This document shows, piece after piece, positions 1 to 64,000 of a stretch of 64,000 nt of DNA (the first letter of the stretch is position 1; each line of letters begins with the position of its first letter). The stretch is from the NCBI GenBank assembly GCA_903919715.1, contig CAIXJC010000011.1, positions 62,001 through 126,000 of the forward strand, read 5' to 3'. Below the pieces are notes generated by a model. The model was given only the letters and a program-made list of their open reading frames with translations. It ran no database searches and had not been told where the DNA came from. A program made the position numbers and the translations under genes. Source of the stretch: an uncultured bacterium. GTDB lineage: Bacteria; Planctomycetota; Phycisphaerae; Phycisphaerales; SM1A02.

Positions 1-83
1 TATTTCGCAAGTGCGACGCAAGAGGCTGCGACCTCCAAAGGATCCAACACACAAGGGCGAACGATTGTCGGCATCGATTTCAT
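1..83 (-). CDS. 5' end of an unidentified gene, cut by the left edge
   Basis: A minus-strand reading frame starts at the ATG at 83 and stays open to base 1. An AGGAG Shine-Dalgarno sequence lies about 8 bases upstream of that ATG, which makes a real start likely. Only about 27 residues are visible, beginning MKSMPTIVRPCVLDP. This is too short to assign a family. It lies downstream of the DASS transporter in the same direction, separated by about 115 bases without a gene, so it may or may not belong to the nos transcription unit. Confidence 0.5.
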   Translation of the reverse strand, partial: MKSMPTIVRPCVLDPLEVAASCVALAK

Positions 84-197
84 TGCAAATCTCCTGAAAA
101 CAAGAATACCCCGAAATCAAGATCGCCAATTCGATATTTTGAATTCAGAAGAAAAATCTTCGTCTTTCGCCTGCTCTTGGTTTAAAGAGTCAACCCG

Positions 198-1703
198 TCA
201 CATCAGCCAAGTACAGACCACTGTGATCACAATCACCGCGCAGAGATTCAACAAAAAACCAACCTTGATCATTTCTCGAACTGGAATCAATCCCGTTGAA
301 AAAACGATTGCATTGGGCGGCGTCCCAACAGGAAGCATGAACGCGAGACTTGCCCCAAGTACTGCGGTGACGACCAATTTCTCAGGAGCGATTCCAAGCC
401 CTGGCGCCATCGCACCGAGAATCGGGACGGCCGTCGCGGCAAGCGCCGTATTCGAAGCAATCTCACTTGCGAAAATCATAATCGTCGCAACTCCTGCAAT
501 GATAAAAGGTTCAGGAACTCCTCCGAGCCCGGTGACGCTTTGAGCGATCATCTGTGAAACACCCGTTCGCTGCATCGCGTCGGCGAGGCTCAGTCCACCG
601 CCAAAGAGAATGAAGACCCCCCACGGCAATCGCTCCGTTTGCGACCACGGCACAATGGGCGTTGCACTGCCCCGCGCTGCTGGCAATATGAAGAGCGCAA
701 TCGCTGCCGCAACGGCGATAAGCCCATCCTTCAGCATCAAATCTGGAACCAAGGATTTAAGGAACGGTGCACCAACCCACGAGACCACTGCAATTCCGAA
801 GATGATGAGGGTCAATTTTGCCGCGCGGGTCAGTGGAACTTGAGGGGATCTGGGGCTTGAACCTGCTTCGCCGATGTCCGTGATCGGTCGGCGCAATCCA
901 TGAAACGGAAAGACGAACCAGAAAATGATCTGGGCACAGAGCATCATCAGAACTCCTGTCGGAACTCCGACCGAAGCCCACCGAACAAAGTCCATCTTGC
1001 CACCGTTCGCATTGATCCACTCGACTCCGATGGGATTGGGTGGACTGCCAAGCACGGACATCACACCGCCGATGCTGGCGCCGTATGCGATTGCTAATAG
1101 AACCGCCCGCTGAAAATTTGCTGTGGCCTTGATGGTCGCGCCATCGGCCGTCCCCTTGACTGCATACATGGCAACTGCGGCAGTTGCGAGAGGCAACATC
1201 ATGGCCGCCGTCGCTGTATTGGAAACCCATGCGCTGATCAACGCTGCCACCAACAAGAAGGCTGCAACAATTCGACCGGGCGAATCTCCGATACAGCGAA
1301 TCGCCAATAACAAGAAGCGCTTTCCAAGTCCGTGTCGCTCAAGCGCAATCCCCAACACACATCCACCTGCAAAGAGGAAAATGACGTCGTTTGCATATGG
1401 CGTTAAAACTTGCTCCGCCGTTGATGCGCGCAAGAGTGGGAGCACCACGATTGGCAATAGACCCGTCACTGCAAGATCGACCGCCTGCGTCGCCCACCAG
1501 ATTGCCATCCAACCAAGCAATCCGATCACAATCGCCCCTGCCGAGGAAAGCGCCGCTGAATCAGACGTGATTGGACGGAAGTACAACCATAACAAGAATC
1601 CCACGAGGGGTCCGATGAACAGCGAGACCAGTCTCCGCGTGGTCCATGAATCATTGCAGGATTCATTTGATTTGCTCACATCGAGCAGAATACCTAACCG
1701 CAT
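198..1703 (-). CDS. DASS/SLC13-family sodium:anion symporter
   Basis: About 501 residues, almost entirely hydrophobic helices, with the two SNT motifs that define the DASS/INDY family: SNTATAAMMLP in the first half (about residue 158) and SNTALAATAVP in the second (about residue 418). In characterised relatives these motifs bind sodium and the carboxylate or sulfate substrate; the substrate here cannot be read from sequence. The ATG at 1703 is preferred because GTGAG precedes it and the protein then begins just before the first helix; an upstream GTG at 1745 is possible. It lies immediately downstream of nosL on the same strand and may be the last gene of the nos operon. A link between dicarboxylate or sulfate uptake and nitrous-oxide respiration is only inferred from position. 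Confidence 0.85.
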   Translation of the reverse strand: MRLGILLDVSKSNESCNDSWTTRRLVSLFIGPLVGFLLWLYFRPITSDSAALSSAGAIVIGLLGWMAIWWATQAVDLAVTGLLPIVVLPLLRASTAEQVLTPYANDVIFLFAGGCVLGIALERHGLGKRFLLLAIRCIGDSPGRIVAAFLLVAALISAWVSNTATAAMMLPLATAAVAMYAVKGTADGATIKATANFQRAVLLAIAYGASIGGVMSVLGSPPNPIGVEWINANGGKMDFVRWASVGVPTGVLMMLCAQIIFWFVFPFHGLRRPITDIGEAGSSPRSPQVPLTRAAKLTLIIFGIAVVSWVGAPFLKSLVPDLMLKDGLIAVAAAIALFILPAARGSATPIVPWSQTERLPWGVFILFGGGLSLADAMQRTGVSQMIAQSVTGLGGVPEPFIIAGVATIMIFASEIASNTALAATAVPILGAMAPGLGIAPEKLVVTAVLGASLAFMLPVGTPPNAIVFSTGLIPVREMIKVGFLLNLCAVIVITVVCTWLM

Positions 1704-1751
1704 CTCACTGGCTATCCAATGAACAAACGTGATCAGCCAAATCACACTGGA

Positions 1752-2216
1752 TCAATCAGAACTTTTGGATGCGACCACTGCACCCCACGATGCGACGCTT
1801 CCGCGGAAATCACTCATGGATGCTCGTGCATGAGACTCGTCCAAGAATGCGATGATGCCCGACCCCATTGCCGTGTGTGCCGAGGACTTCACCAGAAACG
1901 AAGCGGATTCGGCAGGCAACCAAGCCTTCCCCTGATAATCGCGAACAAATTGCGAAGTGACTTTCAATGTTGTATTCGCCTTCATGTAATCAAGCATGCA
2001 GCCGATATCGTCAAAGACAACTGCCTCAACACCATCTGGACTCGCCATCAACAAACATCCCGCACAGCGCTGATCAACAATGCTCATCTTGCATTCTGCG
2101 CATTCATCTCGACCAAGTCGCAGCTCTGGGGGTCCCACAGGTATCGCAGGAGCGCATCCACTCAAGACCACGAATCCCGTGACGAGTACCCAAGACATCA
2201 ACTGATTGCGGCTCAT
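1752..2216 (-). CDS. nosL: NosL-like copper chaperone lipoprotein
   Basis: A 154-residue lipoprotein of the NosL family, which delivers Cu(I) to apo-NosZ in the periplasm. The chosen start (MSRNQLMSWVLV) gives a clean lipoprotein signal ending in the lipobox LSGC. The mature part shows DECAECKMSI and DQRCAGCLLM, with cysteine and methionine residues placed as expected for copper binding, followed by the conserved DDIGCMLDYM region. The start ATG overlaps the stop of nosY in an ATGA arrangement (2213-2216), so the longer upstream ORF inside nosY is not needed. Translational coupling to nosY and the nos context support the name. Confidence 0.85.
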   Translation of the reverse strand: MSRNQLMSWVLVTGFVVLSGCAPAIPVGPPELRLGRDECAECKMSIVDQRCAGCLLMASPDGVEAVVFDDIGCMLDYMKANTTLKVTSQFVRDYQGKAWLPAESASFLVKSSAHTAMGSGIIAFLDESHARASMSDFRGSVASWGAVVASKSSD

Positions 2217-3148
2217 ATTGGTGACCTTCTCGAGAAGATTGCCGCAGCAGCTGTCAGTGGAAGAATGATCCATAAGACCATGACGCATGCAAAGATCCAT
2301 GTCACACCTGCGCCCCATGTGTCTGTTGCATACAGCCCGGCTGGACCAAGAACGTCGAGGGATGTATCTGAACTAACGAGCGCCCACATCTTGAAAACTT
2401 GCATCGGGTTGACCAAACTGAGTGCAAACAGATTTTCAATTCGCATTCGAAGTGCGACTGCACCAGCCATCAATCCAAGGTCACTGACGAAGACAAGCGT
2501 GAGCCACGAAAAGATTGCGACGCCCATCGCCACACTGCTCTTGCGCGTGGCAACCGAGATCAACAGTCCAGTTCCAAGCATCGACATCGCAAGAAGAAAT
2601 GTCAGTCCCACGAGAGAAGCCAGTGCGACGGGGTCAGCGCGGGACCCTTTCCATGCCAAAATTGCAGCGCATACTCCAAATCCCAAACAGATCGATGTCA
2701 GAAGGACTGCCGCAAGTCCAGTGAATTTTCCGAGCAACAATTCGAGGCGTGTAATCGGCTGTGCCAACATATACGCCAACATCCCCCGCTCGCGATCCGA
2801 TGCAATTGATCCTGCACCAGCGCTCAGCGCCATGAGAGGGACAACAAGAATCACCAAATTGATCAACCCTGCAGTTGTTCGACCGAATCCAGAGAGTCCG
2901 CTTCCTCCAGAGCTCGCCGCGGAGACATAGGAAACTCCAAGCCCCAGCGCCACAAATGCTGCTGTATAGAGCAAAAACCACCGACTCCTTGCTGAGTCGC
3001 GCAACTCGCGAGCTGCGATTCGAAAAACATTTGATGCAAAGGACGGGACTCGCAACCTTCCATGATGTGAGACTGCGACGACGGCGAGAGTTTCGGCTCT
3101 CTCAACCAATGCGCCACTCTTCAATTCAGATTTGACAACATTATGCAT
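2213..3148 (-). CDS. nosY: NosY-type ABC transporter permease
   Basis: A 311-residue permease with about six membrane helices after a soluble N-terminal stretch of about 45 residues. The conserved cytoplasmic segment DRERGMLAYMLAQPITR, about residues 115-131, is typical of ABC-2 permeases of the NosY type. With NosF it forms the NosFY transporter that, with NosD, is needed to mature the CuZ centre of nitrous oxide reductase. Its first codons overlap the end of nosF and its stop overlaps nosL. The N-terminal hydrophilic extension is longer than in many NosY proteins; a start at a later Met is possible but there is no better ribosome site. Confidence 0.87.
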   Translation of the reverse strand: MHNVVKSELKSGALVERAETLAVVAVSHHGRLRVPSFASNVFRIAARELRDSARSRWFLLYTAAFVALGLGVSYVSAASSGGSGLSGFGRTTAGLINLVILVVPLMALSAGAGSIASDRERGMLAYMLAQPITRLELLLGKFTGLAAVLLTSICLGFGVCAAILAWKGSRADPVALASLVGLTFLLAMSMLGTGLLISVATRKSSVAMGVAIFSWLTLVFVSDLGLMAGAVALRMRIENLFALSLVNPMQVFKMWALVSSDTSLDVLGPAGLYATDTWGAGVTWIFACVMVLWIILPLTAAAAIFSRRSPI

Positions 3149-3845
3149 GACGAACCTCCGCAGCGTGAAATTTGAGATGACTTGCCGTCATGCTTGCATC
3201 GAGCAACTCTGCCGGCGAGCCTTCGCGCTGAAGACGCCCCCGCTCCAGTATCGCCACACGATCTGCAAGAGTATGAACCTCATCTTGTCGGTGTGAAGCA
3301 AACAGCATCGCACGACCATCACGCGAGAGTTGCGCGAGCAATCCAACGAGTTCATCGCGCCCCATTGCATCGAGGCTTGCCGTCACCTCGTCGAGGACAA
3401 GGACTGGCGGATCGCCCAACAATGCCACCGCGAGCGCCAGGCGCTGTTTCATTCCACCAGAGAGTTCGCGAATCCGTTTTCCTGCATGACCGCAAAGACC
3501 GACGCCGTCGAGCACGGAGTCTGGATCGCGCACCGCGACGCACTTCAGTCCGCCGAAAAATCCAACTGCCTCGTGAACACGAAGATCGTCATAAAAACCG
3601 ATCTCCTGTGGCACATATCCGATGAGACGACGCGCCTCTTTGCCGTGGCGCTGAACATCGAGGCCACCGATGCGAATCGATCCGCTATATCGGTAGAGGC
3701 CGAGCACACACCGAATGATCGTACTTTTGCCAGCGCCGTTTGGTCCCCACAGAGCAAGCGATTGGCCGGCTGCGACGGAAAGCGATACGTCATCGACAGC
3801 TTGGAAGCGACCGAATGCCATACTCACACCTTCAATTGAAATCAT
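3141..3845 (-). CDS. nosF: NosF-type ABC transporter ATP-binding protein
   Basis: A complete 234-residue ABC ATPase. Visible motifs are Walker A GPNGAGKST (about residue 34), Q-loop region YVPQEIGFYDDL, signature LSGGMKQR, Walker B VLVLDEVTASLD, and the switch histidine in LFASHR. It lies between nosD and nosY with an 8-base overlap into nosY. In the known pathway NosF energises NosY to supply a sulfur-containing compound, through NosD, for assembly of the CuZ tetranuclear cluster. The position in the cluster, more than the ATPase domain itself, justifies the nosF name. Confidence 0.88.
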   Translation of the reverse strand: MISIEGVSMAFGRFQAVDDVSLSVAAGQSLALWGPNGAGKSTIIRCVLGLYRYSGSIRIGGLDVQRHGKEARRLIGYVPQEIGFYDDLRVHEAVGFFGGLKCVAVRDPDSVLDGVGLCGHAGKRIRELSGGMKQRLALAVALLGDPPVLVLDEVTASLDAMGRDELVGLLAQLSRDGRAMLFASHRQDEVHTLADRVAILERGRLQREGSPAELLDASMTASHLKFHAAEVRHA

Positions 3846-3857
3846 TCAATAATCCTT

Positions 3858-5243
3858 TCATGTGACTGCGACGGCGCGGCGCTCCCGCATGGCATCACGA
3901 ATCGGGCTGAAGAAAACAATTCCAAGAACCGCTGCTGCAATCGACAACAGTACGGCGCTCAGCGCAACCATCACGAGTGATGTCGACGATCCAAGTTCAG
4001 CGCCGTGCTCAATTGGAGGTTCAATCAGCGGGTAGTAGTCAGTGAACTTCGGTTCAGGTCGCACCGCTGGTACAGCACGAGCGATGAACTCGACTGCTTG
4101 GTGGATTGGGCTGAACATAAAGAGACGCAAACTCGGTTCACGTGCCGTCAGATTCTCAAAGAGCAGACGCGATTCATAATTTGCCTCGCCGACACCATCG
4201 CCATCACGGTCATAGCCGGGATAATCGCTCCAAAAATTTCCGCGCTCATCGCGATCAAATTCATTTCCCGTCAATTCGCCACGGCCCAAGATGGCAATCT
4301 GCTCAAAGTTGTCTATAAAACTGTTTGACCACAAATGATTGCCCTTCACCGCGGGCAAAAATTCGACGCCAGTATCGTTGGCTGAAAAGGTATTTTCTGT
4401 GATTCGACCTGAATCTGGGGTTGCGAAGGGAGAACCATCGATGTAAATCCCCACGCAATTCCCAACGAAAATATTGCCTTGGACCAGAAAGTCATCCGTC
4501 TCCTTGAGACCGAGTCCATATCCACTTGGACCTCGATTGCGCAGCATTCGATTTCCAATCAGCTTCAACTTTGAGCTGTACATCAGATAGACGCCAACCG
4601 AATTGTCGAAGAGGTCATTCTTTTCGATCGTGACGCCGTTGGAAAACATCAAGTGAAATCCATAACGGCCGTCATGGGACCTATTATTTCGCACGATCAC
4701 ATCGGTCGAATACCAAAGAATTGCGTCCCGGCCATTATGAATCTCGTTGTCCTCGACGATGGTTCGATCTGCGCGCCACAAGCGAAGTCCATCGCCGCGG
4801 CGGGCAACATCAAGCACCTTTCCTCCAATGTGGTTTCCTCTGATGACTGAATCTGGAGACTCTTTCAAATCGATTCCAAACAGCACATCATCGAGAATAT
4901 TGTCCACGATCGTCACTCGAGCCGCATTCACTCTGATTGCGCAATTTTCCTTATCGAGATCGATCCCAGTTCCGCAAATTCGAAATCCTCGAATCTCAAC
5001 GTCCGGCGCGGTGACCGTGATGATGTCGCCGTTGCCGCCGCCATCGAGTGTCGGCCGTCCGACTCCAATCAACTTCAGCGGCTTATCAATCTGAATTTCT
5101 CCGCGATAGACACCTGCTGGCACCAAGACCGTATCCCCCGCCTTTGCCGCAGAAATGAGCTGAGAAATATCCAGGCTTCCGAAGACCACCTGTGGCCAAC
5201 ACGTCAGTCCGATCGCTGCGATGATGATGCCGCCGTATCTCAT
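3858..5243 (-). CDS. nosD: NosD-like periplasmic copper-cluster maturation protein
   Basis: About 461 residues: a signal peptide (MRYGGIIIAAIGLTCW), then a long parallel beta-helix made of CASH/PbH1 repeats (NGVTIEKNDLFDNSVGVYL is a typical turn), then a single hydrophobic segment near the C-terminus (SLVMVALSAVLLSIAAA) followed by a basic tail. This is the NosD layout; NosD works with NosFY in CuZ assembly. The start at 5243 was chosen because an ACGAG-type ribosome site precedes it and it lies 4 bases past the stop of the upstream gene; the longer ORF would run into that gene. The C-terminal membrane anchor is an addition not present in all NosD proteins. Confidence 0.88.
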   Translation of the reverse strand: MRYGGIIIAAIGLTCWPQVVFGSLDISQLISAAKAGDTVLVPAGVYRGEIQIDKPLKLIGVGRPTLDGGGNGDIITVTAPDVEIRGFRICGTGIDLDKENCAIRVNAARVTIVDNILDDVLFGIDLKESPDSVIRGNHIGGKVLDVARRGDGLRLWRADRTIVEDNEIHNGRDAILWYSTDVIVRNNRSHDGRYGFHLMFSNGVTIEKNDLFDNSVGVYLMYSSKLKLIGNRMLRNRGPSGYGLGLKETDDFLVQGNIFVGNCVGIYIDGSPFATPDSGRITENTFSANDTGVEFLPAVKGNHLWSNSFIDNFEQIAILGRGELTGNEFDRDERGNFWSDYPGYDRDGDGVGEANYESRLLFENLTAREPSLRLFMFSPIHQAVEFIARAVPAVRPEPKFTDYYPLIEPPIEHGAELGSSTSLVMVALSAVLLSIAAAVLGIVFFSPIRDAMRERRAVAVT

Positions 5244-5247
5244 CTCG

Positions 5248-5916
5248 TTAAATCGATGCTTTCTCTGCAAGCATTCGATCGTAAAGTGGCTTATAAGCAC
5301 GCCGATGGAAGAAGAGCGCCGATGCAGTCAAGAGTGAACTTGCGCACGCCAGATACCAACCAGTACCCGCACTCGCGATCGTGCGAAACTGCCCGATGTT
5401 GCCGATGCCGAGCGCCGGCGGCACAAAGGGTTTGACACTCGACGAGAGAGGCGCCGTCGGATCAAGATTATGCCCGTGCGAGTAAAGCCAATACTGCAAG
5501 TCCACAAGAAAACCCAGCGGAAAGAGAAGCGCAGGAAGGACCAACAACAAGGCCCATCGACTATGAACAAGTGCTGCACCCTCAACGAGAAAGAGCATTG
5601 CGATCACCATCCAAACGCCCATGGCGCGCTCAAGCGATGCCGCATCGTTCAGCTTGCGCATACCGATGTAATGATTTAATCCATCGATCTCGCGGACATC
5701 GCCAACGAGTTGATTCACGTACGCCGTCAATTCAAGCCCTTCTGGATACTGCGGCGCCTCAAGCGTCATATGCCAGTACGGCAGGAAAACTGAAACGACC
5801 AATGCAATGCGCGCCAACGACAACATCAAGGGCGGAAGCGAATAACGCATTCGATCTGCACGGACAAACTCTGGCGATACACGAGGTCCAAACACTCTTG
5901 AAAGAAAAGGTGACAT
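5248..5916 (-). CDS. nosB: NosB-like polytopic membrane protein of clade II nos clusters
   Basis: About 222 residues with roughly four or five membrane helices (SLARIALVVSVFL; VWMVIAMLFLVEGAALV; WALLLVLPALLFPLGFLV; YLACASSLLTASALFF) and an extracytoplasmic loop containing LDLQYWLYSHGHNLDP. Clade II clusters such as that of Wolinella carry a membrane protein of unknown function, NosB, directly between nosZ and nosD, exactly where this gene sits. The identification rests mainly on position and topology. The ATG at 5916 has GGAG 7 bases upstream and is preferred over the ATG at 5949. Its stop lies only 4 bases before nosD. Confidence 0.65.
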   Translation of the reverse strand: MSPFLSRVFGPRVSPEFVRADRMRYSLPPLMLSLARIALVVSVFLPYWHMTLEAPQYPEGLELTAYVNQLVGDVREIDGLNHYIGMRKLNDAASLERAMGVWMVIAMLFLVEGAALVHSRWALLLVLPALLFPLGFLVDLQYWLYSHGHNLDPTAPLSSSVKPFVPPALGIGNIGQFRTIASAGTGWYLACASSLLTASALFFHRRAYKPLYDRMLAEKASI

Positions 5917-5997
5917 TCTGTCTCCAATAAAAGAACGAAACAAAGGCAAATTGAAATGCCTGCGTGGAGTTTTCGCTCCACGCAGGCGATTGCGAAC

Positions 5998-8103
5998 TCA
6001 ATGAACGGCAGGCTTCACGCGGAAGTATCCGACCATTTCCAAATGCAGCGCAGAACAGAATTCTGTGCAGTAATAGGGATAGACACCAGCCTTGTTGGCA
6101 ACGAAGTGGAATGTTGCTGCTTCACCTGGTTCAAGACTGAGATTGATGTTGTAACCACCAATGCAGAATCCGTGCGTTGCGTCCATCGTGCGTTCCATAC
6201 TCGTGATGTGCCATGTCACGTTGTCGCCTTCGTTGACTTCAACATTCTCTGGGAAGTAGTGGCTACGAACCGCTGTCATATAGACCTCCACATTCTTTCC
6301 ATCACGCACCACCTTCTCTTGACCTGGCTTTGGAGCCTTTGGATCAATCGCCTGCGTCTGAGGATCCCATCCGATTTCCGGATAGATAGTCCACGGATGC
6401 AATTTGTCCGCCTTGATCATCTGGCAATAGTGTGGCTCGCCAACACCGATCGGACTGTCATAAATGACGGGCATCGCTGTCCCACCCTGCTCGATATCGA
6501 GAAGTTGGAAATTCTGTGCGAGGAGTGGTCCCGTTGGAAAGAAGCGATCAATCGCCCACTTATTCATTGCAATCAGATACTTCCCATCGGGCGAAACTGT
6601 GTCACCCTCGGCAGCACAGAGATGCCCGATGTTGTATTGAACGGGCGTCTTCGATACCAATTTCCAAGGTTGTTCTGGGTGAAGCGAAGAATATTCGCCA
6701 CCAAGAGTCCACCGCGAAACTGCAGAATCGAGGAAGAGCGATGTATACGCATATCCCTTGTCATCGAACTGGGTGTGTAATGGGCCAAGTCCGAGTTCAA
6801 CCTGCGCTTCCATTACTGCATCAAAGTCAAGAATCGGGATTCCGTAAGAATCCTTGGACGAAAACTTTTTCTCAGCAATCGCCTTCTTGATTTTCTCGGT
6901 CGAATAAACAGTCACATGCGGATCAAGTTTGCCAGCGATCACGACATACTGACCGTTTGGAGTGACATCTACACCGTGAGGGCTCTTTGGTTCTGGCGCA
7001 AAGAAGAGAATCCCTTCGGCGATCAGCGTCTCGATCTTAATGACTGGAAAACCATTGACCTTCTCGAACTTGCCTGCATTGAAAGCAGCTTCCGCTTTCT
7101 TTGTGTCGATGATGTGGAGATAGTCCATATCACGCTGCGTCGTTCCTGCTTCAAACGGTGGCTTGTTCAATTCGATCCCGCCTGTTGCAAGTTCGCTGTT
7201 GAACGAATTTCCAAAAATCAAACCATCGCTTGCCAGTTTTCCGGCATCGAAAAGATCCTGCCAATACGGCGGAAGTTCCAGCGCAAATGACTTCGACATG
7301 TCGATGCGTCCCTTCGCGCGGTCAAACTTCCAGTATGTCACCATTCCGCGGTACGACTTCTGATACTCATCGCTTGTCGCATACGCATTGCCGAACGGCA
7401 CTGCGTATTGACCGCCTTCGATGACATAATCCGTATTGGGTGTCACGAAGGCTGCACCGTGATCACTCATGGTGATCGGGTTCTTGACGATCTGCTTTGT
7501 TTCAAAGTCGCGGAGATCGATGACCGCAAGTCGTGCATTGGCTTTATCGCCGATGAATAGAAATTCGCCGTCATAATCACCCTTTGTCTCGCTGAGAGCT
7601 GGATGGTGTGTATCGCCCCAACGAAGTTCTTGATTTGGGATATCTCCTTCTTTCAGCACGTCGTTGCCAACGCCATATCCATACCCCTGCCATGGCTCGG
7701 GCGTGAAGACAGCAATGCTGCGTAGAAGTCGCATCGACGGAACGCCGATCACAAAGACCTGACCGCTATGACCACCTGATGCGAACATGATGTATTCGTC
7801 ATGACGTCCACTTGGCTGAAATGTTTTCGCAGCGGCCATCAAATCGTCTGGAGTTAGTTTTCGATCATTGGCGAGTTTTTGAAGTTGCGCCATATTCTCG
7901 GGTGTGAACTCGACGGCTTTCTCTTCCTTCGCTGCGCCAATCTTCTTCTTTTTCTTTCCCCCATCGGTTGGCGGTGCCTGCGGCGCAGCCATCGCCGACC
8001 GTGCGATACCGACTCCGATCACCGGAAGTGGTGCGCCAACTGCGACCAACATCGCCAGCGGTAGCGCGAATGCGAGAGAAAATTTCGACTGATTCGTTTT
8101 CAT
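5998..8103 (-). CDS. nosZ: Nitrous-oxide reductase NosZ, clade II (Sec-type)
   Basis: A 701-residue copper enzyme reducing N2O to N2 in the periplasm. The N-terminal seven-bladed propeller carries the histidine contexts expected for CuZ: GDTHHP, SDHG, SPHGVD, GLGPLHT and GEPHY. The C-terminal cupredoxin domain carries the CuA motif CTEFCSALHLEM. The signal peptide (MKTNQSKFSLAFALPLAMLV) lacks a twin-arginine motif, so export should be through Sec, a mark of clade II (atypical) NosZ. A GAGGAAG ribosome site precedes the ATG at 8103. Between the signal and the propeller there is a lysine-rich stretch (GGKKKKKIG) that looks like a flexible linker. It is cotranscribed with the cytochrome gene upstream and the maturation genes downstream. 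Confidence 0.97.
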   Translation of the reverse strand: MKTNQSKFSLAFALPLAMLVAVGAPLPVIGVGIARSAMAAPQAPPTDGGKKKKKIGAAKEEKAVEFTPENMAQLQKLANDRKLTPDDLMAAAKTFQPSGRHDEYIMFASGGHSGQVFVIGVPSMRLLRSIAVFTPEPWQGYGYGVGNDVLKEGDIPNQELRWGDTHHPALSETKGDYDGEFLFIGDKANARLAVIDLRDFETKQIVKNPITMSDHGAAFVTPNTDYVIEGGQYAVPFGNAYATSDEYQKSYRGMVTYWKFDRAKGRIDMSKSFALELPPYWQDLFDAGKLASDGLIFGNSFNSELATGGIELNKPPFEAGTTQRDMDYLHIIDTKKAEAAFNAGKFEKVNGFPVIKIETLIAEGILFFAPEPKSPHGVDVTPNGQYVVIAGKLDPHVTVYSTEKIKKAIAEKKFSSKDSYGIPILDFDAVMEAQVELGLGPLHTQFDDKGYAYTSLFLDSAVSRWTLGGEYSSLHPEQPWKLVSKTPVQYNIGHLCAAEGDTVSPDGKYLIAMNKWAIDRFFPTGPLLAQNFQLLDIEQGGTAMPVIYDSPIGVGEPHYCQMIKADKLHPWTIYPEIGWDPQTQAIDPKAPKPGQEKVVRDGKNVEVYMTAVRSHYFPENVEVNEGDNVTWHITSMERTMDATHGFCIGGYNINLSLEPGEAATFHFVANKAGVYPYYCTEFCSALHLEMVGYFRVKPAVH

Positions 8104-8168
8104 GATGCTTCCTCTAAATGAGTGCGCCAGCATTTCTCCGACATCGGAGAGCGCTTGCGAACGGGTTG

Positions 8169-9137
8169 TTATGGTGATTTCCTGTCACGTTCCTGCATGT
8201 AGCGCAGGTACGCAATAATTGATCCGAGACCTTCTTCGTTGAGCGACGGATTTCCGCCCTTGGGCGGCATATCCACCTTCGTTGTATTAGCGGGATCGCT
8301 CGATGGGCGACCACTCTTTAAAAATGCAAGCATTTTTTCATCATCAGTTGCCAAAATGAACGGGCTCTTGACGAGATCCTTGCCGAGCTTGACGATTCCC
8401 CGCGCATCTGCGCCGTGGCATGAAACGCATGAGGCGAGAAACAACTTCTGCCCAGTGCGAATCGACTCTGCGTCATAATCCGACTCTTCGATTCCAGGCA
8501 ACGATGCCATCGGTCCAGTCGGCAGCGCCGCTGGCAAGACGAGAGCCTTGGGAGCTGGCAATACTGCAGGAATTCTCCGCGGATCTTGGAGCCCGCGCAG
8601 GTAGCACGAGATTTGACCGATGTGTTCGTCGGTGAAGGCGGCATTCCCTCCTCGTGGCGGCATAGGGACCTTGGTCGTATTGAGTGGATCCTCAACGCCT
8701 CGACCGCGCTTGATGAATTCGACCAACTGCAGATCAGACTGCTTCTTCACCCATCGGCTCATCACAAGATTCTTCCCAAAGTTCGGCACACCCATTCCAG
8801 TCAATCCGTGACACGCAGCGCAAGTCGCTACGAATAGTTGTTTGCCAACGACAAAGGTTGCGCCATCGAGTTCGGCCGCAGGAGCTTGATCAGCTCGAAA
8901 AAGTGATGGCAACTCACTGTCTGCATTCCATCCCCCTGTACGCGAGACTTGGGTCGCAACTGACACAAGTGACCCCCATGCCGTCACAGCAATCATCCCG
9001 ATGGTGGCGAACACTAGGACCAATATCAGCAGCGCACGTACTTCGCGTCCGCGTGGGTGTAGACCAATCAATCGAGACGGAGCGTCCAAAGATCCGCTCT
9101 GAGTATTTCCGTTATCGCTGGAATTGTTGTTTTTCAT
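8169..9137 (-). CDS. Membrane-anchored di-haem cytochrome c, first gene of the nos operon
   Basis: A 322-residue protein with one N-terminal membrane anchor (LLILVLVFATIGMIAVTAW, about residues 37-55) and two cytochrome c modules. The haem-binding motifs are CAACH (about residue 106) and CVSCH (about residue 235). Each module ends with a similar methionine-containing segment (TTKVPMPPRGGN and TTKVDMPPKGGN) that would supply the distal ligand, so the two halves look like an internal duplication. It lies about 65 bases upstream of nosZ on the same strand and is the likely electron donor to NosZ, as for the NosC cytochromes of clade II clusters. The palindromic operator and -10 box lie directly upstream of its start. 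Confidence 0.9.
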   Translation of the reverse strand: MKNNNSSDNGNTQSGSLDAPSRLIGLHPRGREVRALLILVLVFATIGMIAVTAWGSLVSVATQVSRTGGWNADSELPSLFRADQAPAAELDGATFVVGKQLFVATCAACHGLTGMGVPNFGKNLVMSRWVKKQSDLQLVEFIKRGRGVEDPLNTTKVPMPPRGGNAAFTDEHIGQISCYLRGLQDPRRIPAVLPAPKALVLPAALPTGPMASLPGIEESDYDAESIRTGQKLFLASCVSCHGADARGIVKLGKDLVKSPFILATDDEKMLAFLKSGRPSSDPANTTKVDMPPKGGNPSLNEEGLGSIIAYLRYMQERDRKSP

Positions 9138-9182
9138 AGTGTTTTCCGCCGCACGATGCGCAAGGATGCATCAGCGGAAACA

Positions 9183-9188
9183 AGTATA
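9183..9188 (-). promoter_or_regulatory. Predicted -10 box of the nos operon
   Basis: On the minus strand TATACT is read about 45 bases upstream of the cytochrome ATG. It is a good match to a housekeeping -10 hexamer. The position where a -35 box would fall lies inside the adjacent palindrome and has no clear TTGACA, which fits a promoter controlled by a DNA-binding regulator. The remaining bases up to the SET gene at 9437 (about 200) show no other gene. Confidence 0.45.
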
Positions 9189-9189
9189 C

Positions 9190-9215
9190 ACCGATATCAA
9201 TATATTCATATCGGT
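9190..9215. promoter_or_regulatory. 26-bp palindromic operator upstream of the nos operon
   Basis: The arms ACCGATAT (9190-9197) and ATATCGGT (9208-9215) are perfect inverted repeats. The centre AATATATT is itself palindromic, and only one symmetric pair (C/C) breaks the dyad, so 24 of 26 positions obey it. It touches the predicted -10 box. The motif does not match the usual FNR/DNR box (TTGAT-N4-ATCAA). A repressor of the Rrf2/NsrR class is one possibility by analogy with other nos promoters, but the regulator is not encoded here and remains unknown. Confidence 0.65.
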
Positions 9216-9436
9216 ATTTAAGATAGATATTCGCCTGCCTGCAGAAACCTTAAAAGAGCGATTCTTGAGGGCGTACTCCACTTATCGGACGCACCAAGCC
9301 ATTGTCACTCTTGCAGAGCACCGCATGGGCATTCGAACCGCACACTCCATTCATTGCCTCGCAGTGAAGTCAATAGACTCAACGCCAACACGCCTGCTGC
9401 GTGCGTGTTCACTCTTACAGCGAGCCCTTTTTTCCA

Positions 9437-9868
9437 ATGCAACCCCTCCTGAAACTCACTGTTGCACGCTCCGGCGATCGCCACCAGCTCGTTACGACTG
9501 AGGCTCTTGAAATGGGGACGAACATTCTGCGATTCGTCGGCGACATTCGTGCAACACCCGGCCGCTACTCCGTTCAAATTGGATCACGCGAGCATCTCCA
9601 TCCCCCTGACAGCTTGGCTGACGAACCTCATGAGCAGCGCGATCCTCGATTCATCTGGCGATTCTTAGATCACTCATGCAAGCCGAATGCAAAGGTCGTT
9701 GAGCAAAGTCTTGTTGCCCTCCGATTGATTCAAGTCGGCGAAGTGCTGACCTTTGATTACAACTTGACGGAAGAAGATATGGCGACCCCCTTTCGCTGTG
9801 AATGCGGATACTGCGGCGGTCGCATGATCCGCGGATTCAAGCACCGTCAACATCCATCCGCGATCTGA
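9437..9868 (+). CDS. SET-domain protein (protein-lysine methyltransferase-like)
   Basis: A 143-residue cytosolic protein covering a minimal SET fold with a post-SET tail. It shows FLDHSCKPNAKV (the conserved N/D-HSCxPN motif, about residues 84-95), GEVLTFDYN (the second SET motif with the catalytic tyrosine), and CECGYCGG near the end, which resembles the zinc-binding post-SET CxCG...C motif. SET enzymes transfer methyl groups from S-adenosylmethionine to lysine side chains. The ATG at 9437 is chosen over a GTG at 9401. It ends 26 bases before the Pls-like synthetase on the same strand, so the two are probably cotranscribed. The substrate is unknown; a lysine-rich product of the neighbouring enzyme is an attractive inference. 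Confidence 0.8.
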   Translation: MQPLLKLTVARSGDRHQLVTTEALEMGTNILRFVGDIRATPGRYSVQIGSREHLHPPDSLADEPHEQRDPRFIWRFLDHSCKPNAKVVEQSLVALRLIQVGEVLTFDYNLTEEDMATPFRCECGYCGGRMIRGFKHRQHPSAI

Positions 9869-9894
9869 ACAAGCGGCCTACTGAGACCACGATC

Positions 9895-12800
9895 ATGTTG
9901 CTGCTCCCTGAGATTTTTGACAAGAATGTCATCGCGAATCCGCAAGGAATTGCAATCGATATTCCGCCTGGTCGTGGGCGTCCCTCCCGCCGAACAATCA
10001 CATATTCCCAGCTTCATGCTGCGAGTTGCGCGATCTCCAATGCAATCGCCGAGTCTGCCAACGTCGCTTCGGATTCAATCGTCGCAATTCTGCTGCCTCG
10101 GGATACGGAGGCCTTGTATGCCGCCCAACTTGGCGTACTCAACCTCGGCGCCGCATTCACTTGTCTCGACCGCGCCTTTCCAGATGAACATATTCGTGCA
10201 GTATTAACTGACGCAGATGCGCCAGCTGTTGTGACCGACGCTGTTGGATTCGCACGCCTTCAATCAATCGGAATTGCTCAAGGAAGAGCCGTGATTAATG
10301 TTGATTTGCTTACGAGTTCGACATCGGTGACGATTTCACCACGTCGATGCGATCCTCATTCGCTGGCGTATGTCATCTATACATCTGGAACCACTGGCAC
10401 GCCCAAGGGTGTCATGATCGAACATCGCAGCATTGCGAATCTGGTCGAGTCCGACCTCGACAGATTTGGGCTTGGACCAGACGACCGCATTGCGCAATGT
10501 TCCTCGCCTGCATACGACTCATCGCTCGAAGAAACATGGCTTGCCTTTGCGGTCGGCGCAACGCTTGTTCTTCTCGATGACGAAACCGTTCGACTTGGAC
10601 CCGATCTTGTGCCGTGGCTGAATCACGAACGCATCACGGTCTTCTGCCCTCCGCCGACATTGCTTCGAACGACTGGATGCGAAGACCCAGCGCGCGCGCT
10701 GCCTTTGTTAAAACTGATTTATGTCGGTGGCGAAGCGTTGCCTCAGGATCTTGCAGACCTTTGGAGCGCAGGGCGACGGTTCGAGAATGGGTATGGTCCA
10801 ACCGAATGCACCGTCACAGTCGTTCGCACTCGGATTTATCCTGGCGTCGCAGTCACAATCGGTCGACCTGTTGAAGGCCACACCGTACGCATTGTCGACG
10901 AGGCGTTGTGCGAGGTTGCGAGTGGATGTGAAGGCGAACTCTGTATCAGCGGCATCGGACTTGCACGGGGCTATCGCAACCGCCCACAGACCACTGCTAA
11001 AAAGTTCATTGATCATCCGCAATTCGGTCGCATCTACCGGACGGGCGATCTGACTCGGCTCACGCCAAGTGGAGACATTGAATATCTCGGTCGCATCGAT
11101 GGGCAAATCAAACTTCGTGGGTATCGAGTGGAACTCGCAGCAATCGACGCGGTACTCAGCCAGTGTGCGGGTGTCCGCGAAGCTGCATGTTGCGTGCAAG
11201 GTCAGGGCGCTGCGCAGATCATCGTTGCTCATGTCGTTGCGCTCGTTGCCGGCGAGCAACCGACGAATAGTGCGCTGCGTGCTGCACTGACATTGGCGCT
11301 TCCGATCTACATGGTCCCTTCAAAGTTCGTGGCGATCAGCGTCGTGCCACGAACGGTTGGCGGCAAGATCGACCGATCCAAACTGCCAGTCATCGAAAGC
11401 ACTGACGATCGAACCGAGCCCATCCGCCCCGCTCGAAATATCGTTGAACGAGCGATCGCCGATGCATTCGCTCACGCGCTTCATCACGGTGGCGAGATAT
11501 CAATCGACGATGATTTTTTTATGACACTCGGCGGCGATTCATTGAGCGCCGTCGGCGCGATCTGCGCCCTTCGTACAAATCCCCAGACCGCTCGTCTGAC
11601 CGTACGAGACCTCTATGAGCTCCGAACTCCCGAGCGATTGGCTGAAAAACTCGGGACAACAACCAACTTGCCTGAATCCACGCGCACGCCTCGAACACGC
11701 ATTGGCCGACGTGCGAATGATCCGACCGCCGCTTCGATCATCCAAGCGCTCCTCTTGATCGTGCTGGTCGTCGCTTCCGGTGCGAGTGGCTATTTCGTAC
11801 TCCTACGAATCGCGCCATCAATCGTCGAAGTACTTGGCATTGGCTGGTCCGTTGCACTTGCACCGTTCGTTGCCTGCGGTTCGATCGTGCTGTTCACGAT
11901 GTTCTCAATCCTGTTCACTGTTGTTACAAAGCGACTTCTCGTAGGGCGTATTCGTGCGGGATCGTTCCCTGTCTTCAGTGCGGCCTACTTGCGTCACTGG
12001 ATCGTCCAACAGGTCGCACAAATGATTCCTTGGGGCTTGATCGAAGGAACTGTCGTCCTCAACGGAGTCTTGCGATTGCTCGGCGCAAAGATTGGAAGAC
12101 GAGTGCACATTCACCGAGGAGTTGACCTTCGCCGAGGCGGATGGGATTTGATAACGATTGGCGACGATGTCACCCTTGCACAAGAGGCAACCATCACTGT
12201 CATCGAGCTGTGCGATGGGCAATTTGTTTTAGCGCCAGTCACGATTGGCGACCAGTGCACCATTGATGTTCGAGCTGGTATCGGACAACACGCACAGATG
12301 GGTGCGGGATCATCTCTTGCACCGCTCTCATGGCTGAATGACGGCGAACGAATTCCAGCTGGCGAACGCTGGGATGGCGTTCCAGCCACCAAAGCTGGAA
12401 TGACTGTGGCGCCATCCAAGTTCATTCGTGGGCGCGGAATTGACCCACTCGTTCACGGCTTCATGATGATTGCCTCCCGCCTCGCACTTGGAGTGATCGC
12501 ATCGATCCCATGGATGTTTCTGGCATGGTTCGTATTTCCAAAGTGGGATCTAGCGCAAGCGCCGATTGTCGCAGTCGCAATCATCATTGCATCACCGCTC
12601 TGTGTTGTGGCCGCACTCGCATCTCAAGCACTCAGCCTGCGCCTGCTCGGGCGCACGCAACCTGGATGTATCAATCGCTGGAGCATTCAATACATTTCCA
12701 TCTGGGCGAAGTCACAAGCGGTCGAATCCGCCGGACGTTGGCTGAGCGGAACGCTCTTCTGGCCCGCATGGCTGCGACTCGCTGGCATGAAAATCGGAAA

Positions 12801-13848
12801 GGGATGCGAAATCTCGACGATCATCGATGTTGTTCCAGACATTGTGACGATCGGCGACACGTGCTTCTTTGCAGACGGCATCTATTTCGCATCACCGCGC
12901 GTCGATCGCAATGTGGTTTTCATCGGCGAGACTTCGATCGGCGATAACACATTCATTGGAAATCATGCAGTTATCTCGGCAGGATTTGCATATTCGCGAG
13001 ACTTTTTCGTCGGCGTCAGTACCGTCGCGAATGCATCGATTGCACAACCAGACACCGCATGGTTCGGTCATCCCCCGATGCAACTTCCTCGAAGAGATGT
13101 CGTTGTTGCCGATCGCAATTTGACGCATGAGCCAGGATTCATTCGGTATACAAACCGACTCTTTTGGGAATCACTGCGATTCGCATTGCCGATTTTCCCG
13201 CTGATGATTGGCATCCTGTGGTGGACCATTCTGAACAACTCAGCCGAAAGCTTTTCGACACTCGTTACAGTTTTCGTCGTCGCACCGATTGCAACGCTTG
13301 GCGTTGCGCTCACGATGACCACGACGATCATCTTGTTGAAATGGATACTTCTTGGACGCGTCCGACCAGGCCAACACGCGCTCTGGAGTTGCTGGTGCAG
13401 CCGCTGGGATTTCCTCTTCGTTGCATGGGGCTTTTATGCGCGCGGGACTCTCGACCGACTTGATGGAACGATTTTCCTGACCTGGTTCTTGCGGCTTATC
13501 GGAGTTGGCATCGGAAAACGCGTCGTTCTCGGCAGAGGATTCACCCAAGTCGTCGATCCAGACATGCTCTCATTCGGTGATGATGCCACCGTCGACTGCA
13601 ACTTTCAAGCGCACAGTTTCGAAGACCGCATCCTGAAGATCGACCTCGTTCGAGTTGGACCAGGCGCAACTCTGGGACATCATGCAGTCCTTTTTTATGG
13701 CAGCGAAATAGGTGCTGGCGCACTCGTCACCGCACACAGCGTGATCATGAAAAACGAGCGAATTGAAGCTGATTCAGTCTACTCTGGATGTCCAGCGGTT
13801 CGATCCGATTCGCACCACGCTCCCCAAGCATCTCGCAGCGCGCCGTGA
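9895..13848 (+). CDS. Pls/PosA-like non-ribosomal peptide synthetase (A-T-membrane domain)
   Basis: 1,317 residues. An adenylation domain spans about 1-500, with YTSGTTGTPKG (A3), NGYGPTE (A5), YRTGDL (A7), GQIKLRGYRVEL (A8) and GGKIDRSKL (A10). A carrier domain has the phosphopantetheine serine in LGGDSLSAVG (about residue 548). From about 617 onward three pairs of membrane helices alternate with three soluble domains rich in left-handed-beta-helix hexapeptides (IGKGCEISTIIDVV, IGDNTFIGNHAVI). There is no condensation or thioesterase domain. This is the layout of epsilon-poly-L-lysine synthetase and of the NRPS terminal domain family. Aligning the A4-A5 region by eye gives D, S and E at pocket positions 235, 236 and 239; the acidic residue at 239 fits a basic amino acid, but this is a hand alignment. 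Start at 9895 (ATG), 26 bases after the SET gene. The 3' end overlaps the convergent glycosyltransferase gene by 70 bases. Confidence 0.88.
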   Translation: MLLLPEIFDKNVIANPQGIAIDIPPGRGRPSRRTITYSQLHAASCAISNAIAESANVASDSIVAILLPRDTEALYAAQLGVLNLGAAFTCLDRAFPDEHIRAVLTDADAPAVVTDAVGFARLQSIGIAQGRAVINVDLLTSSTSVTISPRRCDPHSLAYVIYTSGTTGTPKGVMIEHRSIANLVESDLDRFGLGPDDRIAQCSSPAYDSSLEETWLAFAVGATLVLLDDETVRLGPDLVPWLNHERITVFCPPPTLLRTTGCEDPARALPLLKLIYVGGEALPQDLADLWSAGRRFENGYGPTECTVTVVRTRIYPGVAVTIGRPVEGHTVRIVDEALCEVASGCEGELCISGIGLARGYRNRPQTTAKKFIDHPQFGRIYRTGDLTRLTPSGDIEYLGRIDGQIKLRGYRVELAAIDAVLSQCAGVREAACCVQGQGAAQIIVAHVVALVAGEQPTNSALRAALTLALPIYMVPSKFVAISVVPRTVGGKIDRSKLPVIESTDDRTEPIRPARNIVERAIADAFAHALHHGGEISIDDDFFMTLGGDSLSAVGAICALRTNPQTARLTVRDLYELRTPERLAEKLGTTTNLPESTRTPRTRIGRRANDPTAASIIQALLLIVLVVASGASGYFVLLRIAPSIVEVLGIGWSVALAPFVACGSIVLFTMFSILFTVVTKRLLVGRIRAGSFPVFSAAYLRHWIVQQVAQMIPWGLIEGTVVLNGVLRLLGAKIGRRVHIHRGVDLRRGGWDLITIGDDVTLAQEATITVIELCDGQFVLAPVTIGDQCTIDVRAGIGQHAQMGAGSSLAPLSWLNDGERIPAGERWDGVPATKAGMTVAPSKFIRGRGIDPLVHGFMMIASRLALGVIASIPWMFLAWFVFPKWDLAQAPIVAVAIIIASPLCVVAALASQALSLRLLGRTQPGCINRWSIQYISIWAKSQAVESAGRWLSGTLFWPAWLRLAGMKIGKGCEISTIIDVVPDIVTIGDTCFFADGIYFASPRVDRNVVFIGETSIGDNTFIGNHAVISAGFAYSRDFFVGVSTVANASIAQPDTAWFGHPPMQLPRRDVVVADRNLTHEPGFIRYTNRLFWESLRFALPIFPLMIGILWWTILNNSAESFSTLVTVFVVAPIATLGVALTMTTTIILLKWILLGRVRPGQHALWSCWCSRWDFLFVAWGFYARGTLDRLDGTIFLTWFLRLIGVGIGKRVVLGRGFTQVVDPDMLSFGDDATVDCNFQAHSFEDRILKIDLVRVGPGATLGHHAVLFYGSEIGAGALVTAHSVIMKNERIEADSVYSGCPAVRSDSHHAPQASRSAP

Positions 13849-15545
13849 AACCGAGCGGCGTACGCAACCTGATCGCAGAGCACGGACTCACGCAAATCAT
13901 TACGAAGCCCAGTGCGAAGCGATTCAAGGCGCGCACGATCTGTTGCAATCCCCGCAGCAATTGTGGCGAATTCTTCAGGTGTATTTGCAATCCACTCCTC
14001 GTGACCTACAGCGCTAAGGAGGCTCGCACCAACTCGCGCCGAATGGCGATCACCAGCAAGAGCGACCACTGGCACACCCATCCACATTGCTTCGCAGGTG
14101 GTCGTCGTCCCGTTGTATGGCATGGTGTCGAGCGCAACATGCACACGTGAATAAAGACTCCAGTGATCATGCAAACTCGCCGTATAAGCGACGATATCAA
14201 CCCGATCGCTTGAAACACCCGCCGCTTCAAGCCGCGTCAAGAACAACTGTCGAATTCCCGGATCTGCGATCGACTTGCTCTTCAAGAGAAGTCGTGAATT
14301 GGGAACCGATTGAAGTGCTAAGGACCAAAGCGCCATCGTGCGAGATGTGATCTTGGTCGCTAAGTTGAATGAACCGAATGTGATCGGCTGATCAATTGCC
14401 GGCATCGCCGAATCTGGCGCATCTTTCGGTGGTACATAGCACAGGAAACATGGATCTATTCGCAGGAGTCGCTCAGTGCAGAGTGTGTCGCTCCCAGGAA
14501 CATCAGTAATCGAATCAACAATGCGCCATCCGACTGCAGGATGTCCCGTCGTATTGGGATAACCAATTGCCGACACAATCACTGGCGCAGGCGCACTATC
14601 AAGCGCTGGCAATCGCCCGCCAGACGAATGCCCGCCCAGCTCAATCAGCACATCGATCTTGCGAGAACGAATTGCCTCATCAAGCGGCTGATCCTTCATC
14701 GAAAAAGATTCAACCCATTCATCAGCAGTCGCCATCAATCGTGTCCGCATTTCATCGCCCACTCTGGGAGGATCCGTTGCGAAGACGGTCAATCTGCAAC
14801 CTTCTGGCCGATGACGCATAAAAGGCTCGGCAAAATACGCAACGGAATGCGTGCGCATATCGCCCGACAGAATCCCCAACCGCAGAGGGCGATTGGGCGA
14901 AGGATCTGTTCGAGCAGGAGGCGCACTACTTCGAACGCACTGCGCATATGCGCGGTGCGCCTGCGCCACGATCTCCGCTGCGTAATCTGGATAATTCAGA
15001 CCAAACAATGCGTTCGATCGAAGTCCAGCATTGAGAGGATCGTGCTGCAACGCTCGTTGAAACTCTTCGGATGATTCTTCCACGCGACCAGAATCCCTCA
15101 GCACGCTGCCGAGATTGCGCGAAAGCTCAGGCCAATTTGGTCGCAGCGCAAGACCGCGCCGCCCCGCTTCGATTCCGCCAAGCGAATCTCCGATTTCTGC
15201 GCATGCCAGAACAAGCCCCATATACGCACGCGAATAAGATGGGTCAATTTCAATTGCCTTTCGAAGTTGCTCGACTGCATCAACAGGTCGACGAGCAGTC
15301 ATCAACGCATTCGCATAGTTATTGCGATATTGCGGTACGCGCGGCGCTGCTGCCACGGCCCGACCGAGATGGTGAATGGCCTGCGCTATTTCTCCAGCCT
15401 GCAGCAGCAACAGCCCAAAGATCTGCGCAGCATCTAAATCTTGAGGCTTCCGCTTGATCAATATTCGCAGTGATGCCAACGCCGCATCGAGACGTCCTTC
15501 TTGCGCATCTTTCAGTGCCCGTTCAAGCGTTGTATCGGAAGCCAT
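13779..15545 (-). CDS. TPR protein with GT41 (OGT/SPINDLY-like) glycosyltransferase domain
   Basis: 588 residues. About 190 N-terminal residues form TPR repeats (DAAQIFGLLLLQAGEIAQAI; NYANALMTARRPVDAVEQL), followed by a bacterial GT41 catalytic region. Family signatures include RLGILSGDMRTHSVAYF, SAIGYPNTTG, the KITSRTMALWSLAL...SRLLLK segment and YNGTTTTCEAMWMGVPVV, then AGDRHSARVGAS for nucleotide-sugar binding. Such enzymes transfer sugars, often GlcNAc, to proteins in the cytoplasm. No signal peptide. It converges on the synthetase gene and the last 70 bases of both overlap. The acceptor is unknown. Confidence 0.9.
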   Translation of the reverse strand: MASDTTLERALKDAQEGRLDAALASLRILIKRKPQDLDAAQIFGLLLLQAGEIAQAIHHLGRAVAAAPRVPQYRNNYANALMTARRPVDAVEQLRKAIEIDPSYSRAYMGLVLACAEIGDSLGGIEAGRRGLALRPNWPELSRNLGSVLRDSGRVEESSEEFQRALQHDPLNAGLRSNALFGLNYPDYAAEIVAQAHRAYAQCVRSSAPPARTDPSPNRPLRLGILSGDMRTHSVAYFAEPFMRHRPEGCRLTVFATDPPRVGDEMRTRLMATADEWVESFSMKDQPLDEAIRSRKIDVLIELGGHSSGGRLPALDSAPAPVIVSAIGYPNTTGHPAVGWRIVDSITDVPGSDTLCTERLLRIDPCFLCYVPPKDAPDSAMPAIDQPITFGSFNLATKITSRTMALWSLALQSVPNSRLLLKSKSIADPGIRQLFLTRLEAAGVSSDRVDIVAYTASLHDHWSLYSRVHVALDTMPYNGTTTTCEAMWMGVPVVALAGDRHSARVGASLLSAVGHEEWIANTPEEFATIAAGIATDRARLESLRTGLRNDLRESVLCDQVAYAARFHGALRDAWGAWCESDRTAGHPE

Positions 15546-15636
15546 TCGGCCATCCTAGTTTGATTATTCCCAACTCGATAACGCTCGGCTCCAAAATACC
15601 AATTTGATTATGGATTCGACGAAGTGCGCCCCTGAC

Positions 15637-16299
15637 CTACTGAAGTCGCGCAAGGATTTTTGCGCCAGCCGTCTGTGACAGCGTGACGGATTTTCCTCCA
15701 CGCACTCGCAGCGTGATCGAATCGCCCTGCGGGCTGACTGCATCCACCGTGACACGCACCCCAGGCTTCAAACCACTTTGAGCGACGAACTTCAGAAATG
15801 CGTGATCTTGGTCGATGATTCGTGCGATTTCAACCTTTGCGCCCCGTGCGAAAGATGAAAGCGCCTTCCCACGCAACTCCGAAACCTTGCCCGCCGCATT
15901 TGGAATTGGATCGCCATGCGGATCCGTTGAAGGCCTTCCAAGAAACTCGTCCAAACGGTCCAATGTCCGTGGCGATAGCGCATGCTCGAGTCGCTCCGCT
16001 TCTTCATGGACATCAGCCCAGTCCAAGTTGAGAGTCGACACCAGAAATGTTTCAATAATGCGGTGGCGACGAAGCACATCCAGCGCGACCTTCTTTCCAA
16101 TTGCCGTCAGTGTGACACCGCTGTACCTCGGCGCTTTCACTAACTTCAACTTCGCGAGCCTTTTGATCATGCTCGTCGCTGTGCCCTTTGTCACCCCGAC
16201 TTCCTGCGCGAGACGAACTACGCCCGCTTCGCCAGCAGTCGACTCGCGACAGAGCACATAAATCGCCTTGATGTAATTCTCTGCGGTCTCCGTTGCCAT
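15637..16299 (-). CDS. mntR: DtxR/MntR-family metal-dependent transcriptional regulator
   Basis: 220 residues with the DtxR layout: an N-terminal winged helix (residues 1-65; GVTKGTATSMIKRLAKLKLV is the recognition region), a metal-binding dimerisation helix region (LDVLRRHRIIETFLV, HEEAERLEHALSP), and a C-terminal FeoA-like SH3 domain (GAKVEIARIIDQDHAFLKFV ... GDSITLRVRGGKSVTLS). Proteins of this form repress metal uptake when Mn(II) or Fe(II) is bound. It is divergent from the Nramp transporter gene with two palindromes in between, so manganese-responsive control of mntH and possible autoregulation are likely. The FeoA-like tail is found in IdeR-type members, so iron sensing cannot be excluded. 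Confidence 0.88.
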   Translation of the reverse strand: MATETAENYIKAIYVLCRESTAGEAGVVRLAQEVGVTKGTATSMIKRLAKLKLVKAPRYSGVTLTAIGKKVALDVLRRHRIIETFLVSTLNLDWADVHEEAERLEHALSPRTLDRLDEFLGRPSTDPHGDPIPNAAGKVSELRGKALSSFARGAKVEIARIIDQDHAFLKFVAQSGLKPGVRVTVDAVSPQGDSITLRVRGGKSVTLSQTAGAKILARLQ

Positions 16300-16338
16300 C
16301 GAACCTTCATCCTAGCGAACTATTCATCTCATTCAGTG

Positions 16339-16359
16339 TTTGAATGCCTAACATTCAAA
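16339..16359. promoter_or_regulatory. Palindrome 1 in the mntR-mntH intergenic region
   Basis: Perfect 8-bp inverted repeat: TTTGAATG (16339-16346), spacer CCTAA, CATTCAAA (16352-16359). Size and symmetry fit a DtxR/MntR-family operator. It shares its last two bases with the next palindrome. Confidence 0.65.
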
Positions 16360-16379
16360 AGTTTGATGGCTCAAACTTT
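16358..16379. promoter_or_regulatory. Palindrome 2 in the mntR-mntH intergenic region
   Basis: Perfect 9-bp inverted repeat: AAAGTTTGA (16358-16366), spacer TGGC, TCAAACTTT (16371-16379), ending about 36 bases before the mntH ATG. Together with palindrome 1 it could bind two regulator dimers on adjacent sites and control both divergent genes. Confidence 0.65.
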
Positions 16380-16415
16380 ATTGGTAGGCTTGCTTCGCAC
16401 TCGTAGACCTTTGAT

Positions 16416-17762
16416 ATGAACCCTCCACCGAGTCCCACATCGCACGCTCCAGCCGCATGGCGAAAAGCTCGCGGAGCACCTTCGCTCGCCGAGGCGTACT
16501 CAACTGTTCATGTGCCGATGAATAAGGGACGATGGCAGAAACTGATGGCATTCAGCGGTCCCGGCTTGATGGTCGCTGTTGGATACATGGATCCTGGCAA
16601 CTGGGCGACCGACCTCGCGGGCGGTGCGCAATTTGGATATGCCCTGCTCTCTGTTGTGCTGATCTCCAACTTGACCGCGGTCCTGTTGCAGCACTTGGCC
16701 GTCAAACTCGGCGTGGTCGCAGAACGCGATTTAGCGCAAGCGTGCCGTGATCACTTCGGACGAACGACTTCATTCGTGCTCTGGGTCTTATGCGAAATCG
16801 CAATCACGGCATGCGATCTTGCGGAAGTCCTCGGATCGGCGATCGCTCTCAATCTGTTGTTTGGAATCCCACTCGTCTGGGGAGTCATCATCACGGCGGC
16901 GGATGTATTACTGATCTTGGTTCTACAAAATAAGGGATGGCGAGCCATCGAGACGATTGTGGCCGGACTTGTCTTTCTGATCGGCGGATGCTTTGCGTAT
17001 GAGATCATCGCGTCCCGCCCTGACATGCCAGACATGCTTCGCGGATTCATCCCGACGCCTGAAATCGTCGTCAGTCCGGGCATGCTTTATATCGCGATCG
17101 GCATCCTCGGTGCGACCGTCATGCCGCACAATCTCTATCTCCACTCTGCGATTGTCCAGACGCGCGATTATCCACGCGATGATTCGGGAAAGCGCATGGC
17201 CATTCGATATGCCACCGCCGATTCAAGCATCGCACTGCTCTTCGCATTCTTTATAAACGCTGCCATTTTAATCCTTGCCGCTGCGACCTTTCATCAGAGT
17301 GGCCACCAAGATGTCGCAGGAATCGAAGACGCTTACAAGTTGCTTTCTCCTGTACTTGGAGCATCACTTGCGAGCACTGTTTTTGCAGTCGCACTACTTG
17401 CCTCGGGGCAGAATTCAACTCTGACTGGAACGCTTGCTGGACAAGTGGTGATGGAAGGATTTATGAACTTTCAGTTGCGCCCATGGATGCGCCGATTGAT
17501 CACTCGGTTGATCGCAATTGTGCCAGCCGTGATCGTCGCTGCGATATTCGGCGCATCTGGCGTAAATAAGTTGCTGATCCTCAGTCAAGTCATCTTGTCA
17601 TTGCAACTCTCCTTTGCCGTCGTCCCACTTGTCTGTTTCACAAGCAGCAAGCCCAAAATGGGGCGATTCGTCAATGGACCATGGCTCACAGCGACGGCTT
17701 GGTTCGTAACAATCGCCATCATCCTTCTGAACGGGTTCTTGCTCTTTCAGATATTTCGGTGA
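16416..17762 (+). CDS. mntH: Nramp-family Mn(II)/divalent metal transporter
   Basis: 448 residues, eleven or so membrane helices. The Nramp metal-binding signature DPGNWATD in helix 1 (about residue 56) and the helix 6 motif GATVMPHNLYLHSA (about residue 232) are both intact, including the Asp, Asn and Met/His-region residues used for proton-coupled Mn(II) import. A further conserved segment, LASGQNSTLTGTLAGQVVMEGF, is also present. The N-terminal 50 residues are hydrophilic. Divergent from the mntR-like gene with palindromic operators just upstream, so uptake is probably repressed under metal sufficiency. Confidence 0.95.
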   Translation: MNPPPSPTSHAPAAWRKARGAPSLAEAYSTVHVPMNKGRWQKLMAFSGPGLMVAVGYMDPGNWATDLAGGAQFGYALLSVVLISNLTAVLLQHLAVKLGVVAERDLAQACRDHFGRTTSFVLWVLCEIAITACDLAEVLGSAIALNLLFGIPLVWGVIITAADVLLILVLQNKGWRAIETIVAGLVFLIGGCFAYEIIASRPDMPDMLRGFIPTPEIVVSPGMLYIAIGILGATVMPHNLYLHSAIVQTRDYPRDDSGKRMAIRYATADSSIALLFAFFINAAILILAAATFHQSGHQDVAGIEDAYKLLSPVLGASLASTVFAVALLASGQNSTLTGTLAGQVVMEGFMNFQLRPWMRRLITRLIAIVPAVIVAAIFGASGVNKLLILSQVILSLQLSFAVVPLVCFTSSKPKMGRFVNGPWLTATAWFVTIAIILLNGFLLFQIFR

Positions 17763-17804
17763 GAGGTCGGTGAACGATCTAGGGCTTGGTTAGAATCGCA
17801 CCCT

Positions 17805-18071
17805 ATGCCACACACCCAACAAACTCTCAAGCAAGTTTTCGCGCATCCAACCTCCCACAACATTCATTGGAGGGACATCGTTCAGATGTTCGAAGGACTT
17901 GGCGGAACGACGGAAGAGACGAAGAAGGAACACCTCAAGGTCAAACTAAACGGAAAAGAAATGACTTTCGGAGTACCGCACCACGGCCGCCACACTCTTG
18001 AAGATAATGACGAGATTGGACACATCCGACGATTTCTGAAGGAATGCGGATGTGAGCCGAAAGCGGAGTGA
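17805..18071 (+). CDS. Small conserved hypothetical protein, possibly HicA-like fold
   Basis: An 88-residue soluble protein: PTSHNIHWRDIVQMFEGLGG, then KLNGKEMTFGVPHHGRHTLEDNDEIGHIRRFLKECG. The pattern of an N-terminal helix over the half with HNIHWRD, a beta hairpin with a charged loop, then a C-terminal helix recalls HicA/YcfA-type double-stranded-RNA-binding folds. I see no adjacent HicB-type antitoxin, so a toxin role is not supported. It follows mntH by about 40 bases on the same strand and could be cotranscribed with it. Confidence 0.6.
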   Translation: MPHTQQTLKQVFAHPTSHNIHWRDIVQMFEGLGGTTEETKKEHLKVKLNGKEMTFGVPHHGRHTLEDNDEIGHIRRFLKECGCEPKAE

Positions 18072-18164
18072 GCAGACTCGAGCATGCGAGTCAATCCGAC
18101 AACCGATCAGATTCGCGTTGCCTTTGACGCCGTCCGAGACTCACTAGCATTTTCTGAAAGCGCG

Positions 18165-18240
18165 CAGTTGTTTGAATGCGGGCATTTGCCCGTAGGAATG
18201 TTGTTGGCTTGATTTCGATGCTCAATATGTTTAACAACTG
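18165..18240. other. Nested inverted repeats between convergent genes
   Basis: The 235-base gap between convergent genes (18072-18306) contains an outer inverted repeat, CAGTTGTT (18165-18172) with AACAACTG (18233-18240), enclosing a tight hairpin CGGGCA-TT-TGCCCG (18179-18192). A further hairpin GACTCG/CGAGTC lies at 18076-18093, just after the small hypothetical gene. None is followed by a clear T-run. They may be terminators of the converging transcripts or part of a structured RNA or repeat element; I cannot tell which. Confidence 0.3.
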
Positions 18241-18306
18241 CTTGCAGGTTGCGTACCACGGCGAATACGAATCGAGAAAATGACCCCCAGCTTTCGTTTC
18301 GAGCGT

Positions 18307-20154
18307 TCACCCCCACGCAGCAAGAAGCAGCGCTAAGTCAACCGCATCAACTAGGCCCGAGTGATTGATATCACCAGATTCGTTTCCGCCCCAACCGCTC
18401 AGCAGCAGTGCGAGATCGCCGCCATTTACAAGGCCGTCATCGTTTACATCTGCGGCATCGTGGCTGATCCGAACAAGCAATGCGTTTCGATCAACAGCAT
18501 TGAGCACGCTGTTGCCGTCAAAGTCGAACATCTCACAACCAGCCGTCATCGAATTCTGTGCTGCACACTGATCAAAGCGAAGCAAATCTTGACCATCAAC
18601 CTCGCGGTCGAAATTGCCGTCTCCCAAAGAAGATGGCGGATAGATGCTCCAACGCTTTGAAGTCGGCAGATTGCTCAACATTCGCGTCGATGAACTGTTC
18701 GGCCACCAGACTTGCACGCTTGCAGTCGGCGCATTTCCGCAACCAGCATGAATTCTTGAGTCATTCATACCCAAATACCCTGTGCCACCAGCGAAGACTT
18801 GGCGCGCCATTGCGTGGCCATTCGCCTGGATCACCAGTCGTGCGCCGACCGCATCGCGATTGAAACTCTCACCGCGGATGCGCAGCTCCAACCATGAACG
18901 CTCGATCGCTTCGTGATTCATCATCAGCCGAAGATTTCCGCTCGAGTGATTCGAAAGGATGTCCAGACCACCATCATTATCGAAATCCGCAACGACCGAG
19001 CAAAATGCAACACCCGTACTGCCAAGAAGATTTGCCGCTTCGGCCATCTCAAGTGTGTGTCCACGAAGATCCTGACGAAAGAACCGGTCCGGCGTGAATT
19101 GGTTGTTCAGAAAAACATCAAGCAATCCATCATTGTCCGCATCGAATAAATGCACAGCCCAGCCAGTTTCGTCAGCAATCGGCGGGACAATTCCCCACGC
19201 CACGCTCGACTCCTGAAATGTCCCGATGCTGACCGCCATAAATAGCGGATTGATCGCACCGAGCGGTTGATTGACTGTGGCGATATTTGTCGTCATCAAG
19301 TCCACCAGTCCATTCTCGTCCAAATCTCCAACAGCCACGCCCATCGAGTCATATCCTGGCGAAGCTCCACATCCCTCGGACACATCAGTAAAAAATCCGC
19401 CATCGTTGCGATACAAACGATTTCCCATATAGGAAGGTGCGGTGTATCCACGATCATTCGAGAAATACAAGTCCGCATCGCCATCGTGATCGAAGTCGAA
19501 CGGAGTCACGACAAATGATTTCATCGGCACGCCAAGTCCAGACGAAACTGTGACATCGACGAATGTGCCGTTGCCCTGATTGCGCCAAAGGCGAGTCGTT
19601 GAATTCGCAGTTGCGGTTGTGTATCCGGTATAGCACGCCATCAGAATGTCGATGCGTCCATCCCCATTCGTATCGACCCATGCAATACTTCGGCCCGCAT
19701 GATCGCCAGCCAAACCACCTTGGGTTGTAATATCGCTGAAAGCAAACGGCGCATCCTGTCGATAGAGTCGCGGCGGTCCACCCATCTGCGAAAAAACAAG
19801 ATCGAGATCGCCGTCCGAATCAAAGTCCCCCGCTGCCACACTTGAGCCCAGCGGCATCGAAGCGATGCCCGATACCTGTTGAGCGAACATTCCTCCGCCG
19901 AGATTGCGAAAGACGGTGATGATTCCAGTTGCCTTGCCCATGGCAACCACGTCCGTGTTTCCATCGCCATCTAAATCTGCTGCGCATAAACCAGAACCAA
20001 GAAATCCAGGACCAGCGCCATACGGTGCAACGAGATAACTCAGGCCTCGGGCTGTCGCTTCGCTTGTGAATGGAGTGAAGTCCACCCGGGCCGACGCCGT
20101 GCTGGCAGTCGAAATCAACAGTCCGGAAACAACAATAAAAGCTCGCATTCTCAC
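18307..20154 (-). CDS. Secreted FG-GAP/VCBS repeat protein with ASPIC-UnbV and dockerin-like ends
   Basis: 615 residues. A signal peptide (MRMRAFIVVSGLLISTASTASA) leads into FG-GAP/VCBS repeats with calcium-loop motifs such as DLDGDGNTDVV, DFDSDGDLDLVF, DTNGDGRIDI and DFDHDGDADLYF, predicting a beta-propeller. An ASPIC/UnbV-like domain follows (SWLELRIRG ... VGARLVIQANG ... QVWWPNSS). The C-terminus has two dockerin-like calcium pairs (DVNDDGLVNGGDLALLLSGWGG and DINHSGLVDAVDLALLLAAWG). Such proteins are common and numerous in planctomycetes; the ligand is unknown. It is oriented towards the small hypothetical gene. Confidence 0.88.
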   Translation of the reverse strand: MRMRAFIVVSGLLISTASTASARVDFTPFTSEATARGLSYLVAPYGAGPGFLGSGLCAADLDGDGNTDVVAMGKATGIITVFRNLGGGMFAQQVSGIASMPLGSSVAAGDFDSDGDLDLVFSQMGGPPRLYRQDAPFAFSDITTQGGLAGDHAGRSIAWVDTNGDGRIDILMACYTGYTTATANSTTRLWRNQGNGTFVDVTVSSGLGVPMKSFVVTPFDFDHDGDADLYFSNDRGYTAPSYMGNRLYRNDGGFFTDVSEGCGASPGYDSMGVAVGDLDENGLVDLMTTNIATVNQPLGAINPLFMAVSIGTFQESSVAWGIVPPIADETGWAVHLFDADNDGLLDVFLNNQFTPDRFFRQDLRGHTLEMAEAANLLGSTGVAFCSVVADFDNDGGLDILSNHSSGNLRLMMNHEAIERSWLELRIRGESFNRDAVGARLVIQANGHAMARQVFAGGTGYLGMNDSRIHAGCGNAPTASVQVWWPNSSSTRMLSNLPTSKRWSIYPPSSLGDGNFDREVDGQDLLRFDQCAAQNSMTAGCEMFDFDGNSVLNAVDRNALLVRISHDAADVNDDGLVNGGDLALLLSGWGGNESGDINHSGLVDAVDLALLLAAWG

Positions 20155-20359
20155 ATCAATCTAACCCCATTTCCTTCCAGTGCAATTCAGCCCTGAAAGT
20201 GTTTCCGACAACAGCGGTGTTCAATCCAATTCCAGGGCAAACCGATACACAATTACGGCATTCAACAGAGATCGGAAGACCGAACCGCCAAAAATATTCA
20301 CACGAGATTTGCGGCATCAATGCACATTTGAGATGCCGCTCTCCCGTATTCTCCGAGCA

Positions 20360-21097
20360 ATGTTCTCGCATCTCGTCGAACACGCCAATGGAGTTGTCAT
20401 CATTCGCTTGCAAGGACGCCTTGATCAATCGGGTTGTGACATGCTTGCGCAAGTACTCGACCGACATGCGGTCAATCAGGCTCACATTGTGCTCGACATG
20501 TGCGACATCGACTATCTGTCAAGTTCGACCGTCAGCCTGCTTGTTCAGATTGCGCGAGATACTCCTGCAGCCGAACTGCGCCTCGCCCTCGCCGCGGTTC
20601 AAACTCACGTATGCGAAATACTTCAACTCTCCAATTTGGACGAACTCTTGCCGATGTATAGAACCGTCGAGCAAGCGCTTGCTGCAGTCGCGGTGTCTCC
20701 TGCTGCGGTCGAAATGATCTCGCTGCCGAGTGTGCCTGCTCGAGATCTCGTGCTGCGATACCTCATGCTGATTCAGTATGGACCACTCGAGCACTTGGAA
20801 GGCATTGTGCATATCGATGTCACAGCCGAAGTCGTCAACCCGACGAGTATCGAACACGTCGTTGGAATTCAAGCACTCCGCACGATGCTCGAAAAAGTGC
20901 GCAGTGCAGGTGGCGTTGATATCGAGATCACTTCGATCGTCGCCCAATCTGATGCAGTCAGCGTGTGGATGAATGAACGGATGGGCCACAATAAGGCAAC
21001 AAGTGCAGGAACGCACTGCGCGATGCTCGCAGTGCTGCGCGGAACTCGAATCAGCCGCGTGCAGATCTTGCGCGGCGCTCCTCTTGATCAAATTTGA
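20360..21097 (+). CDS. STAS-domain protein with a C-terminal domain of uncertain fold
   Basis: About 245 residues. Residues 1-105 are a STAS domain (anti-sigma-factor antagonist type): GVVIIRLQGRLDQSGCDML, IVLDMCDIDYLSSSTVSLLVQI, with serine residues at the site phosphorylated in SpoIIAA-like proteins. The remaining 130 residues (MISLPSVPARDLVLRYLML ... HVVGIQALRTMLEKVRSAGG ... HCAMLAVLRGTRISRVQIL) look alpha-beta and may be an NTF2/SnoaL-like domain, but I am unsure. The start at 20360 has a GAG-type site; Met at 20333 is the alternative. No partner kinase or anti-sigma factor lies nearby. Confidence 0.75.
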   Translation: MFSHLVEHANGVVIIRLQGRLDQSGCDMLAQVLDRHAVNQAHIVLDMCDIDYLSSSTVSLLVQIARDTPAAELRLALAAVQTHVCEILQLSNLDELLPMYRTVEQALAAVAVSPAAVEMISLPSVPARDLVLRYLMLIQYGPLEHLEGIVHIDVTAEVVNPTSIEHVVGIQALRTMLEKVRSAGGVDIEITSIVAQSDAVSVWMNERMGHNKATSAGTHCAMLAVLRGTRISRVQILRGAPLDQI

Positions 21098-21190
21098 CGC
21101 ATTGAGCGTCTCGATCCACAACGAGCAGCAAATTTCATTCTTTTTTTGAATTGATTTGCTGGCATACTTGCGTTGAAGTAAGTTGCTTGC

Positions 21191-22228
21191 ATGAACACAA
21201 CCCACGCATTCATCGCCGTTGGTCTCTGCGGGTTTGGGGCTTCGCTCGCACATCCACAATCCGCGAACAATGACTGCGCTTCACCTCAAGTCTTGGCTGG
21301 CTATGGCGTCACTGGATACTCCACGGTCGGAGCAACAACTGATGGAATTGCCGCGCCGTCTTGCCTCTTCTATAGCGTGAGTCAGATCTATAACGACATT
21401 TGGTATTGCTGGACCGCGCCATCCACCGACTTCGTAAAAATCGATCTGTGCGGATCGACCTTCGACAGCAAACTTGCTATCTACGGCGACTGCACACCAT
21501 GCCCCGATCCCGCTCTCGTCATCGCGTGCAATGATGACACATGTGGGGCAAACGCGACGGTCAACTTCATTGCGCAAGCTGGACACTCGTACGGCATTCG
21601 GGTTGGTGCGTATTCAGCAACGGCTACCGGAACAGGCAACATCACGATTGGATCTGGCGCAATTTTCGAAGCGACCAACCCAGCGAACGGTCACCGTTAC
21701 GTCGCATTCGCAACGAGCACTTGGGCCGCAGCGCAAGCAACAGCCGTCTCGGCGGGCGGCCATCTCGTCACGATCAATGATGACGCAGAAAACGCATGGA
21801 TCCTTGCCAACTTCGGATACATCTCTGGAGTCGGCCAGCGCATTTGGATTGGCTTCAACGACGAAGCATCGGAAGGAACATTTGTATGGTCGAGCGGCGA
21901 ACCTGCGACCTATACCAATTGGAATCCAGGCGAACCAAATAATTCTAGCGGAGTCGAGGACTATGCGGAATTTCTTGGGAGTAATGGGAAATGGAATGAT
22001 CTTGTCCTCGCTGGTTCCGGCTATGTGCATATTGGAATCGTCGAAACGGGCGTCACCGCACCTCCATGCCCAGCAGACTTCGACGGCGATAGATACGTCG
22101 CGGGATCTGATCTCAGCGTGATACTCAGCAATTGGGGCGGAAGCGGCGCTGGCGACTTGAACGGTGACGGCACAGTCGGTGGCCCCGACTTGACGACACT
22201 TCTTAGTGCGTGGGGACCCTGCTCGTAA
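21191..22228 (+). CDS. Secreted C-type-lectin-like protein with dockerin-like tail
   Basis: 345 residues: a signal peptide; an N-terminal domain about residues 25-150 that resembles bacterial pre-peptidase C-terminal (PPC-like) folds (NDIWYCWTAPSTDFVKIDLCGSTFDSKLAIY is split by cysteine pairs); a C-type-lectin-like domain about 155-285 (AQATAVSAGGHLVTINDDAENAWI ... WIGFNDEASEGTFVWSSGEP ... NWNPGEPNN ... WNDL, the carbohydrate-recognition pattern with the EPN tripeptide); then dockerin-like calcium repeats ending DLTTLLSAWGPC. EPN in lectin domains usually goes with mannose-type ligands. It converges with the CPBP gene, with only 17 bases between them. Confidence 0.85.
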   Translation: MNTTHAFIAVGLCGFGASLAHPQSANNDCASPQVLAGYGVTGYSTVGATTDGIAAPSCLFYSVSQIYNDIWYCWTAPSTDFVKIDLCGSTFDSKLAIYGDCTPCPDPALVIACNDDTCGANATVNFIAQAGHSYGIRVGAYSATATGTGNITIGSGAIFEATNPANGHRYVAFATSTWAAAQATAVSAGGHLVTINDDAENAWILANFGYISGVGQRIWIGFNDEASEGTFVWSSGEPATYTNWNPGEPNNSSGVEDYAEFLGSNGKWNDLVLAGSGYVHIGIVETGVTAPPCPADFDGDRYVAGSDLSVILSNWGGSGAGDLNGDGTVGGPDLTTLLSAWGPCS

Positions 22229-22245
22229 TCAAACGAACTGAATCG

Positions 22246-23493
22246 TCATATGGAATGTGCAAGTTCTCTGATCGCAAACTGCGGCAGAAAAACCATGGCG
22301 TTCAAGAGTCCATGCGCAAGCATTGATGCCCACAATCGGCCAGTTCGCGCATAAAGCCAACAGAGAAATGTTCCAGTCATGATGACGGAGACACTTCCCT
22401 CCCACCCATAGCCATGGACTGATGCGAATACGAGAGACGAACCGAGTGCTGCGGGCCAGAATCCCCACCGACCAAACAATGCGCCGAACAAGAGACCGCG
22501 AAAAATGATTTCTTCAACGACTGGTGCGCCGACGATCGCATCGAGTGAAGTCAATGCAGCAGTGCTCGCCGACCCGAACATAAGTTTTTCGTCCAGCGAT
22601 TCCCACCAAAGATTTGATTGAGAACTTTCCGGCTGGAAGAAAGAGAGAGTTGTCAGGACGATGCCATCCAAACCAATGACTGCGATGATCATTGCGAACG
22701 TCGAACGCAGATTCATCTGAGCAAGACGCGAGCCGATGCCGAATGCTTCGAACAACAATCGATTCGGGCGTGCGCAAAGAAGCCACGGCACGGAGGCGAC
22801 GAACGGGATAGCGACCAACATCGTCGCCGCACCTATTGGCTCAATCCATGCGTCGGGAAGTCGCAGCAGTGAAGGTCCCCACATCACTGCATCGAGCGTA
22901 ATAAATGCGTACAAAAATCCGATCACGCCATACCAAGCACTCGCAATCGGCAGTGACAACGTCGCCGGGAACCACCGCGCCCCTTTTCGCCAGTGCTTCC
23001 AAAGAATCACTCCCATCCATCCCACAGCAAACAACATCGTGAAGAGTGACGCCACTCCAGCGCCGATCAATGTGACTCGACTCGCCGTTGGGAGTGGTTG
23101 GATCTCTGCATCCGGTGCGAAGAGCGCCACCGCTTCATCGCGGCGCATGTTCAATTCATCGCCGTCATCGATCGCACCAATCTCAATCCCCTCATCGCGT
23201 AAATCATCCCAGTTCTGGCGGACATCTTCTGCACTCTGAGCGATGTCAACACTGTCCATCGGATCAAGCGCGATGAGCAAACCATCACGCAGAGTCCGCG
23301 CCTCATACTCATTCATTGTTGACAATGTGACAACGGGATCCTCCAACGTATCCCACGGCCCGCCGTCAATGGACAAGGTCACAACAGAATAGATGTCCCA
23401 CAATGCAAGAACGGCGCAAAGCGTCGCCGTCGCAACTGCAATCGGATGTGCTGGGTCGAACGCTCGGCGTGCGGCGCTCAACTCTGAAACCAA
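22246..23493 (-). CDS. CPBP-family intramembrane metalloprotease/Abi-like protein
   Basis: 415 residues with about eight membrane helices. The CPBP glutamic-protease motifs are present in the C-terminal third: EEIIFRGLLFG (double glutamate plus arginine), FASVHGYG and HGLLNAMVF. The N-terminal part has one helix and a soluble extracytoplasmic region (about residues 50-125) rich in acidic residues. Members cleave membrane substrates such as prenylated peptides or anti-sigma factors; the target here is unknown. The start codon appears to be TTG at 23493, 20 bases after the HTH gene, so the two form an operon. This weak start could be wrong by some residues. Confidence 0.85.
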   Translation of the reverse strand: MVSELSAARRAFDPAHPIAVATATLCAVLALWDIYSVVTLSIDGGPWDTLEDPVVTLSTMNEYEARTLRDGLLIALDPMDSVDIAQSAEDVRQNWDDLRDEGIEIGAIDDGDELNMRRDEAVALFAPDAEIQPLPTASRVTLIGAGVASLFTMLFAVGWMGVILWKHWRKGARWFPATLSLPIASAWYGVIGFLYAFITLDAVMWGPSLLRLPDAWIEPIGAATMLVAIPFVASVPWLLCARPNRLLFEAFGIGSRLAQMNLRSTFAMIIAVIGLDGIVLTTLSFFQPESSQSNLWWESLDEKLMFGSASTAALTSLDAIVGAPVVEEIIFRGLLFGALFGRWGFWPAALGSSLVFASVHGYGWEGSVSVIMTGTFLCWLYARTGRLWASMLAHGLLNAMVFLPQFAIRELAHSI

Positions 23494-23512
23494 AAATTGT
23501 GATGCGTGATCA

Positions 23513-24160
23513 TCAACCCATACTAACGCATTCGATTTCCGTTACTGGGAACTGATCATCACCCGCAGGCTGAATAAAACATCCGACATGCCAATTCGCG
23601 CGGGTCTGTCCGATCTTCTTCGCGCGTCCACGTCGCACCTTCGCTTGATCAAGAATGCTCGCAATTTGTTGCTGCAAATTTTTGATTCGAGCGACTTCTG
23701 AAGCCTCGAGGTTTTCCCAGCGCAGGCCACGGAGCAGTTGGCCCCGTCCGTTTGCAGTGAGAGCTCCAGCGAATGAATCTTGGCTCGCTGCAACATAGCC
23801 TTCAACGAGTTTGCCGATGCGCTTCGCTTCTTTGGCGCTCTTGAGATTGCAGCTCAATCGCCACGAGTTTTGTGTGACGGCGAAAGATTCACGACCGTCC
23901 TTGCCGACTGCGTGAAGGAATCCTGCTTTCTGAAGAAGTCGAACGTGGTAATACAAGCCAGTGCTTTCTTGCTTGAAGAGTTCGCTCAAGTCAGGCACCG
24001 TCAACGGTCCATTCGCGCGAATCGCTTCAAGAATTTCCATTCGTCGAACAGAACGTACTCCGTTCCAGGTCGCGCGATCAGCGAGAGACCAAGTAGAGGT
24101 GCTTGATGGTGACGTGCGTTTTTTTTGCGCACGGGACGACGATGAGGAAATTAACGACAT
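23513..24160 (-). CDS. ArsR-like winged-helix transcriptional regulator
   Basis: 215 residues. After a serine-rich start, residues 40-105 form a winged helix: RMEILEAIRANGPLTVPDLSELF, then the recognition helix region STGLYYHVRLLQKAGFLHAV and a wing (KDGRESFAVT). The rest is helical (ASEVARIKNLQQQIASILDQ), probably for dimerisation, followed by a short tail. It resembles ArsR/TrmB-type regulators without obvious metal-binding cysteines. It lies directly upstream of the CPBP protease gene on the same strand and divergent from cdsA, so either could be its target. Confidence 0.75.
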   Translation of the reverse strand: MSLISSSSSRAQKKRTSPSSTSTWSLADRATWNGVRSVRRMEILEAIRANGPLTVPDLSELFKQESTGLYYHVRLLQKAGFLHAVGKDGRESFAVTQNSWRLSCNLKSAKEAKRIGKLVEGYVAASQDSFAGALTANGRGQLLRGLRWENLEASEVARIKNLQQQIASILDQAKVRRGRAKKIGQTRANWHVGCFIQPAGDDQFPVTEIECVSMG

Positions 24161-24257
24161 TTCTTGATATTAGCCACGAGTGCCATGTCAAAGTCAAGAA
24201 ACGAATGTGTTTTTTAACATCTCATCAAAAATTCACAATCACCCTAGACTTCACCCA

Positions 24258-25139
24258 ATGTTGCGAACGCGCTTGATCGTCGGAAGTCTCTTGATCGGTG
24301 GGCTGGCACTGCTTGCGCTCATCGATTCTTCCGCACCGACTCTGTGGATTGGATTCATGCGCCTCGGCCCTGGCGCGGTCCTAATCTTGTTCAGCCTTTT
24401 TGCATTTGCACCGATACTTGCCGGTGAGTTTTCAAGACTGATGAATCCTAGTGCGCCAGCGGCACTTACACGCATTCACTTCTTGGCGATCTTCATCGGG
24501 ATTGCCAGCGTCGGGGTCGTGGCGGACATGGTTCCAAAACACCTTGCACTACCGGTCGTCATGTCTGCCCCATTCTTCTTGGTCCTTCTCTGTGCAATCA
24601 ACCACGCGCGAACGAGAATCACCACTGGGTTTCCAAACACAGTTGGGGGAGCCCTGCTTGGCTACGCGGCGATCGGCGTCCCACTTGGATTCTGGATCCT
24701 CCTGCGTCATGACCGAGACGCGTGGACTTTGGCTGGCGCAATTTTATGCGTCAAGAGCGCCGATATCGGTGCCTACTTCACTGGGATCATAATTGGGCGC
24801 CATAAAATGATCCCTTGGCTGAGTCCTGGCAAGTCATGGGAAGGATTCGTCGGAGGGATCGTGCTTTCTGCGGTAGTCGGCGCAGCACTTGCATCGTTTT
24901 CTGGAACAACAGCGGCTGCGAATGCCTTCGTTGACCCCATCTCGATCGGCTACGGCATATTCGTCGCAGTGACCTTGGGGATCGTCGGAACTGGAGGCGA
25001 TCTCTTTGAAAGCTTGCTGAAACGAGGAGCTGGAGTCAAAGACTCGGGCAGCATCTTGCCTGGGATGGGCGGTTTATACGATGTATTTGACTCGTTATTG
25101 CTTGCCGGCCCTGTCGCGTGGTGGCTCTTGGCAAATTAG
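24258..25139 (+). CDS. cdsA: Phosphatidate cytidylyltransferase (CDP-diacylglycerol synthase)
   Basis: About 293 residues with roughly eight membrane helices. The C-terminal family signature is clear: GGDLFESLLKRGAGVKDSGSILPGMGGLYDVFDSLL, with the conserved acidic residues and the KDSG core; the segment PGKSWEGFVGG precedes it. It makes CDP-diacylglycerol from CTP and phosphatidate, the precursor of membrane phospholipids. The usual GHGG...D is GMGG...D here, a mild departure. The ATG at 24258 is preferred; the longer GTG-started frame at 24180 adds a non-membrane stretch overlapping the divergent promoter region. Confidence 0.9.
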   Translation: MLRTRLIVGSLLIGGLALLALIDSSAPTLWIGFMRLGPGAVLILFSLFAFAPILAGEFSRLMNPSAPAALTRIHFLAIFIGIASVGVVADMVPKHLALPVVMSAPFFLVLLCAINHARTRITTGFPNTVGGALLGYAAIGVPLGFWILLRHDRDAWTLAGAILCVKSADIGAYFTGIIIGRHKMIPWLSPGKSWEGFVGGIVLSAVVGAALASFSGTTAAANAFVDPISIGYGIFVAVTLGIVGTGGDLFESLLKRGAGVKDSGSILPGMGGLYDVFDSLLLAGPVAWWLLAN

Positions 25140-25199
25140 GTCGCTGTATTTCAATCCGCCTTTGGTGGCACGGCGAAGGTCTGCTAACCTCACGAACCA

Positions 25200-25943
25200 A
25201 TGACTCTCATCGCCGACCTCGTCAGCCTCCACCAAGTCGATAGCCAAGTTCGCGCACTGCGCAGTCGCCTTGATTCGGCGGCTCATTATGTGGCTCTTCA
25301 GGAAAAACAGCGCGTGCAATTGAGTGCCCGCATGGAGGAGATCAAGAGCCAAATTCGTCAGCACCAAGCGACTGGCGTCAATCACGAAGCTGAGAGTGGA
25401 TCAGTCAAGGCAAGAATCGATTCGCTGCGAAGCCAGTTGAACACCAGTACGAATCCAAAGCAGTATGCCGCAGTCTTGAACGAACTCAAGTTGCTCCAGA
25501 CACAGCGCGACGCGATCGACGAACTCACGATCGATCAGATTCAGAAGACAGACGATCTACAGACCAAACTGGTTGAAGTTGAGCGACTCTCGGCCGAACG
25601 GGTCAAGGTTCGCGATGCAGGCCAGGCAGAATTGAACACCTGCCGCGGCGAAGTAGGAGCCCGCTTGGGAGAACTCGATCGCGAGCGCACTGTTGCGGCT
25701 GCGAAAATCCCACAGCGAGATCTGGATATTTTCAATCGTGCTGCGGATCTGTACGACGGCGAAGCAATGGCAGAACTTGTCGCAGTCGATGCGCGTCGCC
25801 GCGAATATTCATGCGCAGCCTGCAATATGGAACTTCCCGTTGAGAAGTATGCGTCATTGGCTTCGAATCCAAACCTCTCCGTGACCTGCACATCGTGTCA
25901 CCGAATTCTCTATCTCGCTGAAGTCAGCACTGCGGTTGGTTGA
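25200..25943 (+). CDS. Coiled-coil zinc-ribbon protein (CT398/DUF164 type)
   Basis: 247 residues. Residues 1-180 are a long coiled coil (LVSLHQVDSQVRALRSRLD ... RIDSLRSQLNTSTNPKQYAAVLNELKLLQTQRDAIDEL), with the typical NPKQYAA(V)L(N)E motif of this family. The C-terminus is a four-cysteine zinc ribbon (CAACNMELP ... CTSCHRILYL). Family members bind nucleic acid or protein partners; a role near flagella or RNase H is discussed for some, but none is fixed. It follows cdsA by 60 bases on the same strand. The alternating charged helices and length match the family. Confidence 0.85.
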   Translation: MTLIADLVSLHQVDSQVRALRSRLDSAAHYVALQEKQRVQLSARMEEIKSQIRQHQATGVNHEAESGSVKARIDSLRSQLNTSTNPKQYAAVLNELKLLQTQRDAIDELTIDQIQKTDDLQTKLVEVERLSAERVKVRDAGQAELNTCRGEVGARLGELDRERTVAAAKIPQRDLDIFNRAADLYDGEAMAELVAVDARRREYSCAACNMELPVEKYASLASNPNLSVTCTSCHRILYLAEVSTAVG

Positions 25944-25960
25944 GACGTTCTCGGGGCCGA

Positions 25961-26368
25961 TCACAAAAAACGCGACGCTGTTTCTTTCGAGTCAATCGTG
26001 GTCGCCTGACATTTGCCAAACATTTGGTGTCGATTGCGAGCGATCCAACGATAGATCGCATCGCACAAACGGCGGGGCAAGATGCGAAGGATCCCAAGCA
26101 GCGACCAGGGAAACCTCAATCCGCCAGCGATTGCGAACACTGCATCAGATTGCTGAAGCACAAACTCATCGCACACCAACAGTATTGAATCACTCTCAAT
26201 CAAATTCAATGCCGAGAAATTGCCTTCGATGCGCAACTGTGCGGCCGCCTCACTCCGGATCGGCGCAAATCGAAAATTCATCGATGGGTCGTGGCGAATC
26301 ACAAACCAGACAAACTTGTTGCACAGAGAGCACTCGCCGTCGAAGAGAATAATGCCATAGGACTTCAT
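25961..26368 (-). CDS. DCC-family thiol-disulfide oxidoreductase-like protein (YuxK, DUF393)
   Basis: 135 residues. The defining motif DGECSLCNKFVWFV (D-x-x-C-x-x-C, residues 10-23) follows the first strand, and the family middle segment SDAVFAIAGGLRFPWSLLGILRILPRRLCDAIYRWIARNRHQMFGKC is present. These are small thioredoxin-like proteins with unsettled redox roles. It is the last gene of a minus-strand group behind pyrD and the zincin-like gene, 110 bases after the latter, so operon membership is likely but not certain. Confidence 0.87.
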   Translation of the reverse strand: MKSYGIILFDGECSLCNKFVWFVIRHDPSMNFRFAPIRSEAAAQLRIEGNFSALNLIESDSILLVCDEFVLQQSDAVFAIAGGLRFPWSLLGILRILPRRLCDAIYRWIARNRHQMFGKCQATTIDSKETASRFL

Positions 26369-26477
26369 GTTGCGTCAGGCACGAATCGTATGCGCGTTGA
26401 TCCACTGCGCCCTGTCGACACCAGCACGTCGCAGATGTTCGGCAATGCGAATGCCCCAGATAAAAAGCGAGATCGCT

Positions 26478-26912
26478 TCATCCATATCCCAATCGCTCGA
26501 GATCCTCTTCCGAAAGTCCAAAGTGATGGCCGATCTCGTGCAGGATCGTGATACGAATTTCGCGCTCGACTGCGGACTCTCCGCCCATGGGCTCGCCACC
26601 TTCATCGGTCGTGACATCCCATCCCCCTGCCGCATCGAGAATTCCTCGGCGAAAGATCTGGATCGTCTCTGGCATCAGCCCAGATTCGTTGACGCTGCGT
26701 TCAGTGATAGCGATTCCACTATGCAGCCCGCAAAGATCCTCATCATGAGGATTCATCTCCAACGAGCGCATGAGATCGTCTGATGGCGAATCATCGACAA
26801 TCAATGGAGATTCTTCCAGCAGTGAATGAATCGACTGCGGAAGTTCCGCAAGGACTGATTCGACGAGACGGTCAAACCGCTTTCGATCGCCACCCGACCA
26901 GTGCGTGCTCAC
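26478..26912 (-). CDS. Small zincin-like metallopeptidase-family protein
   Basis: About 144 residues ending in ITILHEIGHHFGLSEEDLERLGYG, a zinc-binding HExxH motif followed by a glutamate that fits the third ligand of the possible zinc metallopeptidase family found in many bacteria. The N-terminal half (RFDRLVESVLAELPQSIHSLLEESPLIVDDSPSDDLM) matches the regular family start, FxxLVxxAL(D)xLP. The GTG at 26912 overlaps the pyrD stop as GTGA, so translation is probably coupled. No signal peptide: a cytoplasmic protein with unknown substrate. The upstream part of the longer ORF lies inside pyrD and is discarded. Confidence 0.82.
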   Translation of the reverse strand: MSTHWSGGDRKRFDRLVESVLAELPQSIHSLLEESPLIVDDSPSDDLMRSLEMNPHDEDLCGLHSGIAITERSVNESGLMPETIQIFRRGILDAAGGWDVTTDEGGEPMGGESAVEREIRITILHEIGHHFGLSEEDLERLGYG

Positions 26913-27859
26913 GATGCAACTTGCCCGACAAGCTGTGAAATCTGAGTGACTCCTTGATCGCGAGCCCACTTATCAAGTCCGCGAACCACCTTGCGCGGCG
27001 ATTTGGGATCGACGAAGAGTGCTGTTCCCATTCCAACTGCAGTCGCTCCAGCCAAGATAAGTTCCGCGGCGTCTTCCCAGGACATGACGCCTCCAAGCCC
27101 GATGATCGGCACGCCCGCGTCACGTGCAACGGCGGCATAAACATCGTGCACGATCCTTACAACAATGGGATGAACCGCTGGACCAGAAAGTCCACCTTTT
27201 CCACGGGAGAGTCTCGGCTTACGAGTGTGAACGTCAATCGCCATTGCTGGCATCGTGTTGCACAAGACCAGACCATTCGCTCCACACTCGATCGCCGCTG
27301 CGGACATTGCAATTGGATCGGCCATATCAGGTGCAAGTTTCACTAGCAGCTTCGCATGCGATACCGCGGCGCGCACGGCTGTGAGCACTTCGCGCAGCGT
27401 TGTTGGATCGGCGCCAAAGTGTCGACCCGTGCTTGTATTTGGGCAAGAGACGTTCACTTCAATCGCACGAAATTCTTGTGAAGCATCGAGCGCGCCAGCA
27501 ACTGCGACGTAATCATCGATCGTGTGACCAGCAACGGATCCGATCACCACTGCTTTACATCCACGGATGCGCGGAACTTCTTCCGCAAGAAAGCGATCGA
27601 TCCCCTTGTTTGCCAAACCAATTGCGTTCAACATCCCAGCACGAGTCGGGATAATTCGCCAAGGCGCATTCCCTTCGCGAACCTCGCGGGTGATGCTCTT
27701 CGTTGTGACTGCGCCGATCTCCCCGAGGTCAAAAATGTCCGCAAGCTCGTCGACATACCCACACGTTCCCGCTGCGGCGATCACTGGATTTCGCAGGTCG
27801 ATGCCCGCGAGCTTCGTCTGTAATAGTTGGGGGAATCCCACCGCATACTTGTAACACAT
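26909..27859 (-). CDS. pyrD: Dihydroorotate dehydrogenase (class 1-like)
   Basis: 316 residues, a TIM-barrel flavoprotein oxidising dihydroorotate to orotate in pyrimidine synthesis. Visible motifs: NPVIAAAGTCGY near the N-terminus, EVNVSCPNTSTGRHFG (about residue 135, with the catalytic cysteine typical of class 1 enzymes rather than the class 2 serine), KLAPDM, LCNTMPAMAIDVHTRKP, GGLSGPAVHPIVVR and IIGLGGVMSWEDAAELILAGATAVGMGTAL for FMN phosphate binding. No membrane-anchoring N-terminus, consistent with a cytosolic class 1B-type enzyme; the PyrK partner is not in this window. Divergent from the TPR-YggX gene with 15 bases between starts. Confidence 0.93.
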   Translation of the reverse strand: MCYKYAVGFPQLLQTKLAGIDLRNPVIAAAGTCGYVDELADIFDLGEIGAVTTKSITREVREGNAPWRIIPTRAGMLNAIGLANKGIDRFLAEEVPRIRGCKAVVIGSVAGHTIDDYVAVAGALDASQEFRAIEVNVSCPNTSTGRHFGADPTTLREVLTAVRAAVSHAKLLVKLAPDMADPIAMSAAAIECGANGLVLCNTMPAMAIDVHTRKPRLSRGKGGLSGPAVHPIVVRIVHDVYAAVARDAGVPIIGLGGVMSWEDAAELILAGATAVGMGTALFVDPKSPRKVVRGLDKWARDQGVTQISQLVGQVAS

Positions 27860-27874
27860 CTATGATCGTTCAAC

Positions 27875-28513
27875 ATGAGCACCCCAGAACGAATCGCCCA
27901 ATTTGAGAAGATGACCGCCGCAGATCCCACCAATGAAATGGCGCATTTCAGCCTAGGGAATGCCTACCTTCAAGCTGGAAGACATGCGGAAGCCGCCCAA
28001 AGTCTCGAAAAAGTCATAGAACTCAGCCCAGGAATGAGCAAGGCATATCAGTTGTGCGGGCAGGCAATGATTGGCGCGGGATGGGCAGACAAGTCCGTCG
28101 ATGTTCTCAATCGGGGCTATAGCGCAGCGGCCGAACGAGGCGACCGAATGGTTGAGCAAGCGATCGGGCAGCTCCTGATTTCAATCGGACGTACGCCACC
28201 AACTGTGACGCGTGCCGTCAATGCCGCAGCGGAAGCGCTTCGTTCCTCTGGAACATTCGTGTGCCGTCGCACTGGCCGACCTGGAACCAAGATGACCTCT
28301 TCCCCAATGCGAGGTCCAATTGGCGAATGGATTTTCGAAAACATCTCCGCCGAGACGTGGAAAGATTGGATTGGTCAGGGAACCAAGGTCATCAATGAAA
28401 TGCGCCTCGATTTTTCTCGCGACCGCGATCAAGAAATTTACGATCAGCAGATGCGCGAATACCTTGGCATCGACGAAGAAGTCTTGGCTACTTTTCCCGT
28501 GAAGTCAAAGTGA
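27875..28513 (+). CDS. TPR domain fused to a YggX-like Fe(II)-trafficking domain
   Basis: 212 residues. Residues 1-110 contain about two and a half TPRs (NEMAHFSLGNAYLQAGRHAEAAQSLEKVIELSP; AYQLCGQAMIGAGWADKSVDVLNRGY). The C-terminal part, residues 128-200, follows the YggX pattern: FVCRRTG, then RGPIGEWIFENISAETWKDWIGQGTKVINEMRLDFSRDRDQEIYDQQMREYLG. YggX has a Cys near its N-terminus and protects iron-sulfur enzymes or traffics iron; here one Cys (FVC) lies at the same place. The fusion is unusual since YggX is normally a stand-alone protein of about 90 residues. Divergent from pyrD, whose class may depend on Fe-S partners. Confidence 0.8.
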   Translation: MSTPERIAQFEKMTAADPTNEMAHFSLGNAYLQAGRHAEAAQSLEKVIELSPGMSKAYQLCGQAMIGAGWADKSVDVLNRGYSAAAERGDRMVEQAIGQLLISIGRTPPTVTRAVNAAAEALRSSGTFVCRRTGRPGTKMTSSPMRGPIGEWIFENISAETWKDWIGQGTKVINEMRLDFSRDRDQEIYDQQMREYLGIDEEVLATFPVKSK

Positions 28514-28851
28514 CTTCTGGAATTGAGTCGATCGAATCCGTTTGGACTTGTGGCCCCTATCCTGAATCCAAGTCCATTTGAAGTGAGATTTAATTGGGAC
28601 GCTGGCACCTCCAAAACCGTTGGAGGATTGCATGAATTGGAATCCCCATGCACTATCCAGCTGGTCGGAGACAGCTTTATGAGGAACAATCGTGACACAA
28701 CGACCCAGTCCGACGTGGACGAAATTTACAGTTCGTTTCGCCTGAGATCCCTCCCGAATCTATTCAGCCATAAACGCTGATAGCGACTTTTGCATTTATT
28801 ATTTGCCTGCAATGTGCGACGAAAATAATAAGCAAAGAACCGAATACCGAA
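28514..28851. other. Gene-free stretch downstream of the TPR-YggX gene
   Basis: 338 bases without a convincing gene. A perfect 7-bp hairpin GAAGTCA-AAG-TGACTTC (28501-28517) covers the stop codon of the TPR-YggX gene and may help end its transcript. Composition becomes clearly A+T-richer towards 28780-28850. An 85-codon plus-strand frame inside it has no recognisable features. Confidence 0.5.
28787..28837 (-). terminator. Imperfect A/T-rich hairpin after the orphan binding-protein gene
   Basis: Left arm CTTTTGCATTTATTATTT (28787-28804) and right arm AAAATAATAAGCAAAG (28822-28837) pair over nine perfect central base pairs (TTATTATTT with AAATAATAA) plus an outer CTTTGC/GCAAAG block with a small bulge. 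It starts about 14 bases past the stop of the minus-strand binding-protein gene, a good place for a terminator, but lacks a G+C-rich stem. Confidence 0.4.
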
Positions 28852-29787
28852 TTAGCCCATTCCATTGTCGAAATCTTTAATCAGTTCCTCAAGCCGGGCA
28901 GGGTTATCCAGCGAAATATACTCACATGGAATAGTAATCGAAGCGGGCTTGCCTGCAATCGCGTTTATCGACATATCTATGACAGCTGCTCCCAGTTGAT
29001 CAAACAGAATGGCCGCGGACCCTTTGTAATGACGTCCTTTCGCAATTTCCCGCAGTCCTTCAGGTGCCCCATCTTGACCACAAATGAATGACATAGCCGG
29101 ATCTTTTCCTGCGGCCTCAAATGCCTGGGCCGCACCTACAGCAAACTCGTCGTTTATTCCTATTACGATTGACAAATCCGGATACGAACGCAGAGCTTCT
29201 TCTGTCTGTTTACGACCGGCCTCAACAGTAGCGCCTTCACCAATGGTTACAACTTTTCCTCCTGCAGCTTCAATAATGTTCATGGGTTCAATCCAGCGAG
29301 GTGCAAAGAGAGGTGTAGCCACAAGTGCTCCCACGAGTGCTTGTGCTCCGCCATTCGGGAAACGCTCATGTATGAAAGCTGCCGCTGCACTCCCACAAAT
29401 CCGGCCGGAGAGAACCGAGTCGAAACCTGCCAATCCATCACTCGATTCCAATGGAAACGCATAGCTGAGAAAACGGATGCCTTTTCCATGGGCCCGAACA
29501 ACCAGAGGCTGAAGCGCTGCCGCTTCAGTAGGCATTGCAACTATTGCATCTACACCCTGATCGATCCAGTCAGAAATTTCGGCCAACTGATGCCTGAGAT
29601 TCCCGCTTTCGGTTGTGCCTTGCAACAACACAATGTTGCCAACATCTCTGGCACGTAAATCGGCATAAGCCCGCACCGATTTTACCACCAGCAGTTCAGA
29701 AACGGCATGGCTAAAGGCGATGACTAGACGCCCTTTCTTTTTTGCTTCTTGGATAGTTGTGCCAGCATTGAATGTCATTTCGTTCAT
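28852..29787 (-). CDS. Orphan sugar-type periplasmic-binding-fold protein (Peripla_BP_4)
   Basis: About 311 residues with the ribose-binding/LacI-type fold: RLVIAFSHAVSELLVVKSVRAYADLRA, the LAEISDWIDQGVDAIVAMPTEAAALQPLV segment typical of sugar-binding proteins, RKQTEEALRSYPDLSIVIGINDEFAVGAAQAFEAAGK, and a C-terminal GSAAILFDQLGAAVIDMSINAIAGKPA segment. Neither start choice (29787 or 29850) gives a signal peptide, and there is no permease, ATPase or DNA-binding domain, so normal export as a transport component is doubtful. Codon and base use look A+T-richer than neighbours, and the region ends in a transposase remnant, which together suggest recent transfer. Confidence 0.75.
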   Translation of the reverse strand: MNEMTFNAGTTIQEAKKKGRLVIAFSHAVSELLVVKSVRAYADLRARDVGNIVLLQGTTESGNLRHQLAEISDWIDQGVDAIVAMPTEAAALQPLVVRAHGKGIRFLSYAFPLESSDGLAGFDSVLSGRICGSAAAAFIHERFPNGGAQALVGALVATPLFAPRWIEPMNIIEAAGGKVVTIGEGATVEAGRKQTEEALRSYPDLSIVIGINDEFAVGAAQAFEAAGKDPAMSFICGQDGAPEGLREIAKGRHYKGSAAILFDQLGAAVIDMSINAIAGKPASITIPCEYISLDNPARLEELIKDFDNGMG

Positions 29788-30224
29788 TTGTATCAAATTT
29801 ATTGATTGCAGTTTCGTAAAATTGCCTCTATCGCTTACACGCTGTAGCACTGTGTTGCGCCTGCGGCAGGGCTATATTGCTGACACGCTGCTGGCTTTTT
29901 TCTGAACTTTACGGCGCATATTCTAGGCGGATTTGACTGATCATTGTCATCAAATGACTCCTTATATATCGTCGATCTTCAATCCGTGGGCTGTGGCTGC
30001 TTCGGTGAACTCAGTAATGCGATGAGTAAAGGCAGTAACTATTTGCTCGCCTGCTTCGGTTTTGAATCTCGCATGAGAGCCTTCGTATTGCTTATTGATA
30101 GGACTTCGCTTTTTCAGTGTCGCGTGCGGGCGCCATGATTGAACCTCCCCAGATTTGGTGGACACACGAAATCAACGATCTTGCTCGAATGGCAAACCTT
30201 CGCGCGAACCAAGCGATCTCAAAC
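29788..30224. other. Gene-free accessory stretch
   Basis: 437 bases between the orphan binding protein and the Cys-rich protein. A minus-strand frame of 67 codons (29962-30165) reads plausibly (QSWRPHATLKKRSPINKQYEG) and could be a remnant, but I do not recognise it and it has no ribosome site. No tRNA or operon promoter could be identified. The uneven composition fits an accessory boundary. Confidence 0.4.
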
Positions 30225-30851
30225 TTAAGGAACCGACGGAGTGATCGTCAGGCATTGAACCTTGACGCCTGCAATGCAATTGCTCGATGGCCCATTCACA
30301 ACGATGCAACCACAGGCCGTCGTGATTGAACAACAACGATAACTATTGATCGCAACACCAGTGCATGATTGGGCGTCCGAGGCAGTGCACGTACAGAGCT
30401 GTTGGCTAGCATCGCAGATGACCGTTGGCGTTGCATCTCCAGAACCGTCCGCAATTGCCGCGATCGCTTCGTCGAGTGAAAGCCCTTCGATTTCGATTGA
30501 TGTGATTCCGCTCGCACCATGGATCTCCACGCGCGAATCAGAGAGTGCCATTGCGATTGCGAACCCGAAGGCGCCATCAACAAACCAACAATTCTCAGCG
30601 ACTTCGCAGGCGGTCCCTCCAAAATAGCAATCGGAACCGCTGACCGTCAGCGAGCGTTGCTCAGCCGTGGTGGTCGATATCACCATTGCGTCAATGACTT
30701 CTTGCGGTACCCGGACCACCATTGCGTCAATGACTTCTTGCGATACTCGGACCACCGCACCCGCCACCACAGGCTCTGGAACAACCTGTTGTGCAACCGA
30801 CTCGCTGGCAAGCAGCATTCCAACCACGCACATCATGCATTGAATGTTCAT
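30225..30851 (-). CDS. Small secreted cysteine-rich hypothetical protein
   Basis: About 208 residues from the ATG at 30851, which opens a signal peptide (MNIQCMMCVVGMLLASESVAQQ). The mature protein starts with a valine-rich region containing two copies of a 12-residue repeat (QEVIDAMVVRVP type), followed by a domain with an acidic middle (SIEIEGLSLDEAIAAIADGSG) and a C-terminal cluster of about ten cysteines (CDASQQLCTCTASDAQSCTG ... YRCCSITTACGCIVV), probably disulfide-bonded outside the cytoplasm. I recognise no family. The longer ORF start at 30893 would spoil the signal peptide. Confidence 0.65.
   Translation of the reverse strand: MNIQCMMCVVGMLLASESVAQQVVPEPVVAGAVVRVSQEVIDAMVVRVPQEVIDAMVISTTTAEQRSLTVSGSDCYFGGTACEVAENCWFVDGAFGFAIAMALSDSRVEIHGASGITSIEIEGLSLDEAIAAIADGSGDATPTVICDASQQLCTCTASDAQSCTGVAINSYRCCSITTACGCIVVNGPSSNCIAGVKVQCLTITPSVP
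30681..30752. repeat. Two tandem 36-bp repeats inside the Cys-rich protein gene
   Basis: Two adjacent 36-base copies (30681-30716 and 30717-30752) differ at only a couple of positions and keep the reading frame, adding a 12-residue repeat just after the signal peptide. Being almost identical at the DNA level, they are probably a recent slippage or duplication event. Confidence 0.85.
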
Positions 30852-30906
30852 AAGTAAGCTCTCCTTGTTTCCAATACGCCACACCAGAATCAACCCACGG
30901 AAGCCC

Positions 30907-31375
30907 CTAGTGAGGAATTGTACAGCGTCTGGCTGACGCTGACAAGCCTCTGCGGCGCTGGGATGTCATAGGGACACAGCAGCGGATCAACGTCCCAGAC
31001 TTGTTGGAGTACCAGCCGTAATAACGCACCATCTGAAAGCGCTTATCTGGAATGTGCTGCGTGATCGCCGCGATGAAATCACACGCCGTGAATACTTGAA
31101 AGTTGCGATTGATCTTCGCGTTCATTCCCGAGCGATAGAGAATCAAATCGCCCGAACGATTCACCTGCATCTTCGCCACGGAGAACGGATTGCGAATAAT
31201 GTATTGCGCGAGTCGCTGCATATCTGCACACTCATTCGCCGCAATGCGCCGACTCTGATGGACTTGCACTTTTGAAACCCTTGAAAACCAGAATGCACCC
31301 AACCGCGCAACATGCGCGCACGATCAACGGGCAGCAATCCAACTTCGACCAGAAACGCAATTACCCGGGCGCAGC
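30907..31375 (-). pseudogene. Frameshifted remnant of an IS91-family transposase
   Basis: Two minus-strand frames together read as the C-terminal part of an IS91-type (Y2 rolling-circle) transposase. The first frame gives FLVEVGLLPVDRARMLRGWVHSGF (about 31375-31280). Then, after a frame change near 31270, the second gives VHQSRRIAANECADMQRLAQYIIRNPFS, a KMQVNRSGDLILYRSGMN segment and CDFIAAITQHIPDKRFQMVRYYGWYSNKS. Similarity fades after the SNK motif (about 31000). The N-terminal zinc-binding part and catalytic tyrosines are missing, and no terminal repeats were seen, so the element is dead. Its presence supports past insertion in this accessory region. Confidence 0.8.
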
Positions 31376-31439
31376 CGCGAATATTTTTCTTCGACAAACA
31401 GAGGAGCGACTGACGGTGAATTGGGCGGTCCCAGATCAA

Positions 31440-32066
31440 TCAGCGTCGGCGACGACCTACGAGTCCTGCTAAACCAAGCAAACCAAGTGCACCTGGTGCT
31501 GGAACACCGAAGTACAAGTTGTCGACCGCGGCATAGTTCACGGCAGGTGTCACGCTGTAGACGGACACAGTCAAACTCGAGATCGCAAGCGATGACGAAA
31601 TGAAACCAGAGAAGCCATCTACTGATGACACAAATTGGATCGAGGATGAACCGTCTTCAAAGAAGATTCCAACAAGCGCTGGGGTCACCTGAAATGCAGC
31701 ATCTCGCGAGAAAAAGTTCCCGCCAACAGCATGCACGCCAGGCGCAAAGTTAAAAACCAAGTTCTCGTCCGCACCGTAGGTCGACAACCAACCAGAATTT
31801 GCGACGATGTTCGTTGGATTTGGGACGTAGCTGTATGCGGTTGCACTCCATTCAATTGGACCCGCATTTCCAACGAGCGGGTTGGCGTAGGTACCGCTAT
31901 ATGCGTTGAATGTCTCAGTCGTGATCGATAAGGGCGCTTCTAAAAGAATTCCGTGCGTTACAGAAAACGCCCATGCGTCATATTGTTGAAAAGTTGCCAT
32001 TGCGGCACTTGCAGATGATGAGATGAATGCACACGTTGCGACAGTGATTAAAAGAGCAGATTTCAT
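31440..32066 (-). CDS. Secreted protein with PEP-CTERM-like sorting signal
   Basis: About 208 residues. The ATG at 32066 opens a signal peptide (MKSALLITVATCAFISSSASA). The mature domain is beta-rich and rich in small and aromatic residues (VNYAAVDNLYFG). The C-terminus, VPAPGALGLLGLAGLVGRRRR, has the layout of a PEP-CTERM-type signal (short proline motif, hydrophobic helix, arginine cluster) in the variant usual for Phycisphaerae. Such proteins are exported and processed by exosortase or a related enzyme; none is encoded here. The longer frame to 32165 has no signal peptide and is not preferred. Confidence 0.85.
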   Translation of the reverse strand: MKSALLITVATCAFISSSASAAMATFQQYDAWAFSVTHGILLEAPLSITTETFNAYSGTYANPLVGNAGPIEWSATAYSYVPNPTNIVANSGWLSTYGADENLVFNFAPGVHAVGGNFFSRDAAFQVTPALVGIFFEDGSSSIQFVSSVDGFSGFISSSLAISSLTVSVYSVTPAVNYAAVDNLYFGVPAPGALGLLGLAGLVGRRRR

Positions 32067-32421
32067 TTGTGAAGCAGCCTCGAAAAAGGGACAAAACCGG
32101 AACCAACCTCTGGAGATCTTTCGATCTTCGCTTGGGTAGGAACCGAGCAAAGAACATCCGATCAACCCCTTAATCTAGCTCACCATCGCCGTGATGCAAA
32201 TTAACTTTTTAATTTGCGGCCTTTTTTCTGTTTCTGTCACGGTTGCTCGAAACCTCGCTTTCCTTGACACCAAAGCGCGCTTTTTGTTAAAAAAAACGAC
32301 ATTTCCGCATGTCTTACGCTCCATCTTCCTGGGCGATCGACGGCGAAATGCCGCAACGTGCGTTTCAAGTTTGCGTCACAATTACCCTAGCGGATCATCG
32401 CATCCCAATAGGAGAATTCGA
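32067..32421. other. Divergent intergenic region with structured sequence
   Basis: 355 bases between the PEP-CTERM gene (minus) and the PepSY-like gene (plus). On the minus strand the leader of the PEP-CTERM gene contains a perfect AGATC-GAAA-GATCT hairpin (32114-32127, GNRA loop). Next to it and overlapping by two bases is a longer imperfect stem (CTTCGCTTGG with CCGAGCAAAG, 32126-32152). On the plus strand there is a strong terminator-like hairpin at 32196-32227. No further gene was found. Confidence 0.5.
32196..32227 (+). terminator. Intrinsic-terminator-like hairpin with T-run in a divergent region
   Basis: GCAAATTAA (32196-32204), loop CTTT, TTAATTTGC (32209-32217), then GGCC and six T (32222-32227). 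The stem is a perfect 9 bp. On the plus strand no coding gene ends here, so it would end either an unannotated short transcript starting after 32066 or act as an attenuator in the leader of the downstream PepSY-like gene. Confidence 0.5.
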
Positions 32422-33018
32422 ATGGACTTTGCAAAGATCACAATCGGAATCGTTTCACTCTCTTTGATTGTTGGCGCCACCACATTCGCATTTTCGAAAC
32501 CTGTTCAGACATCTACTAGCGCGACGAGCACCAACCGCGATGGCGAGGAAAACGACGAAGAACAAATCATCGCGCTGGACAAGGCACCAGAAACAGTGCG
32601 CAACGCAATTGTGAAAATTGTTGGCGATGCCAAGAACATCACGCGAGTGATTCAAGAAGAAGACGAAGAGGATTCAATTTCGTACGAGGTGGAATACACA
32701 ATCAACGAAGTGAAGTGCAGTGCCGCACTTTCGCCCGCTGGCGAAGTAATCGAACTTGAACAAGGGACAACCGAAGCAAAGATGCCCGCTGCAGTGATGG
32801 CTGCTCTGAAGAAGGAGTACCCAAATGCCACTTTCGCCGACCCGTACAAAGTCACGCGAATAACCTATGAAGTTGACATTGTCATCAATGGCAAGAAGCA
32901 TGAGATGGAAGTCGACCCTGCGGGCAATATCAGTGACGAAAGTCAGATGACAGAAAAGTCCAAAGAAGAAGCCAAGCCAGAAGCCAAGCCAGAGTCGAAG
33001 GAAAAGCCAAAGCAATAA
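32422..33018 (+). CDS. Secreted PepSY/BLIP-like domain protein
   Basis: 198 residues with AGGAG upstream of the ATG at 32422. An N-terminal hydrophobic segment (ITIGIVSLSLIVGATTFAF) is a signal peptide or anchor. Two similar modules follow (ETVRNAIVKIVGDAKNITRVIQEEDEED ... YEVEYTINEVKCSAALSPAGEVIELEQ and AVMAALKKEYPNATFADPYKVTRI ... YEVDIVINGKKHEMEVDPAGNI), the PepSY-like (putative beta-lactamase-inhibitor-like) pattern. The end is a lysine/glutamate-rich low-complexity tail (EEAKPEAKPESKEKPKQ). It lies 20 bases before a COG4705 membrane protein; the two are frequent neighbours and probably function together. Confidence 0.78.
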   Translation: MDFAKITIGIVSLSLIVGATTFAFSKPVQTSTSATSTNRDGEENDEEQIIALDKAPETVRNAIVKIVGDAKNITRVIQEEDEEDSISYEVEYTINEVKCSAALSPAGEVIELEQGTTEAKMPAAVMAALKKEYPNATFADPYKVTRITYEVDIVINGKKHEMEVDPAGNISDESQMTEKSKEEAKPEAKPESKEKPKQ

Positions 33019-33037
33019 AGTTGCTTTCCAAATAGTT

Positions 33038-33790
33038 ATGAAGACGACTTTGCCGAGTAGTGCGTACAAGCTTCCTGCCATCACGCTGTTGTTCTGGATC
33101 ATGAAGATCTGCGCAACAACACTGGGCGAGACAGCGGGCGATCTGCTTTCGATGACTCTTGACATTGGCTATGCGGCGAGCTCGGCGGTGCTCCTTGCTG
33201 CGTTCTTGGTCACGCTGATTTTTCAATTGCGTTCGCGCATCTACCAACCATATTTATATTGGTCTGTCATTCTCGCCACGAGCACTGCGGGAACAACCAT
33301 GTCAGATTTCATGGACCGCACACTTGGACTGGGATATGCAACAGGCAGTGCAATCTTGCTTGGAACGCTCATCGTCATCCTGAGCATCTGGTGGTTTGTT
33401 GAGCGTTCTCTTTCGGTCACCAACATCAAGTCGTTTCGCGCTGAACTTTTTTATTGGATTGCGATTCTTGTCTCAAACACGCTCGGTACTGCGCTTGGCG
33501 ATTTCCTCGCGGACGATTCTGGACTTGGCTTCCTCGGAGGCGCAATACTCATAGGCGGAGTCTTGGTGTTGATTGTGCTTGCGACATACTTAACCAAAAT
33601 CCCAAAGACCGCCCTCTTCTGGGCAGCATTCGTGCTGACCCGCCCATTTGGAGCGACCATGGGGGACGTTCTCACCAAGATGCCTGACCAGGGCGGACTT
33701 GGGTTTGGAACCATCGGGTCTTCGTTCGTTCTCGCAGTAGTCCTCATCCTTATCATTCGGTACACGATTCGGGCCCAACTGGACGAATAA
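33038..33790 (+). CDS. COG4705-type polytopic membrane protein
   Basis: 250 residues with eight predicted helices arranged as four similar repeats. Each has a small motif of the type TLGETAGDLLSMT, TAGTTMSDFMDRTLGLGYATGSA, TLGTALGDFLADDSGLGFLGGA or PFGATMGDVLTKMPDQGGLGFGTI, so the protein is an internal fourfold repeat with conserved T(x)GD(x)L motifs. It is found in many bacteria as an uncharacterised membrane-anchored protein with no assigned role. The conserved buried aspartates suggest ion or proton handling, but that is inference. It follows the PepSY-like gene closely. Confidence 0.82.
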   Translation: MKTTLPSSAYKLPAITLLFWIMKICATTLGETAGDLLSMTLDIGYAASSAVLLAAFLVTLIFQLRSRIYQPYLYWSVILATSTAGTTMSDFMDRTLGLGYATGSAILLGTLIVILSIWWFVERSLSVTNIKSFRAELFYWIAILVSNTLGTALGDFLADDSGLGFLGGAILIGGVLVLIVLATYLTKIPKTALFWAAFVLTRPFGATMGDVLTKMPDQGGLGFGTIGSSFVLAVVLILIIRYTIRAQLDE

Positions 33791-33874
33791 GCAGAAGAAA
33801 AAACGGGGTGTTTTCAGAATCCTGCGATGCGCTCATTAGGATGAAAATTAGAGGTGGCAGTGCGCCATCCATCA

Positions 33875-33918
33875 CAGTTGAAGCGCAGTTGAAGCGCAGT
33901 TGAAGCGCAGTTGAAGCG
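33875..33918. repeat. Four tandem 11-bp repeats
   Basis: The unit CAGTTGAAGCG is repeated four times without change (33875-33918), 20 bases upstream of the TTG start of the next gene. An 11-bp period is about one helical turn, so the array could be a regulatory site, but perfect identity also fits recent slippage. Confidence 0.85.
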
Positions 33919-33937
33919 CGCAGAACGGGAGCCATAA

Positions 33938-34759
33938 TTGAAACGAGTGTTCATAATTTGCATCGCCATCATGACACTGGCCATCATGACACTGGGGTCC
34001 GTTGCCGCAATGGCTCAAACGTTGCCTGACGATGAAGGTCGCGACTCCAGCGCACAACTACGGCAGCTTGCAGAGCGCGTCCGTGCTCTTGAATCAATGG
34101 TCCACGCACTTCAGAACACCAAGGATTCCGCTGCGGATAACCCAACAACAATGCCGCCAGCGCAGGCAGAGAATTTGGAAGTAGGAATCGTCATCAAAGT
34201 GCTCTCATTCACCAAGGCTTGCGACGATCCAGCATTGTTGGCGGTTGCCGCAGAGGCAGACGCTCGATTGAAGTCAGATGAGGCACTCCTTGCGCTTGCA
34301 AATGCAGCGGAGCAAAGACTTCTTGAACAAGCAGAACGTTATGGCGAACGATCGACTCGGGCCGACACAGGCAGCAGCAAATCCACCGTCAATTCGACTG
34401 GAAAGTCGACCGGAAAGCGCTCTTCGACTGAGCGGCTATTGACCGCAGACGAATATGCGCGAGCGATGGAAGAGAACAAACGGCAGCACAAAAAACTTGC
34501 GAGCGAAATTATAGAACTGAGCAACAAGGTCAGTAACGGACGCCGACTTGCGAATGCCAAGCGTCGCGACGCCACATCGCTTGGACAACGAATTGTTGGC
34601 GTCGCAGACGACGGAGCGCAAATCGTCGTGACAACTAAATCCGACTGTTCCAGATTCCTTGTGGCAGGCGTTGACGTGAGACTCGTCAATGCGAAGAGCA
34701 TCGAGTGCGACGGACATTCCACCGAGTTCAAAGCTGATCGAGTCACGATGGCCAAATGA
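33938..34759 (+). CDS. Secreted coiled-coil hypothetical protein
   Basis: 273 residues. The TTG at 33938 is preferred: GGGAG lies just upstream and the resulting N-terminus (MKRVFIICIAIMTLAIMTLGSVAAMAQ) is a good signal peptide. Within it, a 15-base direct repeat gives AIMTLAIMTLG. The mature part has two predicted coiled coils (AQLRQLAERVRALESMVHAL; ENKRQHKKLASEIIELSNKV) separated by a serine/threonine/lysine-rich linker (SSKSTVNSTGKSTGK), and ends in a small beta domain (RIVGVADDGAQIVVTT ... FLVAGVDVRLVNAKSIEC). I do not recognise a family. It converges on the seven-gene operon. Confidence 0.65.
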   Translation: MKRVFIICIAIMTLAIMTLGSVAAMAQTLPDDEGRDSSAQLRQLAERVRALESMVHALQNTKDSAADNPTTMPPAQAENLEVGIVIKVLSFTKACDDPALLAVAAEADARLKSDEALLALANAAEQRLLEQAERYGERSTRADTGSSKSTVNSTGKSTGKRSSTERLLTADEYARAMEENKRQHKKLASEIIELSNKVSNGRRLANAKRRDATSLGQRIVGVADDGAQIVVTTKSDCSRFLVAGVDVRLVNAKSIECDGHSTEFKADRVTMAK

Positions 34760-34770
34760 AAGTGTTCGCC

Positions 34771-36777
34771 TCACACTCTTCGCAACCAGACCCACCATTC
34801 CAAAAAGAGCACTGCGACTGCAGCGAGGAGCAGCCACGGCCATGCCGAAGTCTCCGCCGAAGCGCCACCTTGAATCCCTGCGATCCGCTCGGTAGCGAAC
34901 TTGACCTCCTCCGCAGTATCAGCTCGCCCCTCCGCTCGACTGTTCATGTTGACTGCGTATGCCAACGACGCCGGACCCGATTGTCCTTTGGGAGCAGTCC
35001 AGTTCAACCGATAAATCCCAGTCGTTCGTAGCGGTCCGTACGAAATATTCGATGGATCCTGCACAACGATCGGAAGCGTCGTTCCACCTGGAATCAGCAT
35101 TGATACTTCCTTCGCACCCGCTGGCAAACGCGCCTTTGCAACATCCCCAGGCGCAAGCGGTTCGTCTGCAACAGCGCTTCCGCCTGCTGCCAACCATGCG
35201 ATTGAATTGGCAAAGAAATTGACGAAGCCACGCTGAAATGGCCAATCACTTTCCATTGGATCGAACGTGACATAGACGAAAGTCAATGCGCCTCGGCTGA
35301 GCGTCATCATCATCGGACCCTCGCCAGACTCGACAATGACATCAGCATCCCCTCCAGCCGCCACCGCCGTCATCGATGAGACAAAGAGATCGTCGAGATT
35401 CACATACTGCAGCAGAGGATGTCCTTCACGAATACTTTGGGGCGTCGCATTTTCCTTTGTGCCGTACGGAGAAATTCCAGCAGTGATAGGAGGCGCATGA
35501 AAGATGAGATAGCGCCCCCTCGAGAGATCGTCGGGCGTCGCATCGTCTAGAACGATCACATCAAATGAGTCTGGAAGCAAGGGATTTGCTGCCATTTTTT
35601 CGTTCCAAGCAGCGAGTGAAAACAAATCGAGCGACGCCAGCGACATCCCTTCAAGAATCGATTTCATGACGAATGCACCGCGTCCAACCAATGCAATTCG
35701 CAGTGCGGATGGAGGTGCCGCAACCACCGCCGCACGATCATCGGCTACAAGCAAATCATGTTTGGAAAAGCGAACCTCGATCACTCCCCCTTTGGGCAGG
35801 GTGAGCGACGGGAAGACGACCTGCGTCTCTCCAGGAACTCGAATGTGCATCGTCGCATCTTCTTGCGCCGCTGGCACATTGACTGGTTGAGGGGTCACCG
35901 CGCGCAGGCGATCATCGACGACCACTTCAAGATCCCCAGTGAACGGCTCGTTGCTCCAATTGACCACGCGCGAAAAGACTTGAACTTCGTCGGGACGATC
36001 TGGATTACGCGCCACGGCGATCGCACCAATTCCTGCATTCATCGTTGTTGACTTACCAATACTGTGAAAGACCATCCGCTCGCCGCCGCGGAGAACTGAC
36101 TGCGAAAGATCCGCGATTCGACCATCGGAAAAGAGTTCGTACGACGGCGCATCGACCGCTATTGTTGTGGGCTTATCAGGATTCGTGACAGTGGTGAACG
36201 CACGTGCGAGTTCGAAAGAGTCACTCAGCGTGGTCGTCTCATCCGTTGGCTGAATCCCTTTGATCGCGGCGATCGCCTGTGCGATATTGTCTGTAAAAGG
36301 GCAGAGAATCTGCGCGTCTTTGGCGAATGCGATCACCATCACGGACGGCGCAGGTCCCGAGAAAAGCCCCCCGCCGTGCAGTGCTTGCAATCGATTTTCG
36401 GCAAGTCGCTTTGCCTGATCGAGTCGACTCTGATTATCTGGCGCATCCATCGCATTCATCGAACCAGACCGATCGATCAAGAAAACGATTCGGCTTGCCT
36501 GCGACCCGCCTAATTCAACCTGTGGCTGCGCGATCGCGAAAATCACGAGCGCCAATGCGAGCAACTGAAGAAGCAGAAGGAGCGAGAATCGAAGGCGCTG
36601 AAATGGAGCATTGGCACGCAAATCTTGCGTCGCACGCTTCCAGAGCATCGTGCTTGAGATCACTCTGCGAGTTCTGCGAAGGCGCAGGAAATACAGTGCG
36701 ACGAGTGGCGGAAGAGTTGACAGCGCAACGATCGCCGCAGCGAAGGGAGCAAGCCATGCAACGGCCAAAGACATCAT
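34771..36777 (-). CDS. BatA-like membrane protein with VWA domain
   Basis: 668 residues. An N-terminal two-helix BatA module (LPPLVALYFLRLRRTRRVISSTMLWKRATQDLRAN ... FQRLRFSLLLLLQLLALALVIFAIAQP) leads into a von Willebrand A domain with an intact MIDAS (FLIDRSGSMNA, DETTTLSDS). Long periplasmic regions follow and a final helix (PWLLLAAVAVLFLEWWVWL) near the C-terminus. This is the domain order of BatA/BatB-type aerotolerance-operon proteins, working with the MoxR and DUF58 genes upstream. The start ATG overlaps the DUF58 stop. It is the last gene of the operon. Confidence 0.88.
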   Translation of the reverse strand: MMSLAVAWLAPFAAAIVALSTLPPLVALYFLRLRRTRRVISSTMLWKRATQDLRANAPFQRLRFSLLLLLQLLALALVIFAIAQPQVELGGSQASRIVFLIDRSGSMNAMDAPDNQSRLDQAKRLAENRLQALHGGGLFSGPAPSVMVIAFAKDAQILCPFTDNIAQAIAAIKGIQPTDETTTLSDSFELARAFTTVTNPDKPTTIAVDAPSYELFSDGRIADLSQSVLRGGERMVFHSIGKSTTMNAGIGAIAVARNPDRPDEVQVFSRVVNWSNEPFTGDLEVVVDDRLRAVTPQPVNVPAAQEDATMHIRVPGETQVVFPSLTLPKGGVIEVRFSKHDLLVADDRAAVVAAPPSALRIALVGRGAFVMKSILEGMSLASLDLFSLAAWNEKMAANPLLPDSFDVIVLDDATPDDLSRGRYLIFHAPPITAGISPYGTKENATPQSIREGHPLLQYVNLDDLFVSSMTAVAAGGDADVIVESGEGPMMMTLSRGALTFVYVTFDPMESDWPFQRGFVNFFANSIAWLAAGGSAVADEPLAPGDVAKARLPAGAKEVSMLIPGGTTLPIVVQDPSNISYGPLRTTGIYRLNWTAPKGQSGPASLAYAVNMNSRAEGRADTAEEVKFATERIAGIQGGASAETSAWPWLLLAAVAVLFLEWWVWLRRV

Positions 36778-37679
36778 GCCAACAATCCTCGTCTGCGCAA
36801 GTAATCAAGAAGCAGTGTGTCCATATCCAAGGACGTCTCCACAACTTGATGGGTAATGCTTCGCCGCACTGAAAAGTCACGCAATCCTGCGATGTATGTT
36901 TCGAGTGACTTGCGATACTGCGACAAGACCGCTGTGGATGCAGTCACTTCGGTTTCCTTGCCAGTCTCGCTGTCGATCAATCGAAGATCACCCGCGATGC
37001 CGTGGCGGGCTGGATCCACTTCTTCTGGCGAAAGCAATTGAAGTGCGAATACGTCAAATCCTCGGCCGGCGACGTAGTTCAAACCCTTTTCGTATCCATC
37101 GGGAAAAAGAAAGTCGCTCAAGACGATCAGCACGCCACGCCCCTGACCACCCAGTGCAATCGTGCGCATTCCGTCTGTGAATCCGCCGAGTCCATCGGCC
37201 GTTCGATCAAGAAGCCAACGCCCCATCTCTCTCGTTCGTCGTCGACCGCGCAATCCCGTTAATCGTTCAACTCGCTCCGCACCGAATCCAAAAAGACTGA
37301 CACGATTATTGTTGACGAGCCCGATGTAACCAAGTGCCATCGCCAGTCTTCGCGCATAGTCGAACTTGTGAGGATCACCACCGTCCATCGACTGACTCAT
37401 GTCGACCGCGATCACCATCGAGAGATCTTCTTCCTCTAAAAACAGCTTCAGGAAAAGTCGATCGAGCCGCGCATAAATGTTCCAGTCGACAAATCGCAAG
37501 TCGTCGCCGTGGGAATAATTACGAAAGTCTGCGAATTCGACTGATTGGCCGCGGCGCCGACTACGGCGTTCGCCCTGAATCTTGCCCGCAAAAATCTTGC
37601 GGCTGATTACGTCGAGTCGATCCAATCGCGCCATCAAACGCGAGTCGAGCAGATCATCAACTTTCGTGATGGGATTCAC
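36774..37679 (-). CDS. DUF58 domain protein (VWA-like, MoxR partner)
   Basis: 301 residues with the DUF58 signature GDDLRFVDWNIYARLDRLFLKLFLEE, about residues 55-82, followed by a VWA-like fold (MVIAVDMSQSMDGG, VLIVLSDFLFPDGYEKGL). It starts with GTG overlapping the moxR stop and its own stop overlaps the BatA-like start. DUF58 proteins act with MoxR AAA ATPases in assembly or maturation of periplasmic or metal-containing complexes; the client in this operon is unknown. Confidence 0.9.
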   Translation of the reverse strand: MNPITKVDDLLDSRLMARLDRLDVISRKIFAGKIQGERRSRRRGQSVEFADFRNYSHGDDLRFVDWNIYARLDRLFLKLFLEEEDLSMVIAVDMSQSMDGGDPHKFDYARRLAMALGYIGLVNNNRVSLFGFGAERVERLTGLRGRRRTREMGRWLLDRTADGLGGFTDGMRTIALGGQGRGVLIVLSDFLFPDGYEKGLNYVAGRGFDVFALQLLSPEEVDPARHGIAGDLRLIDSETGKETEVTASTAVLSQYRKSLETYIAGLRDFSVRRSITHQVVETSLDMDTLLLDYLRRRGLLA

Positions 37680-38710
37680 TCCTGAGCCTCCGCTGGAACG
37701 AGGCGAACGATCTCTGAAATGATTCCATCGCAGGTCAGTCCCGCTGCTTCTGCTTCAAAGCTTCGAACAATGCGGTGCCGAAGTGCAGCGCACGCCAACG
37801 CCGCGATGTCTTGCGTACTGACTGCGCAGCGACCAGCGAGAATGGCGCGCACCTTCGCCGCAAGAATCAGCGACTGCGCACCGCGAGGACTCGAACCAAC
37901 GACGATCATCCTTTCGAGTTCGGGAACTCCCCACTCTCCACCAGGATGCGTCGCAAGCACCAATCGCACGGCATAATCCTGCACATGCGGAGCGACAAGC
38001 ACCACCCGCACAAGTTTCTGGGCCTCCGCAATTTCAGCAGCAGTCAGAACAGCCTTCGTCTGCGCATCCGCCGCAATGCTGCCCGTTGTGCGATCAATGA
38101 TCTTGGCAAGATCATCTCGCTGAGCGTAATTGATGATGATCTTGAGAAGGAATCGATCGAGTTGCGCCTCCGGAAGCGGATAGGTCCCCTCCTGCTCAAT
38201 TGGATTCTGCGTGGCAAGCACGAGAAACGGTCGCTCGAGACGTCGCGTCTCACCACCAACCGTGACGGATCGTTCTTGCATCGCTTCGAGAAGTGCGGAT
38301 TGACTCTTCGGAGATGCGCGATTGATTTCATCTGCAAGCAAGATCTGCGCAAAGATTGGACCTTGGCGAAACTTGAAGTCACGTTGGCCAGTCAGTGGAT
38401 CGTCCACGACGATTTGCGTACCGAGAATGTCTGCTGGCATCAGGTCGGGCGTAAATTGGATTCGGGAAAACTTCAAACCCAGCGCCTGCCCCAGTGTGCG
38501 AACAAGCAAAGTCTTTCCAAGGCCAGGGACACCCTCCAGCAGAACGTGGCCATCGGCGAAGAGTGCGATTAAGACTTGACCTACAACTTCAGCCTGGCCA
38601 ACAAGCACTCTTCCAATCTCTTGACGAAGCCGATCTGCAACAAGACGAAAATCTGCACACGCCTTTCGCACGGACTCGACGGTTTCCAAATCGTTCACTG
38701 CGGTGCTCAT
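37676..38710 (-). CDS. MoxR-family AAA+ ATPase
   Basis: 344 residues. Walker A EGVPGLGKTLLVRTLG (about residue 58), Walker B with sensor LLADEINRASPKSQSALLEAMQE, and the C-terminal lid (AQKLVRVVLVAPHVQDYAVRLVLATHP) are all present. MoxR ATPases act as chaperones for metal insertion and complex assembly. Start and stop overlap the flanking genes by 4 bases, so it is translated within one operon with the VWA proteins. No unusual residue changes seen. Confidence 0.93.
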   Translation of the reverse strand: MSTAVNDLETVESVRKACADFRLVADRLRQEIGRVLVGQAEVVGQVLIALFADGHVLLEGVPGLGKTLLVRTLGQALGLKFSRIQFTPDLMPADILGTQIVVDDPLTGQRDFKFRQGPIFAQILLADEINRASPKSQSALLEAMQERSVTVGGETRRLERPFLVLATQNPIEQEGTYPLPEAQLDRFLLKIIINYAQRDDLAKIIDRTTGSIAADAQTKAVLTAAEIAEAQKLVRVVLVAPHVQDYAVRLVLATHPGGEWGVPELERMIVVGSSPRGAQSLILAAKVRAILAGRCAVSTQDIAALACAALRHRIVRSFEAEAAGLTCDGIISEIVRLVPAEAQE

Positions 38711-41649
38711 GATGAACTGCCGCCATCACGATGCTCATCTTGAGCCCGCTTCTTCGCACGACGCAATCGCTCCATCGGCGATTCTGGGTCCGCATCTGTC
38801 GGCGATGCGCTCGGAGGTGCGACTGGAGTCTGGGGAATGCCCGGCACCACTCTGTCAGTTTTGCGAGGATTTCCAGACATTTTCGTGGATACTGGATCAA
38901 CGTCTGGAGTGATCGAACCATCCTCTGATCGTCGACGAGCCTTCTTCCAAGCCGCAACTATTTCTCCGCTTGTCCCGCGCGCACCACCAAGTGCTTGCTG
39001 CGCCAAATCGCGAGCGGACTCGCCGTCGAATACCAATCGACGAACTGCGACATCAATCACGAGCAGTGCGGCGGCGATGATCGCCAAGATATCCCAGATG
39101 CGTCGGACGCTTTCCGGCTGCGAGAGTCCTTCGTGATCAAAGAGATTGGTGACGGGCAGATCTCGTTCAGTCAGAATTCGTCCGCCTGTCTCTTCAGCAA
39201 CGGCGCGCAGAAGTGCGGAATTGTCTCGGCTCGTTCGGAATTCACGCGGGTACGCAAGTGATACAGCACCCTGAATCGAACCACCAGAACGACTCCCATT
39301 TGCATCGATCAATCCAATGTCGACGAGATACGAACCTGTCTCGGACGCTTGGAATTTTCCTCGGTACCGACCTGGTCCAACCTGCTCCATGGCAAGAGGA
39401 GCGAGTGATCCATCAGGTCGCACGACCTTCGCATCGGTTCGCATAAAATTGACGAGACCTGATTCGCCACCAACAGCTTCAAGTTCCACTGTTGCCTCTT
39501 CACCATCGAGTGTCGTTTTCAAGAGGACATTCGATGGCGTCGCGGGACGCATTAACCAACGAATCGTTCGCTCCCACATCGCTTGAAATCCACCCCATGC
39601 AGGCCAAGCGCCTCCCCAACGACCGCTCAAATCGCTCGTGAATACAGCGGATTTGCCAAGTCCGTAATTCCAATATGCGAAGATCGGATCGTTTCCTTCC
39701 GATGTTTTATTGAGTATTGGAATCTGCGCCAATCCCTCCCGTGGAACAGTCAGAATGTAGCCCTTCACCATTGGAACTGCGGCGACTCCATCAAGCGGCC
39801 CCCCGATCGACGGACTGACAACGGGCTGAAAATCTCCTTCGACGATCAAATTGCGAGAGACGATTGATGCTTCCTTAATAAAAATCTTGGGAAGCAATTT
39901 GGGATTCATCACGTTATAGAAATTTCCCCCCGTGATTTCCGCCACAGCTTTCATGTTCGACATGTCCTCTGCCGTGCCGTGACCACCGAGCATGATCGTA
40001 GTGATCGTGATCTTCGCTGCTTTGTACCCATCAAGCAGTGCCTTCGAGGGTGGAGTTGGATCTCCGTCAGAGATGACGATTGCGTGACGCTGCCCCGCCT
40101 TCACACTCACGAGTCCTTGGAGTCCGACCGTCATGGATGCGTTGAAGTCCGGCATATCGCCTACAGGCATCGAACGAGCCGCTGCGATGGCGGCCGTTTT
40201 ATCACCTGCGAGTTGCATCGGAAAATACCACCCTGCTCCATTCACACCACCTTGAGCACCGAATCCAAAGACAACGATGCCGACATAATCAAGACGCGAG
40301 AGCGCTTCGATCGAACTGATGACAACTTGCTCGCTCCAGTAATTCGCCTGCGGCATTTCGCAGGAATGCATAATGAGTGCAAGTGCGCCGCGCGGCAGTT
40401 CCCGTGTGGCTGGAGGATCGAGCTTCACTGGAAGCGCCTTCGATGTCTCGCTATCGATCCAACCGCCCGCACCAAATGAATTGTCTCCCCCCACCATCAG
40501 CAGTCCACCACCGAGATCGTGGACATACGCATGCAGCATTCGATCGGTCGCATTATCGATCTCCGCACGGGACATATTTATAAGCACAACGGCGTCATAT
40601 CCAGCAAGAAAGGCAACTCCATCAGCGAGACGATCTGGATTGACGACATCAACTACGAGGCCACCACTCTTCAACGCACTGACGAGCGCACCGCCCTCAC
40701 GGCCATCTTGATCAACGACCAAAATGCGCCCCTCGCCAGAAACAAAGACAGACGCAGCACCTTTCTTGTTCTCGACCACACCATCCGCACTCGCCGCATC
40801 TGGCTCGAAGACTGCCTCATATCGCTGCGCTCCACTGGAATCCAAACTCATTGGAACTTCAAATGTGTTTGGCCCTGGCTTCAGTGTCACAGCAAGCCCA
40901 TCGCCTGCGGCAGTTGTGTCCAGGTCGACCGGTTTGCCATTCTCCTTCACATAGATAGTGCCGCGTGCACCGCCTTGACTCCTGATGAACAGTTTTAAAT
41001 CTGCGGTCTGCCCCAATCGCGCACGCGTCGGCGCACGAATGCCCTCAAAGATTGTCACGCCAGTTTGGTTGTATTCAATCGGATAGACGTCAATAGGAAT
41101 CCGATTGGCTTTGGCAAGCGCAGCGGCTTCTCGGAGGCTTCCTGCAGTCTCATTGCCATCAGAAACAAGCAGCATCCGATTCATGGTGTCTGCAGGCAAG
41201 AGTGCAAGTCCACGGCGAACGCCAAGGGCAAGATTTGATCCATCCAGTTCGCCACTATGTCCGCCGAATGACACCTCACCGCCGACGGATGGGATTTGCG
41301 AAACAATTGCATCGCGACCAACAGTCACAACTCCAATACGATCCTCGCGATTTGGCGTGGTTTTGGTTGCTTTCTGTAATGCCGACTCGGCACGCATCAG
41401 CAAGTCACTCGGGACGGATCGGCTGACATCGCCAACCACGAGAAGCGTCACGCCTTCCCCCTTGCGAACGATCGACGGTTGAGCAAGGCTCAATGCGAGC
41501 AATGCCAACAAGAGACTCCGAGCGATTGCACTGACCCATGTCCGCGTCGCCCCAACCGCATGCCGACGGCGCCAACTCATCCACCAAATGACCGGTAGCA
41601 ATACCAGTAAGAAGAGTGCAGTCGGTTGTTCGAATCCAATTGGAATCAT
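38707..41649 (-). CDS. Large VWA-domain membrane protein
   Basis: 980 residues. Two N-terminal helices (TALFLLVLLPVIWWMSW; ARSLLLALLALSLAQPS) precede a VWA domain (LLVVGDVSRSVPSD, MLLVSDGNETAGS). A class I glutamine-amidotransferase-like/VWA region follows (ILVVDQDG ... GYDAVVLINMSRAEID ... GGGLLMVGGDNSFGAGGW ... HAIVISDGDPTPP). Near the end there is one more helix (IWDILAIIAAALLVIDVAV) and a charged, proline-rich cytoplasmic tail. It matches the large VWA proteins that accompany MoxR/DUF58 operons. The start at 41649 overlaps the upstream stop as ATGA, so the earlier in-frame Met at 41694 was not used. Confidence 0.88.
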   Translation of the reverse strand: MIPIGFEQPTALFLLVLLPVIWWMSWRRRHAVGATRTWVSAIARSLLLALLALSLAQPSIVRKGEGVTLLVVGDVSRSVPSDLLMRAESALQKATKTTPNREDRIGVVTVGRDAIVSQIPSVGGEVSFGGHSGELDGSNLALGVRRGLALLPADTMNRMLLVSDGNETAGSLREAAALAKANRIPIDVYPIEYNQTGVTIFEGIRAPTRARLGQTADLKLFIRSQGGARGTIYVKENGKPVDLDTTAAGDGLAVTLKPGPNTFEVPMSLDSSGAQRYEAVFEPDAASADGVVENKKGAASVFVSGEGRILVVDQDGREGGALVSALKSGGLVVDVVNPDRLADGVAFLAGYDAVVLINMSRAEIDNATDRMLHAYVHDLGGGLLMVGGDNSFGAGGWIDSETSKALPVKLDPPATRELPRGALALIMHSCEMPQANYWSEQVVISSIEALSRLDYVGIVVFGFGAQGGVNGAGWYFPMQLAGDKTAAIAAARSMPVGDMPDFNASMTVGLQGLVSVKAGQRHAIVISDGDPTPPSKALLDGYKAAKITITTIMLGGHGTAEDMSNMKAVAEITGGNFYNVMNPKLLPKIFIKEASIVSRNLIVEGDFQPVVSPSIGGPLDGVAAVPMVKGYILTVPREGLAQIPILNKTSEGNDPIFAYWNYGLGKSAVFTSDLSGRWGGAWPAWGGFQAMWERTIRWLMRPATPSNVLLKTTLDGEEATVELEAVGGESGLVNFMRTDAKVVRPDGSLAPLAMEQVGPGRYRGKFQASETGSYLVDIGLIDANGSRSGGSIQGAVSLAYPREFRTSRDNSALLRAVAEETGGRILTERDLPVTNLFDHEGLSQPESVRRIWDILAIIAAALLVIDVAVRRLVFDGESARDLAQQALGGARGTSGEIVAAWKKARRRSEDGSITPDVDPVSTKMSGNPRKTDRVVPGIPQTPVAPPSASPTDADPESPMERLRRAKKRAQDEHRDGGSSS

Positions 41650-44222
41650 TGGGCGACCCCGATCGTACCCGTCAGCGACTGGAGTGGCAGGCATTGCACT
41701 CGCCCATTCCCAGTGTCCATCAAATACACGCGACCATCAACGCACTCGACCGACCACGGCGCATTCAGTCGTCCTTTGGCATGACCGCCTCCGCCCCACA
41801 TTCCAAGCGAGGCGCCAGTCTTTGCATCAAGGCGCTGCAACCGACAATTTCCAAACTCAGCCACAAGCAGTGTTCCATCGTCGAGCGCACAAACTCCATA
41901 TGGATATGCGAGTTGTCCTGGTTCCCGCCCAGAACTACAGAGGACGCGCTTCAATTCTCCAGAGTGTGAGAAGACTTGAATTCGATGATTGCAGGAGTCA
42001 GCAACGAAGAGTTCAGATCCATCGTGCGAAAACGAAATTGACTGCGGACGCGCAAACATCCCTGGATCCTGTCCAGGCTTTCCAAATTCACTCAAGAATT
42101 CACCGCTCGAGTCAAAAATCTGAATGCGATCATTTCCGCCGTATTCGCTGACAAAAATGCGCCCATCAGCAGCGAATGCGACATCGGATGGATACACGAA
42201 TTGGCCTGGACCTTGGCCGTACGAGCCAAAGGATCCGACGACTTCCCCGTCGCGGCGAAAGATCATCACTTGATGTTCGTGCGTGTCGGCAACATAAATC
42301 AATCCGTTTGGCGCAACAGAGATTCCTGTCGGTTTTCCATTGTTGAATTTTGGCATGGACCAAGACAGCTCGAATGCGCTATCCTTGCCGAAGCGCTGGA
42401 CACGACCGCTCTTATCAATAACGAATACCGAACCGGTACCTGGCTCGACTGCGAGTGCGCGGGGAATTTGAAATCGTCCGTCAGTACGACCAAATCGTCC
42501 GATGATCAAATTCGCTGCGAGCCTCGGGGTTGCGAGGTCCACTCCATCGTCAGCGTCAGCGTCCTCTTCGCTTGCTCCGCATCCAACGATGATCAATGCC
42601 ACCAATCCAACCATGAGAATTTTCACAGCGTTGCGCCCTGAAAACTTCGCCAGCAGTGCGAGCGTCACCCCTGCGCATGCCAGAGCGAGTAGCGCCATCC
42701 AAGGAAGTGCAGCGCTCACAGCGGATGGATCCTGATAATGAATCGCATTCAAGAGAGTGCTTGCGATCCAGTCGATACCTGGCGGTTCGAGTCGTGCAGC
42801 GACGGCGGTTTCCGTGGCTGCCAACGCCGACACCACAAGAAATCCACCAGCGAATGCTGCGAGAAGAAGCGGCCGCCCCATCCGTAAGAAATCTCGGACA
42901 GTTCGTCCATGCACCATCCACGACTCCCGCTCACTCCGCGAAAAACCTGCGCCACACCAGACACCGATGGCCAGAGCAACGGCGCTAAACCGACCTGCTT
43001 CTGCGCATGAAACAACTCCAGCTGAGTCGTAGACCATTCGCATGAGTGCCGTCGATCTCCACAGCGATGCGGTTGCGAGCGCCAACAATGTCGCAGGCAT
43101 CGAGAGAGCCAGTAGCGTCGCAGCAAAGATGCAACCAAGCATCTTGCGCGCATCGGACATCATCAAACTGGCACCAGCAAGTGCGATGAATCCACCGGCA
43201 ACTCCGCTGACACATGCCATCTCAAGAGCGTTCATTGCGCCGCGAGCATGCAGAGTTCCAAATGTGGCGCTTGCGCTCACAGTGCGAACTTCATTCGCAA
43301 GCAAGACGATCGGAATCGCAGTTCCGATGATCACCAACAGAAGCGCGAGAGTCGAACCGATAAATCGCATCATCGACCGTGGTTCTCGACCAAGGTCCGC
43401 CAGATCGCCATCACCGACCGCACGTGCAGCTGCGATACCCCGAATCAATACGAATGCGGCTGCAGTACTCGCAAGCACTGCGACTGCGAGCGCCGGTAGA
43501 GCGGCGATGAACACCTGACGCGCAGTCGCACCCGCAGCATCGAACGCCCGCAATTCCGAAGTGAAAGTAGCGACCTGCGCTGCATCAAATGCGGTCGTTT
43601 CGCCAAAGTTGATCAGTGAGATCGCGACAACTGCCAACGCCAAAGCTCCACGATCAGCACGCCAGCTTGCGGCCAATCGATCACGCCACGAACCGCCATC
43701 AATCGTCAGCATCACCGACGTCATGCGCTCTGCTGCAGATGCACGCAAACCAATCAGACACGCAGCGAGCGGCCAATTCCATGCGAGTAGTGCACACGCC
43801 AACGTTATGGCTCGCAGTGGCCCAACCAAGTCGTGAGCGACGGCATAATCCGCGATCGGCTGCCCTGGCCGAAGAATTCTCCACCAACAGAAAAAGACTG
43901 CATAAGCCGGTATCAGTGCGGCAGCGAAGCAGATTGATCGAAGCCACCAGCTGCTCTTGCGAAGCGCTCGGCCAGGAAGCCACGCGATCGCCGCTGCGAT
44001 GATTGCAATTCCAACCGACCATGCGATCGAACGAACCAACAGAATCGCAGGATGATCGATCGATTCATCAACTCCAATCGATGTTGCAGATGCGCATCGA
44101 ATCATCAGCGTCACAATTGGGATGACCACGACGACAGCGACCGCAATCATTCCAGGTGCCGCCAAGATGAGCGCTGCTCGCGTCACCCGACTGCGAATCA
44201 ATTTGCCCCCTTGAATTCGCAC
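41646..44222 (-). CDS. ABC permease (iron/thiamine type) fused in frame to an NHL beta-propeller
   Basis: 858 residues. Residues 1-525 are a two-half ABC permease of the AfuB/ThiP type with about twelve helices. Residues 560-858 are NHL repeats forming a six-bladed propeller (PTGISVAPNGLIYVADTHEHQVMIF; YPSDVAFAADGRIFVSEYGGNDRIQIF; RPQSISFSHDGSELFVADSCNHRIQVF). At the join, about residues 537-551, lies MVGLVALIIVGCGAS, which looks exactly like a lipoprotein signal with a lipobox cysteine. So this seems to be a fusion of a permease gene and a former NHL lipoprotein gene; no ribosome site precedes the internal Met (42614). A GTG at 44186 is a possible alternative start. The partner ATPase is not in the window. 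Confidence 0.82.
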   Translation of the reverse strand: MRIQGGKLIRSRVTRAALILAAPGMIAVAVVVVIPIVTLMIRCASATSIGVDESIDHPAILLVRSIAWSVGIAIIAAAIAWLPGRALRKSSWWLRSICFAAALIPAYAVFFCWWRILRPGQPIADYAVAHDLVGPLRAITLACALLAWNWPLAACLIGLRASAAERMTSVMLTIDGGSWRDRLAASWRADRGALALAVVAISLINFGETTAFDAAQVATFTSELRAFDAAGATARQVFIAALPALAVAVLASTAAAFVLIRGIAAARAVGDGDLADLGREPRSMMRFIGSTLALLLVIIGTAIPIVLLANEVRTVSASATFGTLHARGAMNALEMACVSGVAGGFIALAGASLMMSDARKMLGCIFAATLLALSMPATLLALATASLWRSTALMRMVYDSAGVVSCAEAGRFSAVALAIGVWCGAGFSRSERESWMVHGRTVRDFLRMGRPLLLAAFAGGFLVVSALAATETAVAARLEPPGIDWIASTLLNAIHYQDPSAVSAALPWMALLALACAGVTLALLAKFSGRNAVKILMVGLVALIIVGCGASEEDADADDGVDLATPRLAANLIIGRFGRTDGRFQIPRALAVEPGTGSVFVIDKSGRVQRFGKDSAFELSWSMPKFNNGKPTGISVAPNGLIYVADTHEHQVMIFRRDGEVVGSFGSYGQGPGQFVYPSDVAFAADGRIFVSEYGGNDRIQIFDSSGEFLSEFGKPGQDPGMFARPQSISFSHDGSELFVADSCNHRIQVFSHSGELKRVLCSSGREPGQLAYPYGVCALDDGTLLVAEFGNCRLQRLDAKTGASLGMWGGGGHAKGRLNAPWSVECVDGRVYLMDTGNGRVQCLPLQSLTGTIGVAQ

Positions 44223-45376
44223 GCTTTGCGCAGTGCGTCGACGGATTCATCGATCGATGACGTGACCGCCAATTGGTCAAATTGAAATGGATCTTCCACT
44301 GTGCCGATACGAATGCGTTCAACACTTGATGGCATCAGAGCCAGATCCGCCGGCGGCGCGATTGATTCGGCAACCGTCGTGGAAGCGTTGCTCACATCGA
44401 GCGCAACAACTTCTGGCACCAGAAAATTCCCGGACCGCGATGCATTCAACCACTGCGTCACTTTCGATTGCAGTAGGAAAGTCATCAACGCATTCGCTTC
44501 GACTGGATGCGGAGACCCAGCGACGAGTGAGACGCTGTTGGGTATCAGCATTGGACCTCCGCCTGATTCCCCGCGTGAAAATTGACGAAGCGGAACCATT
44601 GCAAGAACTGCTCCATTCGCGACCGCCGCATACACATCATCCGAATCCGTCAGGCCGAATTCGACCTGCTCGTGTATCACCGCATCCACGACCGCCGCAT
44701 TTCCACCGACTAAGATGAGCGGTTTATTCGCCGCAAATCCATCAATCCACTTCTTGAAAGACCCGACTTCGCGCCACTCCATTTGCGATGCGAAGGCGCC
44801 AATGTGACCACGTGTCGTTCCAAATCTTGGGTCGGCAATTGCAATACCTTTTCCAAACGACGCGCCGGCGAGATCCAACATCGATCTCGGCAATTGATCG
44901 ACAGTAATGCGCCGAGGGTCATAGACCAATACTCGCATACGCGGTGCGAATCCATGCCACCATCCAGACTCGCCCTGCAACGAGCTTGGAAAACGATCGC
45001 TCCGCAGCGACCGCCACGGGGCGATGACTCCTTCACGACCGAGTTGCGCTGAAGCAAAGCATTCTCCTGACCAGAAAACATCCGCCCGTGGCGCATCGCG
45101 CTCGGTGCGCAACATAGCTGCGAGCGCCGTTGCCTTAGAATTCTCGCTGTCATACCTCGCACGAACGGCGATTCCCGACTCTTTCATGAATGCATCGAGA
45201 ATCGGTCGAGCGATCGCTTCATCAGTGCTGACATAAACGACCACTTCACGTGGTGAGAGTGGCTCTGGTTTTTTGGTTGACTCACTCGATGCCACATCAT
45301 GATCACAACCAACGACTGACATCCCGACGATCGTGACGCATGCATATCGGACGATCTGCTTGATAAAAAAGTTCAC
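44198..45376 (-). CDS. Solute-binding lipoprotein of the Fe(III)/thiamine ABC family
   Basis: About 392 residues from a GTG start at 45376 (GAGAG about 12 bases upstream). The signal peptide ends in the lipobox MSVVGC. The mature part has the extracellular solute-binding family 1/6 pattern: EVVVYVSTDEAIARPILDAFMKESGIAVRARYDSE, ADVFWSGECFASAQLGREG, AIADPRFGTTRGHIGAF, and HPVEANALMTFLLQSKVTQWL, as in iron(III)-binding FbpA/AfuA-like proteins. Its C-terminus overlaps the permease gene by 25 bases. It probably supplies substrate to that permease; iron or another trivalent ion is the best guess, not proven. Confidence 0.82.
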   Translation of the reverse strand: MNFFIKQIVRYACVTIVGMSVVGCDHDVASSESTKKPEPLSPREVVVYVSTDEAIARPILDAFMKESGIAVRARYDSENSKATALAAMLRTERDAPRADVFWSGECFASAQLGREGVIAPWRSLRSDRFPSSLQGESGWWHGFAPRMRVLVYDPRRITVDQLPRSMLDLAGASFGKGIAIADPRFGTTRGHIGAFASQMEWREVGSFKKWIDGFAANKPLILVGGNAAVVDAVIHEQVEFGLTDSDDVYAAVANGAVLAMVPLRQFSRGESGGGPMLIPNSVSLVAGSPHPVEANALMTFLLQSKVTQWLNASRSGNFLVPEVVALDVSNASTTVAESIAPPADLALMPSSVERIRIGTVEDPFQFDQLAVTSSIDESVDALRKACEFKGAN

Positions 45377-45389
45377 AGGCTGATTGCTC

Positions 45390-47183
45390 TCACTTCTGAG
45401 GTGGCGCCGCATCCGGAGCGGTGACTGGCGCCGCTTGACCGCTCTTTGCGTCAATTTTCTTCTTCAGATCGCCGAAATAATGCTTATGCAATTCACGCAG
45501 ATTCGCCGGCACTGGATCTTCTTCAGTGCCCTCTTCGTACCCGTGACCAATCTCTCCCGACAACTGTTGGAGCGTTGCACGACTCTCGCCCACGACTGGC
45601 GGCGCCTCGACTAACTGACGTGCGATGACATCCCCCCCCGTCGACTGAACTTTTTCTTTTCTCGTGCGAGTTGCAGTGTCAGTTTTTTCTTTCGTTCGTT
45701 CTCCCAACATCCCCTTGCCGCGCCCAGCATTCATCCCCGACGAACCTAACTTTTCAGATGGATCTGCACCAGTGCTTTGACATTGACTCCGAGCGGACTC
45801 CGCGTCCTTCATCAACTCGTTCAGCGTCTCCATTTCGCTCAGCACCTCAGCCGCCTCATTTGCGCCTTCAGCAGAACCCGCGGCTGATCCCTCGGAAGCC
45901 TCGCCGCTCTTGGAAGACTTGCCTTCAGAGTTATCTGATTTCTTCCCGCCGCTCTTGCACTGCGAAGACATGGACTCGCAAGCATTCGCCAACTTCTCAA
46001 GCTTCTCGTTCGCCTTTGCCTGTGACTGCACTGCCTCCTTGAGTGCTTTCTTTTGCGCTTCGTTCAGATTCTTTGCTGCATCGATCGCTGCTTTCGCCGC
46101 TTGTGGATTCTTCGCAAGCGCGCCATCAAGTCCTGCATTTTCCAGCGCCTTCTTCAGGGCATCATTTGCCTTCGCCGCATCATTTAATTGCGCAGCCATT
46201 TCCGCAAGTTTTTTTGCTAATTCTGCGCGGCTCTTCTCATCCATCTTGCCGTCTTTCACCTGCTCCGCCAGTTTGGCGAGAGCCGACTTTGCGGCGGCTC
46301 CGTCACCACGCTTGAGCGCTTCGCCAAGATCCTTCAGAGGGCCAGACTTCGACGGCTCGATGCGACTCAGTGCGTCTTTCATCGCCTCGAGTTGCTGCGC
46401 CTTCTCTCCCGCGAGAAGCTCGTCAAGTTTTTTTGAAACTTCATTGACCTGCCGAGTTGTCTCGCGCCGAACGGATTCGGGACTCTGGAGTTTCTCGTCG
46501 GTCAGGTCGCCGCCCAACTTTTTTTCGTCTCCACCGTCGCCGAGTGCTTTACTTAACTCAGGGTTCGTCTCGATCTTGGCTTGAAGCGTATCGATCTGAA
46601 TCTTCGCCGCATCGCGTGCCGCTTGCAGCTCGCCTTCGCTCTGCGCAGCAGATGCTTGGGCGTTACCAAGTGAGAGTCCTGGCACAAACCACCACACTGC
46701 ACACGCAATGATCACGAGCGTTGGACCAGCCCACCAGTTTCGGGGAGCTTCGATTGGAATTGCCCGACCGAGCGCTTCCATGATTCGACGATCTCGCGCA
46801 ATCTTCAATCCATCTTCAATCGCAGCACGAGCAAACGGATCGGAGCGTTCGGCGACTGCGACGGCTGTCGACAATCGATCATGCAATTTCAATCTCACAT
46901 CGATCACCGAGGCGACTGCGACATCTCCTTGAGTATTGGGTCTGGTGAGGTAACTCCACAGGGCGATTCCACCCATTGCAACCCCAACGAGCACAAAAAA
47001 CCAAATCCCACGCTCACCAGCAGGCGACCACCAACCGGCAACAATCTTTGTAGCAACTGAAACGACAGCGAGTGCCACGCCTGCCCAGAGAGTGACCCTC
47101 CCAAGGGACCCCATGAGTTGCCCTAGGAGCATGCGTTTTCTTGCTCGGGCGACGACGTCAAGAATGGGAGTGATGTTTGGCAT
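45390..47183 (-). CDS. DUF4175-like coiled-coil membrane protein
   Basis: About 597 residues. Three hydrophobic segments lie in the first 190 residues (LWAGVALAVVSVATKIVAGWW; GIWFFVLVGVAMGGIALW; WWAGPTLVIIACAVWWFVPG), then a very long charged region rich in Ala, Lys, Glu and Asp predicted as coiled coil with many short repeats (AELAKKLAEMAAQLNDAAKANDALKKALE). The C-terminus (RATLQQLSGEIGHGYEEGTEEDPVPANLRELHKHYF) is conserved in such proteins and resembles the end of DUF4175 proteins of Bat-type operons. First gene of the operon, divergent from the repeat-rich gene; Met at 47183 used. Confidence 0.75.
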   Translation of the reverse strand: MPNITPILDVVARARKRMLLGQLMGSLGRVTLWAGVALAVVSVATKIVAGWWSPAGERGIWFFVLVGVAMGGIALWSYLTRPNTQGDVAVASVIDVRLKLHDRLSTAVAVAERSDPFARAAIEDGLKIARDRRIMEALGRAIPIEAPRNWWAGPTLVIIACAVWWFVPGLSLGNAQASAAQSEGELQAARDAAKIQIDTLQAKIETNPELSKALGDGGDEKKLGGDLTDEKLQSPESVRRETTRQVNEVSKKLDELLAGEKAQQLEAMKDALSRIEPSKSGPLKDLGEALKRGDGAAAKSALAKLAEQVKDGKMDEKSRAELAKKLAEMAAQLNDAAKANDALKKALENAGLDGALAKNPQAAKAAIDAAKNLNEAQKKALKEAVQSQAKANEKLEKLANACESMSSQCKSGGKKSDNSEGKSSKSGEASEGSAAGSAEGANEAAEVLSEMETLNELMKDAESARSQCQSTGADPSEKLGSSGMNAGRGKGMLGERTKEKTDTATRTRKEKVQSTGGDVIARQLVEAPPVVGESRATLQQLSGEIGHGYEEGTEEDPVPANLRELHKHYFGDLKKKIDAKSGQAAPVTAPDAAPPQK

Positions 47184-47222
47184 TGTTCGTCGAAGATCGA
47201 GACTTCGTTTAGGATATCCGCA

Positions 47223-48719
47223 ATGCAATTTTCAGCCCTACTTTCGTTGCGACTTCTCGGCACAAGCGGAGCCATTCTCTTAGCGAGCAATTCCTTGTCC
47301 CAGTCGCCATCTGCTCCTGAAGATGTAAAGAAGACAACCGAAGAGGTCACTGCGCAATCAAAGGCAGAAAAAGATAAAGCGCTCGCTCAGAGTGTTGCTG
47401 ACCTCAAAAAACAAGCCAAGGCTTTGCAAGCGAGCGTGAAGGCACTGCAGGCAACTCGAGCAAAGCAGCAAGACGACGCAGTGAAGGCGAAGGATTCGAA
47501 GGCGGATCCCGTTCAACCGATTCCGCCTCAGGAGTCAGCACCTGCTGCAGATCCTGCACCGACCGACGAACCTGCGACAGCACCCGCTGCAGACCCTGGA
47601 CCGACTGACGAACCCGCGACTGCACCTGCTGCAGATCCTGCACCGACCGACGAACCTGCGACAGCACCCGCTGCAGATCCTGCACCGACCGACGAACCCG
47701 CGACTGCACCTGCTGCAGATCCTGCACCGACCGACGAACCTGCGACTGCACCCGCTGCAGATCCTGCACCGACCGACGAACCTGCGACAGCACCCGCTGC
47801 AGATCCTGCACCGACTGACGAACCTGCGACTGCACCTGCTGCAGATGAAAGCCCAGATACCAGTGCGCAAGCACAGATACTCGCAGACATTAAGGCTCAA
47901 TCGAAAGCGCTCGAAGAACGCGTCAAGGCACTTGAAGCTTTGCTTGAAAAACAGAGCAAGGAGTTAACGAAAGCGCGAGCTGAGAAAACGGCAGCAACTG
48001 CACCGCAAGTTTCAGTAAAACTTTCACCCGCAACTTCGCCCAAAACTGCACCAGCAACTGCAACAGCGACAGCAACTGCACCAACGATGACGCAGACCGT
48101 AACTCCATCCGCCACGAACCACGGACGCTTGACGGTCACGATTTCTGCCGCCGAAGCGACTGATTTAGTGAGTTCGAATCCATTTGAAAGTCCAACCTCT
48201 CTGCTCGCCGAAATGACTCGCCGATATGTTGAGCGATTTGGCGAAACACCAGCACTGACCCCTGCTAACAATCTCGACTTCGATGATTTTTCCAACTCCG
48301 TTCGCCGCTGGACAATCGGCCAAAACAGAATTCTCTGCCAGCCAATCGACTGGAATGTCAGAGTCCTTCGAATGGAATCATCAAAGCAATCGTCAGACAA
48401 ATTACTCCTGCTCTGCCAAGCGGTCGGTGCCGATGGAACAAATGTTGGAGACGAGTTTCACGCCAAAATGGATCGTTCGCCAAACTTCGATCTTGTGAAG
48501 TCAAGTCCCAAGGGAACAATGTTCCACCTGATTGGCGTCATTGATCCGCGCCTCGACTTTTCCGCTGAACATGGATCCGCCAGTTCGTGGAGCCGAGACG
48601 GAGTCTTTGTTGCACCATATTGCGTCTCTCATTGGAGCGTCACTGGGCAGAAACTCACGTCGGACTCGTCGGGGCAGTCGAGCGAAGCGCCGTCTGATCC
48701 AACTCCAAGTATCCAATGA
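47223..48719 (+). CDS. Secreted repeat-rich Pro/Ala/Asp/Thr protein
   Basis: 498 residues. A signal peptide (MQFSALLSLRLLGTSGAILLASNSLSQS) is followed by a coiled coil (AEKDKALAQSVADLKKQAKALQASVKALQ), seven 14-residue copies of PAADPAPTDEPATA (residues 107-204), a second coiled coil (ILADIKAQSKALEERVKALEALLEKQSKEL) and an alanine/threonine/proline linker. The last 200 residues are a globular domain (LAEMTRRYVERFGE ... MFHLIGVIDPRLDFSAEHGS) I do not recognise. The stop overlaps the next start by 4 bases, so it is translationally coupled to the BFD-type gene, but a role in iron metabolism is only inferred from that. Confidence 0.7.
   Translation: MQFSALLSLRLLGTSGAILLASNSLSQSPSAPEDVKKTTEEVTAQSKAEKDKALAQSVADLKKQAKALQASVKALQATRAKQQDDAVKAKDSKADPVQPIPPQESAPAADPAPTDEPATAPAADPGPTDEPATAPAADPAPTDEPATAPAADPAPTDEPATAPAADPAPTDEPATAPAADPAPTDEPATAPAADPAPTDEPATAPAADESPDTSAQAQILADIKAQSKALEERVKALEALLEKQSKELTKARAEKTAATAPQVSVKLSPATSPKTAPATATATATAPTMTQTVTPSATNHGRLTVTISAAEATDLVSSNPFESPTSLLAEMTRRYVERFGETPALTPANNLDFDDFSNSVRRWTIGQNRILCQPIDWNVRVLRMESSKQSSDKLLLLCQAVGADGTNVGDEFHAKMDRSPNFDLVKSSPKGTMFHLIGVIDPRLDFSAEHGSASSWSRDGVFVAPYCVSHWSVTGQKLTSDSSGQSSEAPSDPTPSIQ
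47541..47834. repeat. Seven in-frame 42-bp tandem repeats
   Basis: Seven 42-base units (47541-47834) encode PAADPAPTDEPATA, with near-identical DNA; one unit has Gly for Ala. A partial eighth copy (CCTGCTGCAGAT) follows. The high DNA identity between units makes copy-number variation by slippage likely. There are no spacers, so it is not a CRISPR array. Confidence 0.95.
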
Positions 48720-48973
48720 TGGATCCAGACGACCATGTCTGTTTATGTTTTCGCGTGAGCCTTCGCAAGCTCAATACGTATCTTGATTGCGAGAAGCCTC
48801 GCGTTGCAAGCCAACTCTCTGAGTGCTTTGGCGCAGGAACCGGTTGCCATTGGTGCGTTCCATTTCTCACTCGATTGCATCAGCAGTGGCAAGAGGGCCA
48901 TGCCCCGAATCTGGATGAGTCTCCAGCGGATTACGCCGCTCGCCGAGCTGACTATCGCCAGGCAAAGAAGTGA
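48716..48973 (+). CDS. BFD-like [2Fe-2S]-binding protein
   Basis: 85 residues. VCLCFRVSLRKLNTYL ... LSECFGAGTGCHWCVPFL gives the Cys-x-Cys ... Cys-x-x-Cys arrangement of bacterioferritin-associated-ferredoxin domains, which carry a [2Fe-2S] cluster. The C-terminal tail is charged. Its ATG overlaps the stop of the repeat-rich gene (ATGA), or starts at the second ATG (48719). It lies about 180 bases upstream of feoA, on the same strand, suggesting a role in iron handling such as release or sensing, but an FeoC-like role is only a guess. Confidence 0.8.
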   Translation: MMDPDDHVCLCFRVSLRKLNTYLDCEKPRVASQLSECFGAGTGCHWCVPFLTRLHQQWQEGHAPNLDESPADYAARRADYRQAKK

Positions 48974-49119
48974 ACGCCCTTCGACCCAGGGAACCGGCTT
49001 GCAAGCTGGGTCAAATCGAACTGTTTTTCGAACAGAAATCAGCCTGATAGGGTTTTTTCTCGATCGACAATTTTCAAGAGATGCCACCGAATCTTCCGCC
49101 AGTCGCCGCCCTCGGTTGA

Positions 49120-49140
49120 TATTGAGACTGAGTCTCAATA
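49120..49140. promoter_or_regulatory. Perfect palindrome upstream of feoA, Fur-like 7-1-7 box
   Basis: TATTGAGACT (49120-49129), a central G, then AGTCTCAATA (49131-49140): a perfect 10-1-10 palindrome ending 10 bases before the feoA ATG. Its core TGAGACT-N-AGTCTCA has the 7-1-7 form of a Fur site (TGATAAT-N-ATTATCA) and agrees at most of the conserved positions. Iron-dependent repression of feoAB is the natural reading. A DtxR-type site is less likely but not excluded. Confidence 0.7.
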
Positions 49141-49150
49141 CCATTTCTCA

Positions 49151-49411
49151 ATGCCTCGCGCACCGATCAAAATTCCACTCAGCCAACTTGCACGCGGTCA
49201 ACGCGCGACTGTGGAATGTTGTGCACTTGATTCGTTGCCAAATGAACATCGTTGTCTTCTTGCGGCGATGGGAATGGGCGAACAATGCGAAGTGCGCGTT
49301 TGCCGACCTGGTACGCCCTGCATTGTCCAAATCGACCAAACTCGCTTGGGACTGCCGCGAGACATTGCTGATCGAATCATGGTGACACCTATCGAATCGA
49401 AAACGCCGTGA
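49151..49411 (+). CDS. feoA: FeoA ferrous-iron transport accessory protein
   Basis: 86 residues forming an SH3-like FeoA domain: PLSQLARGQRATVECCALD, RCLLAAMGMGEQCEVRVCRPG, PCIVQIDQTRLGLPRDIADRIMV. The L(x)(x)MG(M) turn and the IDQTRLGLPR segment are typical. FeoA supports FeoB in Fe(II) import at the inner membrane. The stop overlaps the FeoB start (GTGA), showing coupling. A palindromic Fur-like site lies just upstream. Confidence 0.93.
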   Translation: MPRAPIKIPLSQLARGQRATVECCALDSLPNEHRCLLAAMGMGEQCEVRVCRPGTPCIVQIDQTRLGLPRDIADRIMVTPIESKTP

Positions 49412-51363
49412 TCCCCCGCGTCGCACTTCTAGGAAATCCCAATACTGGGAAGAGCACACTTTTCAATCGGCTCTGTGGGCTGCGTTCGAAGACCGCGAAT
49501 TTCCCTGGCAGCACCGTCGAACATCAAGTTGGTCGATGTGTCACGAAGTCCGGGCAGGAACTTGACCTGATTGATTTGCCTGGGATTTATAGTTTGGTAC
49601 TGGAAATGCCGGAGAGCAAACTCTGCTCCGATTGTCTTGATGGTCGAGTCGGTGACGGTCGACCTGACGCGACACTACTTGTGCTCGACGCCAACAACCT
49701 GACACGCAATTTGCAATTTGCAGCAAGTGCACTGCGCCGCGGTCTTCCAAGTGTCGTTGCGATCAACATGGTTGATCTGGCACAGCGTCGTGGACTGATC
49801 ATTGACGAACAGGCTGCATCACAAGCTTTGGGCGTTCCAGTCATCGCAGTCTCAGCACGCAGCGGACAAGGAATCGATCGATTGATCGAACAACTCACTC
49901 GCACTGCAACAAGTTCCTCGATTCCAAATCCTGACCAGCCGCTGCCGAACAGCGAACCAGGATCGACGGCGAGCGCAATCTGGGCAGCGACAGTCTTTGC
50001 GCGAATTGCTGCTCATCCTGATGAAAAGAAAGTCGACGGGATGACGATCCATGATCGCCTCGACGCCGCATTCACCCACCCCCTCTTAGGGATTGTTCTC
50101 TTTGCAATCATGATGTCGCTGCTCTTCGCATCGATTTATTGGCTGGCACAATTTCCAATGAATGCCGTTGACGGGATCTTTGGTTGGTTCGGCAGCGGCA
50201 TCACATCCCTGATGCCTGCAGGAACGCTGCGCGACCTGATGGTCAACGGAATTGTTGGTGGAGTTTCTGCAACGGTCGTCTTCTTGCCGCAGATCCTTCT
50301 TCTCTTTTTTCTTCTCGCACTTCTAGAAGATTCTGGCTATCTCGCTCGAGCCGCATTCGCAGTCGACCGAACCATGCGCCGTTTCGGATTGCCGGGGCAA
50401 GCGTTTATGCCGCTTCTTTCATCCCATGCATGCGCACTGCCTGGGATCATGGCGACACGACTCATTCCAAACCAACGCGATCGTTTGGCAACAATTCTTG
50501 TCGCCCCTTTCATGAGTTGTAGCGCACGCGTACCCGTCTACGCACTGCTGACTGGCGTTCTTTTCGCAGATCGACCTCTCGCCGCAGGATTCGCATTCAC
50601 TGGTTGCTATGTCGTTGGAGGCATTGCCGGACTTGGGACCGCTGCACTTCTACGAAAAACAATTTTGCGTGGTCCCAGCACGCCGATGATGCTCGAACTT
50701 CCCGACTATCGCATTCCTAGCATTCGAAATGCGCTCACCGTCGCACTGGACCGCGGAATGCTTTTTCTTAAAAATGCTGGAAGCGTGATTCTCGCAATTG
50801 CGATCGTGATGTGGTGGATGAGCGCGTATCCCAAGTCAACGCCCACTCCAGAAAGTGTTGCGCTGGAAATGCGGGCAGTCGAAATTGCGCCAACGGATCC
50901 GAGCGCCGCCGCAGATCTGCGCATCCAGGTCAGTCGAATCGACGAGCGCACACAGCAAAATGGATCATTCGCTGGCCAACTCGGCAGCATCGTTCAACCT
51001 GCATTCGCTCCCATTGGATTAGATCGACAACTCACGGTCGCAGTCCTCACCAGTTTTCTTGCACGAGAAGTATTTACGACAACGGTGTTCGTCTTGGCTG
51101 GCGCAGGTTCGAATGCTGAGGGAGAGGATTCGGGCACGCTTGAAACAGTGCGAAGTGCGACGCGAGACGATGGGCTTCCACTCTTCACTATGGCGACATC
51201 AGCAGCACTTCTGATCTTCTTCGTACTCGCGATGCAGTGCCTTCCGACGCTCGTCGTGGTCGCACGCGAGACCGGCTCGTGGCGGTGGCCATTACTGCAA
51301 TTCTGTTACATGACTGCGATTGCATACACCGCAGCATTCTTGGTCTATCGTTTCATGTCATGA
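49408..51363 (+). CDS. feoB: FeoB ferrous-iron transporter
   Basis: 651 residues from a GTG that overlaps the feoA stop. The N-terminal G domain has GNPNTGKST (G1, residues 9-17), FPGSTVEH (G2), DLPG (G3, about residue 54), NMVD (G4, about 115) and ISARSGQG-type G5 (VSARSGQGI). Two Gate regions follow (VFLPQILLLFFLLALLEDSGYLARAAF; the CALPGIMATR and CSARVPVYALL motifs with conserved cysteines), plus the C-terminal helices. It imports Fe(II) from the periplasm. The start is coupled with feoA and the stop with the small Cys-rich gene. Confidence 0.97.
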   Translation: MIPRVALLGNPNTGKSTLFNRLCGLRSKTANFPGSTVEHQVGRCVTKSGQELDLIDLPGIYSLVLEMPESKLCSDCLDGRVGDGRPDATLLVLDANNLTRNLQFAASALRRGLPSVVAINMVDLAQRRGLIIDEQAASQALGVPVIAVSARSGQGIDRLIEQLTRTATSSSIPNPDQPLPNSEPGSTASAIWAATVFARIAAHPDEKKVDGMTIHDRLDAAFTHPLLGIVLFAIMMSLLFASIYWLAQFPMNAVDGIFGWFGSGITSLMPAGTLRDLMVNGIVGGVSATVVFLPQILLLFFLLALLEDSGYLARAAFAVDRTMRRFGLPGQAFMPLLSSHACALPGIMATRLIPNQRDRLATILVAPFMSCSARVPVYALLTGVLFADRPLAAGFAFTGCYVVGGIAGLGTAALLRKTILRGPSTPMMLELPDYRIPSIRNALTVALDRGMLFLKNAGSVILAIAIVMWWMSAYPKSTPTPESVALEMRAVEIAPTDPSAAADLRIQVSRIDERTQQNGSFAGQLGSIVQPAFAPIGLDRQLTVAVLTSFLAREVFTTTVFVLAGAGSNAEGEDSGTLETVRSATRDDGLPLFTMATSAALLIFFVLAMQCLPTLVVVARETGSWRWPLLQFCYMTAIAYTAAFLVYRFMS

Positions 51364-51566
51364 GCGCCTTTCCCATTGACGACTGGCAGTTTTGGATCGC
51401 AACAATCGTTGTGCTCGGTGCGCTGTGGTTCGTCATTCGCCCGATGATTCCACGCCGCGGAAAAGGCACTGCGTGTCCCAATTGCCCATCAGGCTCCGTC
51501 AAAGGTCAGCCGCAAGCGAAGCGCACTGAGTTGACGATGGAAGGGACCAAGATTCAGGAGCGCTAA
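51360..51566 (+). CDS. Small membrane FeoB-associated Cys-rich protein
   Basis: 68 residues: one N-terminal helix (FWIATIVVLGALWFVI), then a basic stretch (RPMIPRRGKG) and a short cysteine motif (CPNCPSG). FeoB operons of many bacteria end in such a one-helix, Cys-rich protein. The start ATG overlaps the FeoB stop as ATGA, which rules out the longer ORF that begins inside feoB. It probably modulates FeoB at the membrane, an inference from position. Confidence 0.78.
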   Translation: MSAFPIDDWQFWIATIVVLGALWFVIRPMIPRRGKGTACPNCPSGSVKGQPQAKRTELTMEGTKIQER

Positions 51567-51593
51567 AAACACTCGAGATTGTCGCAGAGAATC

Positions 51594-52385
51594 TCAGAAC
51601 CGCTTATGCGCTGGGCGTTCTTCGGGTGCACGGTGACCAAGTATCGCCCTCACAATCGACAAATCTGCAGTCGTCGTCACCTTGATATTTCGCGGATCGC
51701 CCTCGACAACCAAAACGTTTTCGCCGAGGCGCTCCACCAACATCGAATCATCGGTTGCTCCCGCGAGATCCGCCTGCGAATAGGCTCGCCGCAACACGTC
51801 TGCCGAGAAGATCTGTGGCGTTTGAATTGCCATCAACCGAGTTCGATCGACCGTCGCTTCAACTCGACGACCGCGGACCGCTTCGCGACCAGCGTCACCA
51901 AGAATCGCGTCCGCCACAGCCTCGTCGGGTGCAGCTGCGAAGGTCTCAACAGTGACTCGCTTGAGAGTTGAACTCACTGGATCGCCTGGCACAACAGCGC
52001 TCGCGATGCGAGCCGCATCGAATATCCGAGTCAGAAGTGCGTCCGTTGCACCTGGGCGCGCCGCATCATGCACAGCAATATGCGTGCAATCGCTCGGCAC
52101 AGCTGCTAATGCATTTCGAACACTTTCCCAGCGCTCAGTGCGCCCTCCTGCAACGATGACGACTCCATGGAAACCAAGTTGAGCGCCATACCGACCACGA
52201 AAATCATCAATCGATTCTGGCGGTGCAGCAACCACGATCGCCGTGACCTCATCTCGCTTTGTAAACAACTCAACAGTTCGCAAGAGAAGCGGCCGACCAC
52301 CGAGGTCCTGCCCCAACTTATCTCCTCCAAATCGCGTCCCCTGACCAGCCGCTGGAATGATCACCGCCACTTTCAAATCGTTCAT
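51594..52385 (-). CDS. ispD: 2-C-methyl-D-erythritol 4-phosphate cytidylyltransferase
   Basis: 263 residues. The CTP-binding glycine-rich motif IPAAGQGTRFGGDKLGQDLGGRPLLL, VAGGRTERWESVRNAL, HDAARPG and the C-terminal IQTPQIFSADVLRRAY and GDPRNIKVTTTADL segments define IspD, the third enzyme of the non-mevalonate isoprenoid pathway. Slightly longer than usual because of an insertion (about residues 135-165). Its start overlaps the end of the Hsp70 gene by 4 bases, so the two are co-translated. Confidence 0.92.
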   Translation of the reverse strand: MNDLKVAVIIPAAGQGTRFGGDKLGQDLGGRPLLLRTVELFTKRDEVTAIVVAAPPESIDDFRGRYGAQLGFHGVVIVAGGRTERWESVRNALAAVPSDCTHIAVHDAARPGATDALLTRIFDAARIASAVVPGDPVSSTLKRVTVETFAAAPDEAVADAILGDAGREAVRGRRVEATVDRTRLMAIQTPQIFSADVLRRAYSQADLAGATDDSMLVERLGENVLVVEGDPRNIKVTTTADLSIVRAILGHRAPEERPAHKRF

Positions 52386-54283
52386 GTTGTCCTCGTTGAA
52401 TTGATGCCTGGATTGATATTTGGAATTGCCCGCAAACTTTTTGAGATCGACATTTCGTGCATCGCGACACTGGCTCGGTCAAGCTCTTCTTTCGCGTTCG
52501 CAAATGCGTTGGCATCAACATCATGCGGCGAAGCCTGTGCAAGTGAGATGAATCCTTTCAAGTGAGTGATCAAAGACTCCAACGATTCCACATACTCTGC
52601 AGAGAGATCCGTGCGAGTTCTGCTGAGCGCATCACCGATCCACTTGATATCGAGTGCTGAATTCACCGCAAGATCAACAACGCGGTGACGATGCATGTCA
52701 GACCGTGCGTGAACCACACTCTCATGTTCGATGCGGTCAATCTCCTCCGTGGTCAGACCAAAGCTTGGAACAACTTGAACAGTTGCACGCCGGCCACTGC
52801 GGCGCTCCCCTGCAGTGACATGCAGAACACCATTGGCATCAACCAAGAATTCGACTTCGATTTGAGGAATGCCAGCGGGCATCGGCGGAATATCACGCAA
52901 TTCAAACCGAGCTAGCGAACGGCAATCGCCCGCCATCTCTCGTTCTCCTTGCAACACATGCAGTCGGACATGACTTTGATTGTCGACGCTCGTCGAGAAC
53001 ATCTCCCGCGCTCGAGCGGGAATTGTGGCATTGCGGGTCAGCAATTTAGCGACGGCTCCACCAACGGTCTCGATTCCAAGTGAGAGGGGTATCACGTCGA
53101 GCAAGAGCACATCTCGTCGCGCCCCTTGCAGGACTGCCGCCTGCGTTGCTGCACCGAGGGCGACGACGCAATCTGGGTCAAGTGCGGTGTATGGATCCAA
53201 GCCAAACAACTCGCCAACGCGTCTGCGAACCAGTGGAATTCTCGTTGAGCCTCCGACGAGAATCACTCTATCTATTGCCACTCCGCCGGCGTCTTGCAAA
53301 GCCCGTTGACATGCAACAATTGTCCGGTCGATAAATGGCGTCGCCAATATCTCGAACTCCGCTCGCGTTACGGTTCGTCGAACTTGAAGCCCCCCGCCCA
53401 GATCAATGTCAATCTGGGCACTCTCGCGCTGTGACAACGCAATCTTTGTCGACTCCGCAAAGTCCCGCAGTGCTTGTCGAGCGGAAGCAGAAAGCGTGGC
53501 GTTTTCCTGACTCAACGATGCAAGGCCAGCATCCGCGAGTAGTTGTTCTGCCAGTGCGTGGTCAAGGTCATCGCCTCCCAGGTGTGTATCACCCGCCGTG
53601 GCGATCACTCGAAACAGATCCCCGTCCCCAGAGTTGTTGTCGGGAATAACCTGCAGAATCGAAACATCAAATGTTCCCCCTCCGAAGTCGTAGATCGCTA
53701 TCGTCTCTGGCTCGCCGCGACGACCGATCCCGTACGCAAGCGCTGCCGCGGTTGGTTCGTTCACAATTCGCACCGCATCAAGCCCCGCCAATCGCGCCGC
53801 ATCTCGAGTTGCTTGACGTTGACCATCGTCGAAATACGCCGGCACTGTGATCACTGCCCGCCGAACTTCGCACCCCAGCCGCAACTCGGCTGTCCGCCGC
53901 AATTGGCCCAAAATCACTGCGGCAACTTCTTGCGGAAGTACGCGAGCGCCACCTGCAGCAATTGCCGCAAGCCCGCGCGTTCCACTCACGACCTCGAATT
54001 GAAAAACATGATGCGCTTCCTTGGATTCATCGAATGAACGCCCCATCAGACGCTTCGCACTCAGCACCGTATCAAGCGGAAATTCGACCGCATGGTGGCG
54101 AGCTTCTGCACCAACTTCAATCGCGACTCCTCCGCGATATCGCACTGCTGACGCAAGCATCCGTTCGCCAGATTCACTCTCTAAAATCCTGGGCCCCGCA
54201 GCATCGCAGAAAGCAACCAGCGAATGAGTCGTCCCCAAATCGATACCAACGATCGGATCTGAAATAGGTGCAGGCTCGGGCAT
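52382..54283 (-). CDS. Hsp70-family chaperone (DnaK/HscA-like)
   Basis: 633 residues. ATPase motifs are intact: GIDLGTTHSLVAF (about residue 13), RIVNEPTAAALAYGIGR, IYDFGGGTFDVSILQV, RVILVGGSTRIPLVRRRV; the substrate-binding domain (DVIPLSLGIETVGGAVAKLLTRNATIP) and a helical lid follow. The lid is shortened and lacks the DnaK glycine/EEVD-type tail; the FGLTTEEIDRIE segment resembles HscA, but no iron-sulfur genes are adjacent. It lies just downstream of an ECF sigma gene and upstream of ispD, a context different from the dnaK-grpE-dnaJ set. So it is likely a specialised second Hsp70. Confidence 0.88.
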   Translation of the reverse strand: MPEPAPISDPIVGIDLGTTHSLVAFCDAAGPRILESESGERMLASAVRYRGGVAIEVGAEARHHAVEFPLDTVLSAKRLMGRSFDESKEAHHVFQFEVVSGTRGLAAIAAGGARVLPQEVAAVILGQLRRTAELRLGCEVRRAVITVPAYFDDGQRQATRDAARLAGLDAVRIVNEPTAAALAYGIGRRGEPETIAIYDFGGGTFDVSILQVIPDNNSGDGDLFRVIATAGDTHLGGDDLDHALAEQLLADAGLASLSQENATLSASARQALRDFAESTKIALSQRESAQIDIDLGGGLQVRRTVTRAEFEILATPFIDRTIVACQRALQDAGGVAIDRVILVGGSTRIPLVRRRVGELFGLDPYTALDPDCVVALGAATQAAVLQGARRDVLLLDVIPLSLGIETVGGAVAKLLTRNATIPARAREMFSTSVDNQSHVRLHVLQGEREMAGDCRSLARFELRDIPPMPAGIPQIEVEFLVDANGVLHVTAGERRSGRRATVQVVPSFGLTTEEIDRIEHESVVHARSDMHRHRVVDLAVNSALDIKWIGDALSRTRTDLSAEYVESLESLITHLKGFISLAQASPHDVDANAFANAKEELDRASVAMHEMSISKSLRAIPNINPGINSTRTT

Positions 54284-54294
54284 TCTGCCCGATT

Positions 54295-54948
54295 CTAGGT
54301 AGATATTTGCCGTACGTGGTCATCGCTGGGCCGCGGAGTTGGCGGCGAATTGCGCACGGGGGGTCGCTGCGATGGACGATCGACTCGCGCCTCATCATGT
54401 ATCAACATCTCCCGCAGTGCGATCAATGCACGATGCCTCCGCACTCCGAAGCAGTTCTCGTCGCAGCCAAGCGACTTTGCCCCATCGTGCCGCCGAACAT
54501 TTTCTGCGCAAATCAATCGCAGGACCTCCTGCTGCTTCGTTGACAATCGACTCAGTGCGAAAGTGAGTTCCTCTTCATCGAATATTGGCTCGATTCGGTG
54601 CAGCGGATCGCCTTTGGGCGGAGTGCTCTGCGACGACTCGATCGCCCCACGACGACATGCGTTTCGCGCTGACTCTCTGCGCCGCTGATCGACGACAAGG
54701 GTGCGTACCAACCGTCGACGCACGCATTCAAAGAGATATGCAGAGCCGAGAGTCACCTCGCGCGCAACGGCGGTTTGGGGCATGCGGCCGAGCAGTTGTG
54801 CGAAGATCTCCTGCATCGCATCTTCGACCGCAGAGACTGGATGCTTGGCGCGCAAAAGATCCACAATTCGCCCTCGATGCTCGAGATACGCCACCTCGAG
54901 TCGTTGCCCCCACTGCTCTACAGCTCGGTCCGCGTGTTCATCTCTCAT
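54295..54948 (-). CDS. ECF-type RNA polymerase sigma factor-like protein
   Basis: About 217 residues from Met at 54948. Region 2 is recognisable (RIVDLLRAKHPVSAVEDAMQEIFAQLLGRMP), followed by a linker and a sigma-4-like helix-turn-helix (EEELTFALSRLSTKQQEVLRLICAENVRRHDGAKSLGCDENCFGVRRHRALIALREML). The C-terminal tail is Pro/Arg-rich and unusual. It precedes the Hsp70 gene by 12 bases on the same strand. No anti-sigma gene lies beside it, so another control must act. The longer ORF to 55032 is possible but its added residues look unstructured. Confidence 0.78.
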   Translation of the reverse strand: MRDEHADRAVEQWGQRLEVAYLEHRGRIVDLLRAKHPVSAVEDAMQEIFAQLLGRMPQTAVAREVTLGSAYLFECVRRRLVRTLVVDQRRRESARNACRRGAIESSQSTPPKGDPLHRIEPIFDEEELTFALSRLSTKQQEVLRLICAENVRRHDGAKSLGCDENCFGVRRHRALIALREMLIHDEARVDRPSQRPPVRNSPPTPRPSDDHVRQIST

Positions 54949-55002
54949 CGGAATATCTTTCGGTGACGCCCAAGCAAGCGTACGACCGCTTGAAGCAGGC
55001 GT

Positions 55003-55024
55003 TAAAAAAATGGCCCTTTTTTTA
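55003..55024. terminator. A/T-stem terminator-like site between lipoprotein genes and the sigma gene
   Basis: TAAAAAAA (55003-55010), TGGCCC, TTTTTTTA (55017-55024): the two runs pair over eight A:T pairs around a G+C-rich loop, and both strands show a T-run. It lies beyond the end of the minus-strand lipoprotein pair (stop 55069) and before the sigma gene start. The stem has no G:C pair, so efficiency is doubtful. Confidence 0.3.
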
Positions 55025-55068
55025 TCTCTCACTTATCCCCCGCCGATCCACCATTCCCCCACCCTGGC

Positions 55069-55572
55069 TTACTTTGACTGCTCGCCAGCAGTCGGTAGAC
55101 GATCTAGCGCACGGCGAAATCGAATGTCGGCGATCTGAGTTAGAAAATCAGTCAGAAATTTGACAGAGGGCTCGTTGCCACTTGCAACAAATTGTTGCCG
55201 ACCACCATCCCAATTCACAGCGATATCCGCCACAAGTTCACCATTTTCCGGCGTTGATGCTGGAGGTGAAGGCGTAAACCAACCACCGTCTTGTGCACAT
55301 TTGCGAATCGTTGCGCACTGCTCGGCACTGAGATCTGTTTGCCAGAAAGTCTTCATGGTGAGTGCGGTGACTCCTGCGCCATATGCAAAGACGCCGCCAT
55401 CAACTGTGAAATATTGATATTGCGCACTCTTGGGTTGGCGGAGCCAAATGACTAATCCAATTCCGCACTCCCCTAACTTGCGCTCTTGAGTTGGAAGCGT
55501 ATTGCAGGATGCCAATAGAGTCGCAACGACGAGCGCGTAACTGGTGGCAACACTCTTGAATTTCAAATGCAT
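55069..55572 (-). CDS. Hypothetical lipoprotein, first of a related pair
   Basis: About 167 residues from Met at 55572. The signal peptide ends in a lipobox (LLASC). The mature domain (YFTVDGGVFAYGAGVTALTMKTFWQTDLSAEQCATIRKCAQDGGWF ... VADIAVNWDGGRQQFVASG ... VKFLTDFLTQIADIRFRRAL) looks like a small alpha-beta fold. The upstream lipoprotein shows the same layout: a strand pair, then a W-containing helix pattern (SLWKLAGDEGWLDAS compared with IRKCAQDGGWFTPS), so they are probably paralogues. The start overlaps the upstream stop by one base. Function unknown. Confidence 0.65.
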   Translation of the reverse strand: MHLKFKSVATSYALVVATLLASCNTLPTQERKLGECGIGLVIWLRQPKSAQYQYFTVDGGVFAYGAGVTALTMKTFWQTDLSAEQCATIRKCAQDGGWFTPSPPASTPENGELVADIAVNWDGGRQQFVASGNEPSVKFLTDFLTQIADIRFRRALDRLPTAGEQSK

Positions 55573-56225
55573 CACGGCGTTGCGGCGGTTGAATTCGCCA
55601 CCGACCATGGCGGAGCCTTCGTAAAACCTTCGTAGGGATTTGGACCGAAGTCATATCGATGCGGAAGATTGCGATCTGGACTTCGATCAGTCGCCCACGC
55701 TAATGCGCAGAGGCTGCGAACAAATGTGACAGCGTGCGGATCTGGAATGTCCGACGTCTTGAACCTTCGAATGAACCACCAGTCAGTTCCGTCTGCTTGA
55801 AAAAAGAGGATGTAGACGACTTCGTTCTTTGCCGGCCGAACAACTCCTGGCCAGATATCGATGCTCGAATTGGAAGCATCGAGCCAACCTTCATCACCCG
55901 CAAGTTTCCAGAGACTCTCAATCTGGCTTCGGTAGAGCCAGCGAGTCGCAGCTGGGCGAGTTAAGAAGGTCAGGCTGTCCCCATAATCACTGTGCAAACT
56001 TCCATCTGAAAGCACCGTGAACTTGCCCTGTCGGAGGTGGGCTTGAGGTAAATCCTTCGCTGAAATCCCCGTCAAAATAGTGACATCGACTGAAAGATCT
56101 TCGGGCGCCTTTGCGGAAGTGACGAGTGTCGTCCGCACATCGCTGCAACCGACCAACAGGCCGTGGACCGCAGCGCAAGCGGCGAGCAGGGTGAGCACCG
56201 TCGATTGACCAAACCATCTCGTCAT
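55572..56225 (-). CDS. Hypothetical lipoprotein, second of a related pair
   Basis: About 217 residues from Met at 56225. The signal (MTRWFGQSTVLTLLAACAAVHGLLVGC) ends in a lipobox cysteine. Mature features: VDVTILTGISAKD, DGSLHSDYGDSLTFLTRPAATRWLYRSQIESLWKLAGDEGWLD and YILFFQADGTDWWFIRRF. The overall pattern repeats that of the following gene, with a helix ending in GGW or EGW and a later strand pair reading out a numeric-looking value, hinting at a paralogous pair. Divergent from pheT with about 50 bases between starts. No family recognised. Confidence 0.65.
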   Translation of the reverse strand: MTRWFGQSTVLTLLAACAAVHGLLVGCSDVRTTLVTSAKAPEDLSVDVTILTGISAKDLPQAHLRQGKFTVLSDGSLHSDYGDSLTFLTRPAATRWLYRSQIESLWKLAGDEGWLDASNSSIDIWPGVVRPAKNEVVYILFFQADGTDWWFIRRFKTSDIPDPHAVTFVRSLCALAWATDRSPDRNLPHRYDFGPNPYEGFTKAPPWSVANSTAATP

Positions 56226-56272
56226 GGCGGAAGAGTAACACAGCGAAGCATTCGGTAGTCTTACCCACTCAC

Positions 56273-58324
56273 ATGCGAACAAGCGTGAAATGGATCAACG
56301 AATACTTGTCCTCCCCCGCCACGGCAGAGGAGCAGGCTGCGGTTCTCACTGCGGTCGGCTTTCCATGCGAGTCATCAGAACCAGTTGCGGGAAATGACAC
56401 GGCTCAGGAAGTCGAAACAACCAGCAACCGTGGCGACTGCCTTTCGCATCTCGGCCTCGCCCGCGAAATTGCGGCCGCGACGAATCGAACGGTTCAACTT
56501 CCTCGAATCAACGCACCTCGATCAAAGGAGGCAGCGTCTGGTGCAGTGTCCGTACAGAATCACGAGCCCCAGAGATGTCCTCGCTATACGGCGCGGGTCA
56601 TTCGAGGAGTGAAGATCGGTCCAAGTCCAGCATGGCTTCAAGAACGGCTGATCGCAATCGGACAGATTCCACGCAATAACGTCGTGGACTGCACGAACTT
56701 CGTGCTCTTTGAATATGGACAGCCGTCGCATGTTTTCGATCTTGCGACTCTCGTGGGCAGCGAAATTCATGTGCGCAGCGCCAAAGCAGGCGAGGATTTT
56801 CTTCCGCTCGGGGATGGCGCGAAACCAATCAAACTTGTCGGTGGCGAATTAGTGATCGCCGACTCTCAAAGACCAGTCGCCCTCGCTGGCGTTAAAGGCG
56901 GCGCACTGACCGCCGTCACAGAGAGCACAAAGGACGTCGTCATTGAAGCGGCAGCGTTCGACCCGGTCGCAGTTCGTCGGACGGGTCGAAGCACTCGAAT
57001 TGCGAGTGATTCAAGTTATCGATTCGAGCGTGGCGTGCATCCTGCCGAAGTCGATGAGCCGGCAGAGCGACTGGTTTCGCTCATTCTTGAAACTGCCGGG
57101 GGCACTGCTCTTGAAGGCTCGGTCACCGCGGGACCGCCGTTACCACCCCCAGCGACAGTCCAACTCCGTATCGATCGACTGAATTCTGTCGCTGGATTCG
57201 CCATCGAACAGGAAGAAATCATTCGTATTCTGAACGTACTTGGTTTTATGCCTCGACTCTCCGGGCAAGTCATCGCATGCACGGCTCCCCCCCGCCGAAT
57301 CGACGTGACTCGTGAAATCGACTTGATCGAAGAAGTCGTTCGACTCATCGGTCTCGATCGCATTCCGATGAATGACCGCGTCAGCATTCGTCCCGTCGGA
57401 CCTCAACCCGAAGTTGATGCAGTTCGAGCGGCGAAGAATTGCCTTGCGGGCCTTGGCTATGTCGAAACCGTTTCCCCAACGCTCATTTCGGAAAGAGCTG
57501 CAAGCCCATTTGTCACTGGCACAACCACCACGCTGCGCATCGAAGACGAACGTGCACTCGGCGAACCGATCCTTCGACCATCCCTGCTCGCAAGTCTGCT
57601 GCAGTCTCTCAAATTAAATCGAGATCGTGGCAATGCGAATGTTCGACTCTTCGAATATGCCTCAACATTTTGGCTCGCCGCTCAACGTCATCAAGAACGC
57701 CGAATGATGGGAATCGTCGTCGGCGAAACTGGAGATGCCGAGTTGCTCTATCGTCTGATACGGGGTGCAGTTGAACGACTCGCAAGAGAATTACGCGGAT
57801 CGCATGTGCGCCTCGACGTTCGAACAAATCCCGCCGATGGATTCGAATCGGTCGCCGCATCCGCTCTCGATCCTGTTGGATATTTGCTCATCGACGAGAG
57901 CGTCGTGGGTGTGTTGGGGCTTGTCAATGCGAAGACACTTGCCGCAGTTGGACTCGATGCGCCGATCGCCGCAGCAGAACTTGACTGGGCTCTTCTCGCG
58001 CGCAACTATCCACCCACTCCGCGTGCGCAACCGCTCGCCAACAGTCCGACTCTCGACCGCGATCTCTCGGTGATACTGGCGAACAATGTCACGTGGGCGC
58101 AGCTCGAATCCACGGTTCGCGCGGCTGAATTGCCGCACTTGGAATCGATCTCATTCGTCGGCAATTGGCGCGGCAAGAAGATTGGCGAAGACCGAAAGTC
58201 AGTCACATTCCGGTTGGATTTCCGCGCCGCCAACCGCACATTAAAACGAGAAGAGATCGACCCACATGTTGCCCGCCTCGTTGAGATCCTCACGACTCAA
58301 CTGAACGGAGAAATTCGAACATGA
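56273..58324 (+). CDS. pheT: Phenylalanyl-tRNA synthetase beta chain lacking the tRNA-binding (EMAP) domain
   Basis: 683 residues, about 110 fewer than the usual bacterial PheT. The N-terminus (MRTSVKWINEYLSSPATAEEQAAVLTAVGFPCESSEPV) runs directly into AQEVETTSNRGDCLSHLGLAREIAA. The EMAP-like tRNA-binding module that normally lies between them is absent. B3/B4 (IPRNNVVDCTNFVLFEYGQPSHVFD), B5 (LRIDRLNSVAGFAIEQEEIIRILNVLGF), the synthetase-like core (LIEEVVRLIGLDRIP ... GLGYVETVSPTLIS) and the C-terminal ferredoxin-fold anticodon-binding domain (RDLSVILANNVTWAQLESTVR ... VTFRLDFRAANRTLKREEID) are present. The alpha subunit is not in the window. It overlaps the next gene by 4 bases. Confidence 0.9.
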   Translation: MRTSVKWINEYLSSPATAEEQAAVLTAVGFPCESSEPVAGNDTAQEVETTSNRGDCLSHLGLAREIAAATNRTVQLPRINAPRSKEAASGAVSVQNHEPQRCPRYTARVIRGVKIGPSPAWLQERLIAIGQIPRNNVVDCTNFVLFEYGQPSHVFDLATLVGSEIHVRSAKAGEDFLPLGDGAKPIKLVGGELVIADSQRPVALAGVKGGALTAVTESTKDVVIEAAAFDPVAVRRTGRSTRIASDSSYRFERGVHPAEVDEPAERLVSLILETAGGTALEGSVTAGPPLPPPATVQLRIDRLNSVAGFAIEQEEIIRILNVLGFMPRLSGQVIACTAPPRRIDVTREIDLIEEVVRLIGLDRIPMNDRVSIRPVGPQPEVDAVRAAKNCLAGLGYVETVSPTLISERAASPFVTGTTTTLRIEDERALGEPILRPSLLASLLQSLKLNRDRGNANVRLFEYASTFWLAAQRHQERRMMGIVVGETGDAELLYRLIRGAVERLARELRGSHVRLDVRTNPADGFESVAASALDPVGYLLIDESVVGVLGLVNAKTLAAVGLDAPIAAAELDWALLARNYPPTPRAQPLANSPTLDRDLSVILANNVTWAQLESTVRAAELPHLESISFVGNWRGKKIGEDRKSVTFRLDFRAANRTLKREEIDPHVARLVEILTTQLNGEIRT

Positions 58325-58929
58325 CGAACATGCGAATCGCGCAGATGAGTGTCGATTCATTTGTCACGGCACTTGCTGCGAAACAGCCGGTTCCTGGAGG
58401 TGGCGCAGCGGCTGCATGCGTTCTTGCGCAAGCCTCGGCGCTCGGATCGATGGTGATCGCATACACCCAAGGGAAACCGAAGTTTGCAGAGCATCACGCT
58501 CGCCTTGAAAGGCTCGACCAGATCTTTACCAATGCACGCATCGAGGCACTCGACCTCGCCGACCGCGACGCCGCTGCCTATCTGACATTGAATTCACTCT
58601 GGAAAATTCCATCCGATCAGCGAAGCGCAATGCCCCAATGGCACGAGGCTGTGAACGAAGCGATTGCCGCTCCAAGTGCAATTGCAGATCTTGCCCTGGG
58701 CGTTCTGGCCGCACTCGCCACGATGTCCACGATCACTTCGGCGCAACTTGCAAGTGATCTTCGCATCGCCCAACTTTTCGCCCACACTGCGATGGAAAGC
58801 GCACTCTTGAATGTCCAAGTCAATCTCCCCCAACTCTGCGATGTATCAACCCGCGCCGCAGGCGATGCGTTTCTCGCTTCGCGTCGCAGCGAGGGCGCAC
58901 GGTTGATTGCTCCGCCAAGTGCGAAGTAA
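58321..58929 (+). CDS. Cyclodeaminase-like protein (FTCD_C family)
   Basis: 202 residues, all helical: DSFVTALAAKQPVPGGGAAAACVLAQASALGSMVIAYT is the hallmark start of formiminotransferase-cyclodeaminase C-terminal domains, with the GGG loop, and the family middle part LDLADRDAAAYLTL follows. The enzyme converts 5-formimino-THF to 5,10-methenyl-THF. Small stand-alone homologues exist in bacteria and are sometimes of unknown role. Its ATG overlaps the pheT stop (ATGA), a surprising but tight coupling. No histidine-degradation genes are nearby. Confidence 0.85.
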   Translation: MTNMRIAQMSVDSFVTALAAKQPVPGGGAAAACVLAQASALGSMVIAYTQGKPKFAEHHARLERLDQIFTNARIEALDLADRDAAAYLTLNSLWKIPSDQRSAMPQWHEAVNEAIAAPSAIADLALGVLAALATMSTITSAQLASDLRIAQLFAHTAMESALLNVQVNLPQLCDVSTRAAGDAFLASRRSEGARLIAPPSAK

Positions 58930-58943
58930 TCAAGATCGATCAC

Positions 58944-59855
58944 GTGGGGCTCATTCTTTTATTCATTCTGGGAGCACTCACTGCGGCAGCCGTTTTCCTG
59001 TTCGGGCTGATCCATGACGCCCGCTTTCCATCACGTGCCACTATGGGATGGGCGCTCGGCAGAGGCTTTCCACCCGATCCTGAGGCGATGGGCTTGCAAT
59101 CGACGAACGAGATATGGGGACGCAATCAGTCAGCGTGGCGCGTGCGCGGCGGCGCCCCCGATGGAGTCATCACCGTCATTATTCATGGCTGGAGACGATC
59201 GCGCATCGACTCCCTTCGGCGACTTCATCCCTGGTGGAATGTAAGTGCTGAAGTGTGGCTGATCGATCTCGATGGACACGGAGAATCCCCTGCCGGCCCA
59301 ACAACTCTGGGAGCAGCCGATGTTCCTGCGATCACTTCATTCGTTCACGATGTACTTGCATCTGATGCGAATCAAGTTGATCGACCCAAGCGAGTGTTGT
59401 TCGTGGGCCATTCGCTCGGCGCCAGCATCACACTGCGCGTGGCCGCACGACTGCCACCGACTTCCATCGCAGGCATCGTCGCGTTCGCTCCTTACGAGTC
59501 GCTCCAAGAGCCACTTCAAAATCGCTTGAAAGCGCAGGCATTACCGCATTTCCCATTTGCGAAATTGGCGGAGATTTGCCTTCACATGTTCTGCGGAAAC
59601 GAATCGAGCACGACCGCCGCCTTACGAAGTCTCCATTCGACAGGTGTCCCTGTGCTCCTGATCGCCGCACAATCTGACCCAGTCGTCTCGCTGAAGCATG
59701 TGCAGCGCATGGCGAATTCTGCAGGCGTCACCGTAACGATTGATGCGAGCGCCGGCCATGACGACCTCGGAACGAAAATAGATATTGCTCCAGAAAGCAC
59801 AACTTCTCAAGCGGCTCAATCGTTTCTGAAATCGCTCCGTGTCGCAATAGAATAA
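58944..59855 (+). CDS. Alpha/beta-hydrolase family protein with an N-terminal membrane anchor
   Basis: 303 residues starting with GTG. One N-terminal helix (LILLFILGALTAAAVFLFGL), then a serine-hydrolase domain: VITVIIHGWRRSR (oxyanion strand), WLIDLDGHGESPAGP, VLFVGHSLGASITLRVA (nucleophile elbow GHSLG, about residue 156), LLIAAQSDPVVSLKHVQ (acid region) and a candidate His in DASAGHDDLGTK. Substrate unknown; the fold is shared by esterases and lipases. It lies 14 bases after the cyclodeaminase-like gene and probably ends the pheT operon. Confidence 0.85.
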   Translation: MGLILLFILGALTAAAVFLFGLIHDARFPSRATMGWALGRGFPPDPEAMGLQSTNEIWGRNQSAWRVRGGAPDGVITVIIHGWRRSRIDSLRRLHPWWNVSAEVWLIDLDGHGESPAGPTTLGAADVPAITSFVHDVLASDANQVDRPKRVLFVGHSLGASITLRVAARLPPTSIAGIVAFAPYESLQEPLQNRLKAQALPHFPFAKLAEICLHMFCGNESSTTAALRSLHSTGVPVLLIAAQSDPVVSLKHVQRMANSAGVTVTIDASAGHDDLGTKIDIAPESTTSQAAQSFLKSLRVAIE

Positions 59856-59931
59856 AGAGCGCCATTCGCTTCGCACCTTGCACGGCTTTCGCCATGACGA
59901 CGGCGATACTCCAATCGAATACTGCAGCGCT

Positions 59932-61770
59932 TTACTTCACGACTTCAGCAGCAGCGCGCATCCAATGAGCATGCACACGAATTCCTTTGGTCTCGCTTCG
60001 AATATCCCAAACGAGCGGACCGAAATATCGGCTCAACATTGCATGATCGATCTTCTCGAGAGCTGGCTTCATCGCAGGGTCGTATTGAGTTGGCACTAAC
60101 ACCCCAAGAGATCCATCCTGAGCCGCAGGTGCCGATTTTCCGTCGTCGGATGCATCATCATCTCCATCGGAGAGATTCCCATCCGCTGCCAAGATGGCCT
60201 TGCGATTTTGCTCGAGCAGTGTCGGAACATCTGCGTATCCCCACCCAACCACGGAACCGGATGGCAGTGATCCCAAACAACGACGATACAAGGGGTTTTC
60301 TGCAAGAGATTTCGTTGAAGGGTCACCAGCGGATCGAAGCGATTGCTCCACCGCTTCGACGGACCCCATCACAAGCGCGCCGCCACCAAGACCAATTTCT
60401 GACCCAAGTCCTTCGCCGCCATAGACAACCTGACCCTGGAAATCTCTCGGCATCATCCCCATTGATGGGAGGATCGTCGCAAGCAATGCATTGGTTGCCT
60501 TCTCGTCCGTGCAGCGAATAGCCGTGAAGGTCCGCATTCCTTCGACACCATCAGGTGGTTTACGCGAAATCGTTGACACTTCCGGACCAAGACTTTGGAA
60601 TGCTTTCGTCATTCCTGGCCCGTACTGCTGAAGCATCGGAGCGATGGCATCCGCTTCATTCTCTGGCAGAGAGGCAACAACATCTTCGATCATCGCCATG
60701 ATTCCGCTGAAACGAACGTTCAATCTTTGATACGTCACGGCATCGTCACCCAAGAGTGCACTCGGTGGCGTAATCGGAGTTGAATCGGAAAGAATATCCA
60801 TCAATCCGACCTTCGCCCCAGGAATGTATGCACAGACTGCCACATCGATAATCGACTGCTCATTGTCTCCACACATCGTGAATGCCCAACCACGAACATC
60901 ACCGAAGAGCTCCTTGATTGCGACCTGAGCAGACGCCATAGGACCCGCATAGACGGGCACTAAAAGCGGCTGAATCGGAGCGGTCAATAGGACGACGGAA
61001 ATATCCTGATCGCCCACAAGTGACGAGATTCCACGCCAATCTTCGGTATCTGCGACAGACGGAATCGGCTTTCCATTCGATGCTGCGATCGCATCTTCGA
61101 GAGTTGGAATAGTGCTTGCGCCGAAAAACTGCGAGCCGATTCGAATAAAATAAAGAGCCTCTGGGAGTGCGGTGATTTCACCAAGCGCATCCATCCCTCG
61201 GGGACGACGGCGACGAGGTGGCTGGGGATCTTGCGGATCGGCTCCCTCGGCATCGCTCGGCAGAAGAATGCGAGTTGCCTTTGCGCCCCCTTGTATCTCA
61301 ACTTGCTCAAACGATTTTCCGTCAGACTTTTCCATGTCGCGAATCACTGCGTCGAACACTTTTCCCGCAACATCCGCACGCTGTCCATAATCTGCCCAAA
61401 TCAACACTCCAAGTTCGGGCGCATCTAACTCTTCGTTGTGTTCAACGAAGATGGAAATTCCCATAGGACCTGGCCATGGAACTTCATCAGCATCAACGCC
61501 CATCTTCTGAAGTGCTGCAGCACGCTGCTGAGCAGATGCCTTACGCGTTTCGGTCACGATCGATGCGATCTCTGGAGCACGCAAGATCTGACCAATTGGC
61601 GATGCTTCGATACGAGCTGCCGAAGCATTCACATCCTTCGCTGAGATCACCAATGCGCTTCCCTTGGGAGCCATCGATTCGAACTTGACGCCGTCGGCTG
61701 CGCAGATCGAGACAGATGCGTAAAGAAATGCGAACGTGCAGAATGAATGTCCAAATGAATTTCGTGTCAT
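59932..61770 (-). CDS. Large secreted hypothetical protein, DUF3352-like
   Basis: About 612 residues. Met at 61770 is preferred because AGGGAG precedes it and it opens a signal peptide (NSFGHSFCTFAFLYASVSICA). Several similar globular segments follow, such as GSALVISAKDVNASAARIEASPIGQIL ... MGISIFVEHNEELDAPELGVLIWADYG and DISVVLLTAPIQPLLVPVYAGPMA. These resemble the beta-strand layout of DUF3352-type secreted proteins of planctomycetes. A basic-proline stretch (PQPPRRRRPRG) and an acidic tail segment (NLSDGDDDASDDGK) are notable. Function unknown. Next to a periplasmic protease gene on the same strand. Confidence 0.7.
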   Translation of the reverse strand: MTRNSFGHSFCTFAFLYASVSICAADGVKFESMAPKGSALVISAKDVNASAARIEASPIGQILRAPEIASIVTETRKASAQQRAAALQKMGVDADEVPWPGPMGISIFVEHNEELDAPELGVLIWADYGQRADVAGKVFDAVIRDMEKSDGKSFEQVEIQGGAKATRILLPSDAEGADPQDPQPPRRRRPRGMDALGEITALPEALYFIRIGSQFFGASTIPTLEDAIAASNGKPIPSVADTEDWRGISSLVGDQDISVVLLTAPIQPLLVPVYAGPMASAQVAIKELFGDVRGWAFTMCGDNEQSIIDVAVCAYIPGAKVGLMDILSDSTPITPPSALLGDDAVTYQRLNVRFSGIMAMIEDVVASLPENEADAIAPMLQQYGPGMTKAFQSLGPEVSTISRKPPDGVEGMRTFTAIRCTDEKATNALLATILPSMGMMPRDFQGQVVYGGEGLGSEIGLGGGALVMGSVEAVEQSLRSAGDPSTKSLAENPLYRRCLGSLPSGSVVGWGYADVPTLLEQNRKAILAADGNLSDGDDDASDDGKSAPAAQDGSLGVLVPTQYDPAMKPALEKIDHAMLSRYFGPLVWDIRSETKGIRVHAHWMRAAAEVVK

Positions 61771-61805
61771 GCTGATTCTCCCTGAATGATTTGCAGAACC
61801 CAATT

Positions 61806-62789
61806 TCACCCGCCGCTTGCGTCCTTCACCTGAGGAGGCGCATCGAAATCCTTTCGGGGTGGTGGCTTTAGATAGTTATTCCCCGAATTTGGATTATTCC
61901 TATCAAAGGCAAACGCCTCGCGATTTCTTACGAAATCCTTCACGTATCGCGCTGGAATTGCGAACCCAAGCGATTCGCCTCCGCGGATTCCCATGTTCGT
62001 GATACCGATGACTTCGCCTCTTGTATTGAAGAGCGGCCCGCCAGAATTTCCTGGATTGATCGCCGTATCGGTCTGGATGTATGTCAAACCCTCAAAGTTG
62101 CGCGACGTCGTTGAGACCACACCTTGAGTCATCGTTCGTTCGAGACCAAGCGGATTGCCGATCGCAAAAACTGGCTGGCCGATTTCCAACCCATCTCGCA
62201 TAACCACGGGAGCGAAACTGAAGGACTTTCCCTCAGGATGCTTAATGTGGATCAAAGCGAGATCGATCTGATTGTTGACAGCCACCAATTCAACGTCTTC
62301 GATTTCCATTCGCTTGAGCGTTCCATCAGCCTGCGGCAGCCAGATCGTCGTTCGCAAATTGGTTTCGCCTTGAACGACGTGCGCATTCGTGATTGCGTAT
62401 CCCTCGGGACTGATGATCACGCCTGATCCAAGACCGGCGGGAGTCGATACTTTGATCACTGCTGGGCCGATGATCTTTGCATGCTCACGCGGCGAGAGTT
62501 CCGGCAAGTTCTCGGAAGTTGAAAAAAGGGAATCCTCTGTTCGTTTGATCTGCGAGACGCCCTCTGCATTCTGCACTTCGGCGACGTCCGTCATTTCGAA
62601 AACCAATACGTCAGGCCCCACATCAAGCCAGACGCGCCGGTCGCTTCGTTTGACCACATCACCTTCGATGCGCCGACCGCTCTTAAGAATGACGACATCT
62701 GCTGGTCCAGGGGCTTTGACATCGTCCGCAAACGTGAATGCCGAACACATCACGAGGGCTGCCAGGGTCATTGAAAGTTGGGTGGACAT
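61806..62789 (-). CDS. Secreted trypsin-like serine protease (S1C, DegP-like, no PDZ)
   Basis: About 327 residues from Met at 62789 with a signal peptide (LSMTLAALVMCSAFTFA). A small N-terminal SH3-like stretch (DVVILKSGRRIEGDVVKRSDRRVWLDVGPDVLVFEMTDVAEVQ) precedes the protease core: TNAHVV (His), DLALIHI (Asp), GNSGGPLFNTRGEVIG (Ser). The HtrA-type core is complete but no PDZ domain follows, only a Pro-rich tail. It likely degrades or senses proteins in the periplasm. The next gene downstream (secreted DUF3352-like) lies 35 bases on, so the two may share a transcript. Confidence 0.9.
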   Translation of the reverse strand: MSTQLSMTLAALVMCSAFTFADDVKAPGPADVVILKSGRRIEGDVVKRSDRRVWLDVGPDVLVFEMTDVAEVQNAEGVSQIKRTEDSLFSTSENLPELSPREHAKIIGPAVIKVSTPAGLGSGVIISPEGYAITNAHVVQGETNLRTTIWLPQADGTLKRMEIEDVELVAVNNQIDLALIHIKHPEGKSFSFAPVVMRDGLEIGQPVFAIGNPLGLERTMTQGVVSTTSRNFEGLTYIQTDTAINPGNSGGPLFNTRGEVIGITNMGIRGGESLGFAIPARYVKDFVRNREAFAFDRNNPNSGNNYLKPPPRKDFDAPPQVKDASGG

Positions 62790-62850
62790 CGCATGGGTCT
62801 CCGTTGGTGAACCCGTTACTATAACCACCCACACATTCCACGGAACATTT

Positions 62851-64000
62851 ATGCGAAACACTTTTTCATACTGTGCGCCAGTGATCTTCGGATCTGCGCT
62901 CCTCTGCCCCATCACTCTCGTCGCAGCGCAAACTCCTGCACCGGCGGGAAATCGCATCTCTGATCATTTTGGATTCGACGGCGTGGATGCAATCAAGGTC
63001 GACAAAGGCGGAGGTCCACTCGCGACGGCTGATCTCGACGGCGACGGCAAGATCGATCTCATCGCAATCAACAATCGCAACAGTCGGATCGACTTGCTCT
63101 ATCAGAAGGCAGGCGCCAAGCCAACCGACGAAGTCCCACCGACTTCCAGCATAAACGAGATTCCACAGCATTGGCGCTTTCGGCGCGTCGAAGTTCCGGT
63201 GTCGGATGAAGTCGGCACAGTTCTTCCGTATGACTTCGACGGCGACAAGCGAATGGATTTCATTTATTCCGCGGCGAGTGGAAAGATCGTGTTCATGCGA
63301 CAGTCTGCTCCTGGAGTCTTTGAAGTCGCTCGCAAGCACACCGTAAAAAGTCTCAATCCAAATCGCGACGCGCTGATGCTTATGAATCTCACCGGCGATG
63401 ACAAACCAGAACTTGTCGGAATCGCCAACGGTCGCATTCAGATCTGGCCGTTTACTGGCGCCGACTTGGGGACTCCCACCGAACTCTCCGCGGGAAATGG
63501 GAACATCGTTGCGCTACTCGGTGGCGACCTCGATGGCGACGGCTCGAGCGATCTCGTTGGGATTATGCCCGACGATCCTGCGCCACTCCGTGCGTGGTTC
63601 GGCTCGAAGAAAAACAATCTCTCGGCACTTGGTGCGCAAACACGCTTTGAAATGCCCCCACTGCGGGATGCCGAAGTCGTTCCACTTCCTGGAGAGAAGA
63701 GCGCCGCGTTGGCAGTTGTTGAAAAGCCATCCAAGCGAGTCGTCCTGCTCAAGGTCGCTAATGAACCAATCACAGAAGGTGGCGATCGCGAAGCAAGCCT
63801 TCAGACTTGGGCATTCACGGATACAGGAAATCGCAAGAGAGATACCGCCATTGCCGACATCAATGGAGATGGCCTTCCAGACTTGATGGCGACCAATACC
63901 GAAGCAAATGCCATTTCTGTTTTTCAACAGGTCCCTGGCCGCGGCTTCGTTGGCATGCAAAATTCACCCGCCTACAGCGATCTCGATTTTATTGTCGCTG
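62851..64000 (+). CDS. Secreted FG-GAP/VCBS repeat protein, cut by the right edge
   Basis: An open frame from the ATG at 62851 continues to the last base without a stop (383 codons visible). A signal peptide (RNTFSYCAPVIFGSALLCPITLVAAQ) is followed by calcium-binding VCBS/FG-GAP motifs: LATADLDGDGKIDLIAIN, VLPYDFDGDKRMDFIY, LLGGDLDGDGSSDLVGI and TAIADINGDGLPDLMATN. This predicts a beta-propeller of the same class as the protein at 18307-20154. It is divergent from the trypsin-like protease. The rest of the protein is outside the window. Confidence 0.85.
   Translation, partial: MRNTFSYCAPVIFGSALLCPITLVAAQTPAPAGNRISDHFGFDGVDAIKVDKGGGPLATADLDGDGKIDLIAINNRNSRIDLLYQKAGAKPTDEVPPTSSINEIPQHWRFRRVEVPVSDEVGTVLPYDFDGDKRMDFIYSAASGKIVFMRQSAPGVFEVARKHTVKSLNPNRDALMLMNLTGDDKPELVGIANGRIQIWPFTGADLGTPTELSAGNGNIVALLGGDLDGDGSSDLVGIMPDDPAPLRAWFGSKKNNLSALGAQTRFEMPPLRDAEVVPLPGEKSAALAVVEKPSKRVVLLKVANEPITEGGDREASLQTWAFTDTGNRKRDTAIADINGDGLPDLMATNTEANAISVFQQVPGRGFVGMQNSPAYSDLDFIVA

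What the first reader, a model, noticed from the sequence alone, without database searches (positions are those of the whole stretch)
9437..13848. SET-domain lysine methyltransferase paired with a Pls-like poly-amino-acid synthetase
The sequence shows a minimal SET protein 26 bases upstream of an A-T synthetase. The synthetase has no condensation or thioesterase domain but does have the six-helix, three-soluble-domain C-terminal block seen in epsilon-poly-L-lysine synthetase. The known chemistry of that family is iterative homopolymer formation from a basic amino acid. An acidic residue at pocket position 239 (hand alignment) would fit a basic substrate. SET enzymes methylate lysine. Inference: the pair may make an N-methylated cationic polymer or peptide, which I do not recall being described.
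Basis: partly seen in the sequence, partly recalled or inferred. Interest (0 to 1): 0.85.

Follow-up and report, generated by a model that had tools for sequence, protein, structure and literature searches.

The report
SET methyltransferase paired with polymer synthetase
A two-gene unit that recurs in several bacterial phyla pairs a small SET-type methyltransferase with a membrane enzyme resembling the makers of antimicrobial poly-lysine, so it may produce a methylated cationic natural product that has not been described; the chemistry is untested.

Summary
In detail: SET (9437-9868) lies 26 bp ahead of an A-T-membrane synthetase (9895-13848) without C or TE domains. The pairing recurs in 27 of 72 evaluable relatives from at least four phyla, but in 0 of 19 classic Pls/PosA paralogue loci of actinobacterial genomes that carry the pair. 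In 150 Pseudonocardiaceae genomes the SET family and this synthetase clade occupy the same nine genomes. In 294 Planctomycetota genomes all seven in-family SETs co-occur with the synthetase. The clade's pocket is DSEC[LIV]VGVTK in 67 of 84 readable rows and keeps the Glu that binds the side-chain amine in PosA. A published homologue with an apparently equivalent pocket favoured L-Arg over four diamino acids. The SET reading shifts: its nearest solved relative is BurB, which methylates free methionine, and its acceptor site differs again (invariant Trp74, Phe106). Best reading: a dedicated SET tailoring enzyme of a Pls-like synthetase, probably N-methylating a long basic monomer or its polymer. 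Substrate, product and order of steps are inferred. I found no description of the pair in the open-access papers searched.

The parts
9437..9868 (+). SET-domain methyltransferase, 143 aa, of a synthetase-associated SET family (invariant in 30 of 30 aligned rows: G35 R43 Q47 H53 W74 H79 C81 F106 Y108 E112 P118 F119 C123 C126 G133)
9895..13848 (+). Pls/PosA-like synthetase, 1317 aa: A, T, then C-terminal helical and beta-helix block; no C or TE domain
9985..11385 (+). adenylation domain (residues about 31-497); pocket D208 S209 E212 C251 I275 V277 G299 V307 T308 K491
11452..11646 (+). carrier (T) domain, residues 520-584, with Ser549 in GGDS
11740..13845 (+). C-terminal block (residues 616-1317): blocks of long helices alternating with three hexapeptide-type beta-helix stretches

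Best explanation
A two-gene biosynthetic operon. SHOWN: a SET-fold protein is the dedicated genomic partner of one clade of Pls/PosA-like synthetases with a largely fixed, cation-type pocket. INFERRED: the A domain activates a long basic amino acid (Lys- or Arg-sized; Glu212 holds the side-chain cation, Ser209 and Gly299 make room); the T domain carries it as a thioester; the C-terminal membrane/beta-helix block joins monomers, through side-chain or alpha amines, into a cationic oligomer or polymer; the SET enzyme transfers methyl groups from S-adenosylmethionine to a nitrogen of the monomer, most likely when it is carrier-bound or in the product, because many synthetases without SET have the same pocket. 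Invariant Trp74, Phe106 and Tyr108 would form an aromatic active site; Phe at the Phe/Tyr switch (recalled from histone SET enzymes) would favour di- or trimethylation. The product would be an N-methylated, possibly permanently charged, cationic peptide.
For: Conserved linkage: SET directly ahead of the synthetase on the same strand in 27 of 72 evaluable loci (80 fetched); spacing -1 to 97 bp in 32 of 33 SET-bearing rows and 338 bp in L081 (distances are to the extrapolated synthetase start, L060's from a split frame). Control: 0 of 19 classic paralogue loci have a SET (Fisher p = 5.7e-4, not corrected for relatedness). Co-occurrence: 9 of 9 in 150 Pseudonocardiaceae (four of the nine were not already in hand); 7 of 7 SET genomes in 294 Planctomycetota have the synthetase (p = 9e-12, or 1.7e-9 counting only synthetases found independently). 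In 11 actinobacterial loci from six genera SET and the synthetase are the only genes conserved in the fetched flanks. SET and synthetase identities covary (Mantel rho 0.55, 0 of 2000 permutations, 28 loci; shared ancestry contributes). All 32 SET-bearing rows with a readable pocket have DSEC[LIVA]VGVTK; every departure beyond that is in a SET-less row. Glu at code position 3 binds the side-chain amine in PosA (PMC10522769).
Against: No substrate, product or activity is known. The one assayed homologue with an apparently equivalent pocket favoured L-Arg, which has no simple side-chain amine for isopeptide growth (PMC10522769). SET is absent from 45 of 72 evaluable loci, and 36 of 52 SET-less rows have the same pocket, so methylation is not essential to the synthetase. 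One SET-less row (L105) lacks the pocket Glu. The nearest solved SET relative methylates sulfur, not nitrogen. The window's own SET is short at its C-terminus and has Asp for the usual Asn78 (3 of 30 rows); five of the seven other rows of its closest clade (L046-L050) have no SET beside the synthetase.
Confidence: 0.5

Rival explanations
1. SET acts first, as BurB does: it methylates a free amino acid to a cationic onium form (S-methylmethionine, N-methylated lysine, trimethyllysine or methylarginine), and the A domain then activates that methylated cation.
For: Nearest solved relative by profile (E 4e-17) and by fold (E 3.8e-10, TMq 0.72) is BurB, which methylates free Met; its pathway's product is a building block of a secondary metabolite (PMC12542666). 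BurB segments that touch the amino acid (residues 70-73, 130-132) align with strongly conserved segments here (R43-Q47, T111-F119). The pocket departs from its consensus only in SET-less rows, as expected if pocket and methylated substrate go together.
Against: 36 of 52 SET-less rows have the same pocket as the SET-bearing ones, and no alignment column separates the two consistently (best column 5 of 9 hand-chosen comparisons). BurB residues beside the acceptor differ (Ser88 to Trp74, Met122 to Phe106).
Confidence: 0.25
2. The synthetase is not a polymerase: it loads one basic amino acid and the beta-helix block transfers it to another acceptor (lipid, sugar or small amine), with SET methylating the amino acid.
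For: The C-terminal block's nearest solved folds are hexapeptide acetyltransferases (weak, best E 5e-4); its score is below the Pls/PosA cut-off; no further gene is conserved nearby in the actinobacterial loci.
Against: 89 positions are at least 95% fixed and shared between 83 sequences of this clade and the classic paralogues (19, or 17 for the A-T part), including C-terminal Gln1238, His1240 and Asp1244; PosA has the same architecture and makes a polymer (PMC10522769).
Confidence: 0.15
3. SET methylates the synthetase or another protein and regulates it.
For: Most known SET enzymes methylate proteins (established knowledge); SET is dispensable.
Against: No lysine is among the twelve best-separating columns printed for nine SET-bearing against SET-less comparisons; SET is a minimal 143 aa domain closest to a small-molecule enzyme.
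Confidence: 0.07
4. The adjacency is incidental, or the window's own SET is decaying.
For: The window's SET is short, has Asn78 to Asp, and L046-L050 in its clade have none beside the synthetase.
Against: Co-occurrence statistics; 12 synonymous against 7 non-synonymous codon differences from L045 (8 from L044).
Confidence: 0.03

Closest known systems
PosA (delta-poly-L-ornithine synthetase) and Pls (epsilon-poly-L-lysine synthetase), TIGR02353
   Same: A-T followed by a C-terminal block of helices and three beta-helix stretches; Glu at code position 3; no C or TE domain; 89 shared near-fixed positions
   Different: Scores below the family cut-off (15 hits at 363-397 bits against 20 classic hits at 556-786); pocket DSEC instead of DAES, DFEY or DFEC; carries an upstream SET, which classic loci lack (0 of 19)
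Bdellovibrionales homologue OFZ39577.1 (Bdello_A) of PMC10522769
   Same: Published code DSECYGGVTK equals this clade's code if positions 5 and 6 are read one residue later; Bdellovibrionota loci L096 and L120 read so. Whether OFZ39577.1 is one of them was not checked
   Different: No SET found beside the synthetase in the Bdellovibrionota loci L096, L101, L120; L120's genome has only a distant SET elsewhere (48 bits); only the A domain was assayed
BurB, SET-fold methionine S-methyltransferase (homologous to MSMT)
   Same: Minimal SET fold with post-SET cysteines; Gln75/Gln47, His81/His53, His93/His79, Tyr124/Tyr108 and Glu128/Glu112 correspond (my numbering on the alignment)
   Different: Ser88 to Trp74 and Met122 to Phe106 at the acceptor site; the partner is a Pls-like synthetase, not the BurI/BurD/BurE route

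Membership tests
Pls/PosA (TIGR02353) synthetases | score above the curated cut-off 423.1 | tested here: not met
   369.6 bits; this clade lies at 363-397 bits in the 15 genomes and at 330-390 in the 10 Planctomycetota genomes
Pls/PosA-like (CHPA) architecture | A-T plus C-terminal block with helix blocks and three beta-helix stretches, no C or TE | tested here: met
   membrane topology itself was not predicted
Pls/PosA-like (CHPA) architecture | Asp and Glu at code positions 1 and 3 | tested here: met
   D208, E212; residue roles from PMC10522769 sections 8 and 14
Pls/PosA-like (CHPA) architecture | makes a cationic homopolymer | not testable with these tools
   needs enzyme and product analysis
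SET-domain methyltransferases | Pfam SET over cut-off and SET fold | tested here: met
   28.7 against 22.4 bits; model pLDDT 87.1; SET structures fill the 50 best fold matches listed
SET-domain methyltransferases | binds and uses S-adenosylmethionine | not testable with these tools
   His79 and Tyr108 invariant in 30 of 30 rows; Asn78 is Asp in 3 of 30 including the window; BurB has Leu there
BurB-type methionine S-methyltransferase | Ser88 and Met122 at the acceptor site | tested here: not met
   Trp74 and Phe106, each 30 of 30; the paper finds Ser88 and Tyr124 not catalytic and does not name Met122 in the parts read, so this is suggestive only
histone-type lysine methyltransferase | pre-SET region and peptide-binding insert | tested here: inconclusive
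   143 aa leaves no room for pre-SET; among the 50 listed, histone enzymes have TMq 0.54-0.66 against 0.70-0.72 for BurB; the insert was not measured

The most novel reading that the evidence does not exclude
A widespread, undescribed class of N-methylated (perhaps permanently cationic) poly-amino-acids is made by a two-gene SET plus Pls-like operon, and SET enzymes have been recruited as dedicated tailoring enzymes of a thiotemplate synthetase.
Probability: 0.4. Interest if true: 0.85.

Novelty: new variant of a known kind. Interest (0 to 1): 0.72.

Why it matters
Pls/PosA-type polymers are antimicrobial (PMC10522769) and epsilon-poly-lysine is a food preservative; I know of no methylated member (recalled). 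A minimal two-gene operon found in named Lentzea, Amycolatopsis, Kutzneria and Planosporangium strains makes a possible new polymer class directly testable. It would add a second natural-product role for the SET fold, next to BurB, and gives a partner clue for a synthetase clade whose substrate was left open in PMC10522769.

Tried and rejected
Other conserved partner genes: in 11 actinobacterial loci only SET and the synthetase recur, the remaining clusters being overlapping reading frames within them; an all-loci clustering showed no other widespread partner among the clusters printed. Replacement methyltransferase beside SET-less synthetases: 63 neighbour ORFs, picked by length from 32 of the 51 SET-less loci, gave no methyltransferase family among the 25 commonest of 59 families; the other 34 were not shown. 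Columns separating SET-bearing from SET-less synthetases: none convincing. SET remnants in 48 SET-less loci (45 evaluable ones plus L035, L039, L041): none by tblastn at E <= 0.01. In-family SET elsewhere in SET-less genomes: 46 genomes given (those of L055, L061, L065, L085 and L104 were not), 45 searched; 2 have one on another contig (L063's and L064's genomes), 16 only distant SETs, 27 none at E <= 0.001. Literature: no paper on a SET plus Pls-like pair seen in the listings of searches (open-access PMC only; search 82 for code strings found nothing although PMC10522769 prints one with spaces, so it proves little).

Full report
OBSERVATION. Pfam gives SET, AMP-binding, PP-binding and Hexapep domains and no condensation or thioesterase domain. 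TIGR02353 (Pls/PosA C-terminal domain) matches end to end at 369.6 bits, below its cut-off of 423.1. A model of the C-terminal 702 residues (pLDDT 87.9, pTM 0.88) has blocks of long helices at residues 2-67, 236-302 and 467-538, separated by beta-helix-like stretches; its nearest solved folds are hexapeptide acetyltransferases, weakly matched (best E 5e-4). The genome has one PF01648 hit, which may be only the housekeeping AcpS.

HOW WIDESPREAD. A scan of the genome-contig collection with the C-terminal alignment found 238 relatives; the best 80 were fetched. Seventy-two have a complete synthetase start and at least 650 bp upstream; 27 of these have an in-family SET immediately upstream on the same strand (L091's is only a fragment, L054's is short, L044 and L045 are near-duplicates). 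Of the eight loci not evaluable, L060 and L084 also carry one. By record title the SET-bearing loci come from Planctomycetota, Verrucomicrobiota, Acidobacteriota and Actinomycetota (Lentzea, Amycolatopsis, Kutzneria, Planosporangium, Actinocrispum, Pseudonocardia), plus one metagenome bin named Gammaproteobacteria.

CONTROLS. In 15 SET-bearing genomes TIGR02353 hits fall into two groups: 20 classic hits at 556-786 bits and 15 of this clade at 363-397 bits. Nineteen of the 20 classic loci were fetched; none has a SET (0 of 19; best profile hit E 0.55), and the 17 with an A domain read DAES (11) or DFEY/DFEC (6). In 150 Pseudonocardiaceae genomes the SET profile gives nine genomes at 219-237 bits (six others at 62-99) and the synthetase profile nine genomes at 1076-1102 bits (15 others at 338-391). 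They are the same nine genomes, and in each the SET lies 1.83-1.89 kb ahead of the C-terminal domain on the same strand, the length of the A-T part (p = 1.2e-14). Five of the nine were already in hand; the four new ones alone give p = 6e-8. In 294 Planctomycetota genomes seven have an in-family SET (171-214 bits) and seven others only distant SETs (70-85 bits) at E <= 1e-15. Of the seven, six have the synthetase adjacent (in G199 and G173 the contig ends inside it) and G054 has both genes on different contigs; four further genomes (G063, G096, G108, G160) have the synthetase without the SET (p = 9.4e-12, or 1.7e-9 if G173, found only through its SET, is not counted as synthetase-bearing). These searches score few candidates per genome (3 and 12), so misses are possible, and the p values ignore relatedness. 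On a quick synthetase tree (SH-aLRT only) SET presence needs 16 changes over 87 rows: patchy, as for an optional tailoring gene, though contig ends and unlinked SETs inflate the number.

POCKET. Ninety-one rows were aligned; seven lack a readable pocket. DSEC[LIV]VGVTK is found in 67, six more differ only at position 5 or 6 (L034 and L104 are one contig), and eleven depart further; one of these, L105, lacks the Glu. All 32 SET-bearing rows with a pocket have DSEC[LIVA]VGVTK. Of 52 SET-less rows 36 have DSEC[LIV]VGVTK, and all eleven strong departures are SET-less; many belong to one planctomycete clade, so this is a weak association. In PosA the equivalent Glu binds the side-chain amine, and the second code residue limits chain length: Phe in PDAP/PDAB, Met in PosA, Ala in Pls (PMC10522769; sections 6, 8, 10, 11, 13 and 14 and passages read). 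Serine here suggests Lys-sized or larger. That paper tested a Bdellovibrionales A domain with code DSECYGGVTK: no higher activity with four diamino acids, modest activity with L-Arg. L096, L101 and L120 read YVGGE here, so the published Y and G appear to be the neighbours of my positions 5 and 6; the codes are then equivalent for L096 and L120, and L101 differs by one residue. This is my reading; the accession was not retrieved.

SET. Thirty rows share 15 invariant residues, including His79 and Tyr108 of the SET core and post-SET cysteines. Profile search puts BurB first in the PDB (E 4e-17; next a histone methyltransferase at 3e-13), as does the fold search (E 3.8e-10, TMq 0.72; histone enzymes from 2.4e-7). 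BurB methylates free methionine (PMC12542666; abstract, introduction, part 1 of the results and the mechanism section read). On the alignment, numbered by me, BurB Ser88 becomes Trp74 and Met122 becomes Phe106, each 30 of 30 here, so the acceptor site is not BurB's. Position 106 corresponds to the Phe/Tyr switch of histone enzymes (recalled), where Phe goes with higher methylation states. No NCBIfam model recognises the window SET or three relatives tried.

MECHANISM. The shared pocket in most SET-less synthetases favours methylation after activation; kinship with BurB, and the stricter pocket in SET-bearing rows, favour methylation of the free amino acid before it. I give the first a modest edge and keep the second as main rival. 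That the product is a polymer rests on architecture and shared C-terminal residues, not on an assay. In neither sampled group was an in-family SET seen without the synthetase in the same genome, which is why I call it a dedicated partner. SET and synthetase identities covary (rho 0.55; 28 loci, with L043, L045, L054, L060, L084 and L091 left out).

THE WINDOW'S OWN COPY. It is shorter at the C-terminus than most and carries Asp78. Compared with L044, DNA identity is 91-99% from 1770 (where the fetched stretch begins) to about 10140, covering the nos genes, SET and some 80 codons of the synthetase, then mostly 59-81% with a patch near 91% at about 10380-10770. The block therefore seems to have moved recently and the synthetase gene is a mosaic. 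In L046, without SET, a symporter homologue lies next to the synthetase. nosZ is found near the synthetase only in L044 among 91 loci, so the nos genes are not part of the system.

VERDICT. A real, conserved and apparently undescribed two-gene pairing; a new variant of the Pls/PosA kind. It resembles that family in architecture but is not filed under TIGR02353, because the cut-off is not met.

Noticed in passing
window 1770-10140 against L044: A block with nosZ, NosD, cytochrome c, SET and the 5' end of the synthetase is 91-99% identical to a relative whose DNA downstream of the synthetase is mostly 71-74% identical: apparently recent horizontal exchange, ending inside the synthetase gene.
   Followed up: partly
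window 3858-9137: Sec-type nitrous-oxide reductase NosZ (TIGR04246, 829 bits), NosD and a protein with two cytochrome c domains on the minus strand.
   Followed up: no
G000:C59 (L043 3749-4273): A second SET protein in the same genome, only 50 bits with the family profile: a different SET kind.
   Followed up: no
L205, L206, L207: In G054, G304 and G305 an in-family SET sits on a contig without the synthetase, so the pair can be unlinked.
   Followed up: partly
window 13779-17762: TPR plus glycosyltransferase-41 protein, an iron-dependent-repressor-type regulator, and a multi-pass membrane protein that looks like an Nramp-type transporter by eye (not searched).
   Followed up: no
L060, L091: Verrucomicrobial loci where the synthetase or SET frame is split or partial; decay or assembly error not distinguished.
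   Followed up: no
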